Positions 1 through 64,000 of a DNA stretch of 64,000 nt are shown here, in pieces; the first letter of the stretch is position 1, and every line of letters starts with the position of its first letter. A program made the position numbers and the translations under genes. The DNA comes from Liolophura sinensis (taxonomy: Eukaryota; Mollusca; Polyplacophora; Chitonida; Chitonidae): assembly GCF_032854445.1 (NCBI RefSeq), contig NC_088302.1:41234191-41298190 (forward strand), in the 5' to 3' direction. Below the pieces are notes generated by a model. That model did no database searches. It was given only the letters and a program-made list of their open reading frames with translations, and was not told the DNA's origin.

Positions 1-400
1 CTTCAGTCCCACCTTCAGTCCCACTGGACATTTAGTCCCACATTCAATCCCACTGGACTTCAAGTCCCTGAGGATATTTTTGAATTTCGCACAAGTCCAA
101 GTGAAATATACCATGTGTAACATTAACCCTATAAGAGACACACCAAGTCCCTCCGAAACAGAGCACGTGTAAAGTTATCTTATTCAGACACAAGCCCCAG
201 TGAAATATACCATGTGTAACATTAACCCTATAAGAGACACATCAAGTCCCTCTGAAATAGAGCACGTGTAAAGTTATCTTACTCAGACAAAAGTCCCAGT
301 GAAATATACCACTGGTAACATTAAAACACTCAAATCAAGTCCAACTGAAAAAGACAGTGTATAACTATTCAAGTCTCACTATAGGACAAGAAATGTAGAA
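1..400. repeat. Intron 2 tandem repeat of gene A carrying exon-3 edge copies
   Basis: Imperfect tandem repeat; the clearest part is a unit of about 105 bp present twice between about 93 and 300. Each unit carries motifs of the type CAAGTCCC...GAAACAGA. Read on the minus strand these resemble the exon 3 acceptor junction of genes B and C (TTTCAG followed by TGGGACTTG). By position this is the 3' part of intron 2 of SLC22 gene A, whose exon 3 must lie just left of the window. Introns 2 of genes B and C carry related repeats at the same place. Confidence 0.6.
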
Positions 401-756
401 ATGACAACCAATGCCCAATAGATAAATACAATGGGGGAAATGCAGTCTGACAACGGCAGTTCCACCAAGACCTGAAGTAAAATCCCATTTTAACTATCCT
501 GAGGTGACAAGAAGTTATTCATGAAACGTGTGGGAGAACGCCACTGGAACGCCATGCTGCCCCACTCAGTCAATTAACAAGATAAGGGATACTACTAAAG
601 GCATTAAATATGACAATTCTTGGGCTTGAACCCCGGACCTCTCACTTACAAGTCCTACACTCAAGCCGGCCACTAAAATCGGGTTGTTGTGAGGGGTGAG
701 TTGGTGAAGGTAAACAAAGGATTATACTTTTCATGTCTGCGCACACAGCTTGTTAC

Positions 757-965
757 CTCGGTGATGGAGGTGGAATGTTTGTGTAGATCGTATTCATATC
801 CCGAGTCACAACGTCCTGTCTCCGTCATAGTGCCATTGATGAGGTCTACAAGTCCCAGACACGTCTTGTGATAGGCTGTGTCCACACTCATGTTGGGTGT
901 CACGTACATGTGCGCCCGGGACGTCACATTCACGACGGACTGACACCATAACGGAGGCTGGTAAC
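757..965 (-). CDS. SLC22-like transporter gene A, exon 2 (extracellular loop), partial gene
   Basis: 209-nt exon encoding the large extracellular loop between TM1 and TM2 of an SLC22-type transporter. It starts GYQPPLWCQSVVNVTS and ends just before a GTAACA donor at 756. The acceptor CAG lies at 966-968. Potential N-glycosylation sites (NVT, NMS, NGT) and Cys residues typical of this loop are visible. Length and both splice sites match exon 2 of genes B and C exactly. Exons 3-10 lie left of the window, so the gene is partial. No disabling change is seen in this exon. Confidence 0.85.
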
Positions 966-1839
966 CTGAATGACCGATTAACCGAAATTTCATTGGATCA
1001 CTTTAGCCAAGAAATATAAATTTAATCAGTCGAGCATGAAAGCTCTAGAAGGATGATAATCTAGCGCTGACCAAAGGCCTAAACTTCATACCTTTGCTGA
1101 GAATCAGACATCGCTATCTCATCACTGATTACTGATTACCCCCACCCCCCCACCCAAAAAAAAAGCTCGCTAGCATAGAAAGAATCTATGCGCAATGCGC
1201 CGCGCACTATAAACCTTGCATATGACGCCCATGTCACCCGATCTCTACATTTATATTAGCTCTCGGCAAGGGAGTTGTGAGCTAGAACTCTTCTATCACT
1301 GAAGGTAAAAGAAAATACTTCTGTATCATGTGACCTGTCATAAATGTCAGGTAACCGTTATTGATCACATTTACTATGTATAACATGGGCGTATGAATAA
1401 AGTTTCACAGAAAAGTTATTTAGGGGCAGAACGACGATAGTAAAAACGACGTGCTGAACTTTTTGAACTTTCCAAAGGAAATAGGTGTCATTTGTGCCTC
1501 TGGAACACCGTGAGATAAGTGTTTCTTTCTCAGTGTGGCTAATTGTCTTGACCATAGTTGCCCTAGGCCTGGTTTAAGATAGTTTAACAACTACATTTCC
1601 AATCACTGTAAGTGCATTGTACACTTTGGATGTATGTCTCAAACTGACTTGATAATATACGGCTAGCAGTATATAATTCATATCCAGCCCAGTGGGTTAG
1701 TCGGTAGTTAGCAGCTATGGTTTTTTCTCCTTGAACAACTTGATTATTGAAACATCAATGGGATTCTCTCCAGTTCTAGTAGTGGTGCGAAAGTGTGAAC
1801 ACTGTATGTAATGACAGCACAGCGTTTTTCATAATTATA

Positions 1840-2000
1840 CAAACAGTTGCGTCTAATAAATTGCAACTAGTATGCCTGCCTTATTTTTACCTCATTCGGC
1901 TTAGGCCACTGCGACAAGTAGTGATATTTTAAAGCATGTACATGTACATGAACAGTTAAATTAAAACTTAACTGAGGTACCCATATGTCAATTATCACAC
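1840..2000. repeat. Dispersed repeat, copy 1
   Basis: Diverged copy of a non-coding repeat also seen near 22990-23165, 36125-36200 and 43425-43600. The shared core includes ACATGAACAGTT followed by AAAATAAA-like and TAACTGAGGTA motifs. No coding potential and no clear terminal repeats, so the family type is unknown. Confidence 0.45.
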
Positions 2001-2668
2001 TTTTGTAGCTAATCTGGATTTACTCTCCAATATAGTGAATATATTGTATAGCACTATATCTTGTCATTTCTATAGTCCAATGATAGATTACGGAGAACGT
2101 GTAACCGATACGAATGCAAGCCTACATATATACTGATTTGTGAATCACAGAGGAAACAGAAAAAAAACCAACTTTAATAAATTTTAGTTTCTCAGTAGCA
2201 GGGTGGTCTAAAGCCCCGGATCCTGAAAACCAGAATGTAACCTCTGTAGAGAGGTCACAGATTCAAAACTGTTTCACGCTGGTGTCTGATCTCGTGTGAG
2301 AAAGGCCTGACAGTATAGTTTACATACTTCCCGCTACACTGCCAACGGGACAGAATATTGTGTAAGAAGTAAAGTTTACCATGCATTAAACACCTGATTA
2401 TCGGTATCAGGTTTACACCTTATGGCTAAATTGTAGGCCTGACATGTAGACATGAACGTTGTGTTTCATTTGCCCAGGTACGCAGCAACTAACCCCCGGC
2501 TTTTGTAAGGTGCCAGCAGGGTCCTATTTAGCATTAGTATTCCTTCAGGACTGGGCTGCCTCTTTTGTCTATTTCTGACCTGGAAGCCAGCATTTCATAC
2601 TATCAGTTTACACTTCGTCGACATACATTAGGCTGCGTTTCCACCAAGTTCCACGTGTCTTGTGTCTC

Positions 2669-2694
2669 GTGTCATGTGTCATGACACATGACAC
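2669..2694. repeat. 26-bp perfect palindrome in the left subterminal region of Harbinger
   Basis: A perfect palindrome built from GTGTCATG/CATGACAC lies just inside the left inverted repeat. The right subterminal region (about 5470-5600) repeats the same words (CACGTGACA, GTGTCATG) several times. Such subterminal words are plausible binding sites for the element's MADF protein or transposase; that role is inferred. Confidence 0.7.
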
Positions 2695-2760
2695 TAGCGG
2701 TTTCCACCGGATTTCACATCGTACATGTCATATATGCATGTCATTCTACCTTTGTTCGCC

Positions 2761-5099
2761 ATGGGTGACAGTTCAGGTTCATCTGATGAGGAAATTCTTG
2801 CTCTATGCCTGTTGTACCGTCGAGCAAGGAAGAGAAACCGGAGCAGGCGCTCAATATGGTGCAGGGACCATTATTTATTGCGTCCAGAAAGGGGCGAATT
2901 TACAAGAACGTTTCGCCATCTCATGGACAATCCAGACAGAGAATTATTCTTCAATTACACACGAATGTCGTACGAAACCTATGCAGAATTGAAACAACTA
3001 GTCTTACCTCACCTGCAACCAATTGGAACCAACTACAGAGAAGCTATACCAGGAGAGCAGAAGCTCATCCTTACACTCAGGTAAGCAGCGAAAAGTTAAC
3101 ATTTGATAATGTTTTATTCAATCAAAACCATGAAAGTAAAATATCAACATCAAATGGAAACACTGCAGTTATATTTTTTAAAAATTATAAAGAAAAACAA
3201 AACATTGCATATCTCATGCAGAACATAAATTGTGATTCTTTGGCACATCAAGGTAACGATATGATATTTGGTAATATTTGACCAATTTACAGCAGAACAA
3301 TCAACATCAAGTTCGATCATTGATCAGTTTCAATTTGGATTATTTAACACCTCCAAAAATGATTCTTGGCTGTAAACTGTCCCAGAGCTGGTGGAGACGT
3401 CACTGGAAGTTCCGGGGTTATTCATGTTTGGTGGCATTACTTCTTGTGTGAAGTAGATTGGTTGGGGCACGGGCTTTGAAACTTCTTTCAGATCTCTCAA
3501 AACCTTCAGCTGGAACTCAATAAACTGGTCATCAGTTAGGGACTGTACTTTTGGCATTAAGGATTTGAAGAATCTCATTCTTGGACATTCCCGAGCAACA
3601 GATTTCTCATCCAACCTTCTTTTTAATGATTGGAATAAGGCAGTTTCTGATTCTTCGGCACGACGTTTGGAACTGCATTTCTGTTTGACGACGCTTTCAG
3701 TTAAAGTCGGCTTGAGGACTGATGGTGTTGATGCTTTTACCGCCTGCTCCAGTATACTGACGTTGTCGTCAACACTGCAACCAGACTCGTTCAGCTCTTC
3801 GACATCATCATTGTTGGTACTGAGATTTCCTGTGGTGGACCTTTTGTCCTTGACGATTTTAAGGAATCTCATACTTTCCATGAACACCCACGGCTTCGAA
3901 CTTCCAGCTCCATCACCAGATCTATTTTTCATGCGTTGTAGTGCGTTGTTATAACTTCTTGTAAGTGATGTCCATGTATCCTTTGCAGTAACACCTGTAA
4001 CAAATAATATTGCATTAGCCGATAGTTTTCATAAATCAAATATGGTATGAGCTTAGTCAAGGATTTTGGTGTGAACCCTGATTTATATCATTCTTATTAC
4101 AATCATAATGACAGCTGTATATTAAGTATAATAATACTATGCTTTCCTTTTTTTCCAGATGTCTCGCAACTGGTTCATCATTTGCCTCGATGACTGTACC
4201 CTTCCATATGTCCAAGACTTCGATAGCTCGGCATGTACTAGCAACCTGTGAGGTCCTATGGAAAGTACTTCAGCCTATCGAAATGCACATTCCAAATGAA
4301 GACAAGTGGAAAAGTTTGGCAAAAAGATTTGGAGATTTGTGGGATTATCCATTTGCTATAGGCAGTCTTGATGGTAAACACGTGGCATTGGTTAACCCGA
4401 TGAACAGCGAATCACTTTTCTACAATTACAAAGAGTATCCCAGTATTGTGCTTTTGGCACTCAGTGATGCTGATTCGTGTTTTACATTAGTAGACTGTGG
4501 ACAGTACGGACGAGTGAGTGATGCAGGTGTATTCCAGGCCTCAAGAATAAGCCAGCTTCTTGACCAGGAGAGGTTGAACATACCGGATGAGTCTTTCATG
4601 GTCAGTACCACAGAGAAACGGATACCGTTTCAGGTTGTTGGAGATGAAGCCTTTCCATTGAAAAAAAAACCTCATGAAGCCATATGCAGCCAGAACGCTT
4701 GACAGAATTAAGCGGATTTACAATTATCGGCACTGTAGAGCTAGACGTCCAGTTGAGTGCACTTTTGGCATATTGGCAAAGAAGTTTGAGATTTTTCAAC
4801 GCCCAATGCGCCTACAACCAGACAGAGCAATTACAGTTACTAATGCATGTACTGTTCTGCACAATTTCATCCGTAGAAGAGATGGACATATGATAGATCG
4901 GACATCAGAAATTAACTATGAAATCAGGCCTAACAATGAACAAGGATTGATGAATCTGCGCCCTCAGCAGGGTGGCAGAAACTCAGATGAGGCCACAGAA
5001 ATACGTGATCTGATTGCTGCATTTTTCAACGATCCTCGCGGCAGTGTCATGTGGCAAGATCAGAATGTGTTCCGAAATGTCCTTCTTCCTGAGGACTAG
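2761..5099 (+). pseudogene. HARBI1-like PIF/Harbinger transposase, two exons, one frameshift
   Basis: DDE-superfamily nuclease that would cut and rejoin the Harbinger ends. Exon 1 is 2761-3080 (starts MGDSSGSSDEE). The intron is 3081-4158 (GTAAGC ... TTTTCCAG) and exon 2 is 4159-5099. Catalytic motifs are visible: first Asp in IGSLDGKHV, second Asp in RVSDAGVFQAS, Glu in PVECTFGILAKKF. Reading passes from one frame to another at a run of nine A (4661-4669); one A is in excess, after which the open frame continues to the stop at 5097-5099. Without that base the two exons would give 419 codons, a normal length for the family. A polyadenylation signal AATAAA lies at 5175-5180. The start at 2761 is preferred to an upstream ATG at 2725 because the residues after it look like the conserved N-terminus. 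Confidence 0.88.
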
Positions 5100-5344
5100 A
5101 AAGTCAAAACAATTTGAAACTATTTGCAAGCAAAACACTGTTCATAAATTAGTGTTTATTTGTACTTTTTGATGAATAAAGTTTAGAAATTTCAAATACC
5201 TGTTTCTGGTGGTTGGAGCATTTCTTCTATTTTTTCCCATACTTGTTTCCGCTGATCTTTATTCTTATAATCCCTATGTCTGGGATCCCACAAAAGTGGG
5301 GTTTTCTGGACGAGGGATATCAGGTTATGTTTGTAGTAATTCAT
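3330..5344 (-). CDS. MADF-BESS DNA-binding protein of the Harbinger element, two exons
   Basis: Accessory protein of the transposon, likely binding DNA and partnering the transposase. Exon 1 is 5344-5200 (145 nt) and encodes the N-terminal half of a MADF domain (LISLVQKTPLLWDPRHRDYK). Exon 2 is 3994-3330 (665 nt) and finishes the MADF domain (TWTSLTRSYNNAL ... KPWVFMESMRFL). It also holds a C-terminal BESS motif (FFKSLMPKVQSLTDDQFIEF). Donor GTATTT at 5199 and acceptor TTACAG before 3994 keep frame, for 269 aa in total. No stops or shifts. The first exon was found only by joining across the intron. Its intron contains exon 2 of the transposase on the opposite strand, and its own exon 2 lies within the transposase intron. 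Confidence 0.82.
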
Positions 5345-5621
5345 GTTTAGAAGTTGCAACACATGGCGTGAAAACGAAAGTAAAAGCTGGGGAAAACCCA
5401 GGGGAACCCCCTATCAGAAAGCAAAACGTGACACGAGACAAGAAAAAGAATGAACATGTTCATTCTTCGAAAACGTGTCATGTCACGCGAGACATGATAC
5501 ACGCGACACGTGACATTGGTGGAAACGGTTCCGACCAAAATCATATGTTTCTATTTCTTGTCACGTGACACGTGACATATCACGTGTCATGTGAAACTTG
5601 GTGGAAACGCAGCCTTATGTA

Positions 5622-5815
5622 TGTATGTATGTATGCTTGGGGTTTAACGTCGTACCTTATAATTTTTCAGACATCTGACGACTAGAGGTAATTAGGTAAT
5701 TATAGACTGTTCCCCTGCTGGCACGGCGAGTGGCTCAGTTGGTTAGCGCGCTAGCTCAGCGTAATGACCCAGGAGTCTCTCACCAATGCGGTCGCTGTGA
5801 GCTTCATTCACGGCT
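5622..5815 (+). repeat. Composite SINE-like repeat (empty-site copy)
   Basis: Begins with a TATG simple run, then a stretch resembling the reversed 3' tail of SINE family 2 (GCTTGGGGTTTAACGTCGTA). It then passes into a tRNA-like head of SINE family 1 (GAGTGGCTCAGTTGGTTAGC, an A-box-like segment). The same composite, with the same junction, flanks the Polinton at 7722-7841 and 22128 onward. This copy has no insertion and therefore shows what the Polinton target looked like. Confidence 0.8.
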
Positions 5816-6736
5816 TTTAACATCAATATTAAAAATGCACACACTGTGTAAAAGTTTCATGCTCAACTTTGCCCTTTTGCCGTATAGACGCCCTTTGAAC
5901 ACAGTATGAACATAAAGCGGTGCATTTACGAATAAAAAATTCTGTGGTAATTTCACACTCTTTCAGCACCAATAAAACTATAAGAATCCTAATGGCTGAC
6001 GATAATAAGGTCACTAAGCTACTCTTGCGCATGTCAAAACACTCGAATTTTTGTTCCTGAAATTCTAAACGATTACAAGGTAAGGCAACACGTGGTCGAC
6101 CATGCATTTGCACACTGTTATGCGGTAATGGGAAATATCCCACAAACTCGTTTTTGTAAAAACGTTATATTACGGACATTTTCGTAAAGTAAGTTCTGTT
6201 AGTACCCGCTTTACTGCGTACGGTGGCTAATATGACTCAAACTAGGCCAAAGGAGGATTGAGAGTTTTGTAAAAACAAACTGGCAAAAAGGCAGCTTTTG
6301 TGACAAATTATTTACTATAGCATAAGGTTGTTGTTAACAATGCTGTCAATGTTATTTCTGTCATATCAAGACAGTGTCTCTTTGAATCAGATCAGTCCCA
6401 ATGCAGGGACATTTATACGCACTAGAATAAGTATCAAGAATGCACAATTTGCAGTTTTCAAAGTGACGCGGCTTTCGCGAGAAAACAGGTCTCTTACTTA
6501 AAGAGTTGGTGCTCAGCTAATTTATAGAGTGCGTCTCTATAAACAAGCAAAAAAAAAAAACAAACAAACAAAAAAAAAAAAACAAAAACAAAAGAACAAC
6601 TTATTGTTAGACGCACTATACCACTAACAGATCACCAACTTCTAAAGTGGGACATTCGGTTTCTACCCCGCCACGTTATACTCAAGGCTATGGCAGTTCG
6701 TATATGTTATTAAATATTTCTGACAGGATTGCTTAC
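5816..6736. other. Intron sequence without recognised genes
   Basis: Part of intron 1 of gene A. It holds an A-rich low-complexity tract (about 6548-6590). Short open frames here have no recognisable similarity and no splice context. Confidence 0.5.
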
Positions 6737-6881
6737 CAAGAAATACGTAGATATAGAGCTGGAAAGAGGCTGGGAAAGCCAGGGATTTGACCAGCGCCAT
6801 CTGCAAGATCTGGTAACTACCCCATACTCCTAACGCCTTGAATAACTGATCGATCTTCTTACCCTGGGTTTCTATCGACAT
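6737..6881 (-). CDS. SLC22-like transporter gene A, exon 1 (start codon, TM1)
   Basis: 145-nt first coding exon, starting MSIETQGKKIDQLFKALGVW and running through TM1 to FLG before a GTAAGC donor. The same exon, with identical length and phase, starts genes B (47884-48028) and C (62250-62394). It joins exon 2 at 965 in frame (FL-G-YQPP). Sequence upstream of the ATG is also similar among the three genes, so a slightly longer N-terminus is possible. Confidence 0.85.
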
Positions 6882-7721
6882 CTTGCCAGAGGACACAAAA
6901 ATCACACCTGATGTTGGGAATTATCTATCAAAAACAAAGGTGAAAACTTCAAACATGTCACTCATATAGATGTAACATAAACTAACCAAAACAGTAATGC
7001 TTAATCAGCCAGTAGGTAACGTGATTCGACAAAGTCGTCCACAATAAAGCACAATACAGATATAAACCTACGCTATCCTGTGGCCTATGAACAGTAATGG
7101 GTTTACGTTCACATTTCGTCAGAGGTTCATAGCAAAAGATCGAAAAGAAAAACTTCACGCATGAGACGACAAGCATAGGACAACCCAGACTTCGGTCCTT
7201 GAATATGTTTATAACGAGATGTTAGAGAAGCTTAATGTAATATATTCTCCCCACAAGCCGCCACATTCTCTCAGTGCGCCCTCATTCCCCGTACGCCTAA
7301 CAGAAAAAACGGCATATCGGATTTCAGTGTTTTATGTCTGACATGAAGAGCAGAACAAAATCAGTTCAAACGATATTCAAATTGTGGCAGTTGGGTAATA
7401 GTTTAATATAATCTTTCAACAAAGGAGTGATGTCTTGTTCAGGTGTAATGGAGATTCACATTTTCGCTATGGAGTCAGCCATACTTCTACGTAAATAACG
7501 TTTAGGTTACATGAGGTTACTTGATTTTCCGTACTATTTAAGCAGAAAATTTATCAGCTTCAAATCTCCACGTATATATATGTCCACTAATTAAGTTCGC
7601 GCTGTGCCATGAAATGCCACCACCAGCAACTCGTACATTTCTCTACTGCATTTCAAAAAAATCAACCTAGCATGACTACCATTTTGGAGCTGGGGCTGCT
7701 GAATATGAAGAAATAGCATTT
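6882..7721. other. Upstream region of gene A
   Basis: Non-coding sequence between the start of SLC22 gene A and the repeat that hosts the Polinton. It probably contains the promoter and 5' untranslated region of gene A, but I see no decisive TATA or initiator motif. Confidence 0.4.
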
Positions 7722-7841
7722 ATGTATGTATGTATGCTTCGGGTTTAACGTCTTATCTTATAATTTTTCAGTCATCTGACGACTAGAGGTAATTAGGTAG
7801 TTATAGACTGTTCTCCTGCTGGCACGGCGAGTGGCTCAGTT
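7722..7841 (+). repeat. Left half of the composite SINE-like repeat split by the Polinton
   Basis: Closely matches 5622-5740, including the CATCTGACGACTAGAGGTAA segment and GGCACGGCGAGTGGCTCAGTT at the junction. Its continuation is found on the far side of the Polinton at 22128 onward. TCAGTT at 7836-7841 is repeated at 22128-22133 as the target duplication. Confidence 0.85.
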
Positions 7842-8090
7842 AGTAGTATACAGAGTATAGGTTCTGGCGCACCCTCCCTTTGGCAAATAGAGGCTCCCAG
7901 CCCCTTCTCGTGAAAAGATATAAGAACCAGTAGTATACACAACGCCGGTTCTGGCGCACCCTCCCCTTGGCAAATAGAGGCTCCCAGCCCCCATTCCCTT
8001 CCCTGCTTCTGGGGGTAGTATACACACTATAGGTTCTGGCGCACCCTCCCCTGGGGGCCCTACCCAGAACAAATAGAGGCCCCCACCCCC
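7842..8090 (+). repeat. Polinton left terminal inverted repeat
   Basis: About 249 bp matching the reverse complement of 21881-22127 with few differences. It is built of three tandem subunits starting at 7842, 7929 and about 8014, each of 85-87 bp. Each begins with GTAGTATAC and continues with GGTTCTGGCGCACCCTCCC and an AAATAGAGG word. Confidence 0.92.
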
Positions 8091-8144
8091 TTCTGGGGTT
8101 CTATTAGACATACCCATTGCATCAGATAGGCTTCTACACCAATT

Positions 8145-8432
8145 GTGTATACAACAACATGTGAAAGGGTTACAATAATTGCCGGTGGCTTCTCATCGGC
8201 TCCACGGAGCTCTGTGGTAAGAGTTGTGGGGGTCTGCGGGGGTCACCTATACCGTCTGCGGCAGGGTCCTGGCACCCAGCCATGTATTAGCTGTGGTCGG
8301 GGCGTTAAAAACCGATTTCGGCTTTGCATGGCCTGCGGACATAATAGGGTCCAGACGCGTGAAAGGAAGTGGAGGCACAAGGCTTTCTTGGACGAGTTCA
8401 AACGGCTGGCGGCTATAGAAATTTACAATTAG
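8145..8432 (+). CDS. Small Polinton zinc-ribbon protein
   Basis: 95-aa open frame just inside the left inverted repeat. Two CxxC pairs (PCISC ... LCMAC) 14 residues apart form a probable zinc ribbon, followed by a basic stretch (HNRVQTRERKWR) and a helical tail. The family function is not known to me; a DNA- or RNA-binding role near the element end is an inference. The real start could be internal, since the first 45 residues lack recognisable features. The frame is intact. Confidence 0.6.
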   Translation: MYTTTCERVTIIAGGFSSAPRSSVVRVVGVCGGHLYRLRQGPGTQPCISCGRGVKNRFRLCMACGHNRVQTRERKWRHKAFLDEFKRLAAIEIYN

Positions 8433-8438
8433 AGAGCC

Positions 8439-8699
8439 GTGTGCATAGTTACACCGACTCGTACAATGAGGCACAATCAAAAAGCGCGAGCACTACGGGA
8501 GGAGTTTGAGGAGCTCCTAGGTGTGCGGCCAAAGTACCCATGGTCCCGCAATGCCGTGGAAGAATTGCAGGGGATCCTCGACAGGCATAAAACGGCTGTG
8601 GCTGAGTGGAAGCGGCTGCAAGACAGCAAGAACTCCCGAAGTAACGAGGAGTTGAAGCAAGACAACAAGAACTTCCTCAGTAACGAGGAGTTGGATTAA
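8439..8699 (+). CDS. Coiled-coil ORF, possibly the N-terminal part of the Polinton polymerase
   Basis: 86-aa frame; a better start is the ATG at 8466 (MRHNQKARALREEFEELLG). Rich in Glu, Lys and Arg, probably helical, with a short internal duplication (SNEELKQDNKN / SNEELD). Its TAA (8697-8699) is followed in the same frame, without a break, by the polymerase N-terminal region. Either this is a small separate gene or the TAA is a nonsense change inside one longer polymerase gene; the sequence alone does not decide. Confidence 0.5.
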   Translation: MCIVTPTRTMRHNQKARALREEFEELLGVRPKYPWSRNAVEELQGILDRHKTAVAEWKRLQDSKNSRSNEELKQDNKNFLSNEELD

Positions 8700-11600
8700 T
8701 TTCTAGGTGGAATACAGGGTGAAAAGAAACTAGAATTCATTAACACCGGCAGGGCCATAAGGAATCTCCTCCAGATCTGGCAGATGGTCGTACCCGAAGG
8801 TGTTTGGACAGACCCCGTAGCCTTCTTAGAAGAAATTCGAGCCAGTATTCGCCAGAAGCTAGAAGAAGTGATCCTGGCACTCAACGGGGTTAAGTTCCAA
8901 CTAGGCCTCAGGGTTCAGCTGCGAAAGGCCCACGCCAATGGCAGTGAAGAGTATACCAGCCCAGTACTCCACAGCAAACAGGAGGTCCTCCTAGAGGTCG
9001 GTGTCATTGATGGTGCTCTAGATAAGGTCTTCCCCACCCTCCAGGAGGCGCTAGAAAAATGGACGCAGCGAGGGTCAGGGTGGGCTGTAAATAGCGTGCA
9101 AACACTCTGGCTTGACATTGCAAGGTATCAGTCGCTGAGAGGCGGGTCCTACATCCCCCTACCTGCAGTTATGAGTAACAAGAAAGCAGTCATCAACGTG
9201 AAGAACAAAGACGACGACTGCCTCCGATGGGCACTCCGGTCTGCCTTATTTCCAGCCGCCCGGGACCCTCAGAGACCAACAAAGTATCCCACCAATGATG
9301 GTCTTGACTTTGGGGGGATCGACGCCCCCATGCCCATCTCTCAGATCCCTAAAGTGGAGGAAAAGAACGATCTCGCCATCAACGTGTTCGGGTGGGAAAG
9401 GGTGTGATCGTGCACCGTCTCAGCAAGCAGCCCGGCGACACGTCCTGAATCAATCTGCTGCTGATTGAGAAGGCAGGCAAATTCCATTATACGTGGATAA
9501 AAGACCTCAATCGGCTCCTATACCAAGAAAGTAAGGCGCCAAATCGCAAACACTTCTGCGAGCGCAGCCTACACGGCTACAAAAGGGAGGATCTGCTCGA
9601 GGCGCATAAGCCGGAATGCCGAGGGATTGGCCAGACGGCGGTGAGGGTGGAGATGCCCCAGGAGGGGGAAAACAAGTTCTCCTTCCAGATCCACCACAAA
9701 CAGCTACCGGCGCCGTTCATCATATATGCCGACTTTGAGGCTCTGACCAAAAAGGTTGAAGGCCCGCCGCCCAGCCCCACAGAGAGCAGCACTCAAAAGA
9801 CTCAGTACCACGAGCCCTGCAGTTACTGCTATGTTGTGGTGCGTTGCGACGGCCACACAAAATACCTTCCATACCTGTTGAGCGTGGATGTAGTCCTCAT
9901 CGCTAATGCCTCCGACTTTGAGCTTACTGTAGAAAGTCTCTTTAGGTGGGAGGCTGGACTCGTCGAATCGCTCCCAGGAGTCCATATACTAATAGGGGTA
10001 GACGCCCTTGCGCATGAGTAGCTTACGTTTCTTTTCGGCAGGCTCATACCGGGCTGTGATGTGGAAAGCCTCAGGTTTGTTCGCCTCTACCAGATTGTCA
10101 AGGGAAGCCTGTAAGAATTGAACGCTGTCGATGAAGCGGAGCTGCCCGGTGGAATACAGAGGCCCTACCGCGACTGAACACTTCCTCCTAGCTCTCCAAC
10201 AGGAGGAGCGGGAAATCAAAAATGTTCTAGCCAACCCTACAGCCATGAGGATGACTCCCCAGGGCTGGCAGGCCCACAACATCGCCACAACCTGTCACGT
10301 GTGTGAGAAGCCTCTAGGCGTCGATTCTGTGCGCGATCACTGCCATATCACCGGCAAGTACAGAGGCGAGGCCCATAACGTATGCAACCTAAAGTTGCGG
10401 CTGGGTCCAAAGACAGCCATACTGGTAGTCTTCCACAACCTACGGGGCTACGACGGGCACCTCCTGATGCAAGCCATAAGTAGGGTGGAAGGCCGCATCT
10501 CCTGCATCCCCAACAACACGGAAAAGTATATCTCCTTCTCGCTGGGGCAGCTCCGCTTCATCGACAGCGTTCAATTCTTACCGGCTTCCCTTGACAATCT
10601 GGTAGAGGCTAACAAACCTGAGGTTCCCACATCACAGCCCGGTATGAGCCTGTCGAAGGAAAACGTAAGTTGCTCATGCGCAAGGGCGTCTACCCCTATG
10701 AGTATATGGACTCCTGGGAGGGATTTGACGAGTCCAGCCTCTCACCTAAACAGGCTTTCTACAGTAAGCTCAAAGTCGGAAGCATTAGGAATGAGGACTA
10801 CATCCACGCTCAACAGGTATGGAAGGTATTTGACTGCGCCAATCTGGGAGACTACACAGACCTTTACTGCCGCACAGACAAGCTCCTGTTGGCTGATGTT
10901 TTTGAGGCCTGCCGGAAGACTTGTTTACGGCAGTATGGATTGGACCCCGCTCACTACTTTACGAGCCCAGGTCTCTCGTGGGATACGTTGTTCAAGAAGA
11001 CCGGGGTAGAGCTGGAGCTGTTGACGGACTATGACCAACATCTCTTCATTGAGAAGGGGTTGCGAGGAGGATTCTCCATGGTAAGTAAGCGACACGCCAA
11101 AGCCAATAATCCACAGGTGGAGGGATACAACCCAGAAAGTCCAAACAGCTACTTCCAATACCTAGACGCCAATAAACTATATGTCTGGGCTATGAGTCAG
11201 TTCCTTCCAATGGGCGGCTTCCAATGGGTAGATGACGCGCGGCGTTTCGGTGAAACGATTGCTACCCACCCCCACGACAGTCCTTCTGGTTACATCCACG
11301 AGGTCGACCTAGAGTATCCGGCCGGCCTACATAACGCACATAACGGCTACCCATTAGCCCCGGAGCGTCTGGTGGTCCAGAAGGAGTGGATGTCAGACTA
11401 TCAGCACGGCCTTCTCGGCCAGAAAGCGCCTATCGAGGTCGAAAAGCTGGTCCCCAACCTCCGCAACAAGGAACGGTACGTCCTGCACTACCGGAACCTA
11501 CAGCTGTATCTATCTCTGGGAATGCGCCTGACAAAGGTTCACCGGGCCTTGAGATTCGCCTTGGATGGAACCCTATATCAGGATGAACACCGAGCTCCAA

Positions 11601-12467
11601 AAAACGGCCGCGAGTAAATTCGAGAAGAACCTGTACAAGCTAATGAACAACTCGGTCTTCGGAAAAACCATGGAGAACCTTCGGAAGCGTGTGGACGTCA
11701 AGCTGGTACGCTTTGGAGAAGACGACAAAATCCGACGCTTGATGGCCAGCCCGAGCTTCGCACGGGCAAACACATTTGATGATGACCTCGCAGCGATTGA
11801 GATGCACAAGACCCGTCTAATCCTAAACCGACCTATCTATGTTGGCATGAGCATTCTAGATCTCTCCAAGCACCTGATGTACGACTTCTACTACAACCAC
11901 ATGAAGGCCCAGTACGGAGAGCGCTGCCAGCTCCTCTACACTGACACGGATAGTCTGCTACTCGAGATTCAGACTGAGGATGTTTATAGGGACACGGCTG
12001 AGAATGCAAACCTGTACGACACCTCAGATTACCCACAAGGCCACCCCTTGCACAGCGTAGCACATATGAAGGTCTTGGAGAAAATGAAGGACGAGTGCGC
12101 GGGGCGGCCGATCGCCGAATACATAGGTCTGCGTCCCAAGATGTAATCCATTCTGGAGGCAGGAGGAGCCAACATTAAGAAGGCCAAGGGCGTGAAAAAG
12201 GCAGTTGTGGAAAAGCGCATCCGCCATAAGCAGTACAAAGAGGCCCTCTTCGAGAAGAAGATCTTCCGCCACGGTATGGACGTGCTGCAATCAGAGCGCC
12301 ACCATATCTATGGACAGCACCTCCATAAGGTCTCACTGTCCCCCTTCGATAGTAAGCGCTGGATCGCCGAAGATGGTGTCCACACCTTGGCTTATGGCCA
12401 TAGAGATGCGGCGCCCGCAGGATGGGCTGGAATGGACATCCTGATGGAGGAAATACCAGCGCCGTAG
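8700..12467 (+). pseudogene. Protein-primed family B DNA polymerase of the Polinton (pPolB), broken
   Basis: Would replicate the element by protein priming. Segments in order: 8700-9407, about 9410-9860, 10148-10622, 10623-about 11560, about 11560-12467. Recognisable parts are exonuclease motif YADFEAL (about 9726), a Cys/His module HVCEKPL ... DHCHITGKYRG (about 10297-10380) resembling an HNH/endonuclease VII motif, and exonuclease NLRGYDGHLL (about 10437). Polymerase motif A is around DANKLYVWAMSQF (about 11166), then NNSVFGKTMENL (about 11646) and motif C YTDTDSLLLEI (about 11938). Breaks: frameshift near 9390-9410, TGA at 9446-9448, a 287-bp inverted insertion at 9861-10147, a 1-nt loss near 10622, a frameshift near 11560, and TAA at 12144-12146. 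It cannot give a full-length product as it stands. Confidence 0.92.
9861..10147 (-). repeat. Inverted duplication of a polymerase segment inside the polymerase gene
   Basis: This stretch is the reverse complement of a version of 10545-10830, which lies only about 400 bp downstream in sense orientation. The antisense copy encodes, on the minus strand, the same polymerase residues (GQLRFIDSVQFL ... HAQQVWKVF). It lacks the 1-nt deletion near 10622 that breaks the sense copy and differs at many bases. It interrupts the polymerase between CDGHTKY and PVEYRGP. Confidence 0.9.
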
Positions 12468-13455
12468 AACCCCATCCGGGGGAAGCTGAGTATCGGGAGG
12501 CACTATAAGCAACTCCTCACGAACAAATCCCCGTCGCGGGCCATCCGACGTATCGTCTAGATAGTACAGCACGGGTTCATTAGGCTTTGTGACAGAGCGA
12601 CTAAGCCGATATATCTCTAAAGACCACACAGGATCAGTCGCGCGACGGCGGCCGCCCTCCAGCTCTCCAGGCTGGTAGAGATAACGAACGCCGACACCCT
12701 CAGGGATCTTCCGCTTACTAAGCCCAACGGGACGACCTGGAACCGTCGAGCACCCCTTTTGCCTTGATGGCGTCTTTCGGCTTTTTACTGATCAGTCTCG
12801 TTGTCTCGTTATTCAGAGCGGCCACAACAGAGGGCAGCCGAGCCATCCATTCAGTAGACCGATGTTCGGGAGGGAGGCGCATCTCCTGGGCGTACTGATG
12901 CCCAAAGAGCCGCTCAGCCAGAGTACGGTTGAAACGCTCCACTATGCCTTGGTCTCGGTGGATATCCACGCGGCCTCGGCGGACTGTGACATCGTGTTTG
13001 GCCAGCAGTTGGCTCACTGCACCCATGAACTCGCGCCCAGGGTGAACTTGGAGAAGCTTCGGCCATCAAAGGGGTCCCCGCCTGTAAATGCGTGAGAGAG
13101 CATCAGCGATTTCTTTGGAATCTTTAGTAGCTAGAGGTTCCGCCTCCTTGTAGCGAGAAGCGACATCAACAACTGTCAGCGCGTACAGCTTCCGGCCTGG
13201 CCGATCATGCGGTAGAAATAGTAGATCGGCTTGGTGGATGTCATTCGGCGTGGAAATATCGAACATAGGCCTCGGTATTTTTCGGGGACAGGGCAGGTAT
13301 ATCTGCCAGACAGCCTGCTTTTTCAGCCAGGCCCGGACCACATCTTCGGAGACTTTAGCCGCAGTGGCAAGTTTCTGGATGGCCGCGAGACCCTTCCAGT
13401 ACCCACGAGGGCTGTAGTAGATAATTGCCTGGCGAGCAGACACCTTACTAGCCAT
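12463..13455 (-). pseudogene. Polinton retroviral-type integrase (rve/DDE), broken
   Basis: Would insert the element and create the 6-bp target duplication. The N-terminal part begins MASKVSARQAIIYY with a helical segment (YWKGLAAIQKLATAAKVSED). The first catalytic Asp is in HQADLLFLP (codon near 13225). The second acidic position reads His (HPGREF, codon 13042-13044). The Glu is in GIVERFN (codon 12937-12939), 34 residues after the His, the spacing expected for the family. A TGA at 13066-13068 interrupts the frame, and a frameshift near 12735-12760 precedes the C-terminal region (GFVREELLIVPP). The end overlaps or abuts the convergent polymerase gene; the exact stop is uncertain. Confidence 0.88.
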
Positions 13456-13640
13456 GTCATCAAGGTATTCTAGCAGCCCTCTAACAGATTTGCGACAAAA
13501 AAGGTGTTAATCGTCGCGGCGTATTTGCGTGCGCAGAACCATCTCACTACTAAGATCGTGCCTGCCATACGGCGAGGAGCTCGATGGCGAGTCCGGCACA
13601 GTCAGTTCGGATTACTTGGTGAGTTTTGCGATTCCGTAAC

Positions 13641-14060
13641 TCACACCCCAATCACACACATTCCCAGGATGACGAAGGTCATCTCGCGGTGTTTTTGGTC
13701 TTCACTAGGCACATAGAAATCGGAGAGCTGTGGCTCTTCCTCCAGCAGCGAATCGTGTGCATCGCGTGTAAGAGTTTTGCCCGTGACCCTAGAATACTCG
13801 CGGATTGCAGCGTCGACATCCCGGAACGTTTGGACAGCGTGGCCCTGGCGGCGGAGTTCATCGTTGATCCAGTCCAAGCGCTTAGTGCGCTTTCGGGCCC
13901 ATTTTTTCTGGGCGGCTTGGAGCTGCTCTACAGCGCGGTCATGGCGCCTCCGCTCTTCGTCGACACCGGAACTCCTCAGCATCGAAAACATATAGCTGCT
14001 CCCGCTGAAGGCCAAAGCGTTTACGAGGGCGCCTCCCATCATCATTGCGATGGAGGCCAT
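13641..14060 (-). CDS. Polinton conserved ORF, membrane-associated coiled-coil type
   Basis: 139 aa starting MASIAMMMGGALVNALAF, a hydrophobic N-terminal segment. A long charged helix follows (about residues 33-75, RRRHDRAVEQLQAAQKKWAR onward), and the C-terminus is again hydrophobic (MTFVILGMCVIGV). It lies between the integrase and the virion gene block and starts 3 nt after the stop of the preceding minus-strand ORF. I recognise it as a recurrent Polinton-associated protein without known function. The C-terminus may be shortened by the TGA at 13641. Confidence 0.6.
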   Translation of the reverse strand: MASIAMMMGGALVNALAFSGSSYMFSMLRSSGVDEERRRHDRAVEQLQAAQKKWARKRTKRLDWINDELRRQGHAVQTFRDVDAAIREYSRVTGKTLTRDAHDSLLEEEPQLSDFYVPSEDQKHREMTFVILGMCVIGV

Positions 14061-14062
14061 TA

Positions 14063-14301
14063 CTACTGGATTATATTGGGAGGAAGGAGCCCTTGTTTTA
14101 TTAGCAGTTCCTTCGAAAACATGGCCAGGCCTACATCTGCAATGACCATGCCGACGTCAAGGGGTGTAAAGTCCAGCTTCGGGAGGGCTCCTTTCAGGAA
14201 ATCTGGCCGAGACGAGCGTACCCAGTAGCCAGGAGAGAGACCACAGCGGCGTGGTAGGCCGCGTTGACTAGTACTTTTCCGTCACTGGGTGGAATAGACA
14301 T
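14063..14301 (-). pseudogene. Small Polinton ORF, probably frameshifted
   Basis: Starts MSIPPSDGKVLVNAAYHAAV at 14301. The frame ends early at a TGA near 14199. From there another frame stays open (LKGALPKLDFTPLDVGMVIA) to a TAG at 14063-14065, directly before the ATG of the next minus-strand gene. Together the parts suggest one small protein of about 78 aa with a hydrophobic middle, broken by a single shift near 14195-14203. Function unknown. Confidence 0.45.
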
Positions 14302-14340
14302 GCTGCTCTATATAGAAAGGTCAAATGGAGATTCTTTTCT

Positions 14341-14421
14341 TGCGGCGTGATATCTGCACCTCGTGCATGCGGCGTGATATCTGCACCTCGTGCATGCGGC
14401 GTAATATGTGCACCTCGTGCA
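14341..14421. repeat. 27-bp tandem repeat, three copies
   Basis: Three units of 27 bp (first TGCGGCGTGATATCTGCACC plus TCGTGCA), the third slightly diverged. It lies between minus-strand ORFs inside the Polinton, downstream of the Lys/Ala-rich ORF and upstream of the small ORF starting at 14301. It could be regulatory or a chance minisatellite. Confidence 0.85.
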
Positions 14422-14458
14422 TGGGCTGTGTAGCGGCTGCGCCACACGCGTAGCAACA

Positions 14459-14768
14459 CTAGCACTGCAAGGCTGCCAGGGGCGCCCTCAAGTGGGTGAT
14501 TTGGTGTGCCTTCGTAGAATCCGGTTCCTTCGCAGCTCCCCGCTCCTTCGTAGAATTCGGCTGTTTCTTGGTGGAATCAGCTGCGCCAAGCAAAGCAGTT
14601 TTTGCCTTGCGAAGCTCGTCCTTGAGCTTTTTCAGCCTTGGCCTTTCTCGCTGCAGCACCTGCTCGACCCGCAGCGACTTTTTGGGGATTCTTCGCAGGG
14701 CTGTCATTCGTAGAATCCGCTGTCACCCTCTCCTCTTCCGTCGGGCCTTCCGGATTCGTTGTGCTCAT
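14459..14768 (-). pseudogene. Lys/Ala-rich basic Polinton ORF, frameshifted
   Basis: Starts MSTTNPEGPTEEE at 14768, continues through an Ala/Lys/Arg-rich stretch (VAAGRAGAAARKAKAEK), then shifts frame near 14630. It goes on as KKLKDELRKAKTALLG and a Thr/Lys-rich tail to a stop at 14459. Strong basic charge and low complexity suggest nucleic-acid binding or a core-like role, which is speculative. It runs on in frame from the preceding ORF, so a fusion by loss of a stop is possible. Confidence 0.45.
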
Positions 14769-15321
14769 GTTCCTCTGGATCATTCGGCTCCTTTCTAGGA
14801 CAGCAGTTGTGTTTAAATGAGCAGTGTCAGCAGTGGTCAATGCCATGGTTAACGGAGCTAAGTACTTACCATAGCAGTAGTGTAGCCAGCAGCTAGCACT
14901 GCTAATCGCCTGTTTAACAAATGGATCGGTGGCGAGATGTGCCAATAGCTTTGGTCGATTCTCGGGTGGGATAGGTAGCAGCCAGCTGGCCTCCCTTACA
15001 TATGATCTCAAGAGCATACCTCCGAGACCGTTAACCATCCGCGCACCGAGCCTAGCTGGCTTACCGGGAGTTCAACCTTTCAACGTCTTCGTCGCTCATG
15101 GCGTCGATCTCAGCGGCCGTTACGTCTTTTCCCAGATATCGCTTGGCCTGCCCACCCGCCGTATGTGCCGCCAGCCTATCCCTATGCTGCCGTGCATCAT
15201 CTTGTTGGCTGGGGTCGGGCTGTTGGCTGGGGCCGGGCTGTTGGCTGGGGTCGGGCTGTTGGCTGGGGCCGGGCTCCTCCTCTGTGTCCAGAATCTCGTC
15301 TATAAGCTCGTCGGTATCCAT
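14769..15321 (-). pseudogene. Polinton virion-block ORF with PSQQ repeats, frameshifted
   Basis: Starts MDTDELIDEILDTEEEPG at 15321. A PSQQPD/G hexapeptide repeat follows (15209-15275), then an acidic-helical part (DVTAAEIDAMSDEDVERL). A frameshift near 15055-15065 leads into another frame (REASWLLPIPPENRPKLLAH ... YCYGKYLAPLTMAL). It lies directly downstream of the packaging ATPase on the same strand. Recurrent in Polintons by my recollection of the pattern, with unknown function. Confidence 0.5.
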
Positions 15322-15336
15322 GCTTCATACGTCTAA

Positions 15337-15360
15337 TAGACGTAGGAGCGCCTACGTCTA
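15337..15360. promoter_or_regulatory. Hairpin between the ATPase and the next minus-strand ORF
   Basis: TAGACGTAGG and CCTACGTCTA form a 10-bp stem around an AGCG loop, with another GTCTA/TAGAC pair adjacent (15331-15341). It lies in the short gap between the ATPase stop and the next start codon. It could be a terminator, a promoter element or an RNA processing site; no direct evidence. Confidence 0.4.
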
Positions 15361-15972
15361 ATATATAATCTTAGATGTGGCGGGCGTATCAGTCATTAGC
15401 AGGAGCTTAGAATGCGGATTGTTCTTGAGCTTCTGTCGAACCTCTGCCTTTTCGCTCTCGGCCTCGATGATGTGGTACTCCTCCAGGCTTTCGTTGAACG
15501 AGTGCCGATCTTTGCAGTGGAATAAAGCCACGCACCTTGTCTGCTCGCGAAAGTCTTTGAGGGCGGCGTTGTATTTCTGAGTGAGGACCCAGACGCTTTG
15601 CTTTGCATGACGGCCCGAGAAAGCCATGAATGACAGCATTTTTTGTTTCTTCTTCATCGCCTCCAACACGCTACAATCATCGATGATGTATAGGGTGGGC
15701 TCCCCCTCGAACAATCTGTAGAAAGCTCTCAGGCAGTCGTTGAGGCGCTCGCCGGGGTCAAAACAATAGACCTCAGGGTCAGACAGTATCCATCGTCGCC
15801 GGTACGCCTCGTTATGCTTAAGAGTGGGGCACAGGATCACAATGTGATAAAAGAAACCGCGGAAAGGGCCCTCAAGCAGGTCCAGCACGAAGACTGTTTT
15901 GCCGCAGTTTGTCTGCCCACAGATAATCGCGCAGTTGGCGTCATCAATAAAGCGCGCTAACGAATCTACCAT
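15358..15972 (-). CDS. Polinton FtsK/HerA-type genome-packaging ATPase
   Basis: 204 aa, intact. Walker A is GQTNCGKT (residues about 19-26), and Walker B is LYIIDDCSV (about 93-101). A sensor-like SVWVLTQKYN segment follows. This family pumps viral DNA into capsids. The length is typical for Polinton ATPases. The start at 15972 overlaps the end of the major capsid gene by 29 nt on the same strand, as expected for a compact virion operon-like block. Confidence 0.88.
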   Translation of the reverse strand: MVDSLARFIDDANCAIICGQTNCGKTVFVLDLLEGPFRGFFYHIVILCPTLKHNEAYRRRWILSDPEVYCFDPGERLNDCLRAFYRLFEGEPTLYIIDDCSVLEAMKKKQKMLSFMAFSGRHAKQSVWVLTQKYNAALKDFREQTRCVALFHCKDRHSFNESLEEYHIIEAESEKAEVRQKLKNNPHSKLLLMTDTPATSKIIY

Positions 15973-17209
15973 TCTGGATGTGCAGCTTTGCGTCCATGAT
16001 CACATAGTGATATACGTTTAACACGCCGGGAGCTTCTCTCTCTTTTGTCACCTGTATCGTAATCCACTCGCTGGTGTTCAGAACGCGCCTCCCACTGCTA
16101 TGCAGCTCGTTATCGTCGCCTGGCCGAAGGTCAATCCAGAAGGCGTGCTTGTGCGTCAAGAACTCTTCCAGGGAGACGTCTGCTAGGCCTAAGTCTTTTA
16201 CGACCTTGGCCACCTCAGGGTCCCGCTTCTTAAGGGGTGAGCTGGCGAAGAACTTCTTGACCTCGCCCCATTGCTGGTACGCCCGCATGCCCTGGCCGTA
16301 CAGCTGATTGGGGACCCCTTCTATTGTGACTTTTACTTTGGTGATCTTCGGGTTGTAGAAGGATTCCGACCCCCTCTTCCACGGGGTTCTTTTAGTCTCG
16401 AACAGCATGAGGATGCCCTTCATTGCTCTCGCGGGCGTGTTCAGGTTTATGTTCCAGAATGTATCAGACTTGTCCTTCACAAACTTTCGGTGGCGGAGGA
16501 CGCGATCATACAGAATGGAGACGCCCCCGGCAAACTGGGTGCGGATCTGTCTAGCGAGCTCCTCTTCGGTGACCATATCGAACTCCAGGCTGATGTTGTC
16601 GATGGTGTAAGTCGCGTTGGCATCGTCTGTTGCCTGGATGACCCGGCCGTTATCGTTGAACGTCAGTTCGTACTCCAGTCGGTCGGCCAAGGCACTCTGG
16701 TAGAATGGCATGTGGCTATCTAGAAGCTCAAAGTCTAGCGGGATGTGGAACCGGCTGCCAAAGGCGCTAGCGATGGCATTTTCTCCAGTATCGTCGTCAC
16801 TTGCGTCCTCCGCTCCGACTCGAAGTTTAAGCATGTTTTCGCTGTCGATGCCTTGGTAGGCCGCATTCCGCCGTTCGTTTTTGGTCAGCCATAAGTCGCC
16901 GTAGCAATGAAACACATCAGAGTCGTCGATGGACATTACCTCATTCCCGCTGATTCTGATCGTGGTTTTCTTGACTACTGCGCGTCCGAGATTCCCGACC
17001 ACTGTGGCGTTCGGGTCGGATGAATTGTGCACGGTACCGGGCACAATGACGTCATTTGCGCCGAGGTTGGGGAAGCGGACAAAGAGTTGTTGATTCTGGT
17101 CGATCGTACTCGGGTTGTTGGTGACGACCAAGGACTGCCGTACACCTTGTACCCCCCGAGGCTTTCGGAGTGTTCTGAAGGGGTTTAGCCTGCGTCCGTA
17201 TGCATCCAT
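15944..17209 (-). CDS. Polinton major capsid protein (double jelly-roll type)
   Basis: 421 aa from the ATG at 17209 (MDAYGRRLNPFRTLRKPRG); an upstream in-frame ATG at 17236 would overlap the divergent gene and is less likely. Beta-rich, with segments typical of Polinton capsid proteins: SLVVTNNPSTIDQNQQLFVR near the start, TIRISGNEVMSIDDSDVF in the middle, and a C-terminal VLNVYHYVIMDAKLHI strand region. No stop or frameshift. It would form the trimeric capsomers of an icosahedral virion. The fold is inferred from family knowledge and was not tested here. Confidence 0.75.
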   Translation of the reverse strand: MDAYGRRLNPFRTLRKPRGVQGVRQSLVVTNNPSTIDQNQQLFVRFPNLGANDVIVPGTVHNSSDPNATVVGNLGRAVVKKTTIRISGNEVMSIDDSDVFHCYGDLWLTKNERRNAAYQGIDSENMLKLRVGAEDASDDDTGENAIASAFGSRFHIPLDFELLDSHMPFYQSALADRLEYELTFNDNGRVIQATDDANATYTIDNISLEFDMVTEEELARQIRTQFAGGVSILYDRVLRHRKFVKDKSDTFWNINLNTPARAMKGILMLFETKRTPWKRGSESFYNPKITKVKVTIEGVPNQLYGQGMRAYQQWGEVKKFFASSPLKKRDPEVAKVVKDLGLADVSLEEFLTHKHAFWIDLRPGDDNELHSSGRRVLNTSEWITIQVTKEREAPGVLNVYHYVIMDAKLHIQNGRFVSALY

Positions 17210-17235
17210 TGTGTGTATTGAAGGTATACCTTGCA

Positions 17236-18618
17236 ATGTTCAATACGATGATTATGGCAGGCCATGGCTTTGATATCCTGGCATTCGACGACTCCAGAGA
17301 GGAGAATAACGACTCCAGAGAGGAGAACAACGACCCCCAAGACTATGCCAGAGGGGACAACAACGTCGGCGACTTACAGACCTCTCTCATTACGGGTAAT
17401 AATGCTACCGAGCGACAAAGCTTTGATGAGTTCCTCAAATCCCCAGAAGGAAGGATGTTAGCGCAAGCCGTTAATGATTATTACAAAAACTTGGAGGAGA
17501 TGTATGGCCTCCCCACCGAAAGTCTCACTCGCCATTACGAGAATTTTGAGACTAGCGAAGAAGGGAAAGTCCGGCTCATGGATTACCGCGATGTGAAAAT
17601 CATCAACACACGAACAGGTGAACCGCTAGCCCGCTCATCAATCGCCAGTAAAAAAGGAGGGGGTGCTGCTATTCGACTGGGGCTGGGCTTTGAAAACTGG
17701 AGAAAGACAATCCAGCCATCGTTGCATCCGGCAGCAATCGCAGCCCTGGAGACAGCGAGTTCAGAACTCGGTGCCGCGGCCGCCGAGGCAGATACCATGG
17801 AGCTGAAGGCATTAAACCAACCAGCGAAAAAGGCCAATGATGCTGTCCACACACTGGAAACAAGCTTGACGGATAGTGAGGTCGGGCGGGGTCTTGAAAC
17901 GATAAACGACCCTCCTCTTCCCATGCGAGAACTTCTGGGGCTTGACAAGGCACTGCAGACCTCGGAAGGCGAACACGCGAATAACCTGGCCAAGCTGTCA
18001 AGTCTCGATAAGGACATCGCAAAAGAAAAACAGAAGTTGGAGGAGGCCCTTGATGAATTCTCCCGGAGCCGGATCGAAGACCGGATAAGGAATCTCGAGG
18101 ACGAGAGGGTGGTCCGGCTCGAAGCAGCCTCTTTAACGGGCGAAGCCCTGCGCACGCAAATACGCCGCATCAAGCAGACGATCGATCGCATCCTACACAA
18201 GGATACCACTCTGGCCGAGCGCGTCCGCACCCTCTTCCGGAAGCAGGGAATAACCGTGGTCTCCATTCTCACGGCAATTGGGATGGCGATCTCGACACTG
18301 GGGCTAGCGATAAAGGCGCTGACTGGCGGGTCCGGCGAGGGCATCCAGACAAGACCACCTCCATCCGACGGGCGTGGTCTTAAAGAATGGGAGAAAAAGC
18401 ATCTCCAGTCCCTGGCGCGCGCCCTTGGCAAGCTGGCTGGGAAGGCTGCCGCTGCGATTCCGGGTATTATTGGCAGTATCGTGTCCTGGCTACTGAACCT
18501 TCTCGTGAAAGCGGCTGGGTGGCTGGCCGATAATGTCTGGGCTCTAGTCGTCGCGGTAGGTGGCCTAATGCTCGTGGCTGTTCGCAAGTATTTAACGCAT
18601 AGTCCACAGCAGCAGTAA
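17236..18618 (+). CDS. Polinton large membrane / coiled-coil protein
   Basis: 460 aa from the ATG at 17236, divergent from the capsid gene with a 26-bp gap. The N-terminus carries a short repeat (DSREENND twice). The middle has a long coiled coil (about residues 245-315, DKDIAKEKQKLEEALDEFSR onward). The C-terminal third has hydrophobic helices near residues 338-361, 407-430 and 431-455. The frame is intact. A membrane-inserted virion or entry-related protein is a reasonable guess from architecture only. The 3' end overlaps the convergent ORF by 27 nt. Confidence 0.7.
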   Translation: MFNTMIMAGHGFDILAFDDSREENNDSREENNDPQDYARGDNNVGDLQTSLITGNNATERQSFDEFLKSPEGRMLAQAVNDYYKNLEEMYGLPTESLTRHYENFETSEEGKVRLMDYRDVKIINTRTGEPLARSSIASKKGGGAAIRLGLGFENWRKTIQPSLHPAAIAALETASSELGAAAAEADTMELKALNQPAKKANDAVHTLETSLTDSEVGRGLETINDPPLPMRELLGLDKALQTSEGEHANNLAKLSSLDKDIAKEKQKLEEALDEFSRSRIEDRIRNLEDERVVRLEAASLTGEALRTQIRRIKQTIDRILHKDTTLAERVRTLFRKQGITVVSILTAIGMAISTLGLAIKALTGGSGEGIQTRPPPSDGRGLKEWEKKHLQSLARALGKLAGKAAAAIPGIIGSIVSWLLNLLVKAAGWLADNVWALVVAVGGLMLVAVRKYLTHSPQQQ

Positions 18619-19824
18619 GCCGATACCAACCCCAGCGACGACGATGGCTGTCTTCTCCGCATCGTGATTCTTTTGCTTTCGATATAGGGGTTCTTGTTTG
18701 CCTCCGGCGGCTGTAACATGCTGAAAGCGCGCGGTGGGTGGTGGGACGCTATTTTGTGGCTCAACAATCCCGTGGGAAGGTACGCGCTTGTGCAAAGTGG
18801 GCGGCACTTTAGCGTTCACACCCTCATTGGCGCCTAGCGTCTGGTCCTCTGTGGCCACGACGATTTTGTTGTTGTAGTTCGCCACATGGCCGATCTGCAG
18901 AAGCATGTCGCTGGGGGCCATATATAGGCCTATGCCATACACAAAGTCTACAGCGCTCCCGGCATACTGTAGCACGTCCTGGTAGCGTTTGATTGCAGAC
19001 GGAAGGTCGATCGGAGAGGACATGGCGTCTTCAACGTTCGCGGCAAACTGTTTTTGCGCGTCGAAGGCTGTGCCCGTGCCTAGAATACGCGCCCTTATTT
19101 GCGCTTGGGCGCCTAAAACAGCCCACACGTATGTCCGCATGGAATCGTTAAGGCCCTCTACGCCCGGCTGCGTGAATCCTTGGGATTTGTCGACAATGAA
19201 CGACGCCCAAGCCTCCTCGGCGTCCTGCTCGATGTAGTCGACGTGGAGCGCTGTAGACTTTCTAGAGATCGACATCCTGCTCGGAACGAAGGTCCCATCG
19301 GCAATGGGGCTGTAGCCCGTTCTCGTGATATGGAAATGTGCCACTCCGAGGCCGTGATTCACCCTCCTGCGTTTCCAGTCTGTGTGCGCATCTACGCGGA
19401 ACTCCCTACAAATCCTCTCATAGGCCCTCTCGTCGTAGGGGTTTTTGAATGTCGCCCACGCTCTGTCTTGCGGCAGGGGGGCCTGGATCTCTTCCAAGAT
19501 CCGCCTAACTTGGTAATACACATGGAACGTGTATAGGGCCCTTATTCGTTGGTCGGGGGCGAGAAGATGGTCTTTTGCAGAGACGCCACAGCCCGTGGTT
19601 GCGCACCAGACCGCGAAGTTCACTTGGTTCTGCCAGAATTGCATAGGATTGGTGTTCCAGGCCCGAACAATGATATTGCTGGTTATCTTTGGCAGCCGGT
19701 ACTTGAATAATACATCTGTGAACTGGACCGGAAAGGCCTTCTTTTCGTCGACGTAGATGTCAAATCGCGTGAGCTGCTCTGCGTGGGTTTGGATACTATG
19801 AAATGCCCCGGTCTTGTAAGTGGC
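18592..19824 (-). CDS. Polinton conserved ORF with C-terminal membrane anchor
   Basis: The first ATG is at 19644 (MQFWQNQVNFAVWCATTGCG, 350 aa). However, the frame is open up to a TAG at 19825-19827, and the residues upstream (FHSIQTHAEQLTRFDIYVDE, RAWNTNP) look like real protein. The original start may be lost or differ. The body is soluble and mixed; the C-terminus is a single hydrophobic helix (TAIVVAGVGIGLLLLWTM). Found repeatedly in Polintons next to the minor capsid gene; role unknown, possibly a virion membrane or vertex component. Confidence 0.65.
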   Translation of the reverse strand, partial: ATYKTGAFHSIQTHAEQLTRFDIYVDEKKAFPVQFTDVLFKYRLPKITSNIIVRAWNTNPMQFWQNQVNFAVWCATTGCGVSAKDHLLAPDQRIRALYTFHVYYQVRRILEEIQAPLPQDRAWATFKNPYDERAYERICREFRVDAHTDWKRRRVNHGLGVAHFHITRTGYSPIADGTFVPSRMSISRKSTALHVDYIEQDAEEAWASFIVDKSQGFTQPGVEGLNDSMRTYVWAVLGAQAQIRARILGTGTAFDAQKQFAANVEDAMSSPIDLPSAIKRYQDVLQYAGSAVDFVYGIGLYMAPSDMLLQIGHVANYNNKIVVATEDQTLGANEGVNAKVPPTLHKRVPSHGIVEPQNSVPPPTARFQHVTAAGGKQEPLYRKQKNHDAEKTAIVVAGVGIGLLLLWTMR

Positions 19825-19867
19825 CTATCTATTGAACCTAAAAGCCTCGTTCTTCATCGTGGCTAAG

Positions 19868-20527
19868 ATGTTCATCACATTTACTGACATTCTAAATGGG
19901 GCACAGAACACGCTGCCTCATGCCCTTAACAACCTCGACAGCCGCCTTAAAACCGCTCTTTGCGAGATAACATCCTACCCGGCCTGGGTGAATATCCCCT
20001 CCGGAGTGGGCTTCTTGCTTGAGGGCAAACATGTTGAAGTGCCGACGGGCTACTACAATGTCTGTATGCTGGACAAGGGTATATTCCGCCCGCATGGGGT
20101 TTCTCTGGAAATGAATCAAGCTACGGGCCGCCTAGTCCTTACCTTCCCTAGAAATGCCATCAGAACGCTCCTAGAGCTTGCCCCCATCTTAGGGTTCTCC
20201 AACGGGAATATGCCTATAGAGGGGACTGTGGAAGGTGATAAGCCATCTAACTTGGTCCCGCAAAAAGAAGCCTTTGTGCATTTAGGTGAACTGAGCACCT
20301 CAGAAAACGTGAGAATAACCTCTGGTTTCAGTGGCGGTTCCACACTACTTCAGGCCATCGCCGTGACTGGTGAAGGGATTAAGTGCGGGAAGACGGTTTC
20401 ATTTCCCAACCCACAGTACAAAACCTTGCGCGCCGACTATATAACGCACTTGACCGTGGCGCTTTTAGACAAAGACGGCAAGTATATGAATGTAGGGTAC
20501 CTCTGTGCTACCCTAGAAATACCCTAG
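19868..20527 (+). CDS. Polinton minor capsid (penton, single jelly-roll type)
   Basis: 219 aa from the ATG at 19868 (MFITFTDILNGAQ). An in-frame ATG at 19820 would add 16 residues that overlap the divergent ORF. Gly/Thr/Val-rich beta pattern with PAWVNIPSGVGFLLEGKHVE and a regular C-terminal part (THLTVALLDKDGKYMNVGYL). The frame is intact. Assigned as penton protein from position next to the capsid module and general sequence character; the fold should be tested by structure prediction. Confidence 0.62.
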   Translation: MFITFTDILNGAQNTLPHALNNLDSRLKTALCEITSYPAWVNIPSGVGFLLEGKHVEVPTGYYNVCMLDKGIFRPHGVSLEMNQATGRLVLTFPRNAIRTLLELAPILGFSNGNMPIEGTVEGDKPSNLVPQKEAFVHLGELSTSENVRITSGFSGGSTLLQAIAVTGEGIKCGKTVSFPNPQYKTLRADYITHLTVALLDKDGKYMNVGYLCATLEIP

Positions 20528-20530
20528 AGT

Positions 20531-21167
20531 ATGGTGGACGCAGCCGGTCCCAGGTCTGCGTGCCTGTCTTTAAGCGACTTGGCAGATGTGTCGGAGTACG
20601 AAATTCCAGGTCAGGAAGGAAAAATCTACGCCTTCCAGTTTCAAAGTGGCAAGTACAACCGCAAAAAGATTACGGGGGGGGGGGGCAAGCAGAATCTGCC
20701 ACGTTTGCTTCCCTTGAAAATGTCTCATCCTCTGCAGAGCAAGAGCGCAGGTCGCCGTCTGAGGTGATTGAAAAACAAAAACTCTCATTAATTCGCTTTG
20801 AAGACCGCTTTGTTCTTACTAGAGCTCGCGACCCCGATTGGGTGATAGATGTGAAGGTGGCCCCAATGTCGGTCCAGACCACCAGGGCCGATGTGAAAAA
20901 AGTTTTCAGCGCCTGTCTTGTGGCTTTGGAAAGAGCAGGTTACTTCACACTAACTGCGGCGCCGGGTGTAGAGACCGTGCGTCTTGAGACCGTGGGGGGG
21001 GGGGGGGCAACCCAGTCATCCACAGCTCTCTCGAGGATATACGAGTCTTTGCAGGGGACATTTTCAATCTCAATGAAATCTATTTAGAGTCCGGTATAAG
21101 ACTTCGCCGCCTTCGTGTTAGTAAACACGAGGACAATTTAGAGTTTACCGACGTTATTGATTCGTAG
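20531..21167 (+). pseudogene. Polinton ORF interrupted at two long G tracts
   Basis: Starts MVDAAGPRSACLSLSD at 20531, 4 nt after the minor capsid stop. Coding sense moves by -1 at a run of 12 G (20674-20685) and again by -1 at a run of 14 G (20994-21007). It ends at TAG 21165-21167 after residues such as NEIYLESGIRLRRLRVSK. Each side of both tracts reads as plausible protein. Three readings are possible: slippage mutation, frameshifting on the G runs, or sequencing error in homopolymers. The product would be about 210 aa; function unknown. Confidence 0.6.
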
Positions 21168-21195
21168 GACGGACAATACCGACGATTACGGATGA

Positions 21196-21807
21196 CCATC
21201 CCTTGGCCCCGACGATTATGAAAACCCCCCGACGGCGCCGCCGGAGAGCGTGGCGCACGCCCATCGTCTGCAGTATATACAGAATGAGCTTGAATCTGAG
21301 CGAGATCTCCGTCGGGCCTTGTACAAAAAGTACCGGCGCGGTGTCTTAGACGCCGAGGCCCTTGATTCAGCCACGCTCACGGCCTGTTTGGGACTAGGGG
21401 TTGCAGGCGTGTGACTGCTCTCAACAATAATTGCAGCCCCTGCTGTCTTGGCCATGGAAGCTGCGGCCCTAGCTTGCGGTGTCTTAAATGTCGCCGGAAA
21501 ATTCGTTAGCCGCCGACTTCACGCAAAGGCCAAGAAACATAACGATATACGGCTGCTGGCTGAGACCAAACTTAACAGCATCCGTGCGCAGGTATCTACG
21601 GCATTATCTGATGGTGTTATTTCGGACGTACAGTTCAAGCAAGTCGTTCAGGAGCTCAAGAACTACTCTGATCTGAAGCAGAAGATACGCGCTAAGTCTC
21701 GTAAGGCATTCAACGCCGTAGAGATCGATGAAAGCACGAAAAAACAGCTTATAGATCGCGGCCGAAAACTAGCTCGGCAAGAGCTGAAAAACGCTATTTC
21801 CGAATGA
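21196..21807 (+). pseudogene. Last Polinton ORF, hydrophobic-centre helical protein with in-frame TGA
   Basis: The frame is open from 21196 and carries an acidic/basic helical N-terminal part (QNELESERDLRRALYKKYRR). A hydrophobic centre follows (LGLGVAGV, then LLSTIIAAPAVLAM), split by TGA at 21412-21414. The C-terminal half is long, basic and helical. An upstream ATG at 21192 is in another frame and would need a shift in the CCCC run after it. The part after the TGA has its own ATG at 21454 (119 aa from 21448). Recurrent Polinton ORF of unknown function. Confidence 0.6.
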
Positions 21808-21880
21808 TGTTCTGGGGAGGGCCCCAAGGGGAGGGTGCGGCCGAGGGTGGGCTAATATGCTTATATCTTTCACGAAATGA

Positions 21881-22127
21881 GGCTGGGGACCTCTATTTTG
21901 TTCTGTGGAGGGCCCCCAGGGGAGGGTGCACCAGAACCTATAGTGTGTATACTACCCCCAGAAGCAGGGAAGGGAATGGGGTCTGGGAGCCTCTATTTGC
22001 CAAGGGGAGGGTGCGCCAGAACCGGCGTTGTGTATACTACTGGTGCTTATATCTTTTCACGAGAAGGGGCTGGGAGCCTCTATTTGCCAAAGGGAGGGTG
22101 CGCCAGAACCTATACTCTGTATACTAC
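21881..22127 (-). repeat. Polinton right terminal inverted repeat
   Basis: Reverse complement of 7842-8090, with the same three subunits. A further diverged subunit-like stretch (GTTCTGGGGAGGGCCCC near 21810) lies just inside it. The outermost bases read GTATACTAC followed by the TCAGTT target duplication. Confidence 0.92.
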
Positions 22128-22372
22128 TCAGTTGGCTAGCGCGCTAGCGCAGCGTAATGACCCAGGAGTCTCTCACCAATGCGGTCACTGTAAGTTCAAG
22201 TCCAGCTCATGCTGGCTTCCTCTCCGGCCGTAAGTGGGAAGGTCTGTCAGCAACCTGCGGATGGTCGTGGGTTTCCCCCGGTTTCCACCCACCATAATGC
22301 TGACCGCCGTCGTATAAGTGAAATATTCTTGAGTATGGCGTAAAACACCAATCAAATAAATAAATAAATTCT
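22128..22372 (+). mobile_element. SINE family 1 copy, right half of the Polinton target
   Basis: Continues the tRNA-like head broken by the Polinton (CAGTTGGCTAGCGCGCTAGC), then GTTCAAGTCC (B-box-like). The body and the 3' tail GAAATATTCTTGAGTATGGC ... CAATCAAATAAATAAATAAA follow. Family 1 copies elsewhere in the window share this whole layout. Confidence 0.85.
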
Positions 22373-24702
22373 GGCACGGCGAGTCCATGTCGCAACAATC
22401 GCTACCTTTACTGTAAGAAAACGACGAATTCTGCCCTTTGACAATAGATGTTGCGCTATACCAGACTGTCTTATGCGATGTTGTGATCAAAATGGAAAGG
22501 GTAAACCGCTACAATAAGTTGTGTCGCGTACTAAATATACATGTAGGAACACACAGAGCACAACCTTACTGGAGCGCTGCAATCTCACAGTTTTCCAAGT
22601 TAAGGATAACGAGGTTGTATTGCTAGCCTGGCAAGGCTTACTAACAGGCTAGGCACAGAAATGTGAATTGTCATTTGCGCTGTCCCTCAAAGGTTATTCG
22701 GGCAATTACTCAAGAGAAGGCTTTGACAATCTGTGTACAAAGTTGGATAGCATTATGACTATTTTTATTATGACATCATTGGCACGATAGCTGTTATTGG
22801 TTTGCAGCAAAGTCCGTAAAGCGGTATGACATAGCCGCCATCTTTGTTTTCTAATTGTTCAGCTTTGGACAATAACAAAAAAGAACGCTTTGTCAATATT
22901 TGAGCAACAGAAATGACATCTGATATTGACTTCATCGATGGGCGCAAAGCAATACGGCTGCAGAAAACAATATGGCACTCCGGACCTTCTTCTGTATTTT
23001 GAGTAGTTCTAGACCAGTGATGTCTAATAACTTACACTTGACTTCACCGCATTTTGTTTACCAACTTCTGCTTAAGCCATGGTGCTAGCGAATGTATAAT
23101 TTACTACTATTTACATATTTATATGAACAGTTAAAATAAATCCCTAACTGAGGTAACTTTACGAGAGGCCGATTGTCGTCTGTCCTCTGGTTTTATTCTC
23201 TGTGTTTAGTGTTTCATATACACGTAAGTCCAAAAACTGAACGCGCATATACAAATACAGCAATATTTCTTTTCCTATTGTTAGTCGGGAATCACGGATT
23301 TCAAGTTTTTTTTTGTTTAATGACCATTATAACCATTAACCGCATAGAAAAATAAAGAGCCGAATAGAGTTTGGGTGAAAAAAACTAACATTTTTATTAT
23401 GGTGGCTAAACAATAACTCATGCCAGTGCAATAAAAGCGACATAAAATGGAGACTATGCATTTCACTAGTTGGCGCAGCATATAAAAATGTCGAACCCTC
23501 AATAAAACTCAAACCCACATGGGTATGTCAATGAAAGTTTAAAAACACTAATAACAGGCGATAGGAACCTGCTAATATCTTCGGATGAGTGTATATTAAT
23601 CATTTATTAGGGAGGGAGTGGTGGGATAAAAGACTCGTACAGTGAAATGCAGATTCAGACCAGCGCACGCAGCTTATAAATACCCCCACAAACAGGCTTG
23701 GACCGGCATTTGCATATAATGCTCGAGCACTGCACCGAGGAGTTCAGCAGGTCAGCATACACGTTCAAATAGGTGCTGTACTCCACCGGACAGTTGTTCG
23801 TCTGCTCAGATTTGCAAATAAATACCCGAGCGCCGAGCAGAGGCAAATCAACACACACATTCAAATAGTGCACATGTGGTGGGCCGAAATTACGCTGCCG
23901 CATACGGGACATTAAAACCATATTAATTAGATCAATATTATCAGTTACTTTTGATGTGAAGTGTGCTCTTATTTATAGTGATTTATTTCCAATGGATGCT
24001 TTTCATGGCCTGTATCATCCACTGCATGTTACTTGTTTGTTTTTTGTTTGAAAATGCAGATCTTTGGCTACTCTGCAAGACCTGAGTTAATTTCTGCATG
24101 TCTTTATTTACCTGCTTTATGTTTTGTTCTACTGCTGTTTTTTTATGTCTAACAACTATTTTTATAGCCTTCTCAATTAGACTGATGATTTTGTTTTTGC
24201 CTGAGTCATTCTAATGAGTGGAACGCAAAAATTGTCTTATCTGGCTGCCTGTGTATATTGCAAGGATGTGAGTTCTACACCCACCAATGTTGGGTCAATG
24301 GTACAGAGAACAACTTGTACACATTTCTGTATCATACTGAGAGTAGCATGAGAATGGTGACTTAAAATGTTGTTGACATCCATATAGTCTTTGATAAACC
24401 AGTTCTGTGAGTGGCACATATTGTCAGTGTGCAATGTTACGTACATAAGCACTGCTGCCCATATATTAACTTCAGAGCATTTACAAGTTTACTTTACCTA
24501 CGCATGTGTGATGCATGTACCGCATCAGGCTATCATCTGATAAATTCTAACAACTCACTCACTGCTTGTCATAACATGTGTTCCAATCTGTAACTGAAGT
24601 TCGATAACTATAAATGCGATATTGTCCTGTATGTATACATTGCATACGCTTATGACGTAACTCTCATAACTGATTTCTCATCAATACAATTGCTGAGAGT
24701 TC
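22373..24702. other. Intergenic region without recognised genes
   Basis: AT-rich sequence between the Polinton and the LTR remnant. It includes a dispersed repeat copy near 22990-23165 shared with introns of the SLC22 genes. Short open frames here show no recognisable domain. Confidence 0.5.
22990..23165. repeat. Dispersed repeat, copy 2
   Basis: Shares GTTCTAGACCAGTGATGTCT, CTTAAGCCATGGTGCTAG and TGAACAGTTAAAATAAATCC motifs with 43425-43600, and more weakly with 1840-2000 and 36125-36200. Non-coding; type unknown. Confidence 0.55.
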
Positions 24703-24805
24703 AAATTCAGCAACCTGGAGATTTCCCCAGGTTTCGTCCCACCATAGAGCTGACCGCCGTTCTACATGTGAAATATTCTTGAGTACACCAAATAAATAAA
24801 TATAT
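24703..24805 (+). mobile_element. SINE family 1, 3' fragment
   Basis: Contains the 3' body and tail only (CCACCATAGAGCTGACCGCC ... GAAATATTCTTGAGTACACC plus AAATA repeats). Confidence 0.7.
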
Positions 24806-25600
24806 AACTAAATTATATTTTATATCTTCTTTAAAAGACAATTATAATATTCAGCTGTAACGTAAACTATCTGTTTTTATCATATCAGAGGTAATGTCTA
24901 CACATTCAAAAGACAAAAGTGTTTGTGATGGAAATGTTTTTTTTTATCCAGACTGGGGTACAGAAATGGATCCGAAGCAAGACGAGTTTATTATGACCAA
25001 ACTGGGGTCTGACACACATATTTCGCAATGAAGGATTCTGTTCTTCATATTCACCTTGACTATCCCCACCGATCATCTAGGAGTACCAGAGTGTGTCGGT
25101 TGTGGGAAGAGTGCTATTGAAAGTAAGGGCCGTTACTGCAAGCGCCATTGTACACATAGCAGCTAATGATGCAGACCTCGGCCTACAAAATGTGGACGGA
25201 AATCTTTCCTTAAAGAAATTTAGAATCGATTCTGATTGGCTTGAATGAAAGAGGCAAGCACAGTCTATGCCTAGTCTAAGCTAAACTTTAGGTATGGCGG
25301 ATTTACACAACTAAATTTAAATAGCAGATTATGCTGAAACACTTTAAAAAGTTGTTTTCTGTCCCAAGTCAGTGGAACATCAAATGGAACGTCGTTCAAG
25401 GAAGTAGTTCTATCTTAGGTTCGCTTCTGTCATCGGCCTGCTGAGGGCATATAATGGTGAAATATCAGTATGAGTTTTTCTACACGAAATATTTTGGGCC
25501 TGAAAATGTTTCCAAGAACTAGGTTTGGCCAACTTGTCGCAAAACCAGGTCGGTTATTGAAAGCAAAGTCTGGCAACCGAACAAGTCTTACTGCAGTTTC

Positions 25601-27203
25601 TTAGGATTGTATGCTCAGGGTTTGCCAGTTTTCATCGTAGACAGTTGCATATATAACACCTGTGTTTTTATATGATTGCATCGTATATACTATTACTCTT
25701 AATACCCTGATCTTTGTATCACAAGACATGTCACTTTTAAGTGAGACTTTACCGTCACAAATAAATGGCTCAAAAACCTTCATAACATTATCCTGTGAAT
25801 TCTGTGTACAATCTACCGGTGGAGTCTTAACATAATCAAATGCATCAACATTGTTCACTATGTCAGACTTTCTAGCAGTAACACACAAACCAGTAGGCTT
25901 GCAGCCACCCTCCTGTTCTTGCCTTCTCTTTAAAGCATAACAATTTGACATGTCATGGCCTGGCTTCCTACAAAAATTACACGTAACCCTGCTGAACTGT
26001 CTATCAGTAAATGTATGGTCAGACCTTCGTTGAGTAGTGTTCGAATTAACAGGTCTTCTTTGATCACCTGATTTGTCAAAATTTTGAGTCTGTTTCGGTG
26101 GGCCTGAATTTGAGTTAAAAGAACTGCTGGAAAAGGGTTGAGGCTTTCTAAATGTAGACGGCTTTTTCTGAAATGAGACCTTATGTGTAACCGTGTAAGT
26201 ATCGGCCATAGTGGCTGCTGCTTCTAATGTATCAGCGTCTTTGTCCTCAATGAAAGTTCTGACATCATCGTTAATACACCTTTTAAAGTCTTCAATCAGG
26301 GTGATCTGTTTCAACTTTTCATAATCATTATCTACGCTTTTAGCATAACACCACTGTTCAAACAATTGTTCCTTCTGCCTAGCAAATTCAATGTAAGTTT
26401 GATTTCTTTTCTCAGAATTTCTAAATTTCTGCCGACAGGCCTCTGGCACAAGCTCATATCTTTTTAAGATAACATCTTTCACAAAATCATAATCTGCAGC
26501 CTGTTCTGTTGATAACTCTGTGTAAATATCCATAACTTTGCCAGTTAACACACTCTGTAAAAGGGTAGTCCAAAACTTTTTAGGCCACTCTAAATTTTGA
26601 GCAATCTTCTCAAACTATAGAAAATATTTATCTACATCAGTCTCACGAAATTGTGGCACCAATCTTATGTTTCTAGCGACATCAAATTTTGGAGGCATAT
26701 CAGAAAAAACTTAAGCCAGACCTATCTCCTTCTAGTCTCCTCGCTTCAATTTCGCTCTGAAGTCTCAGTTTCTCCAATTCGAAAACCCTTTCATTTTCCC
26801 TTTCTCTAAACAACCTTTCATTTTCATTTTCCTTAAACAATCTTTCTTTTTCATTTTCTTTAAACAATCTTTCATCTTCCTTTTCCTTTTCTTTAAACAA
26901 TCTTTCATTTTCCTTTTCTTTAAACAATCTTTCATTTTCCTTTTCTTTCAGTTCTAACTCCTTCAGTCTTATTACAGTGGAATCATCGCCCACAGTCCTG
27001 TACGCATCTAATGCACTTTCATCAAACTCCTGTAATTCTACCAAACATTTAGCAATACTAAACTGCATATATTTCTTGCGTAAGGATCTTTTGATATTAA
27101 GATTCAGGTACTTGCTTAAAGCATACAAATCATTCTTATTTAACACATCAAAAATGTCCTGATCTGGCGCTTCCATAAACTCGTCGGGCTTAAAATCCGA
27201 CAT
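25601..27203 (-). pseudogene. LTR-element Gag with zinc knuckle, broken
   Basis: First segment 27203-26700: MSDFKPDEFMEAPDQDIFDV, then a helical run of repeated KENERLFKE units (coiled coil). The frame then changes near 26660-26700 and a TAG occurs near 26616. The second segment stays open to 25601: a capsid-like helical region (DYDFVKDVILKRYELVPEAC, IEFARQKEQLFEQW), a basic linker, and a CCHC knuckle CNFCRKPGHDMSNC. The tail (FEPFICDGKVSL) looks like the approach to an aspartic protease, but no catalytic motif follows. Confidence 0.75.
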
Positions 27204-27301
27204 GATGAATAAAATCTGCTGGCAAAATTTACTACAAAGTCAAAGACTAGAAAAATGACACAACTTACACAAAATCCTTTCAATTCCAATTCCAATTCAC
27301 T

Positions 27302-27319
27302 TCCCGGACAAGCCCCCAA
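27302..27319 (-). other. Primer-binding site, tRNA-Pro type
   Basis: TGGGGGCTTGTCCGGGAA on the minus strand, three bases after the candidate LTR end. It matches the well-known retroviral tRNA-Pro primer site at 16 of 18 positions. Confidence 0.7.
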
Positions 27320-27322
27320 TTT

Positions 27323-28068
27323 GTTACGACCCAAACTGTCTGTATTATAAAGAGATGGCTTGTTCGAAATACACGACAGTTTAGCCGCACAAAAATGTAA
27401 CCAAAACCAGCAGATTTTATTTTACAACAATTTATTAGCTTTAACACGAACAGATAATAAGACTTATACAAATACTAAAGTACTAAAGTTTAACAAGAAA
27501 GGATAGCAGTATCTATACAAATACTAAAGTACTTACATGTACAACAGTGTCAAGTCCAAACGGACGCATATATTCTACAATGCGGAAAACCATACAGGCA
27601 TAAATGCAGAAATAAGAGGGAAAATCCACAGTATAACTGAGTGTATGTCGAAATATACACAAAATTCCACAGACAGGGTCCGTGTACTAATAAGCACTGT
27701 GTACACAAAAGCACAAATTAAATATACAAGTTCAGACTGAACAAGTGCTCGGTGGAGATAGGATATAATAAAGCCAGAGGCTATAAAGACATCAAAATTC
27801 AGCACAAAAGGCCTACTAAAGTAATACACAGCGAAAGCATCCAAAACTCTCAATAATTCTTTGTTCTCTCCCTTTGACCTGCTTGCATAGGTCTTATGGA
27901 GTTGTCTAGAATAAGAAAATTCCTGAACACTTGATGTAAACAAACAGGCACCGAACTGAGCGTATTCTGGAACATTCTAAGGTAGAGGCAGACAGCAGGC
28001 CCTGAACTTAGCATATGTAAACAGTGGCAAGCTAAATTTAGAAGCTGACGGCAGTTGTGCACATAACA
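27323..28068 (-). repeat. Candidate 5' LTR
   Basis: 746 bp with TGTTA at the start and TAACA at the end (minus strand), abutting the primer-binding site. AATAAA signals occur in its last 200 bp. The right boundary is firm because of the primer site; the outer boundary at 28068 is inferred from the TGTTA/TAACA pair, since no second LTR is available. Confidence 0.5.
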
Positions 28069-30051
28069 ATACTTCTGGTGTCAGTAATAGATACAAATAC
28101 GACAGTAATTTGTCACAAAGTTCAATTGCATACACATTGAGTACAGCTGTAGAGCTGTGTGAAAATTTATCTTTTTCAAACTGTACAGAAATACTGAATT
28201 TAATTATACATTAAAGTTAATAAAGCCTATCTCATGTAACCTTGGAGTGGTTCTTGACACGGTTGTATAATGGCGACTTTGTAGTCATTGGAAAAAGGAA
28301 AACTACGTGTAAAAGAAATGACCCGTTTTCATGTGTGACGGTTCTAAATTATAGTTATAAAACTGTGTCAGACTTGAGTCGAATCCTATTTGTATAACTT
28401 TAACATCTCTGTTTTTGTTGGGACCTTGGTGACGAATATCCGATCTTGACAAAGTTCGGTGCCTCACACTCGGCACTCTGGTAGGTCCCTGACTCATAAT
28501 GTGGAGAGAGGTGTCTTGTAAGTTGCTACTCCTTAAGCATATATGATGATCAGTTAGAATAATAGAGTGAGTGAGTGAGTGCTTGGGGTTTAACTAGAAT
28601 AATAGAAGGTATACTGATAAGACGCCGGATACTACCCGTTACTTGTGATCATTTTTCGTCACAATTGTGTAACTTTGTTACAATACATTTTCAGTGCGTG
28701 AATGGAAAAGTATCATGACTAATCTAAGCTATACTAAATTCACTTATCTTTATGCCTTTACTAGTTGGGCTGCTGTCTGGATGTCAACATGCCCCAGTAC
28801 AAACTATTCAAATGTGCTAAACGGATATAAAACGATCAATTCAGACGCGGCTGTACGGATCTGGCCTCTAGTTTTCTCTGTTCAATCCACTTTTCTCGTC
28901 TCTCGTGATGAGCCAAGCAGCGGTTAAATAGCACCCTTGACTCTTTGCTTTGGCTGTTATGGCGACGCAAACAACACAACAAATGAATCATTAATTAATT
29001 AGTGCCTCAAAAAGATCAAATGAATGTTGCATAAAACAACCGTCAGTGTGCCCATGGGAAGTCATAATAAACTCGCTGTTTGAGTAGACTTGTATTGTAG
29101 TGTCTTGGATGCGCATGCGCCTTCAAAAGAAAACTGTGCAAAGTAAATATACGCTTGCGTAAACTTGTTAGCCCTTCAGACCAAAATTGATCCTTAACTA
29201 TTGAAACGTAAAAATTATATTGTGAAGGAGTGTTCCCGACGTGGACTGACAGTCTGCCAGGAATAAAAGAAGTCCCGAACGTGAAGGGTTGTCGGCGCTT
29301 GTCTATTTATGATAATGTAGCGGGCAGCAGAACGCTGAGCCCCGGATAACAACGCCGGGTCCGACCTGATATTTGGTTCTGTGAGAATAACTTCCCGTTC
29401 ACGGGTGGCGAAGTAGCATCACACAAGTGTCTTTTCCTTTCGTTACCGGTTAATGACTTCATACGATACAACTGTCGTACAGCTATTTTGTATCAGTACT
29501 GTTGGTAACCATCGTTGGCCTGGCAGGAAGCACTTAGAACAATAACCGACATAACAATATCCAAAGTCAAATTACCAAAGACCAGTTTCATTTTTAAAAT
29601 TAGCATCACCATGTTTTGAAAATATGTATGTCACTTTAAAAGAACATAGCTACCTCGACATGGAAGCAGGCGACAGTTACCAAGGATGTCGAAAATCTAC
29701 ACGTTTGTAATAGTGGGTGCGTCAAATCCAATATGTCCATATAGTCCACAACACTGTATGTTTAAGATTTTAAAGCTCCGAATTAGCACCACATACATCC
29801 CGCTATAAATCAAAAACAGTTATAAAATGTAACCCAGTTACTCTTTTATTTCAAGTGTTGATATAAACACAGCGGTGATGTTAACATTGTGTGATGCGTA
29901 CACACAACACGAAGCCCCGGTTATGCAAACTTAGAAGCACATTACACTACATACAAAGAATAGAGCCATAAATATTCTGCGATGTGAGTGTAAATTGTTA
30001 CTAATGGCTGGTATGGTTGACAGAAGTTATGGACCTTTGAAGTTTTAGCAG
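28069..30051. other. Intergenic region without recognised genes
   Basis: No convincing coding region. A short SINE family 2 tail fragment (GTGAGTGAGTGCTTGGGGTT) lies near 28566-28597. Confidence 0.5.
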
Positions 30052-30193
30052 CATTGTTTTTATGACGTACCTGCACTCTGTGAGCGTTGTTTTTATGACG
30101 TACCTGCACTCTGTGAGCGTTGTTTTTATGATGTACCTGCACTCTGTGAGCGTTGTTTTTATGACGTACCTGCACTCTGTGAGCGTTGTTTTT
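30052..30193. repeat. 33-bp tandem repeat, four copies
   Basis: Four nearly identical units of 33 bp (first words TTGTTTTTATGACGTACCTG). They directly abut a reverse-transcriptase fragment, and the open frame runs through both on the minus strand (KNNAHRVQV repeated). Confidence 0.9.
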
Positions 30194-30285
30194 ATAGATA
30201 TACAAATCCACATAAGATCTGCCATTTGGGGAATCAGTAGTTTCCAATGATTCCACTGAAATGGTAGATATTTTCTTCACTTCTG
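30190..30285 (-). pseudogene. Penelope-like reverse transcriptase fragment (small)
   Basis: Encodes SLETTDSPNGRSYVDLYIYK, closely resembling SLDLKETTDSPDGTSYLDIY in the larger fragment at 41295-41970. Only this short piece is present, running into the 33-bp repeats. Confidence 0.5.
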
Positions 30286-31270
30286 TCTATAGACAGGGAC
30301 TGTGCACTGGTTGAAGGTTGTCTATATTTGCTCAGGTGTATATAAAGGAACAGGCTTTGTCAAGATGATTATTTTTCAACATTTCTGTATGGAGCTGTAT
30401 TCATATGTGAATAAATACGGGTATGCTAAAAGGAGAGCTCAGCTGGTACATGGACCCGCTTTAATGCCTATATGTATACTTTCTTGAATTATTGCGCCGA
30501 CAAAATTCATCTAGATGTTATTAATCATGAATTCGAGGAACGTCCGATAAATGTTAACCTGAAAACATTTCAAACAGAGAATAGTTTCTGAGCTTTGAAA
30601 TTTATGAATTCATGTCCTGTCTGAAGATAACATATTTATGATGGCATTTTGCACTGTTGCATTTCTCAAGACTTGGTTGATATGTGGAAGGGGTCGTCGT
30701 CTTAGTTGGCGGATGGTATCTTTCAAAATTGCTTTTACTGAATTTAGCTAGTCATTGAGAACTGATGTAACTTTTTCCTCGTTTAGGCCGATTCATGACG
30801 TATTTTGCAACCGCATACAAGACTTGGCATCCTTCATCTTTATCTTTCACAATATCCAGGGTACCGGTCAAAACTTGTTTACATAGTTAACATCATCTGA
30901 TTCATATTCACACTCATATTTACCATCAATCGAATTCTCTTTCAAAATGTCAACCACAGGACTGGTTTATTCCTTGACATTGAAAATAATTGACAACTTC
31001 ATCGTTTAAAGACCTGAAGATTATTCCTTTGTCTAAATTTTGCAGCTTAACTATGAGTCTTTAGTCATAGACTACAGGTAATTATATAGTAATTGTATTT
31101 TAATAATTTGTACAGCATTTCTTACACATAAAGAACAAGAATTTAATCATGAACTACCAAACAAATTATAATCTTCTGATTCCATTCCTTAATAACATGT
31201 TCATATCAATACTTTACACACAGAAACGATCATCACATAATATTTAATGTGTCTGCTTTACTGTCCCCTC
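30286..31270. other. Region downstream of gene B
   Basis: AT-rich, no recognised genes. It is likely to include the 3' untranslated region of gene B near 31270. Confidence 0.4.
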
Positions 31271-34200
31271 CTACTTATTCCAGCTGTTGATCTCCTCGAT
31301 TGTTTGAGGTAACTCTTTGTCCACGGTCTCCGCCAGTAGAAACAGGAGAAAGCCAACGCCAATACAACAGCTGCCGTAAATAGTGCCGGGGAGCCAGGGG
31401 TAGTAATCAATCTACAACGTCACAAAAAACACAACAGGCCATAGAACATAACACAATATACAATATCACAAAACATACAACAGGTGATAGGGCATAACAC
31501 CATCTACAATATCATAAAATACACAACAGGCCATAGAGCACAACAAAATATACAATATCACAATACACACAATAGGTAACAGGGCATAACATAATCTACA
31601 ACATCACACCACACACAGTAGGGCATAGAGCATAACATAATATACAATATCACAAAACACACAATAGGTAACAGGGCATTACATAATCTACAACATCACA
31701 CAACACATAATAGGTCATATAGCTTAACACCATGTACAACATCACACAACACACATCAGGTCATAGAGCTTAACACCATGTACAACATCATACAACACAC
31801 ATCAGGTCATAGAGCATAACACAATGTATAACATCACACAATACACAATAGGTCATAGAGAATAACACAATGTACAACATCACACAACACACATCAGGTC
31901 ATAGAGCATAACACAATGTACAACATCACACAACACACATCAGGTCATAGAGCATAACACAATGTACAACATCACACAACACACATCAGGTCATAGAGCA
32001 TAACACAATGTATAACATCACACAACACCCAATAGGACATAGAGCATAACACAATGTATAACATCACACAATACACATCAGTGAGTGAGTGAGTGCTTGG
32101 GGTTTTTCAGTCATATGACGACGAAGGAATCATTAGGGTGCATGCACGTGTAATGTGCCTCCTTGTTGCAGGACGGATTTCCACCGCTCTTTTATTTAGT
32201 GCTGCATCACTGAGACGACTTACCGAAGGCAAGTAAGCCGCCCCGCCCGAGCCATTATACTGATACGGGCCAACCAGTCGTTGCACTATCCCCTTCATGC
32301 TGAACGCCAAGCGAGGAAGTTACAACTTCCTCTTTTAAAGTCTTAGGTGTGACTCGACCAAGGATTGATCCTGGATCTACCGGTCCCGAAGCGGACGCTC
32401 TACCAACTGTGCTATCCGGGCCGGTGCAATACACATCAGGTCATAGAGCATAACACAATGTACAACATCACACAACACACATCAGGTCATAGAGAATAAC
32501 ACAATGTACAACATCACACAACACACATCAGGTCATAGAGCATAACACAATGTACAACATCACACAACACACATCAGGTCATAGAGCATAACACAATGTA
32601 TAACATCACACAACACCCAATAGGTCATAGAGCATAACACAATGTATAACATCACACAATACACAATAGGCCATAGAGCATAACACAATGTATATATCAC
32701 ACAATACACAATAGGTCATAGAGCATAACACAATGTACAACATCACACAACACACATCAGGTCATAGAGCATAACACACAATACATAGGGTATAGGATAT
32801 TCAACATCATGAAACAAACAAAGAACATAACACAATGTACAACATCACACAACACACCCTAAGCCAGGACATGATACAATGTACAACTTACGTAACAAAA
32901 CATCATTAAAACACACAATAGATCGCGGGGCGAAAATAATCTACAACATCATAAAACACACAGGCCTGTGGAATTACACAATATGTAGCATTACAATACG
33001 AATAGACTACATCATGGAGAGTAAAACCAGAACAGCCTGGAGAGTAAAACACACAACAGGCCCCACACAAAGAACGAGAGCGACAGTGCCAACATATAGT
33101 CACAGGAGTGGTCCTGATAAATGCTTAGATAGCTAACCTTGTCAACTTTTGATAATTTTGATTCCAGACTAATGTATATTGTATGAAAGCAGAAATTCTC
33201 TGAGGTTGAATAGACCTGCTCTGTTATATCGAAAGTTCGTACGTACCACAATTGTGGCGAACGGAGCCAGCATCCCACCAATCCGAGAAGCCGATGATGC
33301 AATGCCTAGACCAACACTCCTAAGAAATTATAAATCGTCATTGATTTGATTGATTTGTCAGGTATGGACAGTTTGTTGCGATATTGTACATTTGTCAGAT
33401 CAACTGAGTCAGGTGGTTAACCCACAAAACAGAATACCTAGGGGAAGCACCAGGAAATGGGAGTTACATAGGATATTTCCATATACACGGTGGATATCAC
33501 TGGACACGACTGGTGATTCCTCTCTTTTTGAGATATTATATTATATATAATTAAAATTATCAACTATATCTATATATATCTTGAAGAAATGGAGGAAGAT
33601 CCCCTGGTGAGGCGTTTTATTATATTTTTTTCTGGGGGAAATGGTGACAACAGTTGGGTTAGGAGCTGGTCGTAATTGAGTGAGTGAGTGAGTGAGTCCT
33701 TAGGGTTTAACGCCCTACTTAACAATTTTTCAGTCATATGACGATGAAGGAATCCTTTGAGTGCGTGTAATGTGCCTCCTTGTTGCAGGACGGATTTCCA
33801 CCGCTCTTTTATCTAGTGCTGCTTCCCCGAGGCGCCTTACCGAAGGAAAGTAAGCTGCCCGAGCCGTTATACTGATACAGGTCAACCAGTCGTTCACTAT
33901 CCCCTTCATGAACGCCAAGCCAGGAAGTTGGAACTTCCTGTTTCAAGGTCCTAGGTGTGACTCGACCCAGGATTGACCCTGGATCTACCGCCCCAGAAGC
34001 GGACCCTCTACCAACTGTGCTATAGGGGCCGGTAAATTGTAATTGTGGGTGATCGGTATTGACTGTTCGATATTAAAAAACCTAACATTTTGTAATTGTA
34101 CCAGGCGCACAAAACTTGATACAGTTTGTTGATTATGTTTCGGCATTTGTAATGTTGCAAATCCGACAGGTTTTTAACCCTTCTGTCTTTTCTGTGTTCA

Positions 34201-37200
34201 AAGTGAACACTCTGATGTATCTCAGGTACAAATTGATATACATAACAGGTACAAATTGTACAAATGGCACAAATTAGATTTAATATATACTCCACAAAAA
34301 TGGCAGCGTGAAAACAGAGTAGTCGGTAATCACAGTCCACGCTTTTCGTGATGCTGACGGTAGACACACTCGGTTTCACTCTGTTGGAAACAGTTCCGGT
34401 GTTCACAGGAACAGCGATTCCCAGGACATGGAGATGCCGAACTTACCCACCACTGTCAGTTCCGTCACCCAGCTAGAGGGGCCTGCCGCGAGAAACACGT
34501 GCGGTGGGGTGGGGTGGGTTTATGAGTGGTGGTGGAGGGGAGTTGGCTTGTCTTACCTGAGATTGGTGGGAAACAGTTCCGGTGTGCACAGGAACAGCGT
34601 TCCCCAGGACATGGAGATGCCGAACTTACCAACCACTGTCAGTCCTGTCACCCAGCTAGAGGGACCTGCCGCGTGAAACACGTAGGAGTGGGCTCGGGTG
34701 GGGGGATGAAGGGTGGTGGAGGGAAGTTGGCTTGTCTTACCTGAGGTTGGTCGGATACAGTTCTGGTGTGTGCTGGGATAGTGTTCCCCAGGACATGGAG
34801 ATGCCGAACTTACCGATCACTGTCAGTCCTGTCACCCAGACGGAAGGACCTGCCGCGTGAAACACGTAGGAGTGGGCTCGGGTGGAGAGATGAAGGGTGG
34901 TGGAGGGAAGTTGGCTTGTCTTACCTGAGGTTGGTCGGATACAGTTCCGGTGTGTACTGCAACAGTGTTCTCCAGGACATGGAGATGTCAAATTTACCGA
35001 CTACTGTCAGTCCCGTCTTCCAGCTAGAGGGACCTGCCGCGAGAAAAGCGTTGGGGGTTGGTGGTAAGGGTGGGGTGGGGGGGGGGGGGAATGTAGGGAA
35101 GTCGGCTTGTCTTACCTTAGTTTTGTGGGATACAGCTCCGGTGTGTACAGGAACAGCGTTACCCCGGACATGGAGATGCCGAACGTACCGACCACTGTCA
35201 GTCCTGTCACCCAGCCGGAAGGACCTGCGGCGTGAAACACGTTGGAGTGGAGTAGGGTGGGGTGAGGGGTGGTGGTGGAAGGGAGTTGGCTTGTTTTACC
35301 TGAGGTTGGTCGGATACAGTTCCGGGTGTACTGGGACAGTGTTCCCCAGGACATGGAGATGCCGAACTTACCGACCACCGTCAGTCCCGTCACCCAGCTA
35401 GAGGGACCTGCCGCGTGAAACACGTTGGAGTGGGGTCGCGTGGGGGGATAGGGGGTGGTGGAGGGAAGTTGGCTTGTCTTACCTGAGGTTGGTCGGATAC
35501 AGTTCCGGTGTGTACTGGAACAGTGTTCCCCAGGACATGGAGATGCCGAACTTACCGACCACTGTCAGTCCCGTCACCCAGGCGGAGGGACCTACCGCGA
35601 GAAACACGTGATAAAAATTGGGATAATCAGTAAAGTGGTTATGGTCGTGTGTTATGTATGGGCGGTCATCTTGAAACAAGTGCATATGTAATGAATGAAC
35701 TTATCCGTTAATGTAATGCAATTGTAAATATATTCTGAAGACACACAAGGCAAAGTTTGACTTTCTACAATATAACTTTGTTAGAAAACTGTTTGAACGC
35801 TGCTAGTAAATGTTAGGGGCTGTATAAGGCTAAACATGAACATGGCAATTTAGAATGAAATTCTAACAGAGGTAAATGTAAATCCACGAGAGTCCGTATT
35901 TTATAGACTTCTGGAGGCCACATGACCAGTATCACATTTGTTGCTGTTTTGGTTGTAGTCTCCACGGTTTAGCCTTTTAGGCTGTACCCCTGCATAAACT
36001 AGAATTCTGTTGACGGAAATAAGCATCTGGGAGGCCTGGTGCATTGTTTTCGGGCAATTTTCATGTTTATTAAGTGTGATGACAATACATAAATTACAGT
36101 TAACATCAGTGCATTTTTACCTATTTAATAGTGCTTATGCCATGGTGCTAGTGGATTTATAAGTTTCCACTCTTTGAACATTACATGAACAGTTAGAATA
36201 AATATAAGCGTCATGTCCGACATTCGTATACCATTCGTACTCCGTAAAGGGCGTTCCAAGTCGATAATCGCGAGATCCATTTCCAAAACAACGTTTAACA
36301 CTGGTACTCAAAGACAAAGGTATGTAAGAAATTATACAAATAGGAAATAAAGCGGGTAACGCACAAGAGAGAAGCGGTCATCAGTTTTCATTGATGGTAA
36401 TAGTGGATACACCAGGCATGAATTCCACACCAGAGTTCACATTCGTAGTCCATGAATGAGTTCCAGGTCAGATAACAATTAGACAAGGTATTTCAGTCGA
36501 GCTTTGATTGTAACTGTTCATAAAGGCATTATGCAGATGTAATGAGCATGGCTGCCTTACGGTCCCAGGTTAAGCGGTATTAGATACAGTTCGAAAATGG
36601 ACGAGTTTGTTTTACTCTTCATGTTATAGTTTGTCATGTTATACACGGGTAAAATATCGAACCACCAACGAAATAAATGAGACAGTAGCAGGCCTATTTT
36701 CTAGCTGATGAACTAATCTCTACTGAGGACCTATCTAGCTCATACCCAAGTATGTGTTGATAAGGGCCGCTGAAAGTAAGGCGGATCCTGCGATGAAGTG
36801 GCTCACGATACACGTCGTCCTACGGCCGATTCTGTGAACATATATCAAGATTGTGGGTGGTTGTCTTACCCGTTTTTTTCCTGGGTCATTTGAAGATTGT
36901 CCCAATGTCGGATTATGTATAGCACGGTCCCACTAGGTGTCCGTGCCGACGATACAAAACATTACGCTTCAGCCATATCAATAGTGCAATGTCACCAATT
37001 CCTTTCTCTATGAGTTCAAGTCCAGCTCATGCTTGCTTCCTCTCCGCCGTACGTTGGAAGGTCTGTCAGAAACCTACGGCTGTGCCCGGTTTCCACCCAC
37101 CATAAATGCTGGCCGCCGTGGTATAAGTGAAATATTCTTGAGTACGGCGTAAAACACCAATCAAATAAATAAAAAAATCAATAGTGCATGTCATTGTATG

Positions 37201-40200
37201 AACGAGATCTTGGCCCCCTCCCACCCCCGACTCCCCTCTTAAACTACGCATCAAACCAAAGAGCAATCAAACTATCAGTATTACAACCTCAGATATTGCC
37301 TGACTCTATTTTTCAGTTACGAGTTCATACCTTGGCGAGGTTGGCCTACAGCACCAGCTATTAGCATATTACGGATTATAATGAAAAACATTTGACCCGA
37401 ATTTGGATAATAACACGTGTGTCGAATATTGTTCTAGTTTTTGGGAGAATATGGATTGATACCAGATTGTGCTCGATTCTGGATTTTAACACCAGCGTAA
37501 GACAGAGTTCAGGAAATAATATAAACAGCTTCAGAAAGAACCTGAATTGTTAAATCCGCTTCTGGTAGATGTTGGGTTATTTTTTGCAATTATCACCCCT
37601 GCTCTAGTTTTACTCTCGACGCTGTAGGCCTGTCATTATATAGCACTAGCGTCTGAGGGAGTTGAGTTTGTAACACTAACTTATGAAGAAGGTTTTGGTT
37701 ATAACATTACCATATAAATTTTGGGTAATAACACTAGCTTTTGTGAGAGTGTGAGTTATATCATCAAGTTTTGATGGAGCTTGTTTATAACAATAGTTTC
37801 TGAGACACTTTTGGTTATAACACCAGTCTCACTTCTCACCTTTGCATGGCAATGTAGGAAATGATTGCAGCTGGTAGATTGACCACTGAGATGAGGAAAT
37901 AGTTCATGAATCTGTCTCCAGAGAGTTTGGCCGCTGTCAAGGAGAGGCCGAAAGAGGTCCCGGCATTGACGATCCTGAAAAGTACCAAATTACAATGGCG
38001 TAGTGCATAAAACTCACCTAAGCTTTACCCAAATGCTCATTACAGAACTCAACGTTGTTATATCTTGTTATGAAGTGTATTCTATATCAAAAATTGATAA
38101 AATAGTAAAACTACCAGTCACACAGACATTTATTACCAAGTAAAAAGCACAATAAAAGCTGTCCTTCGAAGTCTTGTGTGCCGAAAGATATCCAATAAGT
38201 TGGGCTTCCTGTCTTTCTTGTCGGCATGTTTGTTTAGGCTGTTTTGAGAAGCATGGAGGACTATGGACTCGGACATACAGTCCTCTGCCACATCTTTGAT
38301 GTCATCCGGGTGAATACCGTTTATCTTGGCCGCTTTTTTAATGATACGCCTGGCTTCCTTCGTCCTTCCGTTCGCCAGCAGCCATCTCAAAGATTCGTCT
38401 AAGAACCTAAATAAAATAGAATGGGACCGGTTTATTCCATAAGTCAATACAATGTCAAGATAATTCAAGTATTCACTGGGTTTTGTGACAACAAGCGGTT
38501 AACGACCTGTCCTTGGCTATGGATTTGTGACACTTGCCTTCCACCACTGTGGTGAACATATCTGTAAGTTACACGTGGGAAAGTTCGTTAGTTAGTTGCC
38601 AAAGTTCGGCAATTTAACATCACATCGTTAATATTTTAGCTACATGTTTTAAACACAAGGTAGTGAATGGTTTTTGATATTATGAAAAAAATATCCAAAC
38701 AGAACAAAAGTAGAGAGACATGTTACCAGTTAAAAAGAACTAAGGCTTTGTTAATTCTCGGAAACCACAATGTTTTTATAATATGTAATCCAAAAAATCA
38801 CATAAATATATGCATACATATTAAAGAAAAACTGTATTTTATTCATAGGTAAGCTACCCTCAAATATTTAATGACAACAACAATGCTGTCAAATAAATGG
38901 AATTTGTCGATTGGGTGGAACCTTTGCCGAGCACGGTCAACATAGTTAATCAGGATAGGTTTAATGCCACAAAGGATATAAACAAGAATGCCCACTACGA
39001 CACTTATTGTAAGCAGTAATCAAATTAAATGGAATAGAATAAAATTGAAAAATAAATAAACAACAAATGTTGCCGTCGGTTCAAAAAACCGTCTGTTTTA
39101 AAAAATTATAACTAAAGGTTTGGGATTGATTAAGTATGTGGGGTCACGATGTCACAACGCCCAAATGTCCGTAGTGCTCTCATAGTGACCTGCATGTAGC
39201 ATATGTACATCTGCCCGACCAACACTTTGTCAGTACTCTGGGAAGTACGGCGCCAAGCCTTGGATATCCATCAGCGACCCCAATATAGTGTCTAGCTTAC
39301 GAACAAGGAGGTACCTGTCAGGGAACCATTACTCACAACATGTTTGGTATTAGAGTGACAACAGTGGCCAACACCGTGGTGAGCTGAAAGTATCTCCAGT
39401 TATAATCCTTAAAGCCATAAGCCAATCCGACCAGCACACAGAGAAAAGATGTCCATAGTAAGTCGCCTAGTAGGTGGATGGTCGCTCTCCACGACCTGGG
39501 CAGTACCTCAAGTGGCATCACGTGTATAGACATCACGTGGCCCTAAACAGAGATTCATTAAGAGTGGTTTTACTCATAGCGGTGACAGCAAGTGTTACAT
39601 GTGTTGCAGCCATATAATTGATAACCTAGACATTCGTAATGAATGTACTAATTAATTTTAGTGAACAGCGGTATTTAATACTCAATGCTGGAAAACAAAC
39701 AAATCCATCGCCAGTTTATTATATAGGTATAAATGTGTTCATTGAAACAACTTGGAACATACCACGTGAAAATCATGTACTTGGAGCGATATTGGGTCAT
39801 ACTGTACGGTAGCAAAGGGACGTAACTTTATATGTTAAAAGCGTTTGGGGGAACTAACGTATTCATCGTTTGCTCTATGTCTCTGTGCAAAGATGGATGA
39901 GGAAATGTTGATGGAGGAAGATTTCAAGATTTGTTGAATTCAACATTCCGCGAAATACGAAAGCGAAGATCATAAGCGACTGGTGGAATAATCAAGCTCT
40001 GGATATAGGGTGCATTGCACATTGAGAACAGAGAGATTAAAAGACATATGTCTTTGGTCGTTTTTGTAAGGGAAGTGAAAGTCCATTGACTGGGACAAAA
40101 AGGTTTTGTATATTGTGGACAAATTTATAATTTATCCGGCGGCTTGTCCATTACGAGTTTTTAACACAACGTGGACTCGTACAATACCACATCCATAATG

Positions 40201-43200
40201 TAACAAAAACTTCACAATAATCTAATAATACCTAACAAGCCATATGACTTAAAATTTGGACTCATAATCAGACTTCAAGGAGTGTGTTTTTCCTGAGTTA
40301 TTTGATTGGTTTGACGCCGTATTCAAGAATATTTCACTGGAAATACGGTGGAGTCCAGATTTATGGGGAGAGGAGACCGGGCTTTGCTGCCCGGGGGAAA
40401 CCCACAGCCATCCACACGATGCTGACCGTCCACTTACGACCGGGGAGGAAGCCAGCATAAAATGGACTTGAACTCACAGCGAATACATTGATGTGAATAT
40501 AAGAGTCAAGTCCGACATTCATATACCATTCGTAGTCCGTAAAGGGCGTTCCAAGTCGATAATCGCAAGATCCATTTCCAAAACAACGTTTAACACTAAC
40601 TCCCAAACACAAAGGTATGTAAGAAATTATACAAATAGGAAATAAAGCCGGTAACACACAAGAGAGAAGCGGTCATCAGTTTTCAATGATGCCGGGCAGA
40701 CAATGAATATTCCAGGCATGAATTCCATATCAACGTTCAAATTCGTAGTCCATGAATGAGTTCCATGTCAAATAACAATTAAACAAGTATCTCAGTCGCG
40801 CTTTGATTGCAGCTGTTCATAAAGGTATCATGCTGATGTAATTAGCATGGCTACCTAACTCCAGGTTAAGCGGTATTAGATACAGTTTGAAAATGAAGAG
40901 CGTTACAGACCCTAACTGATCAGATTGTGATTCAAAAGTAACGGACGATTACGTCTTTCCCGTCAATATGTAAAGATCGCATGCTACAAGAGGCGCCATC
41001 TATGGTGTTACACATGACATACAAGATAGACGATTACACTGGGCAACCAGCGCCATCTATGTTGTTAAATACCATGTACGTGATAGATATGTACATAGGG
41101 ATAACAGCGCCGTCTATGTGGTTGATCACAATGCAGATCGCCAGAGATTCTGAACGCTCTGTCCATACCTGCCAACAAGAGCGTTATACTCATTGTAAAA
41201 TTTGGGAAACTTAGAATGAAGGCGTTTTATGTAGTATCCTTGACAAACTAGTTTTTGAACTAGCAACTTGTGACTCAGATTAAAGTCATCACAATTAACG
41301 CAAGATCTGACAAATGCGAGATATGTATACGCCATATGCAGGACCCTTTGGTATATTGCTATCTAAATAAGGATAATTTACAATATCAAAATTGAAGTTG
41401 TCCCTCTTGTCGTAAAGGCGGCGTGAAAGGAGACCTTGTTCGTCTTTGTACAGATATATATCCAAATAAGATGTACCATCAGGACTATCTGTTGTCTCCT
41501 TTAAATCCAATGAAGGTGGATAGTTCTTCTGTAAGACGTTTGGAGTTGTTAAGAATCCACATGCAGTTGACACCTGAATTTTTTGTTATGGCACAACAAT
41601 ACTTATTCCAAAATGGCTTTACTTCTTGTAACGCTCTCGTAAGTAGGGTTGACAAGAGTTTGGTGGTACAGCTTCTTGAACCTGCAATAAATCGAGCCTT
41701 GTATGGGGATTTATGCATTTTAGGAATCCAGTAAAGTTGTGGTATTTCTGTGTGACGGGTAGGTATATTTATGCGCCTTTCTTTAAAAAAGGTTTTGTGT
41801 TTGTTAAATAGTTCCCCCAGAGTACATGTAGTAGCAGAATACGTGGATGTCGTTGTAGATGCACATAACTCTTGAACAAGAATTTGATAATAATAATTCT
41901 TGCAAATAAAGATGACATGCCCTGAGTCATTACGCTGCGGGGGCACGTTAACCACTCGGCCACAGAGCACCCTAAATGATTGACTCTTTCTTGGTTAAGA
42001 TCTCCAAACGTAATGATTATAGTTTGCTTCTCGTGTGTATGATATCCATGTCAACTATGCCTTAAGAAGTCTACACGCTTGGAGAAATGAGTGAATTTAT
42101 TTAGCCAAAATACCTGTTGAACAGCGCCTAGAACGAAGCGGATGAGAGTGAAGACGAGAATACTTGGGGCGAAGGCAGTGCCCACACTGACAAAGAGCAT
42201 AATCCACTGACTGATCAAGCATATCTTCTTTCGTCCGAATCGATCCGCCAGAGAGGTGAAAAAAGTAGCCCCTACACCCTGACCGATGACAAGAACGGTT
42301 TGAGTCAGCTGTGCTTGATAGGTCCTGTCACACACCAAGTCCCACTGAAACAGACGATGTGTAAGATTAAACTGAAGTCACACTTGAAATCTGAAACAGA
42401 CGATGCGCAAAATTAAGCCAAATACACGTATCATCTTCCAGTAAAATTTCCCATTTTCAACATCAAATTCCTCTGGGATCTCTGTGCAAGATTATCTCAG
42501 AGTCACCTATTAAGTCCCACTAAATGACAACAGATGCTCGAAAGACAACTCTAAACCTCTATAGTCAACTCTTTTCATGTGACATTTATCATACTAGCGC
42601 TGCACTGAATGGCCATGCCGTCCCACACCGGCAGAGATAGGATCTACTCACAATAGGCCTATTCGCACTTGGTTTATGCCCTACTCTTTTTATCACTTGA
42701 GCGCCAAGCAAGAGCGTCACCAAGACTGCAGAAATTGGTTAAAGTATTAGCTGTGGCGAGTCTTGGAATTGAACCCCGATTCTCTCCCTTACATGACGGA
42801 CAATCTCGTCCGCCACTGTGGGTCTAGTCTGCGTATAGAGTTTCGTTACCTCGGTGACGAGGGTGGAATATTTGTGTAAATCGTAGTCATAGCCCGAGCG
42901 ACAACGTCCGGTCTCCGTCATAGTGCCATTGCTGTAGTCTTTAAGTTCCACACACGTCTTGTGATAGGCAGTGTCAACACTGATGTTGGGTGTCGGGTTT
43001 ATGTGAGACTGGGACGTCATATTCACGACGGACTGACACCGCAACGGAGGCTGGTAACCTGATAAACACCAGATTGCATTGAGCCATTTATTAGACAATT
43101 ACGTTTCATGTCAGTTTAAGAGGACAGCCAGCTTTAGAGGAAACCTGAAATATTGGCGAGGAGCTTCGAAATAGTTCATGGACAAGCCCCTGCCACCTGG

Positions 43201-43674
43201 CTGATTACTTGCTAAAACAACATAAACCTGAGCCGATGATGATGTCAGTAAACTCTGACTGGCTTCCATGCGTATCACACTTGAACAAGGCTATTTACTC
43301 TCTGGCGAATAGTCTCCACGTACGATTATTTGCACGCAGAACAAGAAGATATTTGGGCGCATGTCAAGCGTGGGTCTATATGTTATATGACTGTATGTTA
43401 AATGTGATGACAACACAGTATTTTGGGTACTTCTAGACCAGTGACGTCTAATATATTGCAATTAATATCACGGCGTTTTATGACCTAAACTGCTTAAGCC
43501 ATGGTCCTAGGGGACACATAAATTGCTACCGTTTATGCAATTACATGAACATTGAGAATAAAGCTCTAACTGGGGTAAACAAACAAGAGGACGTATTTCA
43601 CCGGTTACGTGTGATCATTTGCCGGCTATCACACTGTCGTCGCCGCTCTGGTTGTACTCTCAATGCTGAACGTC

Positions 43675-43749
<75 letters not shown>

Positions 43750-45259
43750 GTTGTTGTTGAATCAGCAACTTTCTTTTGTCTGTTGGACAGTGCGGGATTT
43801 TGTTGGAATAAAGTTATTGGGCCAAGGCGATAGTTTGTCTAATTTCATTTGTTTTACCTAATTAGTCTTTAACGCTCAAGAGTCTCAAGAGTTTTTCCCT
43901 TATGCAATGGCTGTCAGTTTTATAGACTAAGGAAAGTACAAGGGGTTAATCATCTGCTTCGTTTACAGGTAGGTACCTCATATTGATGAAGAAGGTCTTT
44001 ATTGAACGTTAGACACCGCGAACTGCAAAATTATCGCCTTTAAGCGCTTATCGTCACCTTCATTCCATTGAGTGTAAAGGGAAAGGAATCTCTAAACCCA
44101 GTGTTGTAATTTCATTCTCCACAGAGCAGGTCATTCACATGTAGATGTGAACGTGCATTAGTATATGAAGAACAGATGGTTGTCATCAAGATAACTGACC
44201 TTCCCAGACAGCTTCGGGAGCGGTAGATCCAGGATCAATCCTGGGTAGAGTCACACCTAAGACTTTAAAAGAGGAAGGTGTGGTTTCCTCGCTTGGCGTT
44301 CAGCATGGAGGTGATAGTGCAACGACTGGTTGACCCGTATCAGTATAATGGCTCGGGTGGGGCAGCTTACTTGCCTTCGGTAAGTCGTTTCAGTGAAGCA
44401 GCACTAGATAAAAGAGCGGTGGAAATCCGTCCTGCAACAAGGAGGTACATTACATACACCCTAAAGATTCCTTCGTCGTCATATGACTGAAAATTGTTGA
44501 GCACGACGTTAAACCCCAATCACTCACTCACTCAAGATAACATCACTGCACCTTGTGTGAACTTGATTAACAATGCTATCTATTTTTCGGCCAAATCAAA
44601 ACAGCGTCTTCTTGGATCAGGCCAGTAGATTTATACATGTATACGGTGTTTATCGAAGCAAAAGATTTCGAACTTTAAAGCCTTCGGTATTACCAGACTT
44701 GAGCTAGTATCTGGGTCTCTCATGAAGTAGGTGCTCTGTTCACCTTAAATGGTAGAGTATGAGCATATTCGCTTGAAATAAGTTAACTGATATTTTGAAT
44801 TCTGGGTGCTCCTGACATTTGGAACTGTCGGTCCAGCAAAAATGGCGAGTGTCCAGGGGCCGTCAATTCCCTGGAAGCTCTGAAGGAGCTATATCGCCTT
44901 AGAGACGATTTGTCGTATCTTCGATATGCCGACTGAGGTGTAATTTAATATTTGAGCCTGCCTGAAAAAAATTGAAATAGACATTTAGCTCAATTGTTGA
45001 CGTTGGAGAACTTTTGCCAGTGTTTTTACTGGGCCTTGGTGGTAAACTTGCCGGCCTATTAGCGCTGGCTTACTTTCGATTGAAATCAATGTCATTCACA
45101 TGTATACATACACTTTTTGATCAGGCCTTTGGCTAAAAAAAATGCGTGCGTCTGATTTAGGGGAATTATCAGTAACGCGCCAAAGTCAGTGGTTACAAGG
45201 GTTACTTATCTTTCCTTCACTGATGAATCTTGCTACACGTCCTAAGTGAAATGATCTTG

Positions 45260-45333
<74 letters not shown>

Positions 45334-48028
45334 GCTGAATAGAACTGCAACGTCATCGCATTGAAACACAGTCACTAAATTAGAAAAAAGAGACAAATGA
45401 GTCCAAGTTTCTGTCATATTACACTGTGGATGATTTGCCCTTCCATGGGAGAATTGTATATATTAATATATGTTACTTCAAAATGTGTACTGAAAGCTAA
45501 AACAAGCAAACTTAAACAAACTATGTAATTTTGGCACATTATCACTTTGGAAAAACAGATATATATATAACTTCGTGACACTATATCATGTGATCTGGAA
45601 AAGCAAAATCTTTGAGAAATAATCAAAATTCACAACCTTTCGACAATTGCAGCCATGGTTGCATAGGTGCAGAAAATACAATACCGACGTTGCAGAAAAA
45701 ATGTTATCAAAAAAGACCATTATTTCAGTACATGTGGCAATAACATTTGTACTACAAAAACCGCCTACGCTAAGTAACTCTCATAAAAGGAATTGAAAAC
45801 AATAAAAGGAACTATATGTCAAACTCCATGAAAAATGGCCAGGTGGTTGGATTTATTTTAAAGTTGAAGTCGACGAAGTTTGTCAGGCGGCTCCATTTTA
45901 ATGGACTGACGAGTCCATCTAAGGAAGCTAACTAATAAACATATAAATATGTAGGCTCAAGGACGGTAAACACGTAGGCCCTATATTTATAGTAATGTGC
46001 ACCGGGAAAATGGCAATTTACCATGTTTAATTTACCGAGAAAATATACTACACAAGGCACTCCTGACACTTGGTATTCTTGGTACTCCTGATATGTGGTA
46101 TTCTTGGTAATCCTGATATGTGGTATTCTTGGTAATCCTGATATTTGGTATTCTTGGTACTCCTGATATTTGGGATTCTTGGCACTCTTGATATTTGGTA
46201 TTCTTGGTATTCCTGATATTTGGTATTCTTGGTAATCCTGATATTTGGTATTCTTGGTATTCCTGATATTTGGTATTCTTGGTAATCCTGATATTTGGTA
46301 TTCTTGGTATTCCTGATATTTGGTATTCTTGGTAATCCTGATATTTGGTATTCTTGGTATTCCTGATATTTGGTATTCTTGGTAATCCTGATATTTGGTA
46401 TTCTTGGTATTCCTGATATGTGGTATTCTTGGTAATCCTGATATTTGGTATTCTTGGTATTCCTGATATTTGGTATTCTTGGTAATCCTGATATTTGGTA
46501 TTCTTGGTTCTTCTGATATGTGGTATTCTTGGTAATAATGATATTTGGTATTGTTGGTAATCCTGATATTTAGTATTCTTGCTACTCCTGATATTTGGTA
46601 TTCTTGGTAATCTTGATATGTGGTATTCTTGGTAATCCTGATATTTGGTATTGTTGGTACTCCTGATATGTGGTATTGTTGGTACTCCTGATATTTGGTA
46701 TTCTTGGTAATCCTGATATGTGGTATTCTTGGTACTGCTGATATTTGGTATTCTTGTACTCCTGATATTTGGTATTCTTGCTACTCCTAATATTTGGTAT
46801 TCTTGGTAATCCTGATATTTGGTATTCTTGGTAATCCTGATATTTGGTATTCTTGGTAATAATGATATTTGGTATTCTTGGTAATAATGATATTTGGTAT
46901 TCTTGGTAATCCTGATATTTAGTATTCTTGCTACTCCTGATATGTGGTATTCTTGGTATTCCTGATATTCGACATTCTTGGTACTCCTGATATTTGGCAT
47001 TCTTGGTACTCCTGATGTGTGGTATTCTTGGTAATCCTGATATTTGGCATTCTTGGTACTCCTGATATTTGGCATTCTTGGTACTCCTGATATTTGGCAT
47101 TCTTGGCACTCTTGATATTTGGTATTCTTGGTATTCCTGATATGTGCTATTCTTGGTACTCCTGATATTTGGCATTCTTGGTATTCCTGATATTTGGCAT
47201 TCTTGGTACTCCTGATATGTGGCATTCTTGGTACTCCTGATATGTGGTATTCTTGGTATTCCTGATATGTGGTATTCTTGGTATTCCTGATATTTGGTAT
47301 TCTTGGTACTCCTGATATGTGGTATTCTTGGTACTCCTGATATTTGGGATTCTTGGCACTCTTGATATTTGGTATTCTTGCTACTCCTGATATTTGGTAT
47401 TCTTGGTATTCCTGATATGTGGTATTCTTGGTATTCCTGATATTTGGTATTCTTTGTATTCCTGATATGTGGTATTCTTGCTACTCCTGATATTTGGCAT
47501 TCTTGGTACTCCTGATATGTGGCATTCTTGGCACTCCTGATAATTGGTATTGTTGGTACTCCTGATATGTGGTATTGTTGGCACTCCTGATATTTGGTAC
47601 TCTTGGTTCTCCTGATATGTACTATTCTTTGTATACCCAATATTTTGTATTGTTGGTACTGCTGATATTTGGTAATCATGGTATTGCTGATATTTGGTAG
47701 TTTTGGTATTACCGATATTTGGTATTGTTGGTACTACTGATATTTTATAGCCTTTGTACTGCTGATATTAGTATTCATGGCACTCCTGATATTTGGTATT
47801 CTCAGTACAAATATATAAATTCTTTTGTATACTTTATCTGTAGTTTTTATATTTTACTAAGAACGTCTTACAATGTTACTTACCTAGATATATGTAGATA
47901 TAAAGTTGAAAACAGGCAGGGAAGGACAGAGATTTAACCAACACCATCTGCAGGATCTGGTAACTGCCCCATACTCCTAGCGACTTGAATAACTGGTCGA
48001 TCTTCTTACCCTGGGTGTCTATCGACAT
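31271..48028 (-). CDS. SLC22-like (organic cation/anion) transporter gene B, ten exon positions, with exon 8 array
   Basis: Plasma-membrane major facilitator transporter of the SLC22 type. Exons (minus): 48028-47884, 43058-42850, 42344-42114, 39542-39337, 38406-38137, 37974-37840, 36831-36746, one of the exon 8 copies (the one nearest exon 7 is 35591-35483), 33319-33247, 31411-31271. All have GT-AG sites; the joined length is 1605 nt, 534 aa. Landmarks: TM1 in exon 1; a glycosylated extracellular loop in exon 2; TEWDLVCD at the exon 2/3 join; DRFGRKK in exon 3; ESLRWLLANGR with the large cytosolic loop in exon 5; IGRRTT in exon 7; ELYPT in exon 8; TM11-12 in exons 9-10. Exon 8 occurs seven times, of which five are usable. 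The substrate cannot be told from sequence. No disabling changes were found outside exon copies a and f. Confidence 0.88.
31412..32870. repeat. 46-bp minisatellite in intron 9 of gene B, abutting exon 10
   Basis: About 25 copies of a 46-bp unit (CATAGAGCATAACACAATGT ACAACATCACACAACACACA TCAGGT), split by a SINE at 32082-32428. The unit nearest exon 10 supplies the splice acceptor: its TACAACAT-type segment reads TGTAG followed by ATTG on the minus strand at the exon edge. A shorter, related array occupies the same place in gene C (51322-51800). Confidence 0.9.
32082..32428 (-). mobile_element. SINE family 2 copy inserted in the minisatellite
   Basis: Minus orientation: tRNA-like head near 32400-32428 (TAGCACAGTTGGTAGAGCG on the minus strand), B-box-like GGATCAATCC, and a tail ending in CACTCACTCACT repeats. 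It lies between the words ACAATACACATCAG of the flanking array and a repeat of CAATACACATCAG on the other side, which looks like a target duplication. Confidence 0.85.
33678..34034 (-). mobile_element. SINE family 2 copy in intron 8 of gene B
   Basis: Same family and orientation as 32082-32428, from a GTGAGT-repeat tail through the GCTCTTTTATCTAGTGCTGC body to the tRNA-like head at about 34015-34034. Confidence 0.85.
34375..34482 (-). pseudogene. Exon 8 copy a of gene B, decayed
   Basis: The most distal copy. Acceptor CAG is present before 34482, but the frame meets a TGA after SLFL, and no GTAAG donor is found where the other copies have one. Probably a truncated end of the array. Confidence 0.85.
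34557..34665 (-). CDS. Exon 8 copy b of gene B, intact
   Basis: 109 nt with acceptor CAG and donor GTAAG, open frame. Relative to copy g: Ser after PS; FLCTPELFPT in place of FQYTPELYPT. Confidence 0.85.
34741..34849 (-). CDS. Exon 8 copy c of gene B, intact
   Basis: 109 nt with acceptor and donor, open frame. Differences from copy g: PSVW, TVIGK, and SQHTPELYPT in the last third. Confidence 0.85.
34925..35033 (-). CDS. Exon 8 copy d of gene B, intact
   Basis: 109 nt with acceptor and donor, open frame. Differences include PSSWKTG (a Lys entering the helix start), KFDIS (Asp for Gly) and SWRTLLQYT. These charged changes make this copy the most unlike the others. Confidence 0.83.
35116..35224 (-). 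CDS. Exon 8 copy e of gene B, intact
   Basis: 109 nt with acceptor and donor, open frame. Differences include VVGTFGIS, MSGVTLFLYT (Trp and Gly replaced by Gly-Val) and PTKLR. Confidence 0.85.
35300..35407 (-). pseudogene. Exon 8 copy f of gene B, 1-nt deletion
   Basis: 108 nt: one base is missing in the stretch near 35327, so the frame shifts after SQY. Splice sites are kept (CAG acceptor, GTAAAA donor). Confidence 0.87.
35483..35591 (-). CDS. Exon 8 copy g of gene B, intact, nearest exon 7
   Basis: 109 nt; acceptor CGGTAG, donor GTAAGA. Encodes GKFGISMSWGTLFQYTPELY with the ELYPT motif, nearly identical to the single exon 8 of gene C (53819-53927). Confidence 0.9.
35592..36745 (-). other. 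Intron 7 of gene B
   Basis: Non-coding. Includes a dispersed repeat copy (about 36125-36200) joined to a 390-bp repeat (36205-36600). Confidence 0.6.
36205..36600. repeat. 390-bp dispersed repeat, copy 1
   Basis: Very similar to 40495-40895 through most of its length (CCGACATTCGTATACCATTC, AAGGGCGTTCCAAGTCGATA, CATGAATGAGTTCCA). A diverged copy lies near 53085-53400. Non-coding, without clear terminal repeats; could be a non-autonomous element. Confidence 0.75.
37012..37178 (+). mobile_element. SINE family 1, 5'-truncated copy
   Basis: From the B-box-like GAGTTCAAGTCCAGCTCATG through the tail GAAATATTCTTGAGTACGGC and AATAAA repeats. The tRNA-like A box is missing. Confidence 0.8.
37430..37839. 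repeat. Degenerate repeat at the start of intron 6 of gene B
   Basis: Loose repeats with GGTTATAACACCAG and AGTTATATCATCAAG motifs, beginning right at the exon 6 donor. Clearly related to the long array at the same place in gene C (55380-57007). Confidence 0.65.
38407..39336 (-). other. Intron 4 of gene B
   Basis: AT-rich non-coding sequence; no recognised element. Confidence 0.6.
40297..40485 (-). mobile_element. SINE family 1 copy in intron 3 of gene B
   Basis: Minus orientation: TTGATTGGTTTGACGCCGTA tail first, then body to GGACTTGAACTCACAGCGAA. The A-box part is lost. Confidence 0.8.
40495..40895. repeat. 390-bp dispersed repeat, copy 2
   Basis: Close copy of 36205-36600 in intron 3 of the same gene, directly after the SINE. 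Confidence 0.75.
40990..41145. repeat. Tandem repeat of about 60 bp, three diverged copies
   Basis: Three units each starting GCGCC(A/G)TCTATG followed by a GATAGA-containing stretch. Intronic, non-coding. Confidence 0.7.
41295..41970 (-). pseudogene. Penelope-like reverse transcriptase fragment
   Basis: Two overlapping frames on the minus strand. 41970-41485 has PQLYWIPKMHKSPYKARFIA and SCTTKLLSTLL, the start of an RT domain. 41573-41295 has SYLDIYLYK, LYDKRDNFNFDIVNYPYL and PAYGVYISR from its C-terminal part. The catalytic YxDD region between them is missing, and a frameshift lies near 41500-41570. Non-functional remnant in intron 3 of gene B. PLE assignment is from the LPK/HK-type motif; a related RT class is possible. 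Confidence 0.65.
42345..42560. repeat. Intron 2 repeat of gene B with copies of the exon 3 acceptor
   Basis: Starting at the exon 3 acceptor, the sequence repeats AAGTCCCACTGAAACAGACG-like words at irregular spacing. On the minus strand each word resembles CTGTTTCAG plus the first bases of exon 3. Confidence 0.6.
43425..43600. repeat. Dispersed repeat, copy 3
   Basis: ACTTCTAGACCAGTGACGTC, CTTAAGCCATGGTCCTAG and TGAGAATAAAGCTCTAACTG motifs; counterpart of 22990-23165. Confidence 0.55.
43679..43748. repeat. (TA)n microsatellite
   Basis: About 35 uninterrupted TA repeats. Confidence 0.98.
44209..44537 (+). mobile_element. SINE family 2 copy in intron 1 of gene B
   Basis: Plus orientation: GGTAGATCCAGGATCAATCC (B-box-like), body with GGAAATCCGTCCTGCAACAA, and tail TTGTTGAGCACGACGTTAAA followed by CACTCACTCACTCA. 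The 5' A-box part is truncated. Confidence 0.85.
45259..45330. repeat. (AT)n microsatellite
   Basis: About 36 AT repeats. Confidence 0.98.
46040..47770. repeat. 25-bp minisatellite in intron 1 of gene B
   Basis: Roughly 68 head-to-tail copies of a 25-bp unit (TGGTATTCTTGGTACTCCTG ATATT). Variation is confined mostly to TGGTA(A/C/T)TCCT and ATATT/ATATG. There is no stop codon in long stretches of more than one minus-strand frame, because 25 is not a multiple of three and the unit lacks stops. It ends about 120 bp from exon 1. Confidence 0.95.
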
Positions 48029-48969
48029 CTTTTCGAAAATCACAACTGATGCTGGAAATTACCTACTAAGAATCAAGGTAGAAACGTCAAAAGTGAGACT
48101 CTCACTGATGGTATATAAATAAACTCAAGCAGTAAACCGTCATGGAGGTGTTGTGATCCCCAGAAAGTCGTTGACAATACAGAACAGAGGCGGACCTACA
48201 TTGTTCTGCCTGACCTGTACCAGGCTCATGTTTAGAATTCGTCAGATATTCATGGTAAAACATCGAGAAGAAAAACGTCTGTACTCATGCCATGAGAAGC
48301 TTAGGCAACTCAGAGATCTGCCCATGAATATATTAACAACAAAGTTTTATTGGGGTCAATATAATATATTCTCTTAGCAAGATATGATACCTCACAGAAA
48401 CAAGGGCGTTTCACATCACATTATTTTATGTCTGACGTGTAGTGCATACAAACATCATGTCAGCTTTAATTAAATTTGCGGCATCGGGTGGGGATGGTGT
48501 AACGATGGCGCAGTTTTATTACCAGTCGTGTGTATATATTAAAGATGCCGTAAAAAACCGTAACTGAAATAGTTTTAAGCATTTTCTTGCATTGTAGCAG
48601 AATATTGTGTGTATTCCAATAGGACCATTCAATGTTCAAAAATAAAGTGTTCATAAAAAAGTCATTAAAATGGTACTTATTGCTTTCTCGCTTGGCTTCA
48701 GCACTGGGCAATTGGAGCAAGGATACAGGACTGGCCGGCCCAGTGCCAGTATGTGGCTTGGTGTGGTGTCATGTCTGGTGACTTCGGCATGATACTTCAA
48801 TGGCTACATCACTTTGATGGGATGGGCTCGCCCTGCCACACACCTAATGACTTCTCGTAGTCACTTGACTGGATAAATGTTAAGTAAAATATAAATCCCA
48901 AAGCATACAAACATACTTTTTTATGTAATTCTTTGGAAGTAATACATGTTAACCTAAAAGAAAGTTGAC

Positions 48970-49122
48970 AGATCCTGGCAGAAGTACTATACCTCGGTGT
49001 AAAAGGCTTGAGTTTTCACCGATCCTGTCAGAAGTACTATACCTCAGTGTAAAAGACTTGAGTTTTCACAGATCACAGCAGAAGAACTACATCCCACCGT
49101 GAAAGGTGTGAGTTTTCACAGA
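48970..49122. repeat. 51-bp tandem repeat, three copies
   Basis: Units contain GCAGAAGTACTATACCTC and CTTGAGTTTTCAC(A/C)GATC; the third is diverged. Confidence 0.85.
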
Positions 49123-50224
49123 AGACATAATCTAATGTGATACCGATGGTTGAAGGAGGAGAGCCCACACGGCAACGTGGCCATCGTCAGCGATGTTTAC
49201 ACGACTGGCTTCCTCAGTTTAACGGATGTTGCGTGTTCTGTATATTTTATGACTGTATCTGTTTTACTAGTGAAATGAATAAAGTGAAATGTTTAGATTG
49301 TAAAGTTGTCTTCAGGGCTGAAATTTATGATGTATATGCTAATAAAGTTATTTGACTGAGCAACTGAGACACATGTATTATCATGTATTAACTTATATTC
49401 TGTTATGGTACACGATTTGAATGCTTATCTCTGTTATTCGCCTAGAATATACCTTGCGTCTTTCCAACATCCTTGAAAACTGTTGACTGCTTCTCTCTGG
49501 GTGAGTTAGTCTTATCTTTCTGACTTTATATACATTCGTTTACATTGGTGGTTGGTGTCAAATGTAATTTTTGGGAGTGGCCTTGCAATTACTGACCTGG
49601 AACGTCCATCTTGGTTGACTGTTGATGCACGAATGGTTATTTCAACACACCGATACAACTCTATGTTAGGGTTGGAATAAAATTCTTGTGAACTTTACTC
49701 TCGTGATTGCTGCGATTTGACTGTATTTAAATAACTTCATGAACCAAAGGGTTCACCGTTCATCCTCAACCCATACATGAACATGAATGAACTGAATATA
49801 TATGTTAGTGACAGTCTGATGATTAGTAGGTTTTTCTACAGTCTTAGAAAAGTCATTCAGATATATGTGTACATTATACTGTGTGCATTTTTATCATGTA
49901 AAATACGTGTTTGATTTACCAAACCTCCTTGTGGAAAGTCCGGAATTTACACTTGGGGAAGGGGTCGAACTAGCTCCGCTGGCATCATGGCACTTGTTGA
50001 CGATAGAGATGGCCGTGTTACACATGCACGCCAATGAAAACTAATAATGTTTGATGATAATCTCGCTGAAAGTTGTACATTCGGCCTGTCGCCATTACCT
50101 GAAGCTTTGCAGAGTGGGAGCTTCTTTGACATTAGTGGCGAGTGCAAATATCACAATCTTTAAACAGTCTTCAATGCCTCACTGTAGGGTTACACCCATC
50201 CTATTATTGAGACATGGCTAATAT

Positions 50225-50440
50225 TTATTTATTTATTCCATTTGTGTTTTACGCCGTACTCAAGACGGAAGCTTGGGAGAAACCCACGACCATTCGCCGG
50301 TTGCTGGAAAACCTTTCCACGTACGACCGGAGTGGAAGCCAGCATCAAAAGGACTTGAACTCACAACGACCGAATTGGTGAAAGGCTTCTGGGTCATTGC
50401 GCCGTGCTGGCACGCTAACCACCTACAGAGTCCCCAACAT
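50225..50440 (-). mobile_element. SINE family 1 copy
   Basis: Minus orientation, from a TATTTATTTATT tail through GTGTTTTACGCCGTACTCAA to GGCACGCTAACCACC at the tRNA-like end. Confidence 0.75.
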
Positions 50441-50445
50441 GGCTA

Positions 50446-50578
50446 TTTTTTTTTTTTGATTGGTGTTTTACGCCGTACTCAAGAATATTTCACTTATACG
50501 AAAACCGGGCAGAGCCCGGGGAGACCCACGACCATCCGCAGTTGCTGGAAGACCATCAAGCTTACGGCCGAGCATGGC
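50446..50578 (-). mobile_element. SINE family 1, truncated copy directly next to the previous one
   Basis: Starts with a T run and TGATTGGTGTTTTACGCCGT, carries the CCCGGGGAGACCCACGACCA body, then ends abruptly near ATGGCTAATACC. ATGGCTAAT also precedes the first copy (50213-50221), suggesting nested insertion with a target duplication. Confidence 0.75.
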
Positions 50579-51156
50579 TAATACCTTGCATGTATTAATG
50601 GCTGTGGTGTATGCAACTGAGCGCTTTTTCAGGGTGGTTTACCCTCTTAAGAAAAATCTAATGCACCAGTGTCAAGCTTAATCGATCATCTTTGCTGGTC
50701 TAGTAATTGGCCCACCCTTTCTAAAAGGGGATTTGTATTCGTCTTTAGAAAATAAACACGCCAACAATTCATCATCATTTTTACACAGCCCAGCTCGGAA
50801 TAGTGGGGAGTGTCGGAGATATGTCTGTCAATATAAGGGCTTAGAAATGCACAACTTTACATAAAGAACAAAATTCTTTATTTTCTGCACAAAACTGCCT
50901 TACTGGCGTCGTCGAAAACTTATTGTTTCCAAGATTCCAAATCCTTTGAAGGTATCATATCAGCGGTCTGACAATTACACAATAATTTGGAAAATTATAA
51001 TTTGTAATACATTTCTTAATTATAGTGCATAGTAGCAACAATTAAATCGAGAACAGCAACATATTCTCATTGTAGTGCTTTATATAATTTACGTTTATAA
51101 ATTTACAGGTTGATAATGTGAGTGCATAAGCCACGATCCTAAAAAAAAAATCATCA

Positions 51157-54100
51157 TTAAATACTCCTCTCTGTTGTTCTCTTCTTATCCCAGCTGTTGA
51201 CCTCCTCAATTGTTTGAGGCAATTCTTTGTCCACGGTTTCCTCAAGCAGAAAGAGGAGGAAACCAACCCCAAGACAACAGGTGCCATAAATAGTGCCGGG
51301 AAGCCAGGGGTAATAATCAATCTACAACGTCACAAAATACACAACAGGTCATAGACAATAACACAATATACAATATCACAAAACACACAACAGGTCATAG
51401 GGCATAACATAGTATCCAGCATCACAAATACACAACAGATCAGGGCATAACATAGCATCCAGCATCACAAACACACAACAGACCAGGGCATAACATAGTA
51501 TCCAGCATCACAAACACACAACAGACCAGGGCATAACATAGTATCCAGCATCACAAACACACAACAGGTCATAGGGCATAACATAATCTACAATATCACA
51601 AAAACACACAACATGTCATAGGGCATAGCATAGTATCCAGCATCACAAACACAGAACAAGTCATAAGGCATAACATAGTATCCAGCATCACAAACACACA
51701 ACAGACCAGGGACAAGCACAATATACAACATCATAAAGCAGACAGTGTATCACAGGCATAACACAAAATACAGCATCACGAAACACACAGCAGTGCAGGC
51801 CATAACACAATATACCACTGATCAATGTTGTACAATTGATCAACAATCACAGTGTGTGCTGATCAATTGTCATAACAGTGAACTGACCGTTGTTCACACA
51901 AGGTGCAGACCAATGACGAGATCAGTTTAGCCAACAGGTGTTACAGCAGTGTACTGATCAATGATCAGTGATTCGATGATTGTGCACACGTCAACGTAAG
52001 ACTAAGTCTATAGATCAGTGATATCTCGAATCTGGTGATCATGATCTCACGAACGCGCAAATCAATGATCACCACTCACAAGAGTGTGCTGACCAATAAG
52101 ACACACGAGTGTAGAGGTCAACGTCAGCGTACCACGAGTGTACAGATCATTGATCCCAGGACTGTGAAAATAAATGGTTCTAAAACACAAGAGTACTAAG
52201 CAATAAGACACACGAGTGTAGAGGTCAACGTCAGCATACCACGAGTGTACCAACGACGATTGGTCCCACGACTGTGCAACTTAAATGTCAAAAAACATAA
52301 ATGTACTGAGCAATAATGCCTTCATCATTTATCGCACGGGTAACAGCTCGACTTGTTGATCAATAATAATCCTGCAGTCTACTGCGAATATGGATTCCAT
52401 ATTCATGGATATTTTGTGAGCTATCAAACATCTGAGGTTGAGTTCTCTGGTAAAATGTCCAAGAGTGTGTGAATAATTGTGGTAAAACCAGAAAACGAAA
52501 ACAGTTACAAGTCCTCATAAATGTACGTACCACAATAGTGGCGAACGGGGCTAGCATCCCACCAATCCGAGAAGACGATGAAGCGATGCCAAGACCAACA
52601 CTCCTAAGGAAATATAAAGCGTCAGGTTTGAATGGTCAGGTATGGACAGCCTATTACCGTATGGTACCTTCAGTTAATATTGGGAACTGGTGTTTTATTT
52701 TGTTTAGGAAGTGAGCTTTATTCGACTTGGAACGCCCCTTCTCTGTCTATAGGTGGGATAAACATTCCAATGATGGACACAATGGTTCCTGGAAACTAGC
52801 GGTACACTCATAAAATAAGATTTATTTATTTCATTAATGTTTTACGTGGTACTCAAGAATAGACAAAACAAGTGCTGCAGATTATAGTATTGAAGTTTAA
52901 TTTCTAAATACCTTGTGGGAAGCATCGGAAACGAAGGCAGGCTTCTCTGTAGCTTATATGTGAGCAGAAATATTTAATCTGTATGTAACAGGAATTTAAA
53001 GAAAACACCTGCTTCCAGGTTGTTGAGAGCAAAGTTGTTGCAAGTGTTGGCGCTTAAATGGCGCTTAAATATTCAAATTTAAGGGTTAAGTCCGACATTC
53101 GTATCCATTCGTAAGCCATTAAGGGGTGCTCCAAAAGCCATTTCCAAAAACAACCTCAAGCGTAGTTACCCAACGGAATATGTAATAAATAATTATGTAA
53201 ATAGTCAACGAAGGTGAAACATATAAGGCAGAAGACAGTCTATATTTTACGCATGTTAGCCAGTTCAAATCTCAAACTCGTAATTAGTGAATAATTTCCA
53301 GGTCGAATATTCATACAGACATTTCATTCGCGCTTTGATCGTAACTCTTCATAGACTTACCATTCTGATGTCGTAAACATAGATGTGTATACGGCCTGGT
53401 AACTATTGTAATTGTACCAGTCATGGAATATTCCACCATACCAGTTGTATAAAAATAGTCAGATGATTTGGCAATATGGTGAACCTAAGCGTCAAGTCCG
53501 ACATTCACGTACCACTCGTCGACCATGATCCAGATCGATATTCCCAAACCTATTTCCACAAACAACTTTGAGCCACGGAAATGCACGACAGTTACAAATT
53601 CAGATATACATGTACATACACTCGGAGGCATGAATTGTGATGTATCGCAGATACAGATTTCGATGTGCCGTGGGCACAGGTTGGTTACACAGGATTTTCA
53701 TGAAGACAGTCTGCGTCCAGGGCCAGTGTCAACAATCTTGTCCCATGTTACAGCTCGCCGCTTTCATCTAAGGCACAAACCGAGAAGTATCGATGGATGT
53801 ATGTATTGCTTGTCTTACCTGAGGTTGGTCGGATACAGTTCCGGTGTGTACTGGAACAGCGTTCCCCAGGACATGGAGATGCCGAACTTACCGACCACTG
53901 TCAGTCCCGTCACCCAGCCGGAGGGACCTGCCGCGAGAAACACATGACCGTTTGTAGAATACAGATTGGGATAACAGTTAAAGAGCCTCCAGTCACATTA
54001 TTAGCTATAGGTCCTCATTTCGAAACAATCCAAATTGTGATGAACTCATCAGCCAACATATCTACATGACAACTTTTATCCTGAAGGAAGATAAGGTAAA

Positions 54101-57100
54101 AACTAACGGTAGCAATATTCTGACTAAAATACCCTAGTATTAATATTACTTCAACGCTGTTTTATTTGTTTATTTATTTGATAGGTGTTTTACGCCGTAC
54201 TTAAGGACAATGTTTTTGCTGAAAATGGTCGTGTATTCTCCTCAGATGAAATTCCATACTTGCTGTTAGATAAGCTTCTAACCGAATGAACGTGTCAATA
54301 ACATCGGACAGCTCAGTCGCCTAAATTACCAAAATCGTACGTTCAAATCCACCTTTCGCTGGTTCTCACTCAGTTTTAGCCCTGGAAGGTGAGTCAGGTA
54401 CCTCGTTAAGGGCGATGGTTTACCCTTTGTACTTCATTTTCCTCCTCCCATAAACTCGACGTCACAAAAGTGAAAATTTCCTGAGTGCTTGTATGCGGTG
54501 TTAAACCACAGGCAAAAAATGTTTAAAGACCGTACTTTTCTTGATCCATTTCACCGATCTAAATCTTACCCAAGTATGTGTTGACAAGAGCTGCAGACAA
54601 TAAGGTGGAACCTGCGATGAAGTGACTAACGATACACGTCGTCCTTCGGCCGATTCTGTCAAGATACATCAGACATAAAAAAAGGGGAGGTCTGTTGCAC
54701 TACCTACTGAAATGCATTACCCGAGTTGACATTTATTAAAAAAAGAGGTGTCCAAATATTAACTGTAGATCTGTCTGCGATGGTAAGAAGCATAGATTCC
54801 ATTCGTTTAAGATACCGAAGGGGTTTAGATTAATTTTATTAAGTTATTTATTTGATTGGTGTTTTACACCGTACTCAGGAATATTTCACTTATACGTCGG
54901 CGGCCAGAATTATGGTGGGTGGAACCGAGCAGAGCCCGGGGGAAACCCACAACCATCCGCATGTTGTTGACACACCTTCTCAGTAGGCCGGGAGAGGAAG
55001 CCAGCATTAGCGAGAGTCATTATGCTGCGCTAGCGCGCTAACCAACTTAGCCACGGAGGCCCCGTTCAGATTAATAGCTTAGCGTAAAAGGCCACGCTCA
55101 AACGTCACTGACAGGTGTTGTAGACCAGCCACGTGCACTTATGTCTGGACATTTACAGCGGATGAGAGTTTAACAACAATTATACCAACAGACAAACTCG
55201 ATCAAGTTGGTATAGTAGTGTAACAGTGTGATAATCCTTGGTATCGAGATAAACGACAAGGAACATGACCAGCTTCTGGAGAGGTTGAATGATAAAGCCA
55301 GCGAATGGGAGAGTTTAAGTTTGAGCATCACCTCAATGGAGAGGTATGTGCTGTAAGATTACTCTCGGGGAGAGTTTGAGAGATAAAACCCGTTTCACGG
55401 AGAGTGTCACAGAGAGTTTGGATTTTCATATCAGCTTCTAGGAATTGAGAGTTATAACACGAGCTTTTGAGGGAGTGCCTTATAACACGAGCTTGTGGAG
55501 AAGTGAGATATAACACGAGCTTGTAAGGGAGTGAGTTATAACACGAGCTTGTGGGGAAGTGAGTTATAACACGAACCTGTGGGAAAGTGAGTTATAACAC
55601 ACGAGCTTGTGGGAAAGTGAGTTGTAACACACGAGCTTGTGCGGAAGTGAGATAACACAAGTTTGTGGGGGAGTGAGTTATAACACGAGCTTGTGGGAAA
55701 GTGACTTATAACACAAGCTTGTGGGGGAGTGAGTTATAACACGAGCTTGTGGGGAAGTCAGTCGTAACACACGAGCTGGTAGGAAAGTGAGATAGCACGA
55801 GCTTGTGGGGGAGTGAGTTATAACATTAGCTTGTCAGGGAGTGAGTCATAACACAACCTTGTGAGGAAGTGAATTGCAACAAGAGCTTCTTCAAGAGTGG
55901 GTTATAACACGACCTTGTCAGGGAGTGAGTTATAACACGAGCTTGTGGGGGAGTGAGTTATAACACGAGCTTGTGGGGGAGTGAGTTATAACACGAGCTT
56001 GTGAGGGAGTGGGTTATAATACGAGCTTCTTTGGGCGTGGATTATAACACTAGCTTGTGGGAAAGTGACTTATAACAGAGCTTGTGAAGGAGGGAGTCAT
56101 AACACGAGCTTGTGAGGAAGTGAGTTACAACAAGAGCTTTTGGAGAGTGGGTTGTAAAACGACCTTGTCAGGGAGTGAGTTATAACACGAGCTTGTGGGG
56201 GAGTAATGCACCAGCTTGTGGGTAAGTGAGATAACAGGAGCTTGTGGGTGAGTGAGTTATAACAAGAGCTTGTGGGGGAGTGGGCTATAACACAAGCTTA
56301 TGGGAGAGTTTGGTTTATAACAAGAGCTTTTGAGGGAGTAAGCTATGACATGAGCTTCTGCGAGAGTTGGTTATAACACGAGCTTCTCCTGGTGTGAGTT
56401 ATAAAATGAGCTTCTGAAGGAGTGGGTGAAAACACGAGCTTCTGGGAGAGTGCTTTGGGAGCTTGTTGGGAGGGGGAGGGGTAAATTATAACAAGAGCTT
56501 GTGGGGAAGTGAGTTATGACACGAGCTTCTTTGGGTGTGGATTACAACACGAGCTTCTGGGGAATGAGTTATAACACGAGGTTATTTGGGCGTGGATTAA
56601 AACTCGAGCTTCTGGGAGAGATTGGGTTATAACAAGAGCCTCTGGGAGAGTTTGGGTTATAACAAGAGCCTCTGGGAGAATTTGGGTTATAACAAGACCC
56701 TAAGGGAGAGTTTGGGTTATAACATGAGCTTCTGGGAGAATTTGGGTTATAACGAGAGCCTCTGGGAGAGTCTGGGTTATAACAAGAGCTTCTGGGAGAG
56801 TTTGGGTTGTAACAAGAGCCTCTGAGAGAGTTTAGGTTATAACAAGAGCCTCTGGGAGAGTTTAGGTTATAACAAGAGCCTCTGTGAGAGTTTGGGTTAT
56901 AAGATAAGCCTCTGGGAGAGTTTGGGTTATAACACCAGCTTCTGGGATAGGGGTTTATAACACGAGCTTCCGGAAGAGTGGGTTGTATCACCAGTTTCGT
57001 TGCCCACCTTTGCATCATGATATAAGAGGCAACGCCAGCTGGTAGACTGACTACGGAGATGAGGAAGTAGTTCAGGAATCGTTCTCCAGACATCTTAGCT

Positions 57101-60100
57101 GCTGTCAAGGAGAGGCCGAATGCTGTCCCTGCATTGACGATCCTGAAAACAGTAATGTATTATAATATAGTGGATGAAAGAGACTCATTGCTGGTTAGAA
57201 AACATTTGTTAAATAGAGAATATTCTCTGTTAAAACAGGATTACGTCTTTGAAAAACAATCTCACAAACAGTTGTATAAACGGTCGCTGAAAACATTAAC
57301 ATCTTACCAAGCAAAACACATTAAAAAAGCTGTTTTTCGAAGTTTCCTGTGCCGGAAGATATCGAGTAAGTTGGATTTTTGGTTCCTGTTGTCAGTGTGT
57401 TTGTTTTCGTTAATTTGGGAAGAATGCAGTGTTATGGACTCTGACAGGCACTCCTCTGCCACATCTTTGATGTCATCGGGGTGAATTCCATTCATCTTGG
57501 CCGCCTTATCTATAACACGCCTGGCTTCTTCAGTTCGTCCGTTCGCCAGCAGCCATCTCAAAGATTCGTCCATGAATCTATTTAAATGAAACTTCTGTAG
57601 ATGAATAAATTTTATTAGAATATAATTAAAACTTACAGCATAGAGAGCGAAACCTGAGCAGCGACGACAGTGTGATAGCTGGCAGATGCTCACACGTAAC
57701 CAATGAAATACAGCCTCTTATCAACCTACCTCGGTTAGGGGTTTACTCAAACTGTCCATTTGAATGCTTAAAGGGAAGCAATATAAAAGCCCCCTAGAGC
57801 CATGGTTTAAGCAGGATTAGGTGCAAAGATCCAGTGATGGTTACTGCAACACCGACAATGAATTACTCAAAATGTTGCGTTGTCATCACAGTTAACATAA
57901 AAATAACATTGAAACAATGCAACCTCCGTGACCGAGGGGATTAGCACTCCAGCAATTAATAGAACAGCAAAGATGATACGTTTACCTTGAGACTAGTACA
58001 TTAGATGTTTCTTAACAGGGTAAACCACCATGAAAAAGCGTTCATTTGCATATACCACAGCCATTCATACGGGCATGGTATTAGACATACTGGGGCCTCC
58101 GAAGGTGGTTAGCTTGCCAGCACGGCGCAATGACCCAGGGGCTTCCCACAAATGCGGTCCCTGTGAGTTCAAGTCCAGCTCATGCTGGCTTCCTTTTCGA
58201 CCGTACATTGGAAGGTCTTCCAGCAACCTGCGGATGGTCGTGGGTTTCCCCCAAGCTCCCCCCGGTTTCAACCCACCATAATGATGTCCACCTTTGTGTA
58301 AGTGAAATATTCTGGAGTACGACGTAAAACACTTATTAAATTAATAAAATAAACAAATAAAACAATGCAAAGGACCAGGCAAAGACTGTGTTTAGATTTA
58401 ACCAAGTTTATGCCTGGGATAGGGAGTACTGCGTCGCTTGTCGCTTTAGGCCCCCTCGGTAGCAAGTTTTGGGACCAGAATTTGTTAGAGCAGGTCAAAT
58501 CAGGGAAGCCTTACTCACAACATGTTTGGTATTAGAGTGACAACAGTGGCCACCACAGTGGTGAGCTGGAAGTATCTCCAGTTATAATCCTGAAAGCCAT
58601 AAGCCAGTGCGATCAGCAGGCACATGAAAGCAGTCCAAAGGAAACCGCCGAGCAGGTGAATCATCGCTCTCCACGACCTGGGCAGTGCTTCCAGCGGCAT
58701 GACGTGTATCGCCATCACGTGACCCTATAGAGAGATTAACAATGGTTTCAATGACACCAGTGCCGGTGTATTGTCAACCCCTTTTTGCACCTTAGGAGTA
58801 ATTGTTATACATGTTGCTGTGGTAGAAGATATGGTCTATATAATCAATTGATTACCTTATTCAGTCGATATGTGTTCAACGCGGTACTCAAGAATAGGCC
58901 TACTTCACAACATGCTGGCGGTAAGGATCTTTTGTGGAGAAAAGCGAACATATCTCGGAAGAATTTTATAAATTCATTTTTCATTGCAATTCGTGATTAT
59001 AGTATCAGTCTACAGTCTTTAAGTTTATTTAAGTCTACACACCTGTCGAACTAATTAAAATTCTTAAGCCGATCTACCTGTTGAACTGCACCTAAACGAA
59101 GCGGATGAGAGTAAAGACAAGAATGCTAGGAGTAAAGGCTGTACCGACAGGTGTTTGGTAACTATGTATTTAAGTCTACACACCTATCGAACTAATTGAA
59201 ATTCTTAAGGCGATCTACCTGTTGAACTGCACCTAAGACGAAGCGGATGAGTGTAAAGACAAGAATGCTAGGAGCAAAGGTTGTACCGACAATGGCGAAC
59301 AGCATAATCCACTGGCTGATCAAGCACAACTTCTTCCGTCCAAATCGATCCGCCAGAGAGGTAAAAAAAGTAGCCCCAAATCCCTGACCAATCACAAGTA
59401 CCGTTTGAGTCAGCTGCGCTTGGTAACTCTTGTCACACACCAAGTCCCACTGAAACAGGTGATATGTACACATCAAGTTCCACTGAAGCAAACGATAGAT
59501 AAATCTGACCCTTAGCTATACACCAGTTCTCACTGAAAGAGATGAGATATAACATTAACCATGTCACACATCAAGCCCCAATGAAACAGACGATATGTAG
59601 CAGAAAATCTCAGTCATACATCAAGTGTAGATTGACAGATGCATTATTTATGGATAACAATTCCTGGATTTATTGTGTTGGTAACGTTTCGATGTAGGTT
59701 TTTACATCGTTATCAAACCATATGAACATACAGAGATACAAGACAACATATATACAGTAAGAGAGTGAGTGGTGTCAACAACAGGCAACAATGTAACATA
59801 GATAGTAACTTCAAGGTAATGGCTTCAGGGTTTAAGGCGGTCACTGTCTAATCTGATGAGGTCATTGTAGGCACAATAAATCCAACACAATAAATACAGG
59901 AATTGTTATCCATAAGTAATGCCTCTGTCAATCTATACCATCCCAATTCCTAAATGCCTCTGAAAGAAGCCATACATCAAGTCTTCGAGAAGAAAATGAT
60001 ATGTATATTCTGTGAATCTATAGATCATTACCAAAATATAGCAGATTAGTCCTTAGCGCAAGATCAACCTTTGCACAAAAGTTTATTCAAATCCTTACTT

Positions 60101-60437
60101 TATTTTTTCGGTGGAGTAACCGGGCTACAGACAAGCAGTCAAGCACACAGACAAGCAAATAATGCCGGCAATTCACACAGTACGTTACCTCGGTGACGAG
60201 TGTCGTGTATTTGGGTTGAGCATAATCATAACCCGAGTCACAACGTCCGGTCTCCGCCACAGTACCATTGATGAGGTCTGTAAGTCCCACACACGTCTTG
60301 TGATAGGCAGTGTCCACACTGGTGTTGGGCGTCGGGTTTATGTGAGACTGGGATGTCATATTCGCGACGGACTGACACCGTAACGGAGGCTGGTAACCTG
60401 ATCAATGCGAGATTGCATAATTTATGTGACCCGTGCA

Positions 60438-60472
<35 letters not shown>

Positions 60473-61354
60473 ATTGGTGTTTTACGCCGTACTCAAGAAT
60501 ATTTCACTTATACGACGGCGGCCAGCATTATGGTGGGTGGAAACCGGGCACAGCCCGGGGGAAACCCACGACCATCCGCAGGTTGCTGGCAGACCTTCCC
60601 ACTTACGGTCGGAGAGGAAGCCAGCATGAGCTGGACTTGAACTCACAGCGACCGCATTGGTGAGAGGCTCCTGGGTCATTACGCTGCGCTAGCGCGCTAA
60701 CCGACTGAGCCACGGAGGCCCCGACCCGTGCACCTTACTCACTAGTGAAATGAAATGAAATCAAATCAACATTGTGCGGGTGCCCTACTGTGGGTGGGGG
60801 TTGGGGTGTGGTATTTTGGGGGTGGGGCTTTTACTAAGACGTTTGACCAGTGGAAGAGGTCAAAATCTCAGAAAAACACACTGTCTTTTGCTGTCACGCT
60901 GCAGTGCGTGTGTACTACTTAGGTGTTTAATGTGCATACATGAAGCGATAACCTTTATTTTAACGTAATAAAGGAAAAAAACGAAGAGTTTTGGGCCACT
61001 TGGTTACAGACGGGAAGAAGTTTTACGAACTCCCCGTTACATGCGACTATACCAGATTGGGCGGGATATAAAGTCTTGGTCTGGGGATCTGCCTTAACTT
61101 TTCCACTCACATTCTCTATGTATAAGTACGACGTTAAACCCCAAGCACGCGCTCTCTCATTCTCTGTGTACGGCAGAGACTCTTGTTACCAGTATCTTGT
61201 ACCCAGTGAATGGTGCGCGGGGAGTGTGAATACAGCGGTCTGCTCCGTGGAACTTCGTGCTAGTGTGCTGCGACTGGGAAGTGGGGCATTGTGTTTGGTG
61301 TCTTAATGCTTTTGTGAAGCACCAATAAAATAAATAAATAAATAAATAAATAGA

Positions 61355-61405
<51 letters not shown>

Positions 61406-62394
61406 AATTCTATCGACACATCATTGGCCCCGTTCATAAAACACATCGTGATAGATGAGTGTTGAAAATAAGGTGGCAAGTGTTGCTAATTGCTATGCAT
61501 GCTTTCAAACAAATTAGTAGTATCAGTAATTGGTATAAGTCGATACATTTTATGACCATATATGGTTACCCTTTGATTTAATTTTGTCGTGCGATATTCT
61601 TATAATTACGAATTCTTTACAATACAAGGCCGATGAAAAAGGAAGTATGTATTTGATTTAGGAGACTTGTATTTCGTTTTTAAATGTTATATTTTTTACA
61701 TTTGCAACCAACGAGTAAACGGTGCATTGTGAGAGTCTCTGAGCTGCCTCATTTGCATGTTATCTGCATGTTATCTACAATTTACACTAGTGCTGGATTT
61801 CCCCCTGCTATTTAGGTAACTGACATTTTTCGAAAAAAATAAGCTTAGAGCGTTTAGTTAGGAGCCCAGTGCAACTCATTTTTGTATTTAGCTGAACCAA
61901 CTCAAAAATTGTGTACCTCTTTAGGCAATATATCCTTTTCATACAGTAAATAATTTCCCGTAATTTTTCTGGAAATATCATTTGTCGACCTCTTCATTAT
62001 TCCGGAAGTTACAAACAGATATTTGTTTCTTATCAGCCTTTGATAACTCACGTACCCGAGAAAAAGTCTTCTATCGTCAAATGTTTTACTCTTAAGAAAA
62101 CAGTATACTGTTTTCCCTTCTCTACCACAGCCAAAATGTTTCAGCATGATTAACATTAAATATATATAACATTTCAGATGTAAGAAAAATATTCTCTGGT
62201 GTTTACAGTTCTTATGTGTTAAGAACAAATGCCCTACAGTGTTGCTTACCAAGATATATATAGATGGAAAGTTGAAAACACGCCGGGAAAGACAAGGATT
62301 TTATCAGCGCCATCTGTGCGATCTGGTAACTACCCCATACTCCTAGAGCCTTGAACAACTGGTCAATCTTCTTACCCGAGGTCTCTACCGACAT
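51157..62394 (-). CDS. SLC22-like (organic cation/anion) transporter gene C, ten exons, complete
   Basis: Exons (minus): 62394-62250, 60397-60189, 59449-59219, 58724-58519, 57577-57308, 57142-57008, 54655-54570, 53927-53819, 52603-52531, 51321-51157. All junctions are GT-AG and in phase; 1629 nt, 542 aa, the usual length for SLC22. The start is MSVETSGKKIDQLFKALGVW; an ATG 45 nt upstream in frame (MLFVCFL) is possible. Landmarks: TM1; Cys- and Asn-glycosylation-rich loop; TEWDLVCDKSYQ; DRFGRKK between TM2 and TM3; DESLRWLLANGRTEEAR in the cytosolic loop; IGRRTT; ELYPT; last exon FLLFLLEETVDKELPQTIEE. It has a single exon 8, unlike gene B. Substrate not predictable from this evidence. Confidence 0.92.
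51322..51800. repeat. Minisatellite in intron 9 of gene C, abutting exon 10
   Basis: About ten diverged units of 40-47 bp (ACAACAGGTCATAGGGCATA ACATAGTATCCAGCATCACAAACAC). Homologous in place and sequence to the array of gene B at 31412-32870, so it predates the split of B and C. Confidence 0.85.
52090..52315. repeat. Tandem repeat of about 107 bp, two copies
   Basis: CAATAAGACACACGAGTGTA, GAGGTCAACGTCAGC and CCACGAGTGTAC words recur twice. Intron 9 of gene C. Confidence 0.75.
52820..52862 (-). mobile_element. SINE family 1 tail fragment
   Basis: Short piece (TTATTTATTTCATTAATGTT TTACGTGGTACTCAAGAATA) of the SINE 3' end. Confidence 0.6.
53085..53400. repeat. 390-bp dispersed repeat, diverged copy 3
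   Basis: Retains AAGTCCGACATTCGTA and CATAGACTTACCATTCTGAT segments in the same order as 36205-36600, with considerable divergence. Intron 8 of gene C. Confidence 0.5.
54840..55066 (-). mobile_element. SINE family 1, near full-length copy in intron 6 of gene C
   Basis: Minus orientation from TTATTTATTTGATTGGTGTT to the tRNA-like head GCTAGCGCGCTAACCAACTT AGCCACGGAGGCCCCG. Confidence 0.88.
55380..57007. repeat. 28-30-bp minisatellite filling the start of intron 6 of gene C
   Basis: About 50 or more units: GAGTTATAACACGAGCTTGT GGGGGAGT (28 bp) over most of the array, and a 30-bp variant GGGTTATAACAAGAGCCTCT GGGAGAGTTT near 56620-56930. It runs right up to the exon 6 donor at 57007. The 30-bp variant yields an open frame with a ten-residue NPNSPRGSCY repeat that is not a real gene. 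Confidence 0.93.
57578..58518 (-). other. Intron 4 of gene C
   Basis: Non-coding; contains one SINE family 1 copy. Confidence 0.6.
58092..58362 (+). mobile_element. SINE family 1, near full-length copy in intron 4 of gene C
   Basis: Plus orientation, GGGGCCTCCGAAGGTGGTTA head with a degenerate A box, B-box-like GAGTTCAAGTCCAGC, and a tail with ATAAAATAAACAAATAAAAC. Confidence 0.85.
59065..59150 (-). pseudogene. Partial duplicate of exon 3 of gene C, decayed
   Basis: Repeats the last 75 or so nucleotides of exon 3 plus its donor and about 60 nt of the following intron (compare 59205-59292). One base is missing (CACCTAAACG against CACCTAAGACG), so the frame is broken. It lies in intron 3 about 140 bp after the real exon end. 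Confidence 0.88.
59450..59640. repeat. Intron 2 repeat of gene C with copies of the exon 3 acceptor
   Basis: ACATCAAGTTCCACTGAAGC, CACCAGTTCTCACTGAAAGA and ACATCAAGCCCCAATGAAAC recur after the exon 3 acceptor. They resemble repeats in the same intron of genes A and B. Confidence 0.6.
60442..60722 (-). mobile_element. SINE family 1, full-length young copy with target duplication
   Basis: T run of about 30 (A tail), then GATTGGTGTTTTACGCCGTA, the body, and head GCTAGCGCGCTAACCGACTG AGCCACGGAGGCCCC. Flanked by GACCCGTGCACCTT at 60428-60441 and 60723-60736, a perfect 14-bp target duplication, so insertion is recent. Confidence 0.95.
61312..61407 (+). repeat. (AAAT)n microsatellite with SINE-like start
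   Basis: GTGAAGCACCAATAAAATAA followed by about 20 AAAT units; probably an expanded SINE tail. Confidence 0.85.
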
Positions 62395-64000
62395 CTTTTC
62401 AAAAATCACAACTTTGGACAAAAAACAAACAAACAACAAATCCTTGACCCGATTCCAAATGGAAAGAACGATTTTTTACTGAAGCCAAATTTACAGGCGA
62501 ATATAATGAAATTATATTAACATTACACTTTACATGCCTAACCAATTTCAACTGCCAAGGTCCACAAATAAACGTTAGAATAAGATTTCAAATTTTGACA
62601 GAAGTCCAACCCGCTTTGTGGGAAGAGAATTACGTAAGTTCTGCTTCGAATAAAGTATATAAAATCAGGTCATATGAGGTGTTTACGGTTACTCCGAGCT
62701 CTGTCCATGAATATGTTAACTCAAATTCTACGTGCTCTGCCTAAGGTAGTCAATCAACAAGTTTGGCAGTTTGTCCTCGTCTCTCATGCACAGACACAAG
62801 GACGTACAACATTTCAATATTTTATGTTTCACTTGTTATTTACTTCAACTTTTATTCAACTATCGAAGAGTTTAATATATTATTTCAAAAGTTGATTAAC
62901 CCCAGGCCCACTTCAGTCACAAATATCCTAGTCAGCATGGCTATAATTATTTACATGGTTTAAGAAGTCCGTAAAATAACGCGCGCTGTTCTTCCACGAA
63001 CAAACTTCGTTAACTCCACTGGAGAAACGCATACAAGCTGGGTGTCTTTAAATACTCTATCAGTTCTCGACATTTTAATAATCTACAATGTCTCTGGAAA
63101 TTCCTGTAATTTTATTTACACCTAGCCCGTGCCACAAATGGCATATTACGCTCCCCACTGCGTCGTACATTATTTGCTGTGGTGAATGACATGCCTGCCA
63201 TCTAGACCACGTTTAGGCTATTAATGTCGTATATGAATGTCGGACGCTTATATTAAGGTTACTAGATAAGTGTAGGGTGCATTTATCGATATTTGCGAGA
63301 CAGTTAAAGGGGTCTAAAAATACATAACACTTGTACTACGTCATACTTTAGATGTATAAACGCCTTAGGTAGAGTACTAGTACAACGACGTTGCAGAATA
63401 AGATTTGTTCTACTGCAATTTACACCTTTTTGTCTTAGGTGTGACTCGACCCCAAATTGATCCTGAATCTACTGCTCCCGAAGCGGACGCTCTACCAACT
63501 GTGCTATCCACTGAATGCGAACAGTTCAGGGGTGTAGTTGTCATTATCCACTTGGTGTGTGCGTCTGAATGTGGGCTAATTGCATCATCGCTCTACTTAG
63601 ATGATAGTAACAGCAAATATCGCTCCCATGCCATGTTATAGGAGTATCCTGATTTTAAAATGTTGAATCTGTCTTCTCAGTGAATGTAGATCAAGTAATA
63701 AATCAGAGTAGATAAGATCAGGTATTATGCACCCATATTTCGAACTATGGAGTGGATTTGCCACAAAAGTACGTGTTGTTTTCGGTGCTTTCCATTACTT
63801 TGCTTGGGCGCTTTATTCATTTTCTGATACAGAGCTGGCTTCCTCTCTTGTCGTACGTAGGAAGGCCAGTATTCAGCAACTTGCAGGTGGTCGTGATTTC
63901 CCCCCCGAGATCTGCTCCGTTTCCTCCCTCCATAACACTGGCTGCTGTCATATAAGTAAAATATTCTAGAAAATGGCGAGAAACACCAATCAAATGAATA
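62395..64000. other. Region upstream of gene C
   Basis: Should contain the promoter and 5' untranslated region of gene C. A SINE family 2 head fragment (63436-63512, minus) and a diverged SINE family 1 copy (63828-64000, plus, reaching the window end) are visible. No further gene recognised. Confidence 0.5.
63828..64000 (+). mobile_element. SINE family 1, diverged copy at the window end
   Basis: CTGGCTTCCTCTCTTGTCGT, CAACTTGCAGGTGGTCGTGA and AACACCAATCAAATGAATA follow the family order with many substitutions. Confidence 0.75.

Follow-up and report, generated by a model that had tools for sequence, protein, structure and literature searches.

Why would a transporter gene of the chiton Liolophura sinensis hold one of its internal exons in seven tandem copies, and could the animal choose among them? 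The question was raised by a sequence-only reading of the window (the whole 64,000-nt stretch of DNA analyzed here), which took exon 8 of an SLC22 gene for an array of alternative cassettes. The gene in question, gene B, is an intact SLC22 gene of ten exons on the minus strand, with GT-AG introns and phases that match on joining. Exon 1, whose coding part begins MSIDTQGKK, lies at 47884..48028, followed by exon 2 (42850..43058), exon 3 (42114..42344), exon 4 (39337..39542), exon 5 (38137..38406), exon 6 (37840..37974), exon 7 (36746..36831), the array, exon 9 (33247..33319) and exon 10 with the stop codon (31271..31411). Exon 7 has one base left over at its 3' end, so exon 8 must be 109 nt long (1 mod 3). 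With each of the five intact copies of exon 8, the product is 534 aa long and free of internal stops; it matches Pfam PF00083 (Sugar_tr, E=1.3e-32) and PF07690 (MFS_1, E=1.7e-23), and 26 of the 43 distinct PDB sequences that it matches are SLC22 members (best OCTN2, E=2.7e-59), the SLC22 structures aligning over about residues 91-531 of 534. Gene B encodes an SLC22-branch protein of the major facilitator superfamily, of the organic ion transporter type, with a predicted role in transport. Among L. sinensis NCBI proteins it corresponds to P0001 (692 aa, "solute carrier family 22 member 7-like"), while its neighbors in the window, gene A (partly beyond the window) and gene C, match P0004 and P0003, respectively.

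The seven-copy array of exon 8 is real and occupies 34374-35591 of the minus strand. Tandem Repeats Finder placed it at 34386-35609 (period 184, 6.6 copies, score 1685), and BLASTN of the six other copies against the first gave E values from 1e-29 to 3e-44, far beyond chance. In transcript order, and with letters kept from the sequence-only reading, the copies are g1, f2, e3, d4, c5, b6, and a7, spaced by 184, 183, 191, 184, 184, and 183 nt; the sevenfold presence of the exon is thereby confirmed, whereas the regular 184-bp period with a single 191 interval has to be amended for the two intervals of 183. Five copies are intact: g1 (35483..35591, PSAWVTGLTVVGKFGISMSWGTLFQYTPELYPTNLR), e3 (35116..35224, PSGWVTGLTVVGTFGISMSGVTLFLYTPELYPTKLR), d4 (34925..35033, PSSWKTGLTVVGKFDISMSWRTLLQYTPELYPTNLR), c5 (34741..34849, PSVWVTGLTVIGKFGISMSWGTLSQHTPELYPTNLR), and b6 (34557..34665, PSSWVTGLTVVGKFGISMSWGTLFLCTPELFPTNLR). 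All five share the same phases and, as had been described, are 109 nt long with an open frame, an AG acceptor, and a GTAAGA donor, except that the CAG acceptor attributed to each of them is found in four and is a TAG in g1. The other two copies are broken. Copy f2 (35300..35407) has lost 1 nt, is 108 nt long and out of frame alone, and carries a GTAAAA donor; a7 (34374..34482), at the edge of the array, is degenerate, with an in-frame TGA and no GT donor, and its blastn match spans 34383-34480. The six inter-copy introns (array region 34483..35482; 75, 75, 82, 75, 75, and 74 nt) have C-rich middles and mostly conserved ends. Outside the array, tblastn and blastn searches of the whole window (E <= 1e-3) returned a single exon 8, that of gene C (minus strand, 53819..53927), which bears out the single copy previously ascribed to that gene.

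The array is not recent, since dS among the open copies is 0.15-0.52, and it would presumably have arisen when a 184-bp unit of exon plus intron was duplicated unequally. An assembly artifact had been named as something that could undo the array; beyond the general risk attached to tandem repeats we found nothing in its favor and rejected it. Pairwise differences among the six better copies amount to 5-20%, and the NCBI protein holds peptides from more than one copy. Moreover, the L. sinensis assembly, first published as L. japonica, was built from PacBio HiFi and Omni-C data, with HiFi reads averaging 8.3 kb (PMC11068029; correction PMC12441733), so that an array of ~1.2 kb falls far below the mean read if that assembly is the source. 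We thus regard an artifact as scarcely credible.

Exon 8 is placed at transmembrane helix 10 (TM10) and the following ELYPT..R motif (through ELYPTNLR) because Pfam Sugar_tr/MFS_1 and the solved SLC22 sequences align so; phmmer pairs it with the corresponding stretch of OAT1 and OCTN2, in agreement with the sequence-only reading. The TM10 motif GK(F)...ELYPT..R is common to gene B and the SLC22 transporters of solved structure (OAT1, OCTN2, OCT1-3, and URAT1), for whose genes we know of no exon array. The residue variants earlier listed for the copies proved correct. When the Gly shared between exons 7 and 8 is numbered 0 in the exon peptide, OAT1 residues Lys431, Phe438, Asn439, Phe442, Glu447, and Arg454 correspond to positions 13, 20, 21, 24, 29, and 36, and the five copies vary at 13, 20, 21, and 24 and not at 29 and 36, with 12 of 37 positions variable overall. 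In the OAT1 cryo-EM study (PMC10643130), Phe438 and Asn439 lie within 6 Å of alpha-ketoglutarate, Phe438 stacks on tenofovir, Phe442 is near probenecid, Lys431 makes an essential salt bridge and loses activity when replaced by alanine, and Glu447 and Arg454 form gate salt bridges. The sequence-only reading had the switching of copies change a pore-lining helix, and the copies do differ at the equivalents of Phe438, Asn439, and Phe442, which are close to bound ligands in OAT1. The clustering can be expressed as hypergeometric probabilities for sets that were all chosen after seeing the data: P=0.0075 for all four pocket and salt-bridge positions being variable, P=0.028 for the three ligand-near positions, and P=0.073 for at least four of the six OAT1-named exon residues. 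Because the copies differ at TM10 positions near the ligand in OAT1, isoforms would be expected, with less assurance than the splicing itself, to differ in substrate affinity or selectivity. In e3, the missing equivalent of Lys431 may mean loss of function rather than new function.

The layout of the array fits what is expected for a mutually exclusive exon cluster, as far as it can be judged from the DNA. A message that skips exon 8 altogether meets a stop at residue 431. Each of the 26 ways of combining two to five intact copies in their genomic order terminates early, between residues 466 and 525, whereas f2 joined to a later intact copy stays in frame (4/4). Thus, with the f2 pairs set aside, a productive message needs one intact copy and no more. 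The features by which such clusters are recognized (homologous tandem exons, length, phase, absence of stops, and GT-AG borders) are all present in the five intact copies and fail in f2 and a7, and joint inclusion or skipping is nonproductive with the same exception of the f2 pairs. We propose a model in which splicing of the pre-mRNA would link exon 7 to a single copy, and this copy to exon 9, with one copy in each mRNA. Splicing between neighboring copies may be disfavored because introns of 74-82 nt put branch-like sites very near the donor: by motif match only, four of the six introns (those after f2, d4, c5, and b6) have a YTNAY site 34-37 nt away from the donor, under the 50 nt from donor to branch point taken as the limit for steric interference. 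On the same motif criterion, the donor and the branch-like site are 51 nt apart in the intron after e3, and the intron after g1 lacks such a site in any usual position. Messages with joined copies would be likely targets of nonsense-mediated decay. A docking-site/selector array of the Dscam exon 6 or MRP1 type was rejected, as competing RNA pairing was not found between the six array introns and both flanking introns: in coarse 80-nt windows with 40 shuffles each, all 12 intron-flank duplex energies lay within 2 SD of the shuffles (z from -1.35 to 1.84). That at least two copies would be used is the weaker part of the model. Altogether, we give slightly better than even credence to a mutually exclusive exon array, with at least two copies in use and one per mRNA.

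The NCBI protein for this gene would tell another story. P0001 is the same as our gene B model over 428 residues (exons 1-7) and over the last 70, and differs only in the array part, where it skips the first copy, lacks the distinctive peptides of g1, d4, and c5, and has peptides crossing array introns at 35394-35483, 35118-35336, and 34556-34768. As it is a single member sequence without isoforms, no predicted isoform supports the cassette reading. Taken literally, P0001 would mean that several copies and their introns are read through as long coding exons into a 692-aa protein with repeated TM10-like segments, and its peptides do span three array intron regions; such a protein, however, would pass through the frameshifted tail of f2, omit g1, and add TM10-like segments to the usual helix set, and it would not need the splice sites of five copies, yet these are intact. 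The read-through part, searched against 7551 candidates, gave four hits, P0001 itself and three L. sinensis paralogues that cover 22-28% of it, and nothing else matched this segment. We consider read-through very improbable and see in P0001 an automatic prediction misled by the array; the public gene model probably needs correction. A whole-protein search (8000 candidates scored) returned no candidate transcript of the gene and no close chiton entry beyond the L. sinensis NCBI proteins among the best 120 of 214 matches, nor did a search with the five-isoform fragment alignment (7 hits of 572 candidates) add one, and no array in other species was seen by name, identity, or length among the matches listed.

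The comparison with gene C suggests a history of exchange alongside the mutually exclusive array that we favor. The exon 8 of gene C differs from g1 at 2 of 109 nt, with 1 of 29 silent sites changed, against 121.7 of 293.1 silent sites between genes B and C in the other exons (seven other exon segments summed by hand, exons 1 and 7 left out; Fisher P=1.1e-5 versus the g1 comparison). Likewise, the remaining four open copies differ from gene C at 17-20% of silent sites, below the 42% for the rest of the two genes (P=0.01-0.03 each). Genes A and C, as represented by their NCBI proteins, have the same exon 8 peptide, the exon 8 of gene A lying outside the window. Because the silent difference between g1 and gene C is so far below that of the rest of the genes, the simplest reading would be that exon 8 was exchanged between genes B and C more recently than the genes split; constraint on silent sites offers an alternative, although the array copies show that such sites can change. 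Within the array, the introns following d4 and c5 are nearly identical (2/75 differences) and their exons divergent (18/109, P=0.003), so conversion or crossing-over may have reshuffled the units. These same likenesses, to gene C in all five open copies and between the d4 and c5 introns, could be read as the marks of a gene-conversion reservoir that serves exon 8 of the neighboring paralogues, instead of or besides alternative splicing. Nevertheless, a single inferred exchange is not a mechanism, conversion between paralogues in tandem gene clusters requires no array, and silent-site constraint in used exons could contribute to the resemblance; we hold a reservoir to be as improbable as read-through. 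The most ambitious combination, in which one SLC22 gene would give up to five transporters differing at the equivalents of OAT1 Lys431, Phe438, Asn439, and Phe442, chosen by tissue and with the exon pool renewed by exchange with paralogues, appears to us rather unlikely in its entirety.

The most serious rival to mutually exclusive splicing is that the array is a relic, unequal crossing-over having multiplied exon 8 while one copy is spliced and the rest decay slowly. The spliced copy would then probably be g1, the first in the array and only 2 nt away from the gene C exon, or b6, the nearest to the downstream exon; f2 and a7 would be lost already, and d4 and e3 may be following them. Damage is indeed evident in two of the seven copies, and we rejected intact frames as proof of function because at least five of seven copies would remain intact under neutrality with P=0.14-0.49. 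The joint neutral chance that exactly these five stay intact is lower (0.01-0.08, for a set chosen afterwards), and the copies have diverged long enough (dS up to 0.52) for it to count against a relic that five of them retain GT and AG borders, an open frame, and the Gly, Glu, Pro, Thr, and Arg that hardly vary across the family.

Selection on the coding sequence points in both directions. The four divergent copies each show 5-6 silent and 4-6 replacement changes relative to the gene C exon (dN/dS by counting, 0.26-0.37), and the dN/dS comparison among open copies that the sequence-only reading had proposed gave 0.27-0.56 by counting. Positive selection was rejected, there being no excess of replacements. 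With distinct changes counted once, 18 of 33 were nonsynonymous versus 22.7-23.9 expected (P=0.02-0.06), while the copy-specific changes alone, with 16 replacements in 26, show no significant deficit (P=0.14-0.25), as slow decay would have it. The nature of the replacements speaks rather for use: scored against 118 homologues out of 127 proteins (P0001 and eight others outside 380-720 aa excluded), they are more family-like than random substitution in e3 (P=0.021), c5 (P=0.009), and b6 (P=0.007) and not in d4 (P=0.11), g1 having too few changes to tell (P=0.14), with the reservation that these tests are interdependent, as copies share changes. Single residues fit the relic better, since d4 (G15D and G21R), e3 (K13T and N34K), and b6 (Y26C) carry residues found in none of 116-117 homologues; the F24L and V5K of d4 occur in one and two homologues, respectively, and its helix core ranks lowest in hydrophobicity (Kyte-Doolittle mean 0.10 versus 0.72 in gene C). 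Outside the exons, a comparison of four units finds variation in 2 of 32 columns at the intron ends and in 14 of 43 in the middles (P=0.009), again at odds with decay, although the C-rich middles may simply mutate faster; with all six introns included, 6 of 32 end columns are variable. Taken together, the conserved intron ends and the replacements, which are family-like in three of the four divergent copies, lead us to moderate confidence that several copies have been used, and to less for d4 and e3. We regard the relic as a substantial possibility, somewhat short of an even chance.

If used as we propose, the array would join a known class. Tandem mutually exclusive exon arrays occur in ion channels, adhesion molecules, myosin, and ABC transporters, and in vertebrate NKCC2 (SLC12A1) exon 4 is present as the alternative copies A, B, and F of a transmembrane-helix exon in a solute carrier, in a different family from gene B, with three copies and with function tested. 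Insect Dscam and the human mutually exclusive exon clusters likewise consist of homologous adjacent exons with a one-of-many choice, and there splicing has been verified, whereas the gene B array is a candidate defined by its sequence. A close likeness is to the Drosophila MRP (ABCC) gene, also a membrane transporter with a large tandem exon array, whose cluster 2 holds eight mutually exclusive exons, all but one recovered in long reads (PMC4588896). MRP is, however, an ABC transporter with cDNA-proven splicing, and gene B a sequence-defined MFS/SLC22 member. PMC6071210 describes tandem exon arrays as having arisen repeatedly in metazoan MRP genes and reports competing complementary sequences in MRP1, whereas none were detected in the gene B array. 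Exon swapping can change a substrate: in coq-2 of helminths, annelids, and molluscs, the exchange of exons 6a and 6e changes helices and two substrate-near residues and switches the substrate (PMC7434440); unlike the gene B array, that case concerns two exons of an enzyme and is supported by RNA-seq and exon deletion in C. elegans. More generally, tandem exon duplication has been linked to mutually exclusive splicing (PMC6071210 and PMC9013439), and ion transporters make up 6 of the 12 gene families for which human, fly, and worm have such events (PMC9741552). As for SLC22 itself, no tandem exon array appeared among the papers listed by the literature searches (in the broadest, 20 of 2,338), in line with the novelty that had been claimed.

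Our study thus partly supports the sequence-only reading, and switching between the copies would be what the DNA suggests rather than what it records. To us the array is a real and well-formed candidate cluster of mutually exclusive exons that could plausibly alter substrate contacts, and the relic explanation beside it remains strong. The chiton may make several versions of this transporter, with one copy chosen at a time. If at least two copies are used, they would constitute a natural helix-swap set in an organic ion transporter, located at its ligand pocket, and the specificity of the transporter would be linked to splicing.

Paralogues B and C of the SLC22 cluster probably exchanged exon 8 recently, as judged from their silent sites. 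Comparison of g1, the intact first copy of gene B exon 8 in transcript order (35483-35591), with the single exon 8 of gene C (53819-53927) revealed a silent difference at only 1 of 29 sites, whereas silent divergence is ~42% in seven other exon segments, and it is this disparity that argues for a recent exchange. The second copy of the array, f2, is broken by a 1-nt deletion and measures 108 nt (35300-35407); therefore, the frame survives when an intact copy comes after it, with 36 residues added. The NCBI protein model of gene B, P0001 (31271-48028), reads through the introns of the array and does not include g1; as a gene model for gene B, it is probably wrong.

Minisatellites occupy introns of both genes. 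Intron 1 of gene B carries ~70 copies of a 25-bp unit (46059-47802), crossed on the minus strand by open frames, the longest of which has 482 aa. The last introns of genes B and C each contain a minisatellite just upstream of the last exon, with a unit of 46 bp in gene B (31408-32778) and of 43 bp in gene C (51330-51807), and the two look similar.

Upstream of gene A, we interpret the region at about 8200-21800, an extent estimated from ORFs, as a Polinton-like element. Two of its eight scanned ORFs gave Pfam matches. The ORF at 13069-13506 matches the integrase core (rve) with E=7.8e-7, which falls short of the Pfam cut-off, and the one at 15361-15999 matches an A32-type ATPase (Pox_A32; E=6.7e-7). 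A transposase-like ORF of the DDE_Tnp_4 type (4112-4699; E=4.5e-10) lies inside the first intron of gene A. A gag-like open frame of 337 aa on the minus strand (25601-26614) matches the SCAN domain (E=1.3e-9) and carries the motif CX2CX4HX4C.

Finally, ~70 nt downstream of gene C exon 3, 17 to 18 codons (59095-59148) are similar to part of that exon. Judged by this similarity, the segment is a second exon duplication in the SLC22 cluster, smaller than the exon 8 array.
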